DNA of 39,002 bases from Candidatus Kuenenia stuttgartensis (GTDB lineage Bacteria > Planctomycetota > UBA11346), in contig CAMCMZ010000032.1 of the NCBI GenBank assembly GCA_945876185.1, positions 1-39,002 on the forward strand, read 5' to 3'. The notes under the pieces were generated by a model. The model worked only from the letters and a program-made list of their open reading frames with translations. It was not told where the DNA came from and did no database searches. Of the stretch, positions 1-39,002 are shown piece after piece. The translations under genes and the position numbers were made by a program. How positions within the stretch are numbered: the stretch's first letter is position 1; each line of letters begins with the position of its first letter.

Positions 1-113
1 AGGAACTGGCGTATTTCATGAGTGCGGTCGCGCGAACCGGGCAGGCGCACCAGGGGTGCTAACCAGCCCAGACCGCAGGTTTCAAGGGATGAGGCGAGGC
101 GTTGCATGGTCAT
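1..113 (-). CDS. 5' end of a gene cut by the window edge; possibly nitrate ABC transporter permease
   Basis: An open minus-strand frame begins at ATG 111-113, with a second in-frame ATG at 105-107, and runs off the left edge without a stop, giving 37 codons. The peptide starts MTMQRLASSLETCGLGWL and shows no transmembrane segment yet. It lies downstream of, and in the same direction as, the NrtA-like binding protein at 678-2108, which has no other transporter subunit in the window. A NrtB-type permease is therefore the expected neighbour. That assignment comes from gene order plus a vague resemblance of the N-terminus, not from a diagnostic motif. No convincing Shine-Dalgarno sequence precedes either start. 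Confidence 0.4.
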   Translation of the reverse strand, partial: MTMQRLASSLETCGLGWLAPLVRLPGSRDRTHEIRQF

Positions 114-135
114 TCCAGGGTGAGGAAAGAAGATT

Positions 136-164
136 GGCCACAAAAAAACGCAAAGGTCACAAAA
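136..164 (+). repeat. GGCCACAAA-type interspersed repeat, left copy
   Basis: This is a degenerate copy of the motif GGCCACAAAGAGCACAAAG, here with an A-run in place of AAGAG, followed by GTCACAAA. Its inverted partner lies at 640-668, so the pair brackets the nested palindrome block at 264-585. A second inverted pair of the same family occurs at 32952-32980 and 33113-33142. Confidence 0.65.
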
Positions 165-263
165 TGATGTGGGCCGAGCGCCATTCCGAAAACCTTCCGA
201 GGTCAGGGCCATAAGGACCCCCAATCCGAGACCGATCATCATCGGGATGTAATTCGCAGCCTT

Positions 264-585
264 CAGTCGTCCCTACGGGACTTGCCTCATGTGTCTTGCC
301 AATCCCGGGGTTGAAACCCCGGGCTAACCTCGTGGCGTCCCTACGGGACGCATATATCTCATGATATTGACGATGATTTTCGCCTCTTCCGTCTCGTAGG
401 AACGGGATATCCCGGTTTAAATCCCGGGCTAACCTCGCGGCGTCCCTACGGGACGCACATATATCTCATGATATTGATCATGATTTTCGCCTCTTCCGTC
501 CCGTAGGGACGGGATGATGCTAGCCCGGGGTTTCAACCCCGGGATGAGTGGAAACTCATTGGTTTCAGTCCCGTAGGGACGACTG
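264..585. repeat. Nested palindromic repeat block
   Basis: This block fills most of the 564-bp gap between the left-edge gene and the NrtA-like gene; no gene is apparent in the gap. The outermost arms are a perfect 19-bp inverted repeat, CAGTCGTCCCTACGGGACT at 264-282 and its complement at 567-585. Inside is a second inverted pair built on CCCGGGGTTGAAACCCCGGG (about 303-322, with its complement at about 523-543). The short palindrome CGTCCCTACGGGACG occurs at 336-350, again near 440-454, and in complement near 498-511. A segment of roughly 95 bp starting at CCCGGGCTAACCTCG is present twice in direct orientation (about 318-410 and 423-516). No spacers of CRISPR type are present. It looks like stacked REP/REPIN-like elements. 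Confidence 0.8.
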
Positions 586-639
586 AGATGCGACGCTCTG
601 GTCACAGGGCCGACTCCAGGGGATCCGGGGTTCTGCTCA

Positions 640-668
640 TTTGTGTCCTTTGTGCTCTTTGTGGCCAT
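640..668 (-). repeat. GGCCACAAA-type interspersed repeat, right copy
   Basis: Read on the minus strand this carries GGCCACAAAGAGCACAAAG followed by GACACAAA. It is the inverted partner of 136-164 and ends 9 bp before the stop codon of the NrtA-like gene. Confidence 0.7.
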
Positions 669-677
669 CCCTCTCGC

Positions 678-2108
678 TTATGGTTTCCTGAGCGTGAACT
701 GCTTCACGTAGTCGTTCGGCTTCGCCGGATCGAAGGCGATGTGGTCGATGAAGGCCGAAGCGGGATAGCTGAGCGCGTCCTTCTCGGGCAGCTCGTCGGC
801 CTTGACCAGGCCCTCAGCGAGCAGACTGGCGAACGCGGAACGGTAGAGGTCGGGGCGGAAGGTTTTCGCCGCGATCTCCTGGTACCAGGAGTCGGGCTTG
901 TCCTCGCTGATCATGCCCCAGCGGCGCATCTGGGTCAGGCACCACACGGCGTGGCTGGTCAGCGGGAAGCTGGCGTATTTCTTGTAGAAGATGTTGAAGT
1001 CCGGTTCCGGGCGGCGATCGAGCGTGCCGTCGGCACTGACCCCATAGACCAGGGTGCCGGTGATCGATTCGGCGATGATCTCGGGCGCGGCTCCGATGTA
1101 GTCCTTGTGCGCGAGGATCTCGGCGAGCTTGTGCCGGTTGGCGGTGCTCTCATCCAACCAGCGGCCGGCGCGGATCAGGGCGCGCACGATGGCCTTGGTG
1201 GTGTTGGGGTTGTCCTCGGTGAACTTCTTCGTCATACCGAAGACCTTGTCCGGGCTGCCGTCGAACACGTAGTGGCTCGGGATGGCGAGACGGCCGGTCT
1301 TCTCGCTGATGGTCAGCTTCATGTTCCAGGGTTCGCCGACGCAGAACCCTTGGCAATTGCCTTGGTTCATCGCTGACACCATTTGCGGCGGGGGATTGAC
1401 CTGGAGCACCACATCGGCGCTGGTGACGCCCTTGGCGTCTTGCTGGCCGTCGTAGAAACCAGGGTTCACCCCGCCCGAGGCGAGCCAGTAGCGCAGGTTG
1501 AAGTTGTGGCTGCCTGCCGGGTAGGTCATGAACATGGTCAGGGTCTTGCCCTCGGCCCGATACGCGGTGGCGATGTCCTTGATCGGAGCCGCCGACAACG
1601 GCATCGGATAGCCGGGCTTGGCCAGGGCGGGGTCCTTCGCCGCCAGGCGTTTCCAGATGTCGTTCGAAACCGAGATCCCCATGCCGTTGATGGCCAGGTT
1701 GTAGGGCACCACGATGTCGGCCTGCACGCCGACGCCGATCGCCGCGCCGACCGGGTGGCCGTAGAGCATGTGGCTGCCGTCCAGGGCGCCGTTCACCAGG
1801 TTGTCGCGCACCGCCTGCCAGTTGGGCTGGACGATGACTTCAGCCGCGATGCCTTCCTCGGCGAAATAGCCGAGTTCCTTCGCGACCACGATGGCGGCGC
1901 AGTCGGTGAGCTTGATCATGCCGAACTTGAGCGGGCGCTTCACCTCCAACTTGTTATCGATCGCCTTGCGCAGGTTCGGAGTCGGACTGGTGCGCTGGTA
2001 GGGCGTGAAATCCGCAGCGGCTGCGGTGGTGACTGCTGCCGCGATCGCGGTCAGGCTGAGGGCGAGGGAACGGACGCGGGCGAGGGCGCAGGCGAGGGGT
2101 AGGGTCAT
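678..2108 (-). CDS. nrtA: NrtA/CmpA-like nitrate ABC transporter substrate-binding protein
   Basis: This is a 476-residue periplasmic solute-binding protein of the NrtA/CmpA family, which captures nitrate (or bicarbonate in CmpA) for an NrtBCD-type ABC importer. The N-terminus is a classical signal peptide: a hydrophobic stretch of about residues 14-30 ending in AAAADF. The mature part begins with LKFGMIKLTDCAAIVVAKEL, typical of the family, and contains YPAGSHNFNLRYWLASGG and QGFCVGEPWN, both characteristic of nitrate-binding members. Length is normal. The start is ATG 2106-2108, preceded by a GGAG ribosome-binding site. It is divergent from the assimilatory nitrate reductase fusion at 2295, which supports nitrate rather than bicarbonate as ligand. 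Permease and ATPase genes are not visible and may continue beyond the left edge. Confidence 0.88.
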   Translation of the reverse strand: MTLPLACALARVRSLALSLTAIAAAVTTAAAADFTPYQRTSPTPNLRKAIDNKLEVKRPLKFGMIKLTDCAAIVVAKELGYFAEEGIAAEVIVQPNWQAVRDNLVNGALDGSHMLYGHPVGAAIGVGVQADIVVPYNLAINGMGISVSNDIWKRLAAKDPALAKPGYPMPLSAAPIKDIATAYRAEGKTLTMFMTYPAGSHNFNLRYWLASGGVNPGFYDGQQDAKGVTSADVVLQVNPPPQMVSAMNQGNCQGFCVGEPWNMKLTISEKTGRLAIPSHYVFDGSPDKVFGMTKKFTEDNPNTTKAIVRALIRAGRWLDESTANRHKLAEILAHKDYIGAAPEIIAESITGTLVYGVSADGTLDRRPEPDFNIFYKKYASFPLTSHAVWCLTQMRRWGMISEDKPDSWYQEIAAKTFRPDLYRSAFASLLAEGLVKADELPEKDALSYPASAFIDHIAFDPAKPNDYVKQFTLRKP

Positions 2109-2255
2109 CGGTGGTCTCCGTGTTGATCCTTAGCGCGGGTGTGCCAATCCGGGCTTGCTGCGCGCTGCATCAGCGTCGCCTCAGGAAAGCCCTCAGGGTC
2201 GGGGGCAGGGAACCGCCCTGCACGAAAAATGCGCAGCGGTCTGGTGCAAAAGCCC

Positions 2256-2271
2256 TGGCATGGATTGTGCA
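2256..2271 (+). promoter_or_regulatory. Candidate sigma-54 (-24/-12) promoter for the nitrate reductase fusion
   Basis: TGGCATGGATTGTGCA matches the RpoN consensus TGGCAYG-N4-TTGCA at all but one position. The invariant GG and GC are separated by exactly ten bases. It would initiate about 12 bp downstream, near 2282, just upstream of a GAGG ribosome-binding site at 2283-2286 and the ATG at 2295. The very short leader is a reservation. The 186-bp divergent region otherwise shows no strong sigma-70 boxes. Confidence 0.5.
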
Positions 2272-2294
2272 CAGGGAAATGCGAGGTCAGGCGC

Positions 2295-5200
2295 ATGGAC
2301 GACGTGGTTTTGCCCGGCACGCAGGCGCTGTCGCAGCCCCTGCGCACTGCCTGTCCGTACTGCGGCGTCGGCTGCGGCATCATTCTTGATGCCCAGGGCC
2401 TGCGTGGCGATCCCGATCACCCCAGCAACTTCGGCCGACTGTGCAGCAAGGGCCGCACCCTGCTGCATGCGGCCGGACGGCAGGACACCCGGTTGCTCGT
2501 CCCCGAACTGCGGACCAGGCGCGACCAGCCGCGCCAGCGCGTCGCCTGGGCCGAGGCGATCGGCCACGTCGCCGGGCGTTTCCGCGCCATCCAGGCCCAG
2601 CATGGCCGGGATGCGGTGGCGCTGTACGTCAGCGGCCAGTGCCTGACCGAGGAGTACTACCTCGCCAACAAGCTGGCCAAGGGCTTTCTGGGCACCAACA
2701 ACATCGACACCAATTCTCGCCTGTGCATGAGCAGCGCGGTCGCCGGCCACAAGGCGACCCTGGGCAGCGATTGCGTGCCCGGCTGCTATGAGGACATCGA
2801 CCTCGCCGAGACCTGGCTGGTGTGCGGCGCCAACATGGCCTTTGCCCATCCCATCCTGTTCCGCCGCATCGAAGCCGCCAAGGCGGCGCAACCCGACCGT
2901 CGCCTGATCGTGGTCGATCCTCGCCGCACGGACACCGCGGTGGTCGCCGATCTGCATCTGGCGCTGCGACCGGGCACCGACGTGGCGCTGCACCTGGCGC
3001 TCGGGCACGAACTGCTGCGCCTGGGCGCGGTCGATGAGGACTGGATCGCCGACCACGCCGCCGGCTGGGCGGAGCTGCGCCTGTTGTTGCAGGCGTGGCC
3101 GGCTGAGCGCGCCGCGGCGGTGTGCGGCCTCGCCGCCGCCGACATCCGCACCGCGGCGGTGTGGCTGACCGGCCGGCGCTGGATGAGCCTGTGGACGATG
3201 GGCCTGAACCAGAGCAGCAGCGGCACCGACAAGGTGGCGTCACTGATCAACTTGTCGCTGATCACCGGCAGCGTCGGCCAGCCCGGTTGCGGACCGTTCT
3301 CCCTCACTGGTCAACCCAACGCGATGGGCGGGCGCGAGGCTGGCGGCCTGGCCAACCTGCTGCCGGCGCACCGCTCGCTCGCCAAGGTTGAGGACCGCGC
3401 CGCGGTCGAGGACTTCTGGGGCGTGCCGCGCGGCACCATCCCGGCTGCGCCGGGTCTGACCGCGGTTGAGCTCATGGCCGCCCTGCGCGACGGCCGCTGC
3501 AAGGCGGTGTGGATCATCGCCACCAACCCGGTCGCCAGCCTGCCCGCCGCTCTCGGCTGCGATGAAGCCCTGCGCCGGGCTGAGCTGGTGGTGGTGCAGG
3601 ACGCTTACGCTAACGACACCCTGCCCTTCGCCGACGTGGTGCTGCCGGCCGCGACCTGGCCGGAGAAGACCGGCGCGATGACCACCAGCGAGCGCCGGGT
3701 GCACCTCGTCCAGGCGGCGCGGCCGATCCCCGGCAACGCCAGGCCGGACTGGCTGATCCTGCGCGATGTGGCGCAGGCGATGGGATTCACCAAGGATTTT
3801 TCCTTCGCCGATGAATCGGCCGTGTTCGCCGAGCACGTCGCGTTGACCCGTGGCACCGACTGCGACATGGCCGGCCTGTCGCACGCGCTGCTCAAAGAGC
3901 GCGGCCAGGTGCAGTGGCCATGCCCGTCCCCGGATCATCCCGGCACCCCGCGCCTGTTCGCTGACGGCATCTTTCCCACCACCGACGGCCGCTGCCGACT
4001 CTGGGCCGGCGAGCCGACCGCACGCGCCGAAATCCCGGACGCCGCCTTTCCCCTCGTCCTCACCACCGGCCGCATCCGCGACCAGTGGCACACCCAGACC
4101 CGCAGCGGCCTGGTGACCAAGCTCAACCGCGCCGAACCGGCCCCCTTCTGCGAACTGCATCCAACCGACGCCACCCAGCGCGGTGTCTCGACCGGCGATC
4201 TGGTCGAGGTGGTCAGCCACCGCGGCACCTGCCGGGTGCGGGCGCGGGTGACCACGGACATTCGCCAAGGGGTCTGCTTCCTGCCCATGCATTGGGGGCC
4301 GCTGCTCGGCGGGGCCGAGGGTCGCGCCAACGCGGTGGTCAGCGACCGCCTCGATCCGGTGTCGAAGGAGCCGGACCTGAAGCTCAGCGCGGTCCAGGTG
4401 CGCCGTTTCCGGCCTCCGGCCCGACGCATTCTGGTGGTCGGCGGCGGCACCGGCGCGTTGGCGTTCTGCCGCGCCCACCGCACGGAAAATCCCCAGGATT
4501 CCATCACGGTTTTCAGTGAAGAGTCCGAGGCCGGCTACGACCGGGTGCAACTGCCGCACCTGATCAGCGGCGAGCGCGACTGGGCCTGCCTGCGGCGGCG
4601 GTTCCCGGACGGCATTGAGGTACGAATCGGTGCCCGCATCGCCCACATCGATCGCGCCGCGCGCGCCATCGTCACCGCTGCTGGTGAACGTTTCGCCTAT
4701 GACCATCTCGTTCTCGCCACGGGCAGCCGCCCAGCGATGAGCGTTACCGGTCCCGGCGTGCTCGGTCTGCGCACCCGCGCCGATGCCGAGGCGATCCTCG
4801 CTGGAGCGGCGACGCCTGGGACCGCCGGTTTTCAACCGGCCAGCAGCACGACGAATTCTGTTTCCCAAATATCAGTTCTGTCACCCTGCCGGTTGGAAAC
4901 CGGCGGTCCCAGGAACAGCCAATCCGCTGAACCAGCCCGGTCCCCGCTTGCGCCTGGGACCGCCGGTTTTCAACCGGCCAGCAGTACGGGCAGTTCCGTT
5001 TCCCAGGAATTCCATCTGCCCACCTGCCGGTTGGAAACCGGCGGTCCCAGGAACAACCAACCAACCGCGGTGATCATCGGTGCCGGCCTGCTTGGCCTCG
5101 AACTTGCCGCCGCGCTGCTGCACCTGGGCTGGCGCGTCACCGTCCTGCAACGCAGCGACCGGGTCATGGGCAAGCAACTCGACGCCATCGCTGCCGCCCA

Positions 5201-6023
5201 TGTCGCCGGCCTACTGCGCCAACGCGGCCTGGATCTGCAACTGAACGCCCGCGTCGAACGAATCGATGACGGCTCGGTCGTCCTTGCCGGCGGAAACCGC
5301 CTGCCGGCCGATCGGATCATCGTCGCCACCGGCACCACGCCCAACGACGACCTCGCCCGCACCGCCGGCCTGCCGTGCCAGGGCGGGATCCTGGTCGATC
5401 AGCATCTCGCCACTGCCGATCCTGCGATCAGCGCGATCGGCGAATGCGCTGCAGTCCGCCTTGGCCCTGGCGAGCCCGTACGGGTCGGCACGACGCCAGG
5501 TGTCACCGCCCAGGCCGAGGTATTGGCGCAGGTGCTCGCTGGTGATCCCGTCGCGCGCTGGCGGCCCGCGCCGCAGGCGAACGTGCTCAAGGTGCCCGGC
5601 CTGCAGCTCGCCAGCGTGGGTGAAGTCGAGGAAAAACCCGGCGACGACGTGATCAGCCTGCACGACCCGCGCCGGCGGCGCTACCTGAAGGCGGTGGTGC
5701 GCGCGGATCGCGTGGTGGGGGCGATCTGCCTGGGCGACCTGGGGCCGTGGCCGCACCTGTTGGACCTCTGCCAATCCGGGGTCGAACTGGATGAGGAACG
5801 CGACCGGCTTCTCGCCCCGGGCGGCGGCGGCACTGCGGTGGAAGGCAAACTGGTCTGCTCCTGCATGCAGGTCGGGGCGACCACCCTGGCCACGGCTGCG
5901 CGCACACATGCCGGCGATGTGGCCAAGGTCTGCGCCGCGACGCGCGCCGGCAGCGGCTGCGGGTCGTGCCGACCGGAAGTCGCGCGGATCTGCGCCGGTG
6001 CGCTGGCGGGCGCGACCGCGTAG
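2295..6023 (+). CDS. nasA: Assimilatory nitrate reductase fused to FAD/NAD(P)H oxidoreductase and BFD-type [2Fe-2S] domain
   Basis: This 1242-residue fusion reduces nitrate to nitrite in the cytoplasm with NAD(P)H as probable donor. Residues 1-70 hold the [4Fe-4S] site (C20, C23, C27, C50). The molybdopterin oxidoreductase and dinucleotide-binding domains follow to about residue 700. Then comes a NirB/NasC-like flavoprotein: an FAD-binding VVGGGTGALAF at about 713 and an NAD-binding VIIGAGLLGLELA at about 926. A C-terminal BFD-like [2Fe-2S] domain has C1188, C1190, C1222 and C1225. So NasA and its reductase partner NasC are one polypeptide. Residues about 840-922, between the two nucleotide-binding parts, are encoded by two palindromic repeat elements. 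ATG 2295 was chosen because it follows a GAGG site and leaves the proper NasA N-terminus; an open frame upstream has no family similarity. Confidence 0.93.
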   Translation: MDDVVLPGTQALSQPLRTACPYCGVGCGIILDAQGLRGDPDHPSNFGRLCSKGRTLLHAAGRQDTRLLVPELRTRRDQPRQRVAWAEAIGHVAGRFRAIQAQHGRDAVALYVSGQCLTEEYYLANKLAKGFLGTNNIDTNSRLCMSSAVAGHKATLGSDCVPGCYEDIDLAETWLVCGANMAFAHPILFRRIEAAKAAQPDRRLIVVDPRRTDTAVVADLHLALRPGTDVALHLALGHELLRLGAVDEDWIADHAAGWAELRLLLQAWPAERAAAVCGLAAADIRTAAVWLTGRRWMSLWTMGLNQSSSGTDKVASLINLSLITGSVGQPGCGPFSLTGQPNAMGGREAGGLANLLPAHRSLAKVEDRAAVEDFWGVPRGTIPAAPGLTAVELMAALRDGRCKAVWIIATNPVASLPAALGCDEALRRAELVVVQDAYANDTLPFADVVLPAATWPEKTGAMTTSERRVHLVQAARPIPGNARPDWLILRDVAQAMGFTKDFSFADESAVFAEHVALTRGTDCDMAGLSHALLKERGQVQWPCPSPDHPGTPRLFADGIFPTTDGRCRLWAGEPTARAEIPDAAFPLVLTTGRIRDQWHTQTRSGLVTKLNRAEPAPFCELHPTDATQRGVSTGDLVEVVSHRGTCRVRARVTTDIRQGVCFLPMHWGPLLGGAEGRANAVVSDRLDPVSKEPDLKLSAVQVRRFRPPARRILVVGGGTGALAFCRAHRTENPQDSITVFSEESEAGYDRVQLPHLISGERDWACLRRRFPDGIEVRIGARIAHIDRAARAIVTAAGERFAYDHLVLATGSRPAMSVTGPGVLGLRTRADAEAILAGAATPGTAGFQPASSTTNSVSQISVLSPCRLETGGPRNSQSAEPARSPLAPGTAGFQPASSTGSSVSQEFHLPTCRLETGGPRNNQPTAVIIGAGLLGLELAAALLHLGWRVTVLQRSDRVMGKQLDAIAAAHVAGLLRQRGLDLQLNARVERIDDGSVVLAGGNRLPADRIIVATGTTPNDDLARTAGLPCQGGILVDQHLATADPAISAIGECAAVRLGPGEPVRVGTTPGVTAQAEVLAQVLAGDPVARWRPAPQANVLKVPGLQLASVGEVEEKPGDDVISLHDPRRRRYLKAVVRADRVVGAICLGDLGPWPHLLDLCQSGVELDEERDRLLAPGGGGTAVEGKLVCSCMQVGATTLATAARTHAGDVAKVCAATRAGSGCGSCRPEVARICAGALAGATA
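4815..4913 (+). repeat. 99-bp palindromic element inside the nitrate reductase gene, copy 1
   Basis: A 32-bp left arm starts with CCTGGGACCGCCGGTTTTCA, and a 28-bp right arm at 4886-4913 is its near-complement (CTGCCGGTTGGAAACCGGCG...). They are separated by a 39-bp spacer. The 99-bp length keeps the frame, and the arms encode PGTAGFQPASS and CRLETGGPRN. The organisation resembles a REPIN or bacterial interspersed mosaic element rather than a tandem repeat. Confidence 0.85.
4953..5051 (+). repeat. 99-bp palindromic element inside the nitrate reductase gene, copy 2
   Basis: Same arms and the same 99-bp length as the copy at 4815-4913, offset by 138 bp (46 codons), so it is also in frame. The spacer between the arms differs from copy 1 while the arms are conserved. 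This suggests two insertions or an old duplication with selection or conversion acting on the arms. Confidence 0.85.
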
Positions 6024-6024
6024 C

Positions 6025-7269
6025 ATGCCGGGCATGGACGACCTGGACCGCCGCACCGCGCGCGACTTCACGGTGCGCTACGCCCTCGCCCTGGGCCTGG
6101 TCGCCTGCCTGACCATCGCGGCGCAGGTCGCGGTGCAGTTGGCCCTGCACCGTTCACGCAGCGACGCCGCGGTGGTCAACCTCGCCGGCCGCCAGCGCAT
6201 GCTGTCGCAGCGCCTGACCATGCTCGCGCTGGCGGTCGAGCGCGATCCCGGCCTGCGCGCCACCATGGCGACGGTGCTGGATGAATGGACCCGGGCGTAC
6301 CAGCGTCTGAGCGCAGGACATGACCTCGCCAACGCCGGGCTGGACAACAGCCCGGAAATCAAAGCCGTCTTCATTGCGCTTGAGCCGCATTTTCGCGCGA
6401 TGGCAGCGGCGGCGCAGGCAGGCCAGGGAACCCAGGCGGCAGACGGCGCGGGCGCGGCGGTGCTGTTACGGTCGCAGCAGGAGTTCCTGCCCCTGATGGA
6501 GCGCATTGTCGCGCTCTACCGCAGCGAGGCCGAGGCGCGGGTCAGTCGTCTGATCACCCTCGAACTCAGCCTGTGCGTCGTGCTGCTGGTCGTGCTGGTG
6601 CTCGAAGCCTTCATCGTCTTCCGCCCGGCGGTGGCGCGGCTGCGCACCGCCATTCGCGAACGCGAGATCCTGCGCGAACGCGAGCTGGAGAACCGCGAAC
6701 TGCTCATCGCCGCGGAAACCGCCCAACGCATCGGCCAGGATCTCCACGACGGGCTGGGCCAGACCCTCACCGCGCTGTCCTTCCAGGCCAAGGCGGTCGA
6801 GGCCGGGGCCGCTGCCACGGGATTGTCGTCGGGCCTGTCCGAGGCCATCGCGCAATGCCGCGCCCAGGCGCGCCGGCTCGCTCCGGTCGGGATCCAGGCC
6901 GCCGGACTTGAGGCAGCCCTGCGCGAACTGGTTGAATCCACCACCCGCGCCACCGGCACGGTCTGCACCGTGGATTGGCAGGCGCCGGGCCCACCGACCA
7001 GCGCCGGTGAGGACTGCTTCCGCATCGTGCAGGAGGCGATCACCAACGCCCTGCGCCACGGCAAGGCGCACACGATCGCGATCACGGTCGGCCCGTGGGG
7101 CCTGACCGTGCGTGATGACGGCGTCGCCGCTGCCCCAGGGCCGGAGGGCGTCGGCCTGCGCTCGCTGCGGGCGCGGGCCCAGCGCCTGGGCGGGGGCCTG
7201 GTCAGCAGCGCGCATCCGGAGGGTGGCTGGGAAGTGCGGCTGACCCTGCCCAGACCCACCGTCGCTTGA
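6025..7269 (+). CDS. NarX-like sensor histidine kinase with PilJ-type sensory domain
   Basis: A 414-residue membrane sensor kinase. TM1 is at about residues 18-40. A periplasmic helical domain follows, with the PilJ/NarX signature NLAGRQRMLSQRLTML that corresponds to the nitrate-binding helix region of NarX-type sensors. TM2 is at about 180-202. The HisKA_3 phosphoacceptor is H241 in QDLHDGLGQ, and a compact HATPase domain follows (FRIVQEAITNALRHG, GVGLRSLRARA). It starts 1 bp after the nitrate reductase stop codon (6021-6023) and precedes a NarL-type regulator, so nitrate sensing for the nas genes is the natural reading. The start may be 6025 or the in-frame ATG at 6034; neither has a clear ribosome-binding site, which fits coupling to the upstream gene. 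Confidence 0.88.
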   Translation: MPGMDDLDRRTARDFTVRYALALGLVACLTIAAQVAVQLALHRSRSDAAVVNLAGRQRMLSQRLTMLALAVERDPGLRATMATVLDEWTRAYQRLSAGHDLANAGLDNSPEIKAVFIALEPHFRAMAAAAQAGQGTQAADGAGAAVLLRSQQEFLPLMERIVALYRSEAEARVSRLITLELSLCVVLLVVLVLEAFIVFRPAVARLRTAIREREILRERELENRELLIAAETAQRIGQDLHDGLGQTLTALSFQAKAVEAGAAATGLSSGLSEAIAQCRAQARRLAPVGIQAAGLEAALRELVESTTRATGTVCTVDWQAPGPPTSAGEDCFRIVQEAITNALRHGKAHTIAITVGPWGLTVRDDGVAAAPGPEGVGLRSLRARAQRLGGGLVSSAHPEGGWEVRLTLPRPTVA

Positions 7270-7277
7270 CGCAGCAT

Positions 7278-7296
7278 TTCCGGCGACTTGCCGGAA
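7278..7296 (+). other. Hairpin between kinase and response regulator genes
   Basis: TTCCGGC-gactt-GCCGGAA forms a 7-bp perfect stem just after the kinase stop codon and 35 bp before the regulator start. No T-run follows, so it is not a typical intrinsic terminator. It could stabilise the upstream mRNA or modulate downstream translation. Confidence 0.4.
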
Positions 7297-7331
7297 TGGG
7301 CCACTGCCCCAGGCTTGCGTGCACAATCCCC

Positions 7332-8009
7332 ATGGGAATCGACCTCCGTCCCCGCGTCCTGATCGCCGACGACCACCAGCTGCTGCGGCTGGGCCTGAAG
7401 CAGATGTTGGCTGCCGACGGCGGTTTCATCGTGGTCGGCGAGTGCGAAACCGGAACCGAGATCGAGCCGTTGGTGGCGGAGCACGATCCCGACGTGCTCA
7501 TCCTCGACCTGCGCCTGCGCGATGGCTCCTCGCTGGAGCGCATTGCGCCGCTGCTCGCGGCCTATCCGCACCTGGGCATCCTCGTCCTGTCGATGCACGA
7601 CCAACGGGTCTACGCCGAACGCTGCCTGCGTCTCGGCGCCAAGGGCTACCTGATGAAGGAAGAAGCCGCGACCCTGGTCGCCACCGCCCTGCACGCGGTG
7701 GCGGCCGGGAAGACCTTCCTGTCCCCAACGCTCGCCGGTCCCGCTGAGGCTGCTGCCGGTGCGACCGGGTCGGCGAAATCCGGCCTGCCCATCGAACGCC
7801 TGTCCAACCGTGAACTGCAAGTCTTCGAGCTCACTGGCGACGGCCTGCCGACGCGCGCCATCGCCGCCCGCCTGGAACTATCCGAAAAAACCATCGAAGC
7901 GCACAAGGCCAATATCAAGAAGAAGCTCGGCATCGAGCACGGCACCGAACTAGCACGCCTGGCGATGTCCTGGCGCGAAGCGGGCGGCGGCGCGGCGCTG
8001 TCGCCGTAG
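7332..8009 (+). CDS. NarL/FixJ-family response regulator
   Basis: A 225-residue two-domain regulator. The receiver domain shows the acidic pair D13-D14, the phosphoacceptor D59 in VLILDLRLRDG, and the conserved lysine in KGYLMKEE. A short Ala/Gly linker leads to a LuxR-type helix-turn-helix (LSNRELQVFELTGDG through LSEKTIEAHKANIKKKL). It lies 62 bp after the NarX-like kinase and would be its partner, most likely activating the nitrate genes upstream. ATG 7332 gives the normal N-terminus (RPRVLIADDH). No obvious Shine-Dalgarno is visible. Its stop codon lies inside a palindromic repeat. Confidence 0.9.
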   Translation: MGIDLRPRVLIADDHQLLRLGLKQMLAADGGFIVVGECETGTEIEPLVAEHDPDVLILDLRLRDGSSLERIAPLLAAYPHLGILVLSMHDQRVYAERCLRLGAKGYLMKEEAATLVATALHAVAAGKTFLSPTLAGPAEAAAGATGSAKSGLPIERLSNRELQVFELTGDGLPTRAIAARLELSEKTIEAHKANIKKKLGIEHGTELARLAMSWREAGGGAALSP

Positions 8010-8027
8010 CGCCGGCTTCAGCCGGCA
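8006..8027 (+). repeat. REP-like palindrome overlapping the response regulator stop codon
   Basis: GTAGCGCCGGCTTCAGCCGGCA contains the palindrome GCCGGC-ttca-GCCGGC. Its first bases supply the TAG stop of the regulator. An exact inverted copy lies at 8100-8121. Confidence 0.75.
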
Positions 8028-8099
8028 AGGACAATCGGTTTCACCAGATCACACCAGCGATCCTGGCTGAACGTGCAGACGCCAGGGGCCCATCATCCG

Positions 8100-8121
8100 T
8101 GCCGGCTGAAGCCGGCGCTAC
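8100..8121 (-). repeat. REP-like palindrome overlapping the transglutaminase stop codon
   Basis: This is the exact inverted copy of 8006-8027, 72 bp away. On the minus strand its GTAG supplies the TAG stop of the converging TgpA-fusion gene. The pair could fold into one long hairpin or two short ones, and may end transcription from both sides. Confidence 0.75.
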
Positions 8122-11060
8122 GGACGGCCGATTGCCCGTACTGCGCGGCGCAGCTCTTTCAGACGTTCGCTGAGATCCGGGTTGCGGCCGTAGCGCAGAT
8201 CGGCGTAGGCAGCGGCGGCGGCGCGCAGCGGTTCCGCCACGCTGGGGAAGCGCTGCGCGGCACGCGCGGCGTAGGCAACCGGGCCTTCGCTCACCAGACG
8301 CGGGCATCCGGCGGCGGCAAGTCGGTCGCTGAGCCGGGCAAACCAGCGGTCAGCGGCCGAACCGTGGCGGCGCGGGACCAGCACCAGCCAGACCACCAGC
8401 AGCACCACGACCGCGAACAGGCCAGCGCCGAGGAACGCCAACCAGCGCAAATTCAGGCCGTGCGCCAGGGCGAAATCCAGGCGGCGCTCACTCGACCAGC
8501 CGATCACAGTGCCGTGCCAGCGCATGTCGACCCAGTCCCAGGCCTGGCGCACGCGCTGCCAACGGGACGCGAGGAAACCCTCGGCGTTGCCGGCCTGCGC
8601 GGCGGCGATCCCGGCGGCGGAGGCGCGCGGCGGGGTGGTGCCGTCCTCGATGATCTGCACCACCGCGGTCGGATCGACCCGACGCCAGCCTTCGCCACCC
8701 AACCAGACCTCGCACCAGGCATGGGCGTCGGCATTGCGCACGGTGACGAAGCCGCCGTACGGGTTGACCTCGCCGCCGGCGTACCCCAGCACGATCCGCA
8801 CCGGGACGCGATTCAGGCGCATCAGCAGCGCGAAACCCGTGGCGTAATGCTCACAGAAGCCGCGTCGGCGTTGGAGCAGGAACTCGCCCATCGGATCGTC
8901 GCCCAGGGTTCCCGGGTCGAGGGTGTAGGCGAAGCCGCCGCTGCGGAAGTATTCCAGCACGGCCTGCACCACCTGGGCGTCGCCGGCTGATCCGGGGATG
9001 CGCTCCGCCCCGAGTCGCGCGGCAAGGTCGCGCACCGGCTTGGAGGTCTTCGCCGGCACGCTGACCGCCCGCCGGAAGATGTATCCAGCCGGGCGGTCGT
9101 GCAGGCGGGCCTCGGGATGGAATACCACGCTGTAGGCGAAACCGGATCCGGGCGGCAGGTCGAGGCGGCAGAGCGCATCCGGCAATTGCTTCCGGCTGCG
9201 TTCCGCCTCGACCGGCTTGAGCGGGCAGTCGGGGATCGGCAGCATCTGGCGAGCGTTGGGCGCCAGCACGATCTGGGCGCGCATCGGGACGCCATCGGGC
9301 GGACGGCGCGCGTTGATCTCGGCCTCGGCATCGGGCTGGACTCCACGCGTCCAGGTCCGGCCGTCGTAATCCCACAGCACCTGCACACGCCAGTACAGGC
9401 GATCCGGCTGGACCTTGGCAGGTGCATCGAAGTCAGCGCGGAAGGCCGGCGTCGGATCCTTGCTCAGACTCCCGATTGCACCCGGGGTCAATTGGTCGCT
9501 CAAGCCAGTGCGGGCGCCGCCGCGCACCGATGGCTTCTGCACCTCGGGCAGCGGGACAAGGAAGTACGCGAGTGCGGCCAGCACCGTCGCCGGAAGCAGC
9601 AGCGCGCTGGCGGCGCGCAGGCCGTTGCCGCCGGTTCGCGACGGAACTTCGTGCGCCGGCGTGCCCGCCCCGGCGGCATGCCAGGCAGCCAGGGCCGCGA
9701 CCACCAGGACGATGGTGGCCAGACTGAGTGCGGTGGCGCCAATGCCCTGTTCACCCAGCAGCGTCGAGGCGGCGAGAAAGAAGCTGAAACAGCAGCAGAT
9801 GACCACGTCGCGGCCGGTGCGCAGCTCCAGCACCTTGGTCCATACAAAGGCGATCAGCCCGGGAACCGAACCTTCGATGCCGTAGCCGATGCGACCGCTG
9901 AGCGCCAGGGCCCCGACGAGACCGAACAGCACGCCATAGCGCAGCGCCGGCGCGATCCTGAGCCGCCGACCCAGCCAGGCGGCGCGCAGGCTGGTCACCG
10001 CGATCACCACCGCGACCGCGAGCAGCCACCAGGGCACCAGCGTCGCATGCAGCAACGTGCCCAGACCCATGGCGAGCAACAGCAGCAGCAGCGCCGGAAA
10101 TGGCAGCGGAACTTGGTCGGAGGAATTGGCGGCGCGCGGGCGCACCGGCGCGGGCGTGGCCTGCACCGCGCGGGCGAGCGCGGTGCGGCAGGCCAGCAGG
10201 TGGGCGTCGCCCGCATCAGGCGCAATGGTTTCAGCCGGCAAGCGCAGGCCGACCCGGTGGCCAAGGGCAAGCGCCTCACCGATCCAGCGGGTCAGTTGCT
10301 CGGCCCGAGCGCCAGCGGGATCAGCGGCAGTGGGATCAGCGGCGGCAGGATTGGCAGCCTCCATGCCACCCGTCCGCTCGTCGCGCCAATCGAACCAGCG
10401 CTCGCCACCTTGACCGGAAGGCGAAAAATCCTTGGCCATGAGCGGCCGGCCACGCGCCAGGGCCTTCCAGTCGATGAGGCGTTGGCCGTCGCCATCGCGC
10501 CAGGCGCGGTGGCCGGCGAACTCGCGTTCCTCGCGGCCATCCACACCCGGGTCCGAACGCGGCGGCAGGGGCTGGCCCACGGGTGACGGCAGCACGTCGA
10601 GCGCGACAGCGACCTCGACGCGGCGCTTGGCGAGCATCAAGCCACAGGGCCAGGCGGAGCCGAAACGCAGGCTGTGCAGGGTGAGGCGGCCCGGACGCGC
10701 CGGGGGGATGGCGACCATGGCGATGGTGCTGCCGCCGGCGGGGATCGCGTCGATCCAGCCGGCGGCGTCGCCGGCCGAGGTGCGCAGCAGGAGTTCGATC
10801 GCGCGTGAGGGGCGGCGCTGCGGATTGCGCACGATGACCGCGACGGTGAGCGGTGCCCCCGAACCAGCTTCGACCGGCGGCAGCACCTCGGTGGTCAACC
10901 CAGCCAGGTTGCGCCAGGTGTGCAGCACCGACACCGCGCCGGCGCACAGCACCAGCAGGCCGATCAGCCAGGCCGCGCTGCTCTGATAGGTGATCGCTGC
11001 GAGCAGGATGAGCACCAGCACCACCAGAAACCAGAGGATGTGGTGGGTCGGGCGAAGCAT
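8118..11060 (-). CDS. DUF58-like/TgpA-type transglutaminase fusion membrane protein
   Basis: A 980-residue protein joining two families usually encoded by adjacent genes. Residues 1-300 resemble DUF58 proteins: two N-terminal transmembrane helices, then a DUF58-like stretch around EEREFAGHRAWRDGDGQRLIDWKALARG. From about residue 310 a TgpA/DUF3488-like multi-helix membrane part follows, then an extracytoplasmic transglutaminase core. The catalytic triad is visible as C736 (RRGFCEHYATG), H780 (DAHAWCEVW) and D796 (RRVDPTA). A further transmembrane helix near 865-890 and a DUF4129-like tail close the protein. It follows the MoxR gene by 17 bp. MoxR-DUF58-transglutaminase sets are common; the single-chain form is less usual. 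The substrate is unknown, and a role in envelope protein processing or assembly is inferred. Confidence 0.85.
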   Translation of the reverse strand: MLRPTHHILWFLVVLVLILLAAITYQSSAAWLIGLLVLCAGAVSVLHTWRNLAGLTTEVLPPVEAGSGAPLTVAVIVRNPQRRPSRAIELLLRTSAGDAAGWIDAIPAGGSTIAMVAIPPARPGRLTLHSLRFGSAWPCGLMLAKRRVEVAVALDVLPSPVGQPLPPRSDPGVDGREEREFAGHRAWRDGDGQRLIDWKALARGRPLMAKDFSPSGQGGERWFDWRDERTGGMEAANPAAADPTAADPAGARAEQLTRWIGEALALGHRVGLRLPAETIAPDAGDAHLLACRTALARAVQATPAPVRPRAANSSDQVPLPFPALLLLLLAMGLGTLLHATLVPWWLLAVAVVIAVTSLRAAWLGRRLRIAPALRYGVLFGLVGALALSGRIGYGIEGSVPGLIAFVWTKVLELRTGRDVVICCCFSFFLAASTLLGEQGIGATALSLATIVLVVAALAAWHAAGAGTPAHEVPSRTGGNGLRAASALLLPATVLAALAYFLVPLPEVQKPSVRGGARTGLSDQLTPGAIGSLSKDPTPAFRADFDAPAKVQPDRLYWRVQVLWDYDGRTWTRGVQPDAEAEINARRPPDGVPMRAQIVLAPNARQMLPIPDCPLKPVEAERSRKQLPDALCRLDLPPGSGFAYSVVFHPEARLHDRPAGYIFRRAVSVPAKTSKPVRDLAARLGAERIPGSAGDAQVVQAVLEYFRSGGFAYTLDPGTLGDDPMGEFLLQRRRGFCEHYATGFALLMRLNRVPVRIVLGYAGGEVNPYGGFVTVRNADAHAWCEVWLGGEGWRRVDPTAVVQIIEDGTTPPRASAAGIAAAQAGNAEGFLASRWQRVRQAWDWVDMRWHGTVIGWSSERRLDFALAHGLNLRWLAFLGAGLFAVVVLLVVWLVLVPRRHGSAADRWFARLSDRLAAAGCPRLVSEGPVAYAARAAQRFPSVAEPLRAAAAAYADLRYGRNPDLSERLKELRRAVRAIGRP

Positions 11061-11077
11061 GGAGCCGATCCCGGCGG

Positions 11078-12031
11078 TCAGCGCACTGCCACGACGCCGA
11101 GCAGCGCCTGGGCGCGTTCGCGCGAACCCAGGCGGTGGGCGATCACGGCTTCGCCGACGGCGGCGAGGTCCTCGGGGTGCACCGCGTCGCGCCCGGCGAT
11201 GAGGGCCCAGGCCTGGGCCGCGCGTTGCAGGCCAAGACCGGCGCGGGGGCTGAGACCGCGCGCCGAGCCGACCCGGCTCGCGGCGACCAGGTCGAGCAGG
11301 TACTCGCGCACCGGGGCCGAAACATGGACGCGAAGAACCTCCGCCTGCACCGCCACCAGGCTGGCCGCCGACAGCACCGGAGTCAGCGCATCGGTCACGC
11401 GTTGCCGATCGCCGCCGGCGAGCAGTTCACGCTCGGCATCGCGCCCGGGCGGGCCGAGGCTGAGCCGCATCAGAAACCGATCGAGCTGGCTGTCGGGCAG
11501 GGGAAAGGTGCCGGCCTGCTCCTGCGGATTCTGGGTCGCGATGACGAAGAACGGGGCCGGCAACAGGTGGCGCTGGCCATCGCACGAGACCGCGTGTTCT
11601 TCCATGGCTTCCAGCAGGGCCGACTGGGTGCGCGGGCTGGCGCGGTTGATCTCGTCCGCCAGCACCACCCCGGCGAAAATCGGCCCGGGATGGAAGGTGA
11701 ACGCCCGCGTGGCGGGATCGAACACCGGCCCGCCCAGGATGTCGGCGGGCAGCAGGTCGCTGGTGAATTGGATCCGTCGCGCGGCCAACCCGGTCGCCCG
11801 GCCGAGTGCCTTGGCGAGGGTGGTCTTGCCGACCCCAGGCAGGTCTTCGATGAGCAGATGCCCATGCGCCAGCAGGCAGGCCACCGCGAGGCGGATCTGG
11901 TGCGGCTTGCCGAGGACGACCGATTCGACCTGGGCAATGGCGGCGGCGACCGCGGTGGCACTGGGGAGGGCGCTGGGTCCGGCGCTGGCAGCGGTGGGGG
12001 CTGGTGAGGATAGTGAGGATGAAGCAGTCAT
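11078..12031 (-). CDS. MoxR-family AAA+ ATPase
   Basis: A 317-residue MoxR-type ATPase. Walker A is at residues 66-70 (EDLPGVGKTTLAKAL) and Walker B at 126-129 (VVLADEINRASPRTQSALLEAM). The family motif FVIATQNPQEQAGTFPLPDSQLDRF is also present. MoxR proteins act as chaperone-like ATPases on partner membrane or VWA proteins. The partner here is probably the DUF58/TgpA fusion immediately downstream. ATG 12029-12031 is preferred. A TTG 12 codons upstream would only add a non-conserved stretch. The first 30 residues are Ala/Ser/Pro-rich and probably disordered. Confidence 0.92.
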   Translation of the reverse strand: MTASSSLSSPAPTAASAGPSALPSATAVAAAIAQVESVVLGKPHQIRLAVACLLAHGHLLIEDLPGVGKTTLAKALGRATGLAARRIQFTSDLLPADILGGPVFDPATRAFTFHPGPIFAGVVLADEINRASPRTQSALLEAMEEHAVSCDGQRHLLPAPFFVIATQNPQEQAGTFPLPDSQLDRFLMRLSLGPPGRDAERELLAGGDRQRVTDALTPVLSAASLVAVQAEVLRVHVSAPVREYLLDLVAASRVGSARGLSPRAGLGLQRAAQAWALIAGRDAVHPEDLAAVGEAVIAHRLGSRERAQALLGVVAVR

Positions 12032-12124
12032 CGCCGCCCAGCGTTCATCCCCGGCGCACGGAAGCAAAGCCCGGGCCCAGGATGATCATCAGCTGGACCA
12101 GGGGACGGTTCAGCGGCTGCGCCC

Positions 12125-14530
12125 TCAATATTTGATCCACGTCTCTAGTTCATAGCCGCCGAGCTTGCCCAGTCCGATCACGATGAATTGCAGGAACATG
12201 CCCAGCAGGTCGCCCAGGATCAGGCCGAAGGCGACCGGTTTGAGTCGGGTGTAGAGTCCGGGCCCGCCATAGCGGACCACCGCGAATTTCGCGGCCCAGC
12301 CGACCGCCAGGCTGCCCCACAGCTGCCAGACCGGGAAGCTGGCGGCGACCACCAGGCCGAGCGGATGGAAGATGAACCCCGTCCACAACCGGCGCAGGCC
12401 GACCACGACGAACAGCAGCACGAAGCCGACCAGGACCGGCCCCTTGAGGATCATCTTGGCAAAAGCTGCGCCCGGGCCGTCGGGATCCTGCGCGGCCTTG
12501 GTAGCCTGTTCCTGCATCTGATCGCCCCTGCCGAAACCGAGGACCACTTCCTTTTCGCCGGTCCAATTGACGGCGGTGACGACCAACACCGTGACCAAAG
12601 CCGCCAGAACCACCAGCACGCCGGCGCCGACCAGCAGGCGCCCGGTGGGCAGCCTTTGGCGTTCCGCCATGCCGGCGGCCTGGGCGCTGAAACCGCTCAT
12701 GTTCTCGCGCGTGTCGACCACCATCGTCGAACCCAAATAGGACAGCATCAGCAGCACCCGATAGGGTAGGACCATGGGCAAGCCGAGGCTGAGCAGAAGC
12801 GGAGTCAAATCGGTGGCGGTCTGGAAGATCGGCAGCCCGCTTTCCGCGACCACCCGGGCGACGTTCACGATGTAGATCAACAGCAGCAGGATGCCGATCA
12901 CCCCGGCCCACAGGCTGCCGCCGTGCCAGGCGAGCATCGTCATCAGGGCGAGCGCGGTGAGCACCAGGACCCGGGCAGCCCAGACCCCCATACGATCCCC
13001 GGCCCCATTGCCGAGGCCGCAGGCCGCCTGCAGCAGGGCCCCGTAGTGGTGCCGTCCGATCCAGGCGATCACGCAGGCCATGGCGATCATCGCCCCGGCC
13101 CCGAGCGAACGGGCGTCCTGGGAAAAACTCACCGGCTGACCCATGGCGTAGAGCCAGCCGAAGATGATGCAGCCGAACCAGAAGCCGCTCCACACGGAAA
13201 ATCCCAGTTCCAGGGTGAGCAGAAAGGCGACCCCGATCACCATCGGCTTGAGCAGGATCTTGACCCAGAAACTGGTGAAGACGAAGCGGTTGCCCGGATC
13301 CTGGTCCATGCCGAGCAGCTTCCAGGCGTCCTTGAACTCGAATTCGATCGGAATCTTCGGCAGCGGATTCAGACCCCAACCCTGAAACAGGTTCCAGAAC
13401 CACAGCGCCAGGACGAGCACGAGCGCGACCTGGAAGCCGCGGTCGCCCAGGATCGAACGGTCTGAAACGGCCAAAGGCACCTGGGCGAGCGGGTGCTGCA
13501 GGCGTTCGTGGTGGGTCCACTGCCGGCTGGTGAAGGCGATCACCGCGACCACCAGGATGAGGCCCAGGGCAATGATCAACCCGGAATGGAGCAACGGGGT
13601 GATCAGGACGCCCAACGGCAGGTCGGCGAGTTCGTTGCCACCACGGCGCATGCGCTTGTAGGCCTGGTCGGCGGCCGGCGATTCGCCCGGGGCCGGGACG
13701 CTCAGGGCGGGCGGAAATTCCTTCGCCACGGCGGACAGGTTGGAATCCTGGGCCATGGCCTGGCGCGCGAAGAGCGTGTTCGCCCAGCCTTCCGCCACGT
13801 TGCGGACGCCGCAGGCCACAAACAGCAGGATGCCGACCAGGACGATCTCGCGCCGGCGCAGGCAGCCGAGGGCGAGGACCAGTCCGGCGGCCAGGAAGCA
13901 GGAACCGACGACGGTCGCCCGCAGGAGCCAGGACTGATCGGCGAAAGCGGTGCGGGTCAGCGCCGTGATCCCAGCCAGGAACACGGTTCCCAGCACGCCC
14001 CAGGCAACCAGGCGGTGATTCCGTTCATACCAGGCCTTCAGGCTGCTTTTCGTGGACGAATCGGCCCTGGACGAATCGGCTCTGGACGAATCGGCTCTGG
14101 ACGAATGTGCCCCAGACAAAAAGGCGCCCAACCCTGCCCCGAACCCGAGCACCAGTGGGGCCAACAGGCACCACGGTTGATAGCGCGACGGGATCCAGGC
14201 CAGCCGGTCCCAGCCGAGGTTGAGCGCCAGGCCAGCCCCCGCCGCCACCGCCAGGCCAGCGACCAGGGCGAACCAGGGCCGCCAGAACGACAACACGGTC
14301 GCCAGCGCGATCAGGGTCATCGGGATGAACGGCATGTAGCCGGCCACCGGAGCGAGCCCGATCCGGTTGCTCAGAAACGGTTGCGAGGCCGCGAAGACCA
14401 GGGCGAGGATCCCCGCTAACACCGCCACCAGCGGGCGGATGCCCTCGCCCGGTTGCAGGATCCGCGTCGATGGGCTGGCGGACCCGGCCGGTTCCGCTGC
14501 CGGGGATGGTGTTTGCTGGGGGTCGCTCAT
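12125..14530 (-). CDS. Large polytopic membrane protein resembling DUF6785/DUF6784 (OPT-like) family
   Basis: An 801-residue integral membrane protein with about 16 hydrophobic segments spread over its whole length. The motif ARVVAESGLPIFQ and the segment SGFWFGCIIFGWLYAMGQP recall the DUF6785/DUF6784 proteins common in Planctomycetota, Verrucomicrobiota and Armatimonadota. Their function is not established, though they resemble oligopeptide-transporter-like carriers. The N-terminal 20 residues are Pro/Ser/Ala-rich. A cytoplasmic or periplasmic loop near residues 140-160 is made of DSSRA repeats. It lies 39 bp downstream of ffh and 93 bp upstream of moxR on the same strand. The family call comes from remembered motif similarity and needs a profile search. 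Confidence 0.6.
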   Translation of the reverse strand: MSDPQQTPSPAAEPAGSASPSTRILQPGEGIRPLVAVLAGILALVFAASQPFLSNRIGLAPVAGYMPFIPMTLIALATVLSFWRPWFALVAGLAVAAGAGLALNLGWDRLAWIPSRYQPWCLLAPLVLGFGAGLGAFLSGAHSSRADSSRADSSRADSSTKSSLKAWYERNHRLVAWGVLGTVFLAGITALTRTAFADQSWLLRATVVGSCFLAAGLVLALGCLRRREIVLVGILLFVACGVRNVAEGWANTLFARQAMAQDSNLSAVAKEFPPALSVPAPGESPAADQAYKRMRRGGNELADLPLGVLITPLLHSGLIIALGLILVVAVIAFTSRQWTHHERLQHPLAQVPLAVSDRSILGDRGFQVALVLVLALWFWNLFQGWGLNPLPKIPIEFEFKDAWKLLGMDQDPGNRFVFTSFWVKILLKPMVIGVAFLLTLELGFSVWSGFWFGCIIFGWLYAMGQPVSFSQDARSLGAGAMIAMACVIAWIGRHHYGALLQAACGLGNGAGDRMGVWAARVLVLTALALMTMLAWHGGSLWAGVIGILLLLIYIVNVARVVAESGLPIFQTATDLTPLLLSLGLPMVLPYRVLLMLSYLGSTMVVDTRENMSGFSAQAAGMAERQRLPTGRLLVGAGVLVVLAALVTVLVVTAVNWTGEKEVVLGFGRGDQMQEQATKAAQDPDGPGAAFAKMILKGPVLVGFVLLFVVVGLRRLWTGFIFHPLGLVVAASFPVWQLWGSLAVGWAAKFAVVRYGGPGLYTRLKPVAFGLILGDLLGMFLQFIVIGLGKLGGYELETWIKY
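14053..14112 (-). repeat. Four 15-bp tandem repeats in the polytopic membrane protein gene
   Basis: The unit TGGACGAATCGGCTC (plus-strand reading) occurs at 14053, 14068, 14083 and, degenerate, 14098. It encodes DSSRA pentapeptides in frame on the minus strand. Copy number could vary without breaking the frame. Confidence 0.85.
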
Positions 14531-14569
14531 GGTCTCGTCGTGATCAGGGGCAGGTGATACCGGTCAGAC

Positions 14570-16036
14570 TCAACGGCGTTGGTTCTTCTTTTTCTGCAGC
14601 TTTTTCTTTTTGCGTTCGGCCCGGTAGCGTTTCAGCACCTCTTTGTCTTCGCGGGTGGCGAACAACCGGTTCGGGTTGGGCATGAACGCCTGCGGGTTGG
14701 CCAGGGCCTCGGGGGTCATTTCCTCGGGGCCAGGCAACCGCTTGGCCATGTCCTGGATGTCGCCGAACTTGCCCATCATTTTCCGCATCTGGTCGAACTG
14801 CTTGAGCAGGGTCTGGACGTCGTTGGTGCTGGTGCCCGACCCCTGGGCGATGCGGCGGCGGCGGCTCATGTCGACCAGTTCCGGCCGCGCGCGCTCGCCC
14901 TTGGTCATCGAACCGATGATCGACTGGTACTTGCGGAAGATCGACTCGTCGACGTTGAGCCCCGCGAACTTCGAACCGATGCCGGGGATGAGGCCGAGCA
15001 GGTCCTTGATCGAGCCCATCTTGCGGATGGCTTGCAATTGTTCGGAAAAATCCTGGAGGTCGAACTTGTTCTTGAGGATGCGTTCTTCGAGCTGCTTGGC
15101 CTTGCTCTCATCAACGACCGACTGGGCTTTTTCGACGAACGACAGGATGTCGCCCATGCCGAGGATGCGCCGGGCCATGCGGTCCGGATGGAAGGGTTGC
15201 AGGGCGTCCAGCTTTTCACCCATGCCGACGAACTTGATCGGCTTGCCGACCGTCGCGCGCAGCGAGACGATGGCGCCGCCACGGCTGTCGCCGTCGAGCT
15301 TGGTCACCACCACGCCGTCGAGCGGCAGGCGGTCGTTGAAGGCCTTGGCGGAGTTCACGGCGTCTTGACCCGTCATCGCGTCGACCACGAGGTAGGTCTG
15401 GTGCGGACTGGTGCGGCGGTGGATCTCGGCGACCTCGGCCATCAGCTCGTCGTCGACGTGCAGGCGGCCAGCGGTGTCGAGGATGACCACGTCGCGGTTG
15501 TCGAGTTCGGCGGCGGCCAGCGCCCGGGCGCACAGTTCCGGCGCCTTCAAACCCGCTTGGTGGAAGACCGGCACGCTGATCTGCGCCCCCAGCACCTTGA
15601 GCTGCTCAATGGCGGCCGGGCGTTGCAGGTCGGCCGCGACCAGCAACGGCCGTTTGCCGTTTTCGGTCAATAAACGCGCCAGTTTCGCACAGGTCGTGGT
15701 CTTGCCGGAGCCTTGCAGGCCGGCCATCAGGATGACCGTCGCGCCGGTCTTGGCGAAGGGGATCTGCGAGTCCTCTTCGCCGACCAGGCTGATCAGTTCG
15801 TCGTGGACGATCTTGACGACTTGCTGGCCGGGTTCGACCCCGGTCAGAACGTCGGCGCCGATCGCCTTGGCCTCGACCTTGGCGAGGAAGTCGCGCACCA
15901 CGCCGACGTTGACGTCGGCTTCCAACAAGGCGCGGCGGACCTCGCGCAGGCCCTCGCGCACGGTGTCATCCGTCAGCTTGCCGGTGCGCCACTTGGTGAA
16001 GATGGAGGAAAAACGATCGGCGATGTGTTCGAACAT
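14570..16036 (-). CDS. ffh: Signal recognition particle GTPase Ffh (SRP54)
   Basis: A 488-residue SRP54 homologue of normal length that delivers nascent membrane and secreted proteins to FtsY. The N domain covers residues 1-90. The G domain has GLQGSGKT (106-113), DTAGRLH (187-193) and TKLDGDSRGG (245-254). The M domain carries the SRP RNA-binding stretch MSRRRRIAQGSGTSTNDVQTLL and methionine-rich helices (QMRKMMGKFGDIQDMAKRL). The tail is very basic (RKKKKLQKKKNQRR). ATG 16034-16036 starts the canonical MFEHIADRFSSIF and has an AAGG ribosome-binding site. An open frame continues far upstream but is antisense noise. The gene lies 203 bp downstream of the AraC gene on the same strand and probably has its own promoter. 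Confidence 0.98.
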   Translation of the reverse strand: MFEHIADRFSSIFTKWRTGKLTDDTVREGLREVRRALLEADVNVGVVRDFLAKVEAKAIGADVLTGVEPGQQVVKIVHDELISLVGEEDSQIPFAKTGATVILMAGLQGSGKTTTCAKLARLLTENGKRPLLVAADLQRPAAIEQLKVLGAQISVPVFHQAGLKAPELCARALAAAELDNRDVVILDTAGRLHVDDELMAEVAEIHRRTSPHQTYLVVDAMTGQDAVNSAKAFNDRLPLDGVVVTKLDGDSRGGAIVSLRATVGKPIKFVGMGEKLDALQPFHPDRMARRILGMGDILSFVEKAQSVVDESKAKQLEERILKNKFDLQDFSEQLQAIRKMGSIKDLLGLIPGIGSKFAGLNVDESIFRKYQSIIGSMTKGERARPELVDMSRRRRIAQGSGTSTNDVQTLLKQFDQMRKMMGKFGDIQDMAKRLPGPEEMTPEALANPQAFMPNPNRLFATREDKEVLKRYRAERKKKKLQKKKNQRR

Positions 16037-16239
16037 GGCTGCCTTGCTGCCGCACGATTCGCGCCGGACGTCCAGGGAAAGGACAGGACGGCACAGACTG
16101 AGCGGACGGCGTGAAGTAAAGAGCCGGGCCTGACGGGAGCCGAGCGGGCATGCTGGTGCCAAGGTCGGGATTGCAACCCGGTCCGGCGTCCCCGGCGTCT
16201 GCCTGCACCGACCAGCGCAACGACCACCCGGATCGACGC

Positions 16240-17028
16240 TCAGCCCATGCCCGGCTGCCGCAGCCGGCGCCAGGTGGCGGGTCCAGCGCCGAAGCGACGG
16301 GCGAAACAGCGGGTGAAATAGGCGCGATCCGGCCAACCACAGCGCCCGGCCACGACCTCGATGCGCAAGCCATCGCTGAGCAAACGCGCCGCACGTTCGA
16401 GCCGGCGTTCGCGGATCCAGGCGTTGGGCGGCTGGCCGAAACGGGCGCGGAACCGTTCCGCGAACCAGGACGGACGCAGGTCCATGCGGCCAGCCAGCTG
16501 GTCGAGCGGCAGCGGTGCATCGAGGTGGTCGATGATCCAGGTGGCGAGATCGGACCAGGGATCCGGCGCGACCGCTGTCTGATCCCCGCCGGCGCTGAAA
16601 TCCGCAAGCAGCAGACGCAGGTCGCCGTCGCTGGCCAGCCGCGCGGTAAGGCCCGGGCGATCCTGCGCCACGCGGATGCGTTCGATGCGCGCCAACCGCT
16701 CGGCCGTGGCCGGCAGTTCGGCCGGCAGAGCCACCGCCCGGGTCAGGTCCTGGCCGTTCCCGGTGATCGCCGAGACGTGCAGGTAGGTGTGGTCGAGGTG
16801 GTCCTTGCAGCCGTAGTCGGATCTGGTGAAGGCCGGCACCAGGTGCAGCCGCTGCGGATCTAGATTCCAGGTGCGCCCGGTGTGGGCGACCGTGGCTCCG
16901 GCGCTGGCGTGGATGGCGTAAAGGCGGAAGAACGGCGAGACCACCCCGGAATAGTTCCATTCGCGCCCCATCCGTTCCCGGCGGGCGACGTGGATTTCCA
17001 GGCGCAAGCCGCGGATCGAATCGGACAT
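16240..17028 (-). CDS. AraC-family transcriptional regulator
   Basis: A 262-residue regulator. An N-terminal ligand-sensing part (about 1-150) contains a cupin-like stretch around FFRLYAIHASAGATVAHTGRTW. The C-terminal double helix-turn-helix (about 165-258) shows LDQLAGRMDLRPSWFAERFRARFGQPPNAWIRERRLERAARLL and then AGRCGWPDRAYFTRCFARRFGAGPATWR, a complete AraC signature. It is divergent, across 70 bp, from the PhyH/UroD-family pair at 17099-19077, which it probably controls in response to the substrate of that pathway. The ligand is not deducible. ATG 17026-17028 gives a normal length for the family. Confidence 0.9.
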   Translation of the reverse strand: MSDSIRGLRLEIHVARRERMGREWNYSGVVSPFFRLYAIHASAGATVAHTGRTWNLDPQRLHLVPAFTRSDYGCKDHLDHTYLHVSAITGNGQDLTRAVALPAELPATAERLARIERIRVAQDRPGLTARLASDGDLRLLLADFSAGGDQTAVAPDPWSDLATWIIDHLDAPLPLDQLAGRMDLRPSWFAERFRARFGQPPNAWIRERRLERAARLLSDGLRIEVVAGRCGWPDRAYFTRCFARRFGAGPATWRRLRQPGMG

Positions 17029-17098
17029 GCCGGCGGATCGTCCACAATTCCGGTGGCCCGTCCACAGACTCGCGATCGCCAGGCGTTAGATTGCCGCC

Positions 17099-18043
17099 AT
17101 GAACCCCGCCACCGCCCCCACCCCCTCTGCCTCTGCCTCTGCCTCCGACTCCGCCTCTGCCTCCGCCACTGCCAGCCCCACCGCCGCTGATCTCAGCCTG
17201 GATGCCGCCACGCTCGACCTCGCGCGGGCGGCACGGATCTATGCCGAGCACGGCTGCGTGATCGTGCGCGGCCTGCACCGCCACACCGTCGCGGCCGTCG
17301 CGGTCGACGTCCAGCGCGCCACCGACGAGGCCTATCGTCTGGCCGACAAGGCCGTGCGCAGCGAGGAAGGCTGGTGGCTGGGTGGCAACCTGTTCATCCC
17401 CGCCGCACCCGGATCGGCGCGTGAACGCCAGCTCATGCTGGTCGGCCTGGGTTACCGCCGCAGCGCAGCGATGCTGCGCGCCGCGCTCGAACCGGCGGCG
17501 TGCGACCTCGCCGCCGCCATTTTGGGGCCGGATGTCGAACTGATGGACGACGGGCAGATCGTCTCGAAAGAGCCCTCCGGCGGCCACGCCAAGCACATGC
17601 ATCAGGACAGCGCCTATTTCCAGCACGCCGGCCTGGGCCCGGCCGCCTGCCTGACCTACCTCATCGACACCGACCTGGTCAATGGCGCCCTCCACGTCGT
17701 CCCCGGTTCGCACCGGCTGGGCTACCTGCCGCACCTCGACACGACGTCGCACCTCGGCCTCGATCCGCAGACCTGGAGCATCGAACGCGGCACGCCGATC
17801 ATCGGCAAAGCCGGCGATGCGATCTTCTTCCACCAGCACTGCATCCACGGCAGCCCGTCCAACCGCTCCAAGGCCGCACGCCCGGTCTGCATCCACCGCT
17901 ACCGCGCGATCGGCGACCGCATCGTCGCCCACGCCACCACCGCGGCCAACCGCGCCCATTCCGGAGCCGATTCAGCGGCCGAGCGCGAACGCGCCGTGCA
18001 GCGCCTGGTCGTGCGCGGCTTCCGTACGATGGAGCTCGCATGA
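17099..18043 (+). CDS. Phytanoyl-CoA dioxygenase (PhyH) family Fe(II)/2-oxoglutarate oxygenase
   Basis: A 314-residue non-haem iron, 2-oxoglutarate-dependent oxygenase. The iron-binding facial triad is visible as H168 and D170 (KHMHQDSAYFQH) and H250 (QHCIHGSPSNRS). NGALHVVPGSHRLG is the typical PhyH core strand. Residues 8-30 are a Ser/Ala/Thr low-complexity tract encoded by near-repeats of CCTCTG, perhaps a non-native extension; the fold seems to start near residue 33. PhyH members hydroxylate or demethylate varied small molecules. The stop codon overlaps the ATG of the next gene (ATGA), so the two are translated together. The divergent AraC gene is the likely regulator. Confidence 0.88.
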   Translation: MNPATAPTPSASASASDSASASATASPTAADLSLDAATLDLARAARIYAEHGCVIVRGLHRHTVAAVAVDVQRATDEAYRLADKAVRSEEGWWLGGNLFIPAAPGSARERQLMLVGLGYRRSAAMLRAALEPAACDLAAAILGPDVELMDDGQIVSKEPSGGHAKHMHQDSAYFQHAGLGPAACLTYLIDTDLVNGALHVVPGSHRLGYLPHLDTTSHLGLDPQTWSIERGTPIIGKAGDAIFFHQHCIHGSPSNRSKAARPVCIHRYRAIGDRIVAHATTAANRAHSGADSAAERERAVQRLVVRGFRTMELA

Positions 18044-19077
18044 GCCGCGAACTCGGCCTTGCCACGGTGCGACTGGAACCCACCCCGCGCCTGGCCCACA
18101 CCGAATACATCGACAGCGACACCATCGTGTCCGCAGTCACCGGCTCGCCCGGCAACTGGTTAAGCAACGATGCCTTCGTGCGCGCTTGGGACCTCGATCT
18201 GCTCTGGCATTCGCAGGATGGCCCGACCCATTGGAGCACGCGCGGCCGCACCACCGACCTCGGCCACGCCGCCTACGTCGCCGGCGGCACCGACCAGCGC
18301 CCGTCCGCGCCCAGTCCATTCAATGATCTCGATGAGGTGCTCGCCTTCGATCCGGTGACGGAATACGGCCTCGAAAACGCCGCCGCGCTCGCCGCGCATT
18401 ACCAGGCGGTCTGGCAGCGCGGCCAGGATGCGCACCCGACGGCGGTGTTCACCGGCGGTTACTACAAGACGTTGATCACCGGGGCGCTGGAATCATTCGG
18501 CTGGGACTGGCTGCTGCTGGCGGCCACCGATCCCGACGGGTTCGACGCGCTGATGGAACGATACCTACAATTCACCCTGCACCACTACCGCGCCTGGGCG
18601 AAAACCAGCTGCGAGGTGTTCATCAGCCACGACGACATCGTCTGGGGCGCCGGCCCGTTCATGAAACCCGCCATCTACCGGCGCTCGGTGCTGCCGCGCC
18701 TGGCTGAACTGTGGCGGGTGCTCAAGGCCGAAGGCAAGAAGGTGCTGTGGTGCTGCGACGGCAATTGCAGCATGTTCCTCGATGAAATGCTCTCCGCCGG
18801 CGCCGACGGGGTGATCATCGAACCCTGCGTGCCGCTCGAACCACTGGTCGCACGCTGGGGTTCCAGCAAGGTCATCGTCGGCAGCAAGGTCGATTGCCGC
18901 ACCATGGCGTTCGGCGCCCCCGAGGCAGTCGAGGCCGAGGTCGACGCGACACTGCCGCTCGCGCACCGCTGCCCCGGTTTCGTCTTCGCGGTCGGCAACC
19001 ACATCCCCGACAACGTGCCGGTGGCCACCGCCAACCGCTACGTCGAGCGTCTGCGCCAGGGTTGGACGCGGACCTGA
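18040..19077 (+). CDS. Uroporphyrinogen decarboxylase-family protein, probably a methyltransferase-like enzyme
   Basis: A 345-residue TIM-barrel protein of the UroD/MtaA/CmuA superfamily. It shows the family core HDDIVWGAGPFMKPAIYRR, VLWCCDGNCSMFLDEMLSAGADGVI and the closing VGNHIPDNVPVATANRYVE. The cysteines C238, C239, C243 and C263 sit where zinc-binding, corrinoid-dependent methyltransferases of this superfamily place their metal ligands. It is unlikely to be the haem enzyme HemE, because it lacks the canonical HemE N-terminus and is paired with a PhyH oxygenase under an AraC regulator. A catabolic demethylation or related reaction is inferred; no corrinoid protein gene is next to it. The start ATG overlaps the PhyH stop. 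Confidence 0.8.
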   Translation: MSRELGLATVRLEPTPRLAHTEYIDSDTIVSAVTGSPGNWLSNDAFVRAWDLDLLWHSQDGPTHWSTRGRTTDLGHAAYVAGGTDQRPSAPSPFNDLDEVLAFDPVTEYGLENAAALAAHYQAVWQRGQDAHPTAVFTGGYYKTLITGALESFGWDWLLLAATDPDGFDALMERYLQFTLHHYRAWAKTSCEVFISHDDIVWGAGPFMKPAIYRRSVLPRLAELWRVLKAEGKKVLWCCDGNCSMFLDEMLSAGADGVIIEPCVPLEPLVARWGSSKVIVGSKVDCRTMAFGAPEAVEAEVDATLPLAHRCPGFVFAVGNHIPDNVPVATANRYVERLRQGWTRT

Positions 19078-19086
19078 CGCTACCGG

Positions 19087-20058
19087 CTACTTCTTCTGTC
19101 CGACCAGGGTGCCCAGTTCCTCGGGCGTGACCTGCACCGCAAGGATGCGCCGGTCGGGTCCCGCGCCCAGGAGCGCGTTGCACGGCAGGATCGGCCAGCC
19201 CCAAGATGTGCGCCAGGTTTTCCAGGTCTCGGCTTCATTGGCGTCGATCCAGACCAGGTTGGCCCCATGGCCATCCGGCAGGCCGTTGAACAGCGCAGCC
19301 GCGCGTAAGGGCTGTGCCGCAGCGGCGGCGACCACCACCTTTACCGTGTCGCGCAAGCCGGCCTTGGTGATGGCATCCAGGTGGCGTTTGACCAGGAAGA
19401 TCAGGTCTTCATCGACGTTTCCGGCGAAGATCCACCATTGCCAAGCCGTGGGCAGCGTCACCGGATCGTCGGGGCCGACCAGGCCCTTGCCCTGGGTGCG
19501 CCCGGCCGGTTTGCCGATGCGGGCGTGGAAATCGCAGAGGTCGACCAGCCAGCGCGATTCGGGCACGGCCTGGGCGCGGGCGGTGGCGATCGCGCGGGCG
19601 TCGGCGGCGCGGCCCTGGCGCAGGCGCACGAGCACCCGCAAGTCCTGACCGTTGCCCTGGAAAGCCGGGTATTCCTTCAGCTGCAAGCGGTCGAGCAGCG
19701 CTTCGACCACCGCGATGCGGTCGGCGGGACCAAGCTCGAACTGCCAGTCGGCAAGGTAGTAGAGGGCCTTGTTCTCATGCCGGCTTCCCACCGATTCATC
19801 GAGGAAACGCTGGAGATCCCCGCGCAGACCTCGCTTGAGGGCCAGGCGTTCCGCCGGCGGCAAGGCCTTCGCCGCAGCAAGCCGGTCGTCGATCTGCTGC
19901 GCCAGCGCCAGCAGCGCTTGGTCACGCGCCTCGCCCCGCGCCTGGATCGCCCGCTGGGTCTCGGCCGGATCGCGAGGAGCGCTGACGCAAGCGGTCAGCA
20001 TGACAGCGACGACGAGCGCGAGCGGAAGCGAGACGGCGCAACGGTCCAGACTGGGCAT
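19087..20058 (-). CDS. Predicted lipoprotein of unknown function
   Basis: A 323-residue protein with a lipoprotein signal: a short basic start, a hydrophobic core (LPLALVVAVM) and the lipobox LTAC near residue 24, so it is probably anchored to a membrane and exported. The mature part is helical and Ala/Arg/Leu-rich, with no domain I recognise. A conserved-looking stretch DLVGP-type loop and TAWQWWIFAGNVDEDLIFLVKRHLD stands out. It starts 7 bp after the pyrF stop and so belongs to the same operon. An overlapping GTG start at 20077-20079 is possible. It converges on the UroD-family gene with only 9 bp between the stop codons. Confidence 0.7.
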   Translation of the reverse strand: MPSLDRCAVSLPLALVVAVMLTACVSAPRDPAETQRAIQARGEARDQALLALAQQIDDRLAAAKALPPAERLALKRGLRGDLQRFLDESVGSRHENKALYYLADWQFELGPADRIAVVEALLDRLQLKEYPAFQGNGQDLRVLVRLRQGRAADARAIATARAQAVPESRWLVDLCDFHARIGKPAGRTQGKGLVGPDDPVTLPTAWQWWIFAGNVDEDLIFLVKRHLDAITKAGLRDTVKVVVAAAAAQPLRAAALFNGLPDGHGANLVWIDANEAETWKTWRTSWGWPILPCNALLGAGPDRRILAVQVTPEELGTLVGQKK

Positions 20059-20065
20059 GGCCGGA

Positions 20066-21049
20066 CTATGCGCGGCCACCGCCCGAGAACAGAGCCGTGC
20101 GGGCTTGGGCGAGATCCGCGTTCATGGCCTCGAGCGCCGCCCGCGCCGCATCGGTCCAGGCCAACGCCGGGGATTTCTGCCAGGCGGCCAGGATCGCCCG
20201 GCTGTTGTTGACCACCACGCCGGTGCCGTCGGGGCGCAGGCCGGCCAGCGCATCCGCGGCGCTGCCACCCTGGGCACCATATCCGGGCACGAGGAAAATC
20301 GCCTGCGGCATGAGCTCGCGCAGCCGTTTCGCCTGGGATGGATAGGTCGCGCCGACCACCGCGCCGACGTCGCTCAGACCGCTGGACCCAATACGCGTCG
20401 CACCCCAGAGGGCGACCAGTCGCGCCATCGCCTCGGCCACGGTGCCGTGGCCTGATCCCGCATCGCCGGCAAGTTCGCGGTCTTGCAGATCACCGCTCGA
20501 CGCGTTCGAGGTCTTCACCAGTACGAAGATGCCGGTACCGGCGGATGCCTGGCCCAGGAACGGGGCAATGCCGTCGGAACCAAGATACCCATTGACCGTC
20601 GCCCAGTCGACCGGCGATGGATTATCGAGCGGAGTACCGTTCAGCCCGGGCGCAGCCGACTGTCCCGGGGTGCCGCCGAAAAACGCCTGGGCGTAATGTT
20701 CGGCGGTCGAACCGATGTCGTTGCGCTTGCCGTCAGCGATCACCGGGATGCCCAGGCGGTGCGCGGCGGCGACCGTTTCCTGGTACACCGACCAGCCGAT
20801 CAGACCGTAGGCCTCATAGCAGGCCAATTGCGGCTTCACTGCGGCGCAGCGCCCGACCACCGCCGAAAGAATGCCGTGATTGAAAGCCAGGAAGGCATGC
20901 CCGACTGCCTCGGCGGTGTCGCCATGCACCGCCAACGCCGCGCGCACCACTGCCGGCGGCAGCAGATTGGGCCGGGGATCGAGCCCGACCACCGCGATGG
21001 ATCCGGTGCGTTCGATGGATTCCTGCAACGAATCCGCAGCGTGGGTCAT
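20066..21049 (-). CDS. pyrF: Orotidine 5'-phosphate decarboxylase
   Basis: A 327-residue enzyme that converts OMP to UMP in pyrimidine synthesis. It belongs to the longer PyrF type (about 270-310 residues) rather than the short E. coli type. The catalytic motif DGKRND is at 106-111 (D106, K108, D111), with substrate-binding segments VGLDPRPN near 21-28 and VKPQLACYEAYG near 71-82. The phosphate-binding end is LVPGYGAQGG and VVNNSRAIL. ATG 21047-21049 follows a GAGAGGA ribosome-binding site and lies 10 bp after the oxidoreductase stop, so it is in an operon with that gene and the lipoprotein gene downstream. Confidence 0.95.
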   Translation of the reverse strand: MTHAADSLQESIERTGSIAVVGLDPRPNLLPPAVVRAALAVHGDTAEAVGHAFLAFNHGILSAVVGRCAAVKPQLACYEAYGLIGWSVYQETVAAAHRLGIPVIADGKRNDIGSTAEHYAQAFFGGTPGQSAAPGLNGTPLDNPSPVDWATVNGYLGSDGIAPFLGQASAGTGIFVLVKTSNASSGDLQDRELAGDAGSGHGTVAEAMARLVALWGATRIGSSGLSDVGAVVGATYPSQAKRLRELMPQAIFLVPGYGAQGGSAADALAGLRPDGTGVVVNNSRAILAAWQKSPALAWTDAARAALEAMNADLAQARTALFSGGGRA

Positions 21050-21059
21050 GGAAGTCCTC

Positions 21060-22181
21060 TCAGAGCAGGTGGGTCCGGGCCGAAGTCCAGCCGCTCGCGA
21101 TGGCTTCCTGGATGGCGGTTTCACAGGCGAAGGCGAGCTTGGTCGTCGCCAGGCTGTCCGCCGCGCTGTGCAACGCCCCGGCGCCACGTTCGAGGTTGGC
21201 GATGAAGCGCAGCACCATCCCGGTGGAATCATGGTGCGTACGGCTGGGATGGTGATGGTGGAACGTCTCGGTGCGGTCGAGCACGGACTCGCGATTGGCC
21301 ACGTCGAAGCGCACCACGTGGAGTTCTTCGCGGTAAAGTTCCGCGATCGCGGCGCCGGCGCTGCCGGCGATGACGATGTCCATGCCGTGACCGGGCACCT
21401 TGTGGTACTGCGGCACCCAGGGCGGGCTGGGCCGGTACCAGGTTGCGCCTCGGTTGTGGGTGATGGTCAGCGATCCGGTCGCGCCCGAGGCGAAACGCAT
21501 CTGCACGGTGAGGTGGTCGGGGACCTCGCGCGGATAAAAGGACAGGGAATTGGGGGCGATGAAGGCCTGGATTTCAGCGACTTCTCCGGCATAGGCCCGC
21601 AGCAGGTCAAGCTGATGAATGCCGCAGTGGATCAGCGTGCCGCCGCCGATCTCGCGGTTGAGGCGCCAGACTTCGGAAATCGGCGTGTTGGGCGATTCCG
21701 GCCACCAGTGGCCCCGGCTGTCGCTGATGTCGACCGAGCATAACCGGCCGAAATGGCCGAGCCGCTGCAGTTCGGTCAGGCGCTCGGTCATCGAACCGTA
21801 GCGGTATTCGAAGCCGATCTGCAGCACCCGGCCGCTTGTGCGTTCAGCCGCCAACATCGCCTCGCCATCGGCCAGGGTCATCGCCATGGGTTTTTCGCAG
21901 AACACGTCGAGGCCGTTTTCCAGGCATTCGATGGCGAATTCCTTGTGGGTCGGATTGGCGGTGGCGATCACCGCCAGGCGCGGCCGCGCCCGCGCCCCGG
22001 CCAGCAGCTCCTTGAGGTCAGCGAACCCGGGCACGCCGGTGGTACGGGCCACGGCAGCGCGGCGATCCGGTGAACGGTTGGTGAAGCCGACCACCTCGAC
22101 CCGCCAGTCGCGCGCCAGGCCATTGATGAACCCCACGCCGGCTGAACCAGCACCCAGGACACACACGGGAAAACGGCTCAT
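21060..22181 (-). CDS. Gfo/Idh/MocA-family NAD(P)-dependent oxidoreductase
   Basis: A 373-residue dehydrogenase. The Rossmann motif VCVLGAGSAGVGF lies at 6-18, the hallmark EKP at 96-98 supplies the catalytic lysine K97, and GGGTLIHCGIHQLDLLRAY holds H185, H189 and D192. The C-terminal half is the alpha/beta substrate domain. Such enzymes oxidise or reduce sugars, inositols and related alcohols; the substrate cannot be told from sequence. A histidine-rich stretch (TFHHHHPSRTHHDS) near residue 310 is unusual and might bind metal. The start has a strong AAAGGAG ribosome-binding site. It appears to be the first gene of an operon with pyrF and a lipoprotein. Confidence 0.92.
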   Translation of the reverse strand: MSRFPVCVLGAGSAGVGFINGLARDWRVEVVGFTNRSPDRRAAVARTTGVPGFADLKELLAGARARPRLAVIATANPTHKEFAIECLENGLDVFCEKPMAMTLADGEAMLAAERTSGRVLQIGFEYRYGSMTERLTELQRLGHFGRLCSVDISDSRGHWWPESPNTPISEVWRLNREIGGGTLIHCGIHQLDLLRAYAGEVAEIQAFIAPNSLSFYPREVPDHLTVQMRFASGATGSLTITHNRGATWYRPSPPWVPQYHKVPGHGMDIVIAGSAGAAIAELYREELHVVRFDVANRESVLDRTETFHHHHPSRTHHDSTGMVLRFIANLERGAGALHSAADSLATTKLAFACETAIQEAIASGWTSARTHLL

Positions 22182-22358
22182 CGGGTCTCCTTTTTCCAGC
22201 GGGCGGAACGCGCACCGCTGCGCGCAAGCGGGGCTGAGTGGAATCAGTACGGCGCATTCGTCTAGACGTTGATCCTACCCTGAACGATTCCATGATCCGT
22301 CGCGATGGATGTGGAACATCCTTTATCATCTACCGTTCAAGTTGGGTGCTCTTCTCGG

Positions 22359-22802
22359 TTATGGAGAAACTGGCTTGAGGCCAAAATTCAAGGCGGGATC
22401 GAGATCCTCGGGTAATTTATGGTGTTCATTAATAAATCTGAACAGCTTCGCACCCTTCCCTTTCCATTCCTTGGTAACGCATTCGACGTAACCCTTCCAG
22501 AACTCATATTCGATAACGTGCATTCTATCTGTCACTACTTCCTTTAATCCATTTCCCATATAAACACCCCTGTACTTTTTCATTAATTTTTCATCCGAAG
22601 AGTCCCCCCACGAAACACAAATCTTGACCCTACCGGTCTCCATGTCTGCCCTGGCCATTCTACGGCCGAATTCCCTCGCTTCGATTTCGATTTCCCGTAA
22701 CGAGCAAAAACCCTCGTCTCGCCCGCATCCAATCAACAGCCCAAGGGAAAACACGATGAGGATGCTTGTGACCGTTCGCTTGGACAGGATGATCATCCGC
22801 AT
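22359..22802 (-). CDS. Small predicted lipoprotein in an AT-richer segment
   Basis: A 147-residue protein with a typical lipoprotein signal (SKRTVTSILIVFSLG then LLIGC, cysteine near residue 24). The mature part is charged and mixed alpha/beta, with paired cysteines (GFCSL, KICVSW, VECVTKEW). No family is recognised. Start ATG 22800-22802; a second in-frame ATG lies two codons on. The segment 22380-22850 is clearly poorer in G+C than its neighbours and uses AT-ending codons freely, which suggests recent acquisition. It lies 34 bp downstream of the Uma2 gene on the same strand. Confidence 0.65.
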   Translation of the reverse strand: MRMIILSKRTVTSILIVFSLGLLIGCGRDEGFCSLREIEIEAREFGRRMARADMETGRVKICVSWGDSSDEKLMKKYRGVYMGNGLKEVVTDRMHVIEYEFWKGYVECVTKEWKGKGAKLFRFINEHHKLPEDLDPALNFGLKPVSP

Positions 22803-22836
22803 GGGTTTTCTTGATTTTCTTTTGGCTTTTATGGCG

Positions 22837-23370
22837 TTAAGCGAAAAACTCCGCAACCGCGCAGGTGAATCCCGGTAAGACTTCGGCCCCATCAACGGTA
22901 TCGGACTCGTCCAGCACCACCGTCTGCCGACCGGGAGCGTGGACCTCGACCGTACGCGTCTGCGGGTCGACCACCCACACCAGCCGCACACCATGGTGGA
23001 TCCACAACGCCGCCTTGGCCTTCACCTCGGACCAGCCATCGCCAGGCGAAACGACTTCCACCGCCAGACGAGGGACGAATGGCATGAAACCTCGAACCGG
23101 CACCTGCCTGCGCTGTTCCAGGTCGATGACGGCAACGTCGGGAGCACGGACGTTGCGCTCATCCAGGATGAAACCGGGATCCCCGACCAGGACACGACCC
23201 TGTCCCGTGGCCTGGCAGTGCCCACGCAGCAAGAATCCAATCTGTCCCTCGATATCGGCGTGTTCATAGCCGGTCGGCGACATCGTGATGATCTCCCCGT
23301 CGATGAGTTCACAGCGGCCTGGCTGACGCTCCAGGTCCACGATGGTGGCCAGTTCGGTTGCGGTGGTCAT
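22837..23370 (-). CDS. Uma2 (DUF820) family putative PD-(D/E)XK nuclease
   Basis: A 177-residue protein of the Uma2 family, an abundant group with a restriction-endonuclease-like fold and no settled role. Expected features are present: E21 in CELIDGEI, D78 in APDVAV, E105 in VEVVSPGD with a following lysine-containing helix (EVKAKAALW), and VWVVDP at 132-137. ATG 23368-23370 follows an AGAGG site and gives the usual family length. In many genomes these proteins are highly duplicated and associated with mobile or variable regions. Here it sits next to the AT-richer lipoprotein gene. Confidence 0.88.
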   Translation of the reverse strand: MTTATELATIVDLERQPGRCELIDGEIITMSPTGYEHADIEGQIGFLLRGHCQATGQGRVLVGDPGFILDERNVRAPDVAVIDLEQRRQVPVRGFMPFVPRLAVEVVSPGDGWSEVKAKAALWIHHGVRLVWVVDPQTRTVEVHAPGRQTVVLDESDTVDGAEVLPGFTCAVAEFFA

Positions 23371-23604
23371 CCCTGGGCCTCTTTGGCATCCTGGCGGGGG
23401 TGCTGCCTCAGGGAAGGCTGTGGTTGCGGTCCACAACTACACCCGGATTCCGGCGTTCGGGCAGGGCGATCGCCTGGGGATTTTGGACGGTCTGGACGAT
23501 CTTGGCGGGCAACGGAGACTGCTCTCCCACGTAGAGGCTTCCTGGCCGCTACCTAGTGGCAGTCCCAGGCAGGTTTACCCTTTCGCTGAGTCGCCCCCGC
23601 GCCC

Positions 23605-24150
23605 ATGACACCAATACCGTCTGCCCCCCTGTCGGATGCCTTGCGCTATAAGCGCTCGCGTTTCACCACGCGTTTACCGCTCGATCGGCGCTACACGGCG
23701 GCCCACGTCTGGCTCGCTCCCGAGGCCGGCGCCACCGGCGCAGCGGACCGGGTGTGGCGGATCGGCTTCACCAAGTTCGCAGCACGGATGCTGGGCGAGG
23801 TGGTCGAGTTCGGCTTCGAGGTCGAACCCGGTGGAGCGGTCGAACTCGGCGCGGTGATCGGCTGGATGGAGGGCTTCAAGGCCTCGACCGATCTCTACAG
23901 CGTCGTCGACGGGACGTTCGTCGCGGCGAATCCTGGACTCACCGAACACCCGGAACGCGCCCACGCTGATCCGTACGGCGAGGGCTGGATCTACCGGGTC
24001 AGCGGCACGCCTGATCCCGAATCCGTCGATGCGCAAGGTTACGCCGCGATCCTCGACCGCGCCATCGACCGCATCCAGGGCGAGGCCCACGCCGAGGAAT
24101 ACACCGAGAACGAACCCGACGAGGATCCCGCATGCCGACCGACCAAGTGA
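23605..24150 (+). CDS. GcvH-like lipoyl-carrier protein
   Basis: A 181-residue homologue of glycine cleavage H protein. The order of motifs matches GcvH: VWRIGFTKFAARMLGEVV (50-67), EPGGAVELGAVIGWMEGFKASTDLYS with the lipoyl lysine at K92, DGTFVAANPGL, and the diagnostic DPYGEGWIYRV (122-132). It is longer than GcvH (about 130 residues), with about 30 extra N-terminal residues and an acidic C-terminal tail. No gcvT, gcvP or lpd is present. Instead it overlaps a CobW-type GTPase gene by 19 bp and heads a series of Fe-S and isoprenoid genes. A carrier role outside glycine cleavage is therefore likely, as known for LbpA in sulfur oxidation. The 234 bp upstream holds only weak promoter-like and hairpin sequences. 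Confidence 0.8.
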   Translation: MTPIPSAPLSDALRYKRSRFTTRLPLDRRYTAAHVWLAPEAGATGAADRVWRIGFTKFAARMLGEVVEFGFEVEPGGAVELGAVIGWMEGFKASTDLYSVVDGTFVAANPGLTEHPERAHADPYGEGWIYRVSGTPDPESVDAQGYAAILDRAIDRIQGEAHAEEYTENEPDEDPACRPTK

Positions 24151-25409
24151 TTCCCAGCGTGGCGGCCAACTACGTCATGATCGGCGGCTTCCTGGGCGCG
24201 GGGAAGACCACCGCGATGGCGCGTTTCGCCGAATGGCTGCGCGGTCGCGGCCACAAGGTCGGCCTGATCACCAACGACCAGGGCTCGCAACTGGTCGATT
24301 CGTTCACCCTGCGCTCGCGCGGCTTCAAGGTCGAAGAAATCCCCGGCGGCTGCTTCTGCTGCCGCTTTGATTCCCTGCGCGAGGCCGCCGCGCGCCTGCA
24401 AGCAGCGGACCGCCCTGACACCTTCCTCGCCGAACCGGTGGGCAGTTGCACCGATCTCGTCGCCACCGTGACATACCCCCTGCGGCGGATGTACGGCGAT
24501 AACTTCCGCGTCGCCCCGCTGAGCGTGGTCATCGACCCGATCCGCGCGGCGCGCATCCTGGGCGTGGAGCTTTCGGCGCCAGCAACGCTTGCCGGACTGG
24601 CCACGCCTGCCGGACAGGCCACGCCTGCCGGACAGGCCACGCCTGCCGGACAGGCCACGCTTGCCGGACATGCAATCCGGCGGACGAGCACGTTCTCCCC
24701 CAAGGTCGCCTACATCTACCTGAAGCAGCTCGAAGAGGCCGACGTCCTGGTGATCAACAAGATCGACAGCCTGAACGCTGCGGATCTCGCGCGACTGGAC
24801 GCCGCCCTGGCCGAACGCTTTCCCCGTGCGACCCGCTTCGCGATCAGCGCCCGCGCCGGCACCGGCCTGGAAGCCTGGTTCACCCATGTCCTGGGCACCG
24901 TCCAGGGCGCGGGTCTTCTGCGCGAATCGGCCATGGCCGTCGACTATGACACCTACGCCGAAGGCGAGGCACTGCTCGGCTGGCTAAACGCGACGGTCGC
25001 CGTGGATGCCGGCGCGGCAGCGACGGCCGACGGCAACCGCCTGGTCGCGGACCTGTTGTCAGCCGTGCAGCAGCGCCTGCCCGGGATCGAGATCGCGCAT
25101 CTCAAGATGACCCTGTCGCCCGATGACGGCAGCGGTGAACTCGCGACCGGCAATTTGGTGCGCGGTGATCTGGCCCCCGAGATGGGTACACAGCTCAGCG
25201 ACGGCATCGGCAGGGCCCAGCTCATCATCAACCTGCGCGCCGAGGCCGCCCCCGACCTACTGCGCAGCGCGGTGGAAAGCGCTCTCGCTGCGCGAATCGT
25301 TGCTGATCCGGGCCTGAAACTCACCGTCGAGCACCTGGAGCACTTCCGCCCCGGCCGCCCGACCCCGACCCATCGCCTCGCCAACGCAGGAACAGGCGCC
25401 CAAGCATGA
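24132..25409 (+). CDS. CobW/COG0523-family GTPase (metallochaperone-like)
   Basis: A 425-residue G3E GTPase. Walker A is GGFLGAGKTT (18-27), the family metal-binding CxCC motif is CFCC (73-76) in EIPGGCFCCRFDSL, and NKID (208-211) gives base specificity. Relatives deliver or insert metals such as Zn, Co or Ni, usually near the proteins they serve. Residues 151-180 are a low-complexity insert of five hexapeptides (TPAGQA type) encoded by 18-bp tandem repeats, placed between the G3 and G4 regions. The C-terminal half (from about 270) does not look like the usual CobW_C domain and may be specific to this system. Start ATG 24132 has a GAGG site and overlaps the GcvH-like gene; the stop overlaps the next ATG. 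Confidence 0.88.
   Translation: MPTDQVIPSVAANYVMIGGFLGAGKTTAMARFAEWLRGRGHKVGLITNDQGSQLVDSFTLRSRGFKVEEIPGGCFCCRFDSLREAAARLQAADRPDTFLAEPVGSCTDLVATVTYPLRRMYGDNFRVAPLSVVIDPIRAARILGVELSAPATLAGLATPAGQATPAGQATPAGQATLAGHAIRRTSTFSPKVAYIYLKQLEEADVLVINKIDSLNAADLARLDAALAERFPRATRFAISARAGTGLEAWFTHVLGTVQGAGLLRESAMAVDYDTYAEGEALLGWLNATVAVDAGAAATADGNRLVADLLSAVQQRLPGIEIAHLKMTLSPDDGSGELATGNLVRGDLAPEMGTQLSDGIGRAQLIINLRAEAAPDLLRSAVESALAARIVADPGLKLTVEHLEHFRPGRPTPTHRLANAGTGAQA
24585..24674 (+). repeat. Five 18-bp tandem repeats within the CobW-type GTPase gene
   Basis: Unit ACGCCTGCCGGACAGGCC: three identical central copies (24603-24656) flanked by a diverged copy on each side. Each unit encodes a hexapeptide (TLAGLA, three TPAGQA, TLAGHA), so the repeat is in frame. 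Identical central units indicate recent expansion. Confidence 0.9.
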
Positions 25410-25849
25410 GCGAATCCCCCACCATCCTGTATTGCCACTGCGCCCACTCCCAGGTTGTGCCGGACGCGACCAAGCGCCCGGTGCTGGAGGCGCTGGCGCG
25501 TTCGGGCAAAGCCTTCGAAGCCGTCGCCGACCTGTGCGAGCTTTCCGCCCGCAAGGATCCGTCGCTGCCGCGCCTTTTGGGCCGGCCCGGCACCCAGATC
25601 ATCGCCTGCCACCGTCGCGCCGTCTCCTGGCTGATGCACGCCGCGGGCACCGAACTGCCGAAAGACACCGTCGTCCATAACATGCGCGAATCGAAACCGG
25701 ACGACATCGTGAGCAAGGTTTTCAATCCTGCGCTCAACGTCGACACGCCGGCCGCCGTAGGGATTGATCCTGCCGCCGAGGCGGCCGCTGCACCGGCTGC
25801 GCCCGCACTGGTTGCGCCTGACACGCTGCTCACGAAGGCCATGCCATGA
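25406..25849 (+). CDS. Small four-cysteine protein of unknown function
   Basis: A 147-residue soluble protein. The first 95 residues look folded and contain four cysteines: C10 and C12 (YCHCAHSQVVP), C44 (VADLCELSARKDP) and C68 (IIACHRRAVSWLMHAAG). That number could bind an Fe-S cluster or zinc, or do thiol chemistry. The last 45 residues are Ala/Pro-rich and probably a flexible tail. I do not recognise a named domain. The ATG overlaps the GTPase stop codon, and its own stop overlaps the ferredoxin start (ATGA at both joints), so it is made in step with both and probably works directly with the ferredoxin. Confidence 0.75.
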   Translation: MSESPTILYCHCAHSQVVPDATKRPVLEALARSGKAFEAVADLCELSARKDPSLPRLLGRPGTQIIACHRRAVSWLMHAAGTELPKDTVVHNMRESKPDDIVSKVFNPALNVDTPAAVGIDPAAEAAAAPAAPALVAPDTLLTKAMP

Positions 25850-26703
25850 TTGCCTCCAATCCCAAGAACGCCCTGGCGCTCGCCCTGTACGAAGGTCCCG
25901 GCGCCCAACCCTTCGCCCCGGATCAGCGCGTCAGCCTGCTGTCCACGCTGCTCGGCAAGGGCTACCGCGTCAGCGTCACTGGCGAAAACACGGGCGACGG
26001 AGGCCTCCGTGGGGGCGAAGTCACCTGCGACCAGCCGAATCTGCTCGTTCTCGGCCGTTTCGGCGCTGTGCCCGAGCCGCGCCAGGATGCCAGCGGCATC
26101 GCGGTGCGTTTCGCCGATGTCGACGGCCAGACCGCCGAAGCCGTGCTGGAAAAAGTAAAGGCGGTCGAAACCGAGGTCGGCGGCACCGCGCCGGGCACCT
26201 GGAAGCCGTGGTTCCCGGTCATCGACTACGACCGCTGCACGAACTGCATGCAATGCCTGAGCTTCTGCCTGTTCGACGTCTACGGCGTCGACAAGGGCGG
26301 CAAGCTCGCTGTCTCCAACCCGTCGAACTGCAAGACCAACTGCCCGGCCTGCTCGCGCGTCTGCCCCGAAGTTGCGATCGTCTTCCCCAAGTACAAATCC
26401 GGTCCGATCAACGGCGAACCGGTCAACAGCGACGACATCCGCCGCGAGCACATGAAGGTCGACATCTCGGCCCTGCTCGGCGGCGACATCTACCAGGCCC
26501 TGCGCGATCGTTCGATCAAGGCCAAGTCGCGCTTCTCCAAGGAGCGCGACAGCGATCGCGCCCTGGCCGAACGCCTGCGCTGCCTGGAAAAACTCAAAGA
26601 GGCGCTGGACATTCCGGACGAGCTCCTGCAATCCCTGCCCGACCAGGATGCGATCAGCGCCAAGAAGATGATCGCCATGCGCCGCGCCGGCCTCACTGCC
26701 TAG
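25846..26703 (+). CDS. Ferredoxin-like protein with two [4Fe-4S] motifs
   Basis: A 285-residue protein with an N-terminal domain of about 120 residues that I do not recognise. A ferredoxin module follows, with cluster ligands C131, C134, C137, C141 and C162, C166, C169, C173-P. The second motif is CxxxCxxCxxxCP, slightly different from the bacterial ferredoxin pattern. The C-terminal 100 residues are charged and helical (KSRFSKERDSDRALAERLR). It probably passes electrons within the complex or pathway of the neighbouring genes, a redox enzyme being expected. Translation is coupled to the small cysteine protein upstream. The polyprenyl synthase fusion follows after 37 bp. Confidence 0.85.
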   Translation: MIASNPKNALALALYEGPGAQPFAPDQRVSLLSTLLGKGYRVSVTGENTGDGGLRGGEVTCDQPNLLVLGRFGAVPEPRQDASGIAVRFADVDGQTAEAVLEKVKAVETEVGGTAPGTWKPWFPVIDYDRCTNCMQCLSFCLFDVYGVDKGGKLAVSNPSNCKTNCPACSRVCPEVAIVFPKYKSGPINGEPVNSDDIRREHMKVDISALLGGDIYQALRDRSIKAKSRFSKERDSDRALAERLRCLEKLKEALDIPDELLQSLPDQDAISAKKMIAMRRAGLTA

Positions 26704-26740
26704 TCCTGCCGCCACTTCGTGCGCCTTTGATCGGAACCCC

Positions 26741-28507
26741 ATGACCACGACCGTCGTATCGCCCAGCGTCCCCGTCGCTCCGACGTTGACCATCCCCAAG
26801 CCGGTGGCGGTGCCGATCATCCGCCCGCCCAAGGACAACATCCCGGCCACGTTGGGCGAACGGCAGCACATCCGCACCCTGGTCGAACGCTATGTGACCG
26901 AGCACAACCCGACCCCGCCGCTGCCCATCGCCGAACTGCGCATCCACGCCCAAGCGATGGTGAAGGCCTATGACCTGAACCCCAAGCACGTCGAATACTT
27001 GGGCGTCCTGATCAACAACGAACTGTGGAAGGACCAGCTCGCGACCATTCCCTACGAACGCCGCCTGCTGCTGCTGCCCAAGTGCCTGCGCATCGAGGAA
27101 AAGTGCCCGGCGCCGTTCGATGAGTTCGGCCTGCTCTGCAAGCAGTGCGGCCTGTGCACCATCCAGGATCTGCAAGCTGAGGCCGAGCGCCTCGGCTACG
27201 CCGTGCTGGTGGCCGAAGGCTCGGCCATCGTGATGTCGATTGTCGAGACCGGCAAGATCGACGCGATCGTCGGGGTGAGCTGCATTTCCGTGCTCGAACG
27301 CGCGTTTCCCTACATGGAGGCCGCCGCCATCCCGGGCGTCGCCATCCCGCTGCTGCAAGACGACTGCATCGACACCGGTGTCGACCTCGACTGGGTGTGG
27401 GAAGCCATCCACCTCACCAGCGAGGACCGCACCCGCCGCCTTGATCTTGATGGCCTGCGCAAGCAGGTCGACTCGTGGTTCACCCCCGCCGCGATCGACG
27501 CGATGATGGGCGTGCCCGAGGGCCGCACCCGCATCCTCGCCCGCGACTGGCTCGGCAAGACCGGCAAGCGCTGGCGCCCCTTCCTGACCGTCGCCGCCTG
27601 GCGCGCCTGTGTTGCGGACAAGGACGCGCCGATCCCGCCCGACGTGCACAAGCTCGCCCTCGCGGTGGAATGCTTCCACAAGGCGTCGCTCATCCACGAC
27701 GACATCCAGGACGGCGATGAGATGCGCTACGGCGAGCGCACCATGGCCGCCGAGGTCGGCGTGCCGATGGCGCTGAACGTCGGCGATTTCCTCCTCGGCG
27801 AAGGCTACCGCCTGCTCGCCGAGGCCGCCCCGCCGCATCTGGTCGGCCGCATGGTCGCACTCACCGGCCACGGCCAGAGCCGCCTGTGCATCGGCCAGGG
27901 CAGCGAACTCGAATGGAAGACCGCGCCGGAAGACCTCGCGGTGCTCGACGTGCTCAACATCTTCCGCGGCAAGACCGCGCCCGCGTTCGACGTGGCCCTG
28001 GCCCTCGGCGCGATGCAGGCCGGCGCCGGCGAATCCGAGATCAACACCATCGTCCGCTACGGCGACTCGCTCGGCATCGCCTACCAGATCAACGACGACC
28101 TCGACGACATCCTCGACATCGCCAGCAACGACCTCGACGCCGAACGCCCGACCCTGCCCATGGCCGTCGCGCTCGAACGCGCCAAAGGCCCGCTGCGCGA
28201 CGAGGTCCTGGCCTGGTGGCGCCGCGACGCCAATCGCCCGAAGGCCCCCCGCATGCGCGAGATCATGACCGAACTCAACGTGGAAACCCACGTCCGCACC
28301 CTGCTCGGCTCATTCAAAGATCGCGCCGTGCAATCGCTGCGCGACCTGGAAAACGAAAGCTTGAAGGGCCTCTTGCGCCGTATCATGGGCAAGATCTTCG
28401 CCGAGAAGGTCGGCGCCTGGTGCAAGGAATCGCAGGAGGCGCAGGGAATCGTCGTGCCCGAGACCACGAAAGCCGAGGCCGTTGCGCCGGCCGTCGCCAC
28501 GGCGTGA
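26741..28507 (+). CDS. DUF116-polyprenyl diphosphate synthase fusion
   Basis: A 588-residue two-part protein. Residues about 80-230 match DUF116: a cysteine-rich start (C115, C122, C133, C136, C139) followed by an alpha/beta part with VLVAEGSAIV, DAIVGVSCISVLERAFP (C181) and PLLQDDC (C209). Residues 260-540 are a trans-isoprenyl diphosphate synthase: GKTGKRWRPFL (273-283), the first Asp-rich motif DDIQD (320-324), GQGSELEWK, and the second DDLDD (452-456), all needed to elongate allylic diphosphates with IPP. The last 40 residues are an Ala/Glu-rich tail. DUF116 has no settled function, and its cysteines suggest a cluster or metal. Chain length cannot be told by eye. It is co-directional with, and probably in, the operon starting at 23605. 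Confidence 0.9.
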   Translation: MTTTVVSPSVPVAPTLTIPKPVAVPIIRPPKDNIPATLGERQHIRTLVERYVTEHNPTPPLPIAELRIHAQAMVKAYDLNPKHVEYLGVLINNELWKDQLATIPYERRLLLLPKCLRIEEKCPAPFDEFGLLCKQCGLCTIQDLQAEAERLGYAVLVAEGSAIVMSIVETGKIDAIVGVSCISVLERAFPYMEAAAIPGVAIPLLQDDCIDTGVDLDWVWEAIHLTSEDRTRRLDLDGLRKQVDSWFTPAAIDAMMGVPEGRTRILARDWLGKTGKRWRPFLTVAAWRACVADKDAPIPPDVHKLALAVECFHKASLIHDDIQDGDEMRYGERTMAAEVGVPMALNVGDFLLGEGYRLLAEAAPPHLVGRMVALTGHGQSRLCIGQGSELEWKTAPEDLAVLDVLNIFRGKTAPAFDVALALGAMQAGAGESEINTIVRYGDSLGIAYQINDDLDDILDIASNDLDAERPTLPMAVALERAKGPLRDEVLAWWRRDANRPKAPRMREIMTELNVETHVRTLLGSFKDRAVQSLRDLENESLKGLLRRIMGKIFAEKVGAWCKESQEAQGIVVPETTKAEAVAPAVATA

Positions 28508-28558
28508 GCGATTTCGACGACTGATGTTGCATGGGCTCGGTTGGACCCAAACGTTTGA

Positions 28559-29734
28559 CTAATTGAGCATGGTCCACTGATGACATAACAGGTACCGACA
28601 TTCGAGGATGGCTCGCAACGATGGCGGCACTGGCCTCCCATCCGATTGCCAACGCTGAAATTCGCGCTTCACCAATGCTGCGTGGAAAGGTGAATTGGCT
28701 GCTCGCAAGGCCGCCGCGCAGCGCAAGGATTCAGGAGTTGCCGGATCTGCCGCCAAGGACAAGTTGCATCGCGTATTCCAACCATCGACCTGCGACACCA
28801 GGATCATCATCACAATCGGCAATGCAGCAGCCGACAACCAACGCCATCCTTTGGGGCCAGGAATCATCAGGCTGCCCAAGAAGACCAACAGGAAGGGCAG
28901 GGCGAATTGTGTCGCCATCCATGCGGCTGTACCCCGACGGGTGATCAGCACATCCATCTGCCAACTCGGGGTCGCATAGCGCTCTCCCGCAAAATGCACG
29001 AGATCGTCCCATCCACCTTGTTTGGTTTTTGTTCCCGGTTGCGCTGGAATCGCGAGAAACATCGCACCATCGCCATTGTGCTGCGGTCGGAATCCGGGTC
29101 CGCTGTATTGTCGGACGATTATTCCCAAATCATTGGACCAGCCATCCAACACGGAAATATCAGAAGATCCGTCCTTTCTTACCGGAGCCCAGCCGTCGAT
29201 CCGCAATTGTAAGTCGGTTCGAATCATTCCAGGTTCGCCCACTACGGAAGATGGATGCCAGTGTGGTGGCCTGGAAAAATGATCCAGAGTCCCAGTCAAA
29301 TGATGCCCCGAAAAATCCAAGCGCATCGGCGCAACCTGCTCCCAGCCCTCTTCCTTACGCCAACGCACCACGTTGTGAGCACCGATGGTGGGCAGGATGG
29401 TGTCCCGATCGCGCATGAACCAATAGAGATGGAGATCGCAATCGCCGATGGCAAATGGTGCAGCAAATGGAGTTGGATCGGGACCGCCCGGCAACCGCAT
29501 CGCCGTTTTTTGGGGGAAGTCAGACATCTTCGGCACCGGCAATGTGCTGACCGGAATCGGTAGTGTGATCTTCGGCATCGTTTCGATCTGGATCGTGTCA
29601 ACCACGACCACCACGAGCGCGACGACACCCACCGCAGCTCCGCTCCAATGCAGACCGTTGCGCCAGTTTGCCGGTGCCAGTCGCCACTGGGCGAGCAGGA
29701 TCACCACCATCAGGATCAGCAAGGCAAAAGACAT
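28559..29734 (-). CDS. Membrane protein of unknown function in the GntR/ABC operon
   Basis: A 391-residue protein with two N-terminal transmembrane helices (SFALLILMVVILLAQWRL and about 28-48), then a soluble region of about 220 residues. Two more helices follow (ATQFALPFLLVFLGSLMIPG; LSAAALPIVMMILVSQV) and a charged tail of about 70 residues. The soluble part is rich in Trp, Gly and Asp and shows no domain I know. ATG 29734 follows a GGAGG site and begins 11 bp after the permease stop, so it is the last gene of the operon and probably a partner of the transporter. Its end converges on the polyprenyl synthase fusion with 51 bp between them. Confidence 0.7.
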   Translation of the reverse strand: MSFALLILMVVILLAQWRLAPANWRNGLHWSGAAVGVVALVVVVVDTIQIETMPKITLPIPVSTLPVPKMSDFPQKTAMRLPGGPDPTPFAAPFAIGDCDLHLYWFMRDRDTILPTIGAHNVVRWRKEEGWEQVAPMRLDFSGHHLTGTLDHFSRPPHWHPSSVVGEPGMIRTDLQLRIDGWAPVRKDGSSDISVLDGWSNDLGIIVRQYSGPGFRPQHNGDGAMFLAIPAQPGTKTKQGGWDDLVHFAGERYATPSWQMDVLITRRGTAAWMATQFALPFLLVFLGSLMIPGPKGWRWLSAAALPIVMMILVSQVDGWNTRCNLSLAADPATPESLRCAAALRAANSPFHAALVKREFQRWQSDGRPVPPSLRAILECRYLLCHQWTMLN

Positions 29735-29745
29735 GGGACCTCCGA

Positions 29746-30450
29746 TCAGCGCCGGGCGCCAGCACTTGGTTGCTTGAAAAGGTAGAAAATGAAGCCGAGT
29801 CCTGCGGCTAGCACAATCAAGACCAGATTCAGGAAGAGATAATGCACCTCGGTCAACGTGACACCATTCTGGATCGCCCATGCCTGCATGCCGCCAAAGG
29901 CGCCTGCCACCAATGCCGGGCCCATGAAGAGATACCCAATGGCGCGACGGCTGCCGCCGACAGACAGAAGTCCGGCAAGCGGAGCCAGGAACACCAACGG
30001 CGGTCCAGTCACCAGGAATGGGAAAAATCGGTCATCGCATTGCGGTTGGGAATCATAGATGCCGCCATCGGTGAACATTGCCCAGAATGCGCTCGGGATC
30101 TGAAATCGCGCCGCCAGGGCGCAGGCGCCGCCCAGCAACATCAACCACAGGCAGGTCGGCACGACCTTGGCCACCCAACGCGAACGCCGGCTGGGCGGCA
30201 GGGCGAGCAGCCATTCCTCGGTGCCGTCCGTCACTTCGCGTCCAGCGGGATAGGCGAGGAAGAACGCGTATAGTATCAGCATGGCCAGCGCCCCTCTCGG
30301 TTCGCCGGCAATGGGCAGCAGGAACAACGTCCATAACAGACCAACCAGTCCACCAGCGAACCACGGCCGCTGCCACGAGCGTTCCCAACCCCAGGCCGGA
30401 TGTCGGCACAGCGGTGTCCACCAGCCCTGGGATTCAGCCACGGTTTGCAT
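29746..30450 (-). CDS. ABC transporter permease-like membrane protein
   Basis: A 234-residue protein with about six hydrophobic segments (for example GGLVGLLWTLFLLPIAG, LAMLILYAFFLAYPAG, LVFLAPLAGLLSVGG, FLNLVLIVLAAGLGFIFYLF). The pattern and the motif GTEEWLLALPPSRRSRWVAKV resemble ABC-2 type export permeases. Its start overlaps the ATPase gene by 17 bp and has a GGAG ribosome-binding site, so the two are coupled and form one transporter. The substrate is unknown. YtrA-linked transporters in other bacteria respond to cell-wall-active antibiotics, but that is only a family precedent. Confidence 0.75.
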   Translation of the reverse strand: MQTVAESQGWWTPLCRHPAWGWERSWQRPWFAGGLVGLLWTLFLLPIAGEPRGALAMLILYAFFLAYPAGREVTDGTEEWLLALPPSRRSRWVAKVVPTCLWLMLLGGACALAARFQIPSAFWAMFTDGGIYDSQPQCDDRFFPFLVTGPPLVFLAPLAGLLSVGGSRRAIGYLFMGPALVAGAFGGMQAWAIQNGVTLTEVHYLFLNLVLIVLAAGLGFIFYLFKQPSAGARR

Positions 30451-31369
30451 GTTGGGTCTCCTCGGTTTGGCGGCGTGAGAGGATGTAGGCTTCTTCCAGG
30501 CTCACCGGTGTGAAGATCACCCGGATGCCGGGCATGGCCTGCATGGGTGCCAAAACTGATTCGGATCCGATCAGCACCCCGGACGCCACCGGCCCGAGGA
30601 CGTTCATGCCATGCAGCGGCGGCAGGGGAACCGCGTCCCAGGCCATGCCGTCAGCCAGGATGACCTGCACCCGCCGCACATTTTCCTGGAATGCTGCCAC
30701 TGCGACCAGTTCCGGCCGACCATCGAAGCACAGCAAATGGGAAGCGCCCTGTTCCAAATCCACCAGCAGATGCGTGCTGTAGATCACGGTGGTCGCGCCA
30801 TCATCCACGGTTTCCAGGAGGACCTGCACCAGATCGCGGCGGGCGAGCGGATCCAATCCGGCAGCGGGTTCATCCAGCAACAGCAAGCGCGCCTGGGTGG
30901 CGAGGGTAAGGGCGCAAGCCGCGAGACGCTGCTGCCCGCCAGAGAATCCCCCGACCGGCCGCTGCGGGTCGAGTTGGGACCGGGCGCAGATCGCGGCGAA
31001 GCGTGCGGCACTCCAGGTCGGATAACAAATAGCTACGATTTCCGCCAGATTCCGCAGGGATTGCTGCGCCGGCAAACGCTGATCCTGGACCACCATCGCC
31101 ACCGCCTGGCGCTGTTCTGTCCCTGCACCCCAGGGCATATATCCCAGCACTTGCAACGTGCCCGAGGTCGGCGGCAACAAGCCGGCGCATAGCCGCAGGA
31201 ACGTGCTTTTTCCCGAGCCATTGCGTCCGACCAAGCCGACGATGCGCCCGGCGGGAATGTTCACGGACAGACCGGCCAGAGCCCGGATCGATCCGAACGA
31301 TCGGGTCAGTCCGGTGGCGACGATGGCGGAGGCGGCATCAGGGGGATCAATGGAATCAGGGGGATGCAC
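30434..31369 (-). CDS. ABC transporter ATP-binding protein
   Basis: A 311-residue ATPase: Walker A GRNGSGKST, signature FSGGQQRLAACALTLATQ, Walker B LLLLDEPAAGLDPL, and the switch histidine in TTVIYSTHLL. The final 80 residues form a C-terminal extension typical of export ATPases. GTG 31367-31369 is chosen because GAGGAGG lies 7 bases upstream. This makes the gene overlap the GntR gene by 14 bp. An upstream TTG at 31384 would place that ribosome-binding site inside the coding region. It pairs with the permease at 29746-30450. Confidence 0.92.
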   Translation of the reverse strand: MHPPDSIDPPDAASAIVATGLTRSFGSIRALAGLSVNIPAGRIVGLVGRNGSGKSTFLRLCAGLLPPTSGTLQVLGYMPWGAGTEQRQAVAMVVQDQRLPAQQSLRNLAEIVAICYPTWSAARFAAICARSQLDPQRPVGGFSGGQQRLAACALTLATQARLLLLDEPAAGLDPLARRDLVQVLLETVDDGATTVIYSTHLLVDLEQGASHLLCFDGRPELVAVAAFQENVRRVQVILADGMAWDAVPLPPLHGMNVLGPVASGVLIGSESVLAPMQAMPGIRVIFTPVSLEEAYILSRRQTEETQHANRG

Positions 31370-31727
31370 GCAGGGCCTCCTCAATCAAGGTGCGGATGAG
31401 ATCGTCGTTGAGTCCTGCCTTGCGGGCAGCATCGACCAGGCGACGGGCGGAAGCGCGCATACCTTGGCCGATGCCAGCGGCAGCGTCTCCAGAAAGAAAT
31501 ACCCCAGCCCCGTGGCGCTGTTCGACCGTCCCGTTGGCCGCAAGTTCATCATAGGCCCGGATCACCGTGCCGGTGTTCACACCCAGGTGGCGGGCAAGTT
31601 CACGAATACTCGGCAAATGCGTTCCCGGCGGGAGCGCTCCTGCCGCAGCGAGGAAGCGCACCTGGTCAACGATCTGCCGGTAGGCCGGCACCCCGCTGCC
31701 GGGGCTGAGTTGAAAAGGGAGGGCCAT
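31356..31727 (-). CDS. GntR-family (YtrA type) transcriptional repressor
   Basis: A 123-residue protein with an N-terminal winged helix (about 12-78: PAYRQIVDQVRFLAAAGALP, LPSIRELARHLGVNTGTVIRAYDEL, GVFLSG) and a short helical C-terminal part of about 45 residues. This small size is typical of the YtrA subfamily, which represses its own ABC-transporter operon. ATG 31725-31727 gives the standard YtrA N-terminus (ALPFQLSPGSGVPAYRQI). It is the first gene of a four-gene operon, and a palindromic operator candidate lies 13 bp upstream of its start. Confidence 0.92.
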   Translation of the reverse strand: MALPFQLSPGSGVPAYRQIVDQVRFLAAAGALPPGTHLPSIRELARHLGVNTGTVIRAYDELAANGTVEQRHGAGVFLSGDAAAGIGQGMRASARRLVDAARKAGLNDDLIRTLIEEALRASP

Positions 31728-31739
31728 CGTCGTCTGTCC

Positions 31740-31763
31740 ACTGTTACGGTACACCACAACAGT
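31740..31763 (-). promoter_or_regulatory. Palindromic operator candidate for the GntR repressor
   Basis: A 24-bp dyad of the form ACTGTT-N2-GGT-N2-ACC-N2-AACAGT, perfect in all nine paired positions of the listed arms. It lies 13 bp upstream of the repressor ATG, where binding would block transcription or initiation. Position and symmetry fit autoregulation by a YtrA-type dimer. Confidence 0.65.
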
Positions 31764-32025
31764 TTGCGCGGCAAGCGACGGCTGGATCCGGCCCCAAGTC
31801 CAGCGGCCCCAAACATGGCCCAGCGATGAAACATGGGCCTGAATCCAACAACGAACCCCAGCGCACGACGTACAGGCTTCCTGGTCGCCGCCTGGAGCGG
31901 GCCGGTGGCCATTCCATCCTCGCTCAAGGCCGCGCCATGAACCTTCCACCATTCGCGTCGGTTGTGATTTCTACGCGGCATCCAGCCCGTTGCGCCGGCC
32001 GTCGCCAGCACCTGAATAGGCCGGC

Positions 32026-32943
32026 ATGAGCCTGCGCGTCGAGATGCTCCAGGTCGCCCGGGCCGCCCAGCGCGTGCTGGGCGAGTCCAGCGAGATCATC
32101 GCCGACTTCGCGGCCGGGCAGTGGAACGCTGATGGCGGCACGCGCGACCGCGCCGGAGCGAGCGACCTCTACTACACCGTCTTCGGCCTGGAGGCCGCAC
32201 TGGCCCTCGGCCAGCCGATCCCGGCGACGGTGGCCGGCTACCTGCGCGGCTTCGGCACCGGCGAGGATCTGTCGTTCGTGCATCGCGGCTGCCTGGCGCG
32301 GACGTGGTCGGTACTCGGCGGCATCGATCCGGCAGTGCGCGCGGCGCTGGTGGCCTCGATCTCGCCGCACCGGGCCAAGGACGGCGGCTACGCGCTCTGG
32401 CCCGGTGAAAACGTCGGCAGCGCCTATGGCGCGTACCTCGCCATCGCGGCCTTGCAGGATCTCGGCGAACCGTTGCCGGATGGCAACGTCATCGCTGCTT
32501 CGCTCGCAACCACTCGCGCCGCAGATGCGGGCTGGGCGAACCAGGCCATCGGCCCGGTAACGTTGGTGCCGCAGGGCACGACTCCGGCGACGGTCGCGGC
32601 GGTGCTCGCGCTGCATGCCTGCGGGATGCAGGCCGACGACGCTTGCGCCCAATGGCTGCTCGCACGCCAGCACCAGTCCGGCGGATTCCTGGCGCATCCC
32701 AGCGCGCCGCTGCCCGATCTGCTGTCGACCGCGACCGCGCTGCATGCGCTGGCCTGCCTGGAGGTCGTCCTGCCACCGGAGCGGGTCGAACTCGCGCTCG
32801 ACTTCGTCGATACCCTCTGGACCAACGCCGGCGCCTTCCATGGCCATTGGGCCGATGAGGCGATCGACATCGAGTACACGTATTACGGTCTACTCGCGCT
32901 CGGGCACCTGGCCCTGATGCAGCCGGCGGAAGCAGTCAGGTGA
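32026..32943 (+). CDS. Prenyltransferase/squalene-cyclase-fold (alpha/alpha barrel) protein
   Basis: A 305-residue protein made of repeated helical hairpins of the prenyltransferase beta/terpene cyclase type. Gly-rich QW-like turns recur: QWNADGGTRD (about 32-41), RAKDGGYALWPG (about 117-128), and ARQHQSGGFLAHP (about 217-229). The end EYTYYGLLALGHLALM is also typical of this fold. The acid motif DxDD of squalene-hopene cyclases is not seen, and the protein is about half the length of such cyclases. It may be a lyase or prenyl-binding subunit, or a single-domain cyclase. Its position in a plus-strand set with a polyprenyl synthase fusion supports an isoprenoid substrate. Start ATG 32026 is 298 bp from the divergent GntR gene. 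Confidence 0.72.
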   Translation: MSLRVEMLQVARAAQRVLGESSEIIADFAAGQWNADGGTRDRAGASDLYYTVFGLEAALALGQPIPATVAGYLRGFGTGEDLSFVHRGCLARTWSVLGGIDPAVRAALVASISPHRAKDGGYALWPGENVGSAYGAYLAIAALQDLGEPLPDGNVIAASLATTRAADAGWANQAIGPVTLVPQGTTPATVAAVLALHACGMQADDACAQWLLARQHQSGGFLAHPSAPLPDLLSTATALHALACLEVVLPPERVELALDFVDTLWTNAGAFHGHWADEAIDIEYTYYGLLALGHLALMQPAEAVR

Positions 32944-32951
32944 GAGAATTC

Positions 32952-32980
32952 ATGGCCACAAAGAGCACAAAGGTCACAAA
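32952..32980 (+). repeat. GGCCACAAAGAGCACAAAG-type repeat, left copy
   Basis: Starts 8 bp after the stop of the prenyltransferase-fold gene and carries the intact core GGCCACAAAGAGCACAAAG followed by GTCACAAA. Its inverted partner is at 33113-33142; together they bracket about 130 bp that has no apparent gene. Confidence 0.8.
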
Positions 32981-33112
32981 GGGGCCTGGGCGCGCGCGGC
33001 CCTGCTGCGCTGGGACCGGCACTTTTTCTGGGACGAGCACAATTGCCGCGCATCAGCAGCGTGATTGCGATCGTTCAGGAACGGTATCTCGATTCCCGGG
33101 TTCGCCGTCCAT

Positions 33113-33142
33113 CTTGTGCCCCTTTGTGCTCTTTGTGGCCAT
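33113..33142 (-). repeat. GGCCACAAAGAGCACAAAG-type repeat, right copy
   Basis: Inverted copy of 32952-32980 with one changed stretch (GGGGCACAAG in place of GTCACAAA). It ends 21 bp before the cysteine desulfurase ATG at 33164, so the element forms most of that gene's leader. Confidence 0.8.
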
Positions 33143-33163
33143 TCTTTCTTTGTCGGTCGCGGC

Positions 33164-34537
33164 ATGAGCGGGGACTCCTGCCCGGTCCCGCTTGCTGGCC
33201 CGTCGTGCGAGGCCACCGTGCGGCCCACCATCTACCTTGACCACAACGCGACGACGCCGGTCGACAAGCGCGTGCTGGTCGAGATGCTGCCGTATTTCAC
33301 TGGCAGTTTCGGCAATGCAGCGAGTGCGACGCACGGCCTCGGCCGCGAAGCCGCCGGTGCAGTCGAGTCCGCGCGCAGCGAAGTCGCCGCGCTGATACGG
33401 GCCGAACCCAAGGACGTGGTGTTCACCAGCGGTGCGACCGAGGCGATCAACCTGGCGCTGACCGGCGCGATGCGTGGCTACCGCGAGCGCGGCCGCCACT
33501 TGGTCACCGTCGCGACCGAGCACCGCGCGGTGCTGGAGACCTGCGAACGTCTGCGCGACGAGGGCTGCGAGGTCACCGTGCTGCCGGTCGACCGCCTCGG
33601 CCGGGTCGATCCCGCCGCAGTCGTCGCCGCGCTGCGGCCAGACACGGTGCTGCTCGCGTGCATGTTCGCCAACAACGAGATCGGCACGATCCACGACATC
33701 GCCGCACTCGGCCAGTTGACCCGCGCCGCTGGCGTGCTCTTCCACGTCGACGCCGCCCAGGCCCTGGGTAAGGAAGCGATCGACGTCGACGCGATGGGCA
33801 TCGACCTGATGTCGTTGTCGGCGCACAAGATCTATGGCCCCAAGGGTGTCGGCGCCCTGTACGTGCGCCGGCGGAACCCGCGCGTGCGCCTGACGGCGCT
33901 GATGTCCGGTGGCGGCCAGGAACGCGGCCTCAGGCCCGGCACCCTCAACGTCCCCGGCATCGTCGGCTTCGGTGTCGCCTGCGCCTTGGCGCGCGAGGCC
34001 CTGGATGCCGACCCTGGGAGCGCGCCGCTCCGCGGCGCTCAAGAGGCGCAGCCTGGGAGCGCGCCGCTCCGCGGCGCCCGTGAAACGCAGGAAAATACGG
34101 CAACCGAACGCGATCGCATCAGCCAGTTGCGCAACCGCCTATGGCAACGCCTGTCGTCTCTCGGCAACGTCGAACGCCTAGGCGACCCCGACCACGTCCT
34201 GGCCGGCACGCTGAGTGTGGCGATATACGGCGTCGATGCGCGCCGACTGCTCGTCGAAACGCCAACGATCGCCGCGTCGCTGGGCGCCGCCTGCGCGTCG
34301 GTGACACCAGAACCGTCGCACGTCCTGCGCGCGATCGGACTGAACTGGAGACAGGCCGAGGGCGTGGTGCGCCTCAGCCTCGGCCGCTTCACCACCGCCG
34401 CCGAGATCGACACCGCCGCTGATTTGCTCGCAGCGAACATCGCCCGGCTGCGCACGGCGACACCAACGCTCTCGCCTGCTCCTGCACTTTCGTCCGCTCC
34501 CGCACCTTCGTCCGCTCCCGCTACGTCAACGGTCTGA
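33164..34537 (+). CDS. Cysteine desulfurase (IscS/NifS family)
   Basis: A 457-residue PLP enzyme that removes sulfur from cysteine as an enzyme-bound persulfide. PLP lysine K222 lies in SLSAHKIYGPKG. The N-terminal IYLDHNATTP (23-32), GATEAINLAL, ATEHRAVLE and FHVDAAQALG are canonical, and the persulfide cysteine is C377 in SLGAACASVTPEPSHVLRAIG. Residues 284-309 are a two-copy 13-residue repeat inserted between the large and small domains. The tail (about 435-457) is an Ala/Pro/Ser repeat. ATG 33164 is used; GTG 33218 just before IYLDHNATTP is also possible. It is flanked by prenyltransferase-fold and radical SAM genes, so it may supply sulfur for their clusters or for a sulfur-containing product. 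Confidence 0.93.
   Translation: MSGDSCPVPLAGPSCEATVRPTIYLDHNATTPVDKRVLVEMLPYFTGSFGNAASATHGLGREAAGAVESARSEVAALIRAEPKDVVFTSGATEAINLALTGAMRGYRERGRHLVTVATEHRAVLETCERLRDEGCEVTVLPVDRLGRVDPAAVVAALRPDTVLLACMFANNEIGTIHDIAALGQLTRAAGVLFHVDAAQALGKEAIDVDAMGIDLMSLSAHKIYGPKGVGALYVRRRNPRVRLTALMSGGGQERGLRPGTLNVPGIVGFGVACALAREALDADPGSAPLRGAQEAQPGSAPLRGARETQENTATERDRISQLRNRLWQRLSSLGNVERLGDPDHVLAGTLSVAIYGVDARRLLVETPTIAASLGAACASVTPEPSHVLRAIGLNWRQAEGVVRLSLGRFTTAAEIDTAADLLAANIARLRTATPTLSPAPALSSAPAPSSAPATSTV
34013..34090 (+). repeat. Two 39-bp tandem palindromic repeats within the cysteine desulfurase gene
   Basis: Each unit starts with CCTGGGAGCGCGCCGCTCCG and is GC-palindromic (GCGCCGC-tc-CGCGGCGC). The period of 39 bp equals 13 codons, encoding PGSAPLRGAQEAQ and PGSAPLRGARETQ. 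The insertion keeps the frame and falls in a linker between domains. Confidence 0.85.
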
Positions 34538-34553
34538 CTCCAAGGAAATTTCT

Positions 34554-35747
34554 ATGCTGATGCGTCTCGCCTACCGTGGTCTCACCGAGATCCATCCCCG
34601 CCTGGCATGGAAGGCGGCATACCTGTACGCCTGGAAGGGCATGCGCGCGGTGTCGGCCTACAAGCGCCGGCTGAAAGACAAACAGCTCTTCCCGCCGTTC
34701 ATGTTCATCGCCCTGACCAACACCTGCAACCTGCGCTGTCAGGGCTGCTGGGTCGAAAAGGAAGGCACCGCCCACTACCTGCCCGAGGCCGACCTCGACG
34801 CGCTGATCGCCAGCGGGAAGCAGCAGAAGACCCACTATTACACCCTGCTCGGCGGCGAACCCTTCATGTACAAAGGCATCTGGGACATCTTCCGCCGGCA
34901 CAGCGACTGCTATTTCCAGGTCATCACCAACGGCATGCTGTTCACCGAAGAAAACGTCCGCCGCCTGCGCGAGGTCGGCAACGTCACGCCGCTCATCTCC
35001 CTCGATGGCTTCGGCGAGAACAATGACATGCGGCGCGGCAAGGGCGTGTTCGAGGCCGCCGACGAGGGCCTCAAGCGGCTGCAGAAGGCCAAGGTCCTCT
35101 TCGGCATCGCGACCACGACGACCGGCAAGAACATGGACGAGGTCATGAACGACCTCTACGTCGAGCACTTCATCAAGCGCGGCGCGATGTACCTGTGGTA
35201 CTACATCTTCCGCCCGGTCGGCGAGACGCCGCATCCCGAATACTGCATGCAGCGCGAGCAGATCGTCGAGATGCGCCGCCGCCTGCTCGCCCTCAGGAAG
35301 CGCCACCCGATCCTGCTCATCGATACCTATTGGACCGCCAAGGGCGAGGCCTTCTGCCCCGCCGCAACCGGACTCGGTTTCCACATCGGCCCGCAAGGCT
35401 CGATCGAACCCTGCCCACCGCTCTCGTTCGCCGTCGAAACCCTGAAGGACAACGGCGGCGACGTCTTCAAGACCATCAACGACAGCCGCTACCTGCGCGG
35501 CTTCCAGGACTTCGTGAAGAAGCGCACCAAGGGCTGCGTCATCCTGGAGCACCCGCAGGAGCTGGTCAAATTCATCAAGAGCCACGGCGCCCGCGACTTC
35601 AGCGGCCGCCCTGACGCGTTGGCCGAGATCAATGCCATCGTACCGCGCAACAGCCACCACCTGCCTGACGATGAGATCCCCGAGGACATGTGGCTGTACC
35701 GTTTCATGAAGAGCCAGGTGTTCTTCGGCATGGGGGCGTACGGGTGA
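34554..35747 (+). CDS. Radical SAM enzyme with SPASM-like C-terminal region
   Basis: A 397-residue radical SAM protein. The SAM [4Fe-4S] cluster ligands are C58, C62 and C65 in LTNTCNLRCQGCWVEK, followed by the GGEP motif (YTLLGGEPF). The region AFCPAATGLGFHIGPQGSIEPCPPLSF resembles the substrate or auxiliary-cluster part of SPASM/twitch enzymes. The basic N-terminal 45 residues with several Trp and Tyr may contact a membrane or a lipid. The general layout recalls HpnH-like lipid enzymes, but also peptide-modifying ones. ATG 34554 follows AAGGAAA and lies 16 bp after the cysteine desulfurase, so they share an operon. The reaction is unknown; modification of an isoprenoid made by the cluster is a reasonable guess. 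Confidence 0.85.
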   Translation: MLMRLAYRGLTEIHPRLAWKAAYLYAWKGMRAVSAYKRRLKDKQLFPPFMFIALTNTCNLRCQGCWVEKEGTAHYLPEADLDALIASGKQQKTHYYTLLGGEPFMYKGIWDIFRRHSDCYFQVITNGMLFTEENVRRLREVGNVTPLISLDGFGENNDMRRGKGVFEAADEGLKRLQKAKVLFGIATTTTGKNMDEVMNDLYVEHFIKRGAMYLWYYIFRPVGETPHPEYCMQREQIVEMRRRLLALRKRHPILLIDTYWTAKGEAFCPAATGLGFHIGPQGSIEPCPPLSFAVETLKDNGGDVFKTINDSRYLRGFQDFVKKRTKGCVILEHPQELVKFIKSHGARDFSGRPDALAEINAIVPRNSHHLPDDEIPEDMWLYRFMKSQVFFGMGAYG

Positions 35748-35818
35748 GCTGACGGCGAGTCGCTGGCATCGCGAGTTTTCCCAACGTTGCCGTTTCATTA
35801 GCGGGTGCAGATAATTAA

Positions 35819-37119
35819 TTAGGCGATTGCCTTCCCAGGCGATACGGGGGAAGTGACTTCCATGCGGAATCGGGACACGATGGCCGTCAAGCGCTGCGCC
35901 TGACGATCGAGTTCGGTGGCGGTCGATTCGACCTGGGCTGCGCCGGCGGTCGTTTCCTGGACCTGGTTCGCGAGTTTATCCATGCCCACGACGATGTCGG
36001 TGAGTCCTCTGCCGGTGTCAGTTAAGCCGCGCGCCATCTCCTTGGTTGTGGCGGATTGTTCTTCGACAGCGGCAGCGATGGATTGCGAGGCGGCCTGCGC
36101 CTGCTGCATGCCTTTGCTGACGGAGGCCACGCGCGGCGTCATCTCGGCGACGGTGCGCTGGATGTCGGTCGCCGCGATGGCGACGGCCTGGGCCAATTGC
36201 TTGACCTCGTTGGCGACCACGGCGAAGCCACGACCAGCTTCGCCGGCGCGGGCGGCCTCGATGGTGGCGTTGAGCGCAAGCAGGTTGGTCTTCGCTGCGA
36301 TTGAGGTGATGGTCTTGGCGATGGTCGTGACCTTGGCGGCATCCTGGTCCATGGCCTTGGCTGCATCTGCTGCGCTGCCCACCTGGGTGGCCATGCGCTG
36401 GCTGTTGCCGGCGACCTCGCCGATGCTGCTTGACAGTTCCTCGGCACCGGCAGCGGTCGACTGCATCTGGGCAGCCCCTTGATGGGCCGATGGGCCGCCG
36501 CAGAGGCGCTGGTCGACGCCGACCGCGAGGCATTGGCGGTGGGGGACAATTGCCGGCTGGTCGCAGCCAATTCCGTCGCGGCCGCATTCAGGGTCTGGGT
36601 GGTTTCGCGGATTTCGCCGATCATCTGCCTGAGGCCGGCGATCATCCGGACGAATGATTGCCCGAGTTCATCGTGCGGATCCTGGGCGGCGTCGGAGCAG
36701 GCCAAGTTTCCATCCGCGATCGCCTGGGCGGTGGCAGAGAACCGCTTGAGGTAGGCTTCGGTCAGGGCCAGATCCCGGCCCAGATCGCCGATCTCGTCCC
36801 AGCGCTTGGTGATCCGTGCGAGTTTTTTCGCCGGGATCCTGCTTGCCAAGATTCGCCCATGCGCGAGCTCATCGAGGCGTCGCGCCGCCAACCGCACTGG
36901 GCAGGAAATCGTGTACGAGACCACCAGGCCGAGCACCACGGAGACGCCAAGACCGATGTAGAAGAAGTTCTTCATGTGGCGTTGGCCCTGGGCGGAGTCG
37001 GTTTCGGCCGCCGTGACCGTGTCCGTGAGCATCTTCTGCCCCGCAGCAAGAATGGTCTCCAGGCTCAATTCCATGTTGCGCACGGTGTTCTTGTGCTGGT
37101 CCATGAGGGTCGAGCTCAT
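35819..37119 (-). pseudogene. Methyl-accepting chemotaxis protein gene broken by an 8-bp duplication
   Basis: The first part, read from ATG 37117-37119, encodes a short periplasmic segment, one transmembrane helix (FFYIGLGVSVVLGLVVSYTI), a HAMP domain and the start of the signalling helix up to TSASAAAH. The rest, in another frame, continues [20 protein letters not shown] through the MCP hairpin ([37 protein letters not shown]) to the stop at 35819. The switch coincides with a tandem duplication of ATGGGCCG (36482-36497). Removing one copy joins the frames exactly into a 430-residue protein. The N-terminus also seems truncated: no first transmembrane helix precedes the periplasmic part, and the sigma factor gene starts only 72 bp away. 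Sequencing error or phase variation are alternatives to a true pseudogene. Confidence 0.85.
36482..36497. repeat. 8-bp tandem duplication causing the chemoreceptor frameshift
   Basis: ATGGGCCG is repeated twice directly. Deleting eight bases restores a continuous chemoreceptor reading frame across the join ([12 protein letters not shown]). Confidence 0.88.
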
Positions 37120-37191
37120 TGTGTCACACACATGGTCGAACGGGATGCTGTCCCGTGTCGGTTGCCGGGGCTCGACCGTGTTATTAGGGCG

Positions 37192-38586
37192 ATGGACCCA
37201 AACGCTACCCCGGAATACCGCGTTGATGCTTCTGCGGGCAGAAATGCGCGTCAGGCGCCAGGGTCCTTTTTGACGCAATTGCTGGTGGAACTTGCACGAA
37301 CGGACCGGGAAGAGGACTGGGCCCAGTTCATCACCTTGCAATCGGACGCCATCGCTGCCGTCTGCCGGTCACACCTGAGCGACGGATACGACGTCGAGGA
37401 CATCGTCCAGGAAACCATTTTAGCCATTCGTGATGGTTTGCCGAATTTTGAGCCGCACGATGACCGCCGGGCGCAAGCCTGGGTCAATACCATCGCGGGA
37501 AATCTGGCGCGTAATTTTGCGCGGAACCTTCGGGTGCGAAACCGGCACCAACGACGTGTTTCGACTGATCATATCGACCGGGAATCTGGAGCGGAAACGG
37601 ATGACGATTCCGAGGAGAAATTGCTGGCCGTCTTGAAAGCCATCCGACTGCTGCCCAAAGTCCAACGCGAAGTCATCGAAATGCGCTATATACGCGGCCT
37701 GAGCAATCGGGACATCGCGCGAGAACTGGCCATTGACCCCAAGAGTGTTGAGCGATCCCTGCTGCGTTCCCTGGTCCGGCTGCGATCTCTCGTCCGCCTG
37801 CGGACCGACGACCGGATGAGTGTAGCCGCCCTGGGGATGTTGGGATTATTACGCGACCTGCGCGGATTCGATACGGGACCGGCGCTGACTGCTTGCAAGA
37901 CCGCCGCAACCACCACCAGCGCTGGGGCACCTTCGGCTGGAGTTGCATGGATAAAAGTCATGTGGTTCGGTCTTGGAATCAGCCTGGTGACGACGGCTGG
38001 AATGGTCGCTGTACCATATTTTGCCTGGACTTCCCCGACTTCGACCAAACCAACCACCATCCCAATCCCAGTACGTCCAGCGATCACCTCACTGGAGGAT
38101 TTCATTGCAGCCTTCAAGGCTGATTTCCCGAACTGGCAGCAGGTCCCAGCCCAGACGAGTGAATTTCCCACGGCCTGGAATTACCTCGGCCCTTACAAGA
38201 ATCTTGAGCGCTGGCGTTTGCCCTCTGGCGTCAATCTCCGTACTCAGGCAGTGCTTGTCATCCTGACGACGCCACAGACTCATCAGGCCACTGGTCACAT
38301 CAGTTTGGGTTTTACGACCCAGGGGACGTCGGAATACCATTTCACCGAGATCATGGGCCAACTCACGGCCGATCCCGCGATAGCGGCCCGAATGGCGGTA
38401 CGTAGCGATGCTCAAAGCAGGGTCGGATGGAGTTCTCGGAGTATGCCGCTTCCGGAAATCGCGCTCGCCACTCTTGCTGACCAGCTCGTTCCGATCCTGG
38501 GACTTCCGGTCGGAACCAACAAGCATCGGACGTTGCAACCGCAAATCACCATCCTGACCGCGCCGCTGAAGGAAAGGACGCAATGA
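37192..38586 (+). CDS. ECF-type sigma factor with transmembrane anchor and extracytoplasmic C-terminal domain
   Basis: A 464-residue protein. Residues about 40-115 are sigma region 2 (GYDVEDIVQETILAIRDGLPNF) and 145-205 are region 4 (LPKVQREVIEMRYIRGLSNRDIARELAIDPKSVERSLLRSL). After a linker, one hydrophobic helix at about 253-278 (IKVMWFGLGISLVTTAGMVAVPYFAW) is followed by a Pro/Thr stretch and a domain of about 170 residues that should lie outside the cytoplasm. No separate anti-sigma gene is visible, so sensing and control may be built into this chain. ATG 37192 gives a natural start; the longer open frame upstream is antisense to the chemoreceptor gene. Its stop overlaps the next ATG (ATGA), so the SGNH-like gene is coupled to it. 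Confidence 0.88.
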   Translation: MDPNATPEYRVDASAGRNARQAPGSFLTQLLVELARTDREEDWAQFITLQSDAIAAVCRSHLSDGYDVEDIVQETILAIRDGLPNFEPHDDRRAQAWVNTIAGNLARNFARNLRVRNRHQRRVSTDHIDRESGAETDDDSEEKLLAVLKAIRLLPKVQREVIEMRYIRGLSNRDIARELAIDPKSVERSLLRSLVRLRSLVRLRTDDRMSVAALGMLGLLRDLRGFDTGPALTACKTAATTTSAGAPSAGVAWIKVMWFGLGISLVTTAGMVAVPYFAWTSPTSTKPTTIPIPVRPAITSLEDFIAAFKADFPNWQQVPAQTSEFPTAWNYLGPYKNLERWRLPSGVNLRTQAVLVILTTPQTHQATGHISLGFTTQGTSEYHFTEIMGQLTADPAIAARMAVRSDAQSRVGWSSRSMPLPEIALATLADQLVPILGLPVGTNKHRTLQPQITILTAPLKERTQ

Positions 38587-38966
38587 AGAGAATTTATTTC
38601 ATTTTGGCCATTGTGATGGGATTAATTTCCCTGAATGCTGGGGAAATTCCCGGAAAAACTGCGAGCAATCCGGTCATTCGCATGGGAGTGATTGGCGACA
38701 GTGTTTCAGTCCCCTATGCCACCCAGCCGTGGAAAGGGGCAGGACCTGCACCCAGAAATTGGCTCGAACTTCTGGTCGATGCCAGGAATGTCTCAGTCGG
38801 GGAATGGAAACCATCCCAACCTGACCGTGAAGGGGCTGGGTATTCCTGGGTCTGGGCCAATGGCATTGATTTAATTTCTAATAATTTTACAGGGTTCTTG
38901 CATACGGATGCAGCGGCTTTCGCCGGTAGCATCGTCCCAGTCTTTGCTTCAGCATCCATCGGATGA
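38583..38966 (+). CDS. Short SGNH/GDSL-hydrolase-like secreted protein, probably truncated or frameshifted
   Basis: A 127-residue protein with a signal peptide (MKRIYFILAIVMGLISLNAG) and the first SGNH block, VIRMGVIGDSVSVPYA, with the nucleophile serine at S40. RNWLELLVDARNVSVGEW and GYSWVWANG also fit secreted SGNH hydrolases of planctomycete type. These enzymes are normally over 200 residues. Here a stop occurs at 38964-38966, before any block III (GxND) or block V (DxxH) is seen. The remaining 36 bases are open in another frame. It is translationally coupled to the membrane-anchored sigma factor. Without the sequence beyond 39002 it cannot be decided whether the gene is complete, broken or mis-sequenced. 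Confidence 0.6.
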   Translation: MKRIYFILAIVMGLISLNAGEIPGKTASNPVIRMGVIGDSVSVPYATQPWKGAGPAPRNWLELLVDARNVSVGEWKPSQPDREGAGYSWVWANGIDLISNNFTGFLHTDAAAFAGSIVPVFASASIG

Positions 38967-39002
38967 CGGAGATGATCGCGGCATTCGCTCGTCGGATAAG
39001 CT

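Follow-up and report, generated by a model that had tools for sequence, protein, structure and literature searches.

What would a bacterium make with a lipoyl carrier, iron-sulfur proteins, a polyprenyl synthase and a radical SAM enzyme encoded close together? The window, by which we mean the whole 39,002-nucleotide stretch of DNA that was analysed, raises this question through eight genes that the initial annotation had assigned to a single undescribed pathway. All eight were confirmed on the plus strand among the open reading frames of the window:

23605..24150, plus strand: GcvH-like lipoyl carrier (Pfam GCV_H, 61.7 bits; lipoyl Lys 92 kept)
24132..25409, plus strand: CobW/COG0523-type GTPase with CxCC (Pfam cobW, 76.7 bits)
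25406..25849, plus strand: small four-Cys protein (CxC...C...C; four Cys kept; predicted flavodoxin-like fold)
25846..26703, plus strand: two-cluster [4Fe-4S] ferredoxin with extra N- and C-terminal parts (Fer4 families)
26741..28507, plus strand: DUF116 fused in one frame to a trans-polyprenyl diphosphate synthase (DUF116, 126.4 bits; polyprenyl_synt, 135.5 bits), hereafter the fusion
32026..32943, plus strand: alpha/alpha-toroid protein of prenyltransferase/cyclase fold (Prenyltrans, 38.7 bits; known catalytic motifs absent)
33218..34537, plus strand: NifS/IscS-like cysteine desulfurase (Aminotran_5, 259 bits; start revised from 33065)
34554..35747, plus strand: radical SAM enzyme (rSAM) with CX3CX2C and a twitch-like auxiliary cluster site (Radical_SAM, 73.1 bits)

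The expected domains exceed the Pfam cut-offs in seven of these genes, in agreement with the domains first assigned to them; the exception is the small four-Cys protein, which matched nothing in Pfam or NCBIfam. The first five genes are as tightly linked as claimed, with overlaps of 19, 4 and 4 bases and a single gap of 37. The cysteine desulfurase is present as annotated, but its listed start at 33065 is too early; starting instead from the GTG at 33218 yields the usual N-terminus. A divergent ABC operon (ABC/GntR) splits the eight-gene set into two halves in the window.

The gene set recurs around related synthase genes

Around 80 related synthase genes, eight partner families of the fusion stand out, each present at 16 to 50 loci; the next most frequent family reaches 8. 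Seven of the eight are encoded in the window; the other, missed by the initial annotation, is an enzyme resembling squalene-hopene cyclase whose DxDD motif is intact. In the clustering of these loci, matches to window families were preferred among overlapping ORFs, which helps all partners but the cyclase. The 37 of the 80 named fusion loci that have full flanks (6 kb or more upstream and 5.5 kb or more downstream) contain the rSAM in 24 cases, the toroid protein in 23, the ferredoxin in 21, the four-Cys protein in 20, the GcvH-like protein in 18, CobW in 17, NifS in 14 and the DxDD cyclase in 11; eight have all eight partners and nine have none. In 20 further planctomycete stretches centred on the fusion, clustered with the same ORF preference, here extended to the cyclase, we found the cyclase in 17, the GcvH-like protein and the ferredoxin in 12 each, the rSAM and the toroid protein in 9 each, CobW in 6, the four-Cys protein in 5 and NifS in 3. 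Loci L113, L114 and L130 have only fusion, cyclase, ferredoxin and GcvH-like genes, and some planctomycete stretches have fewer; the stretches lacking CobW and the four-Cys protein suggest that these two may not be essential. L073 and L074 are identical in length and gene coordinates. The gene set occurs in records labelled Planctomycetes/Planctomycetota, Verrucomicrobia and Acidobacteria; titles such as Akkermansia and Klebsiella on MAG contigs were not trusted.

In L034 and L035 the fusion and toroid genes are adjacent and the cyclase, NifS and rSAM genes then follow, with the ABC operon absent. We rejected the ABC/GntR operon as part of the pathway, as it neither lies between the halves in these loci nor appears among the recurrent families. 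Spread of the fusion on plasmids was also rejected: a search of 72,556 plasmid records gave no match at E 1e-20.

Genome profiles link the two halves

The fusion, the rSAM, the cyclase, HpnH and true squalene-hopene cyclase (SHC) were profiled genome by genome in 294 genomes of the phylum. The limits of the fusion and rSAM genome sets were placed by eye where the E-values leave a gap: the weakest fusion match kept was 1.7e-46 and the next 3.5e-26, leaving out 27 of 95 genomes whose weaker matches cover only the synthase half; the weakest rSAM match kept was 3.9e-88 and the next 5.4e-59, leaving out 18 of 76 genomes with rSAM relatives of 28–35% identity. The fusion was found in 68 genomes, the rSAM in 58 and the cyclase in 64. 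Fusion and rSAM share 58 genomes, with the rSAM alone in none (phi 0.90), and fusion and cyclase share 61 (phi 0.90); the control pair HpnH and true SHC gave phi 0.93. The rSAM is missing from ten of the 68 fusion genomes and the cyclase from seven. Because of relatedness among the genomes and among the loci, p-values from these data are not independent.

In 24 of the 58 genomes the rSAM gene is no close neighbour of the fusion: in 9 the two share a contig but lie more than 15 kb apart, and in 15 they are on different contigs. The profile is thus not merely linkage. Of the 30 named loci that have no strong rSAM match beside the fusion, some of which lie on short contigs, 21 were followed up in their genomes; 5 of these genomes, incomplete assemblies, have no rSAM at the limit used. 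In the stretches read from 13 genomes with the rSAM away from the fusion, the ferredoxin lies near the rSAM in 8, and no partner is nearby in 5. The gene set appears to consist of two modules, because L185 groups all of the GcvH-like, CobW, four-Cys, ferredoxin and rSAM genes, and L057 groups fusion, toroid and cyclase.

The link between the halves, which the initial annotation had staked on their co-occurrence, therefore holds: the genome profiles bear it out for fusion, rSAM and cyclase, and the neighbourhoods for all partners. We conclude from these distributions that the eight window genes and the squalene-hopene-cyclase-like gene on another contig almost certainly form one recurrent system, with the ABC operon outside it, as first proposed.

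A fused synthase, a toroid protein and a distant cyclase

Both halves of the fusion score far above their cut-offs (PF01976, 126.4 bits against 25; PF00348, 135.5 bits against 27). Seven Cys of the DUF116 half are each kept in 99 of 100 aligned rows, and both Asp-rich motifs of the synthase half are kept: D320, D321, D324, D453 and D456 occur in all 100 rows, and position 452 is Asp in 86 and Asn in 14. The first Asp-rich motif is preceded by A315-S316 in every row, which, by the chain-length rule as we understand it, suggests a product of C20 or longer. The same fusion has been in print since 2015, in section 3.6 of PMC5898192 (Makarova et al. 2015), where one sentence names the DUF116-polyprenyl synthetase fusion, e.g. 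Psta_0175 of Pirellula staleyi, without the present partners or a pathway; electron transfer and a flavodoxin-like fold are proposed there for DUF116. In the literature searched we found no description of the whole nine-gene set, in keeping with the initial view of the pathway as undescribed.

The annotated cyclase-fold protein does have a Prenyltrans domain, and the best PDB matches of its profile are protein prenyltransferase beta subunits (Rab geranylgeranyltransferase beta, E 8.8e-12). The DxDD motif was sought in its sequence and is absent; its six conserved acids are located elsewhere. In alignments, two of three positions that we take to be the zinc ligands of protein prenyltransferases are Leu 233 and Tyr 50. 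Because of these substitutions and the missing DxDD, the toroid protein may be no enzyme.

The cyclase proper is encoded elsewhere: the window's genome has two copies of the DxDD enzyme, on other contigs, neither of them beside the cluster and either of which may serve it. The cluster cyclase profile matches squalene-hopene cyclase 1gsz over its full length (E 4e-91, profile positions 36–614), and DxDD is kept in 35 of 35 rows and the partner His in 34, which places it among the class II polyprene cyclases of the SHC superfamily. This enzyme is our main argument for ring formation in the pathway. A squalene/phytoene synthase is also encoded in the genome, and the cyclase could therefore use squalene instead of the fusion's product.

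The radical SAM enzyme and its putative redox partners

Residues C58, C62, C65, C268, G282, C287 and C328 of the rSAM are present in all 56 aligned rows. They make up a CX3CX2C core and, as C268-X13-G-X4-C287 plus C328, an auxiliary cluster site of the CX9-15GX4C type. The Pfam search gave no SPASM hit, and none of the best 25 of 61 NCBIfam matches attained its cut-off. The best PDB match of its profile is SkfB (6efn, E 9.9e-18), mainly over the radical SAM core. No gene for a peptide substrate was noticed.

The lipoyl lysine, K92, of the GcvH-like protein is kept in 39 of 39 rows, and the protein falls below the NCBIfam GcvH cut-offs (TIGR00527, 62.9 against 115.85 bits; PRK01202, 72.8 against 117 bits). 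A canonical GcvH, 34% identical over 80 residues, is encoded separately on contig C66 of the same genome; on these two grounds an ordinary role in glycine cleavage was rejected. LipA and one BPL/LplA/LipB-family protein are also encoded in the genome. The GTPase has the P-loop and CxCC of the CobW/COG0523 family, with C74, C76, C77 and C106 in 34 of 34 rows. All eight Cys of the ferredoxin (51 of 51 rows) and all four of the small protein (38 of 38 rows) are conserved; for the latter AlphaFold2 predicts a flavodoxin-like fold (pLDDT 82), and 2 of 16 such proteins weakly touch the Se/S-carrier family (best E 0.099).

In NifS the PLP lysine K255 and the catalytic C410 (numbered from 33065) are present in 21 of 21 rows, and the score is below the IscS equivalog cut-off PRK14012 (441.4 against 548 bits). 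The initial suggestion of sulfur reaching the isoprenoid through the lipoyl arm gained no support: only one of the eight partners is less constant than NifS, a pattern more in line with cofactor supply than with a product that contains sulfur.

Proposed pathway and alternatives

The product is probably a cyclised polyprenyl lipid, and the isoprenoid theme of the initial annotation is supported. The synthase half of the fusion would join isoprene units into an all-trans polyprenyl diphosphate of C20 or longer, the DxDD cyclase would protonate the far end of the chain and form the rings, and the toroid protein, lacking known catalytic motifs, would keep hold of the chain or pass it on. The rSAM, which is rather likely to act on the cyclised lipid, would then take hydrogen from the chain or add to it. 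The two-cluster ferredoxin, the four-Cys protein and the Cys-rich DUF116 domain would be electron carriers, and NifS and the CobW GTPase would provide sulfur and metal for the cofactors. We tentatively place the lipoyl arm in the electron relay; that the dihydrolipoyl arm gives the hydrogen quenching the substrate radical is a guess, and a rather unlikely one. The explanation as a whole, a cyclised polyprenyl lipid modified by the rSAM with electrons passing through Fe-S proteins and the lipoyl arm, stands for us evenly poised. Its boldest form would be a first lipoate-dependent terpenoid pathway, where an rSAM acting on a cyclised polyprenyl chain uses a protein-bound lipoyl arm as its working thiol, giving a polycyclic membrane or redox lipid beside hopanoids and sterols; we regard this as unlikely.

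Oxidative reactions are common among radical SAM enzymes that have one auxiliary cluster, and the cluster accepts an electron in several of those known; the lipoyl arm could therefore take electrons instead of giving them. The rSAM would then desaturate or further cyclise the lipid while the lipoyl disulfide and Fe-S proteins remove electrons, an alternative that we consider clearly unlikely, though the invariant auxiliary cluster site agrees with it and, in the part of PMC6067878 that concerns them, sHdr lipoyl carriers work in oxidation. The neighbourhoods offer no further constant family as a dedicated electron acceptor, the next being that found in 8 of 80 loci, with rarer neighbours unannotated.

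The lipoyl carrier might instead be the substrate, with the rSAM, the toroid protein or both joining a terpenyl chain to a dihydrolipoyl thiol as a thioether to give a lipid-modified or lipid-carrying protein. SkfB is a thioether-forming peptide maturase, and it shares with the rSAM, as do other auxiliary-cluster enzymes, the CX3CX2C core and the C-X13-G-X4-C site; the toroid protein's prenyltransferase matches and the frequency of the GcvH-like partner point the same way. The SkfB match, however, lies mainly in a core common to many families, and Leu and Tyr occupy two of the toroid protein's three presumed zinc-ligand positions. We find this quite improbable.

Decidedly improbable, too, is that the lipoyl, CobW, ferredoxin, NifS and rSAM genes serve lipoate or iron-sulfur maturation, or sHdr-like sulfur transfer, as a mere genomic neighbour of a terpenoid operon. 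According to passages in PMC6067878 and PMC10332631, GcvH-like LbpA proteins belong to the sHdr system, which resembles the present set in having a lipoyl protein outside glycine cleavage and Fe-S redox proteins, and the Se/S-carrier matches lean the same way. In contrast, the present set is tied to terpenoid genes, the rSAM and the fusion are co-present even when far apart, and neither sHdr subunits, including any hdrB/hdrC-like protein, nor the special lipoate ligase appear among the window ORFs scanned or the nine recurrent families.

A divergent hopanoid pathway, in which the cyclase makes hopene and the rSAM adds adenosine like HpnH, is very improbable and largely refuted. It too pairs a DxDD polyprene cyclase related to SHC with a radical SAM enzyme in one genome, the rSAM gives a weak hit to HpnH, and the set shows a weak but significant association with HpnH and true SHC (phi 0.23–0.27, p about 1e-4 to 1e-5). 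The scores are nevertheless far below cut-off (cyclase copy on contig C72, 94.4 bits against 431.1 for TIGR01507; window rSAM, 42.7 against 225.05 for TIGR03470, HpnH), and the distributions are separate: true HpnH (105 of 294 genomes) goes with true SHC (101 of 294), and both are missing from 20 of the 55 genomes that have fusion, rSAM and cyclase, among them the window's genome, which has no true SHC match at E 1e-100 and no HpnH match at E 1e-40. Where 14 cluster cyclases read FC(R/K)GW, one row taken as true SHC reads FDVDN, and the present set adds the fused synthase, lipoyl carrier and redox proteins. Chance adjacency of two unrelated operons, which the split by the ABC operon might suggest, is refuted by the arrangement in L034 and L035 and by the genome profiles, and its probability is negligible.

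Significance

Hopanoids and sterols are two well-known polycyclic membrane lipids and serve as molecular fossils. If the proposed cyclised-lipid pathway is correct, it would be a third cyclase-based lipid pathway, with an unrecognised lipid class and a possible biomarker; terpenoids would join the few known uses of lipoate, and DUF116 would gain a function. Seven of the nine families are encoded in stretches L057 and L177 of Chthoniobacter flavus Ellin428, where CobW and the four-Cys protein were not seen; since this is, as we understand, a cultured strain, the product can be sought there directly.

Gene content of the window

All eight open reading frames (ORFs) named in the initial annotation were found, on the plus strand. 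Compared with Pfam/NCBIfam, they read as follows.

plus strand, GcvH-like protein
plus strand, CobW-type GTPase
plus strand, four-Cys protein of 147 residues, without a family
plus strand, ferredoxin with two [4Fe-4S] sites
26741..28507, plus strand, DUF116 and polyprenyl synthase, fused
32026..32943, plus strand, toroid protein with a prenyltransferase fold
plus strand, NifS/IscS-like desulfurase, start probably 33218
34554..35747, plus strand, radical SAM enzyme (rSAM)

Four minus-strand ORFs separate the two halves of the set: an ABC ATPase, a GntR regulator and two without a Pfam family. The G+C content of this ABC/GntR stretch is 61.4% versus 67%. The assembly (3.8 Mb, 123 contigs) is 81.7% complete, and the window is all of contig C32.

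A recurrent gene neighbourhood surrounds the fusion

A single search of genome contigs with the fusion as query yielded 80 loci, around which ORFs were clustered; where ORFs overlapped, those matching window families took precedence. With partial contigs included, rSAM was present at 50 of the 80 loci, the toroid protein at 42, the ferredoxin at 37, the four-Cys protein at 31, CobW at 28 and the GcvH-like protein at 24, and NifS and a second cyclase, carrying a DxDD motif, at 16 each. The next commonest family beyond these eight partners reached 8/80, again counting partial contigs. Among the 37 loci with full flanks, eight contained all eight partners and nine contained none. The two halves had been proposed to form one system despite the intervening ABC operon, and loci L034 and L035, whose fusions are 69 and 68% identical to that of the window, bear this out: the ABC operon is missing there and the order GcvH-CobW-Cys-Fer-fusion-toroid-cyclase-NifS-rSAM is continuous. 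The same families recurred in 20 stretches around fusion matches in other genomes of the phylum, the cyclase being commonest (17/20) and NifS rarest (3/20).

Several loci, L038, L041 and L055 among them, lie on MAG contigs whose record titles name Akkermansia muciniphila or Klebsiella pneumoniae; such titles seem to have been assigned automatically and not to reflect true taxonomy. In Chthoniobacter flavus, a short ORF (L057:13360-13773) between the toroid and cyclase genes contains the motif DGDCPMC and may be an additional thiol-redox part. One genome already containing a fusion encodes a second, diverged DUF116-polyprenyl synthase (L131, G105:C1:6745949-6747352; 34% identical), distant from other genes of the set.

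The fusion, rSAM and cyclase occur in the same genomes

Of 294 genomes sampled from the phylum, probably Planctomycetota, 68 contain the fusion, 58 rSAM and 64 the DxDD cyclase; the first two sets were delimited by eye at E-value gaps. Fusion and rSAM co-occur: 58 genomes contain both, 10 the fusion alone and none rSAM alone (phi 0.90). Fusion and cyclase are shared by 61 genomes, with seven containing only the fusion and three only the cyclase (phi 0.90). The control pair, true HpnH (the hopanoid radical SAM enzyme) and true squalene-hopene cyclase (SHC), gave 98 shared, seven HpnH alone and three SHC alone (phi 0.93). Association of the fusion with these hopanoid genes was weak yet significant, both for HpnH (both 39, fusion alone 29, HpnH alone 66; phi 0.25) and for true SHC (both 37, fusion alone 31, SHC alone 64; phi 0.23). 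The gene set is accessory, because a genome of the same genus (G009, 94% completeness) gave no match to any of these three genes within the limits applied.

Terpenoid and redox genes can be separated

In the 58 genomes with both genes, rSAM lies within 15 kb of the fusion in 34, farther away on the same contig in nine and on another contig in 15. When the 21 genomes without rSAM adjoining the fusion locus were considered, rSAM was found elsewhere in 16. Among 13 stretches with a distant rSAM, the ferredoxin gene is close to it in eight (L177-L182, L184, L185) and rSAM is solitary in five (L183, L186-L189); in L185 all five genes, GcvH-CobW-Cys-Fer-rSAM, stand together, apart from the fusion. 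Fusion, toroid and cyclase are grouped together in L057. Taken together, these arrangements suggest a division of the set into a terpenoid module and a redox/radical module.

Section 3.6 of Makarova et al. 2015 (PMC5898192) mentions the DUF116-synthase fusion, which Pirellula staleyi has, and suggests electron transfer for DUF116. GcvH-like lipoyl proteins outside glycine cleavage are known from the LbpA papers (PMC6067878, PMC10332631), in whose main text a word search found no mention of Planctomycetes or Verrucomicrobia. Relatives of Gemmata are called hopanoid producers in PMC6606645, the relevant passages of which do not treat this gene set. No description of the whole nine-gene set was found in the literature searched. 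Cyclase-based terpenoid synthesis is itself of a known kind, and no description of the redox module was found in that literature.

The second cyclase family

This family aligns over its full length with squalene-hopene cyclase 1gsz (E 4e-91), and its DxDD acid is kept in 35/35 rows, with His at the partner position in 34/35. The window's genome encodes two copies, C72:210-2000 and C41:24833-26602, both with DxDD; the C72 copy scores 94.4, far under the 431.1 required of a hopene cyclase. The stretches examined on their contigs contained none of the set's other families; a partial exception is a weak match to radical SAM (4e-07) close to the C41 copy. Only 93 bases separate the start of the C72 copy from the end of its contig, which leaves its context readable on the downstream side only. 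Squalene may be the substrate, since a squalene/phytoene synthase is encoded in the genome.

Fourteen cluster cyclases carry FC(R/K)GW, and the corresponding site in L064:17800 is FDVDN. In this acidobacterial-labelled locus, the cluster cyclase (12425-14278) is followed ~3.5 kb on by a second one (17800-19737), which looks like a true SHC and was taken as such here.

Conserved residues and a possible mechanism

The lipoyl Lys of the GcvH-like protein is present in 39/39 rows, the Cys residues of the four-Cys protein in 38/38, the eight Cys of the ferredoxin in 51/51, CxCC of CobW in 34/34, and Lys and Cys of NifS in 21/21. In rSAM, CX3CX2C, C268-X13-G-X4-C287 and C328 are kept in 56/56. Each of seven DUF116 Cys is found in 99/100 rows; the synthase motifs are whole, with Asn replacing D452 in 14/100. 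Six acids of the toroid protein are each conserved in 49 or 50 of 51 rows. Its Leu 233 and Tyr 50 align with the zinc-ligand positions of Rab geranylgeranyltransferase, which we take to be Cys and His.

We argue that the polyprenyl product is the target of redox chemistry, because a Cys-rich domain is fused to the synthase and the presence of cyclase and rSAM is tied to it. Lipoylation is possible in the window's genome, since it encodes LipA and one BPL/LplA/LipB family protein; a canonical GcvH is encoded separately from the GcvH-like gene. In HpnH, the substrate radical is quenched by a thiol, and a lipoyl step could be modelled on this reaction by analogy.

Other features of the window

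Tandem repeats with whole-codon units occur in the CobW gene (24585-24670, 18 bp x 4.8) and the NifS gene (34013-34090, 39 bp x 2; 34478-34521, 18 bp x 2.4), and similar short repeats are found in the C72 cyclase copy. CobW has 425 residues in the window versus 370-399 in listed relatives. A minus-strand ORF of 1129 residues (14570-17959) contains SRP54 (Ffh) domains at residues 647-1062, preceded by ~640 residues without a Pfam match. What looks like a nitrate assimilation region lies at 681-7266; it encodes a molybdopterin oxidoreductase in fusion with a pyridine-nucleotide reductase that has a BFD-like domain, together with a histidine kinase and an NMT1-like binding protein.
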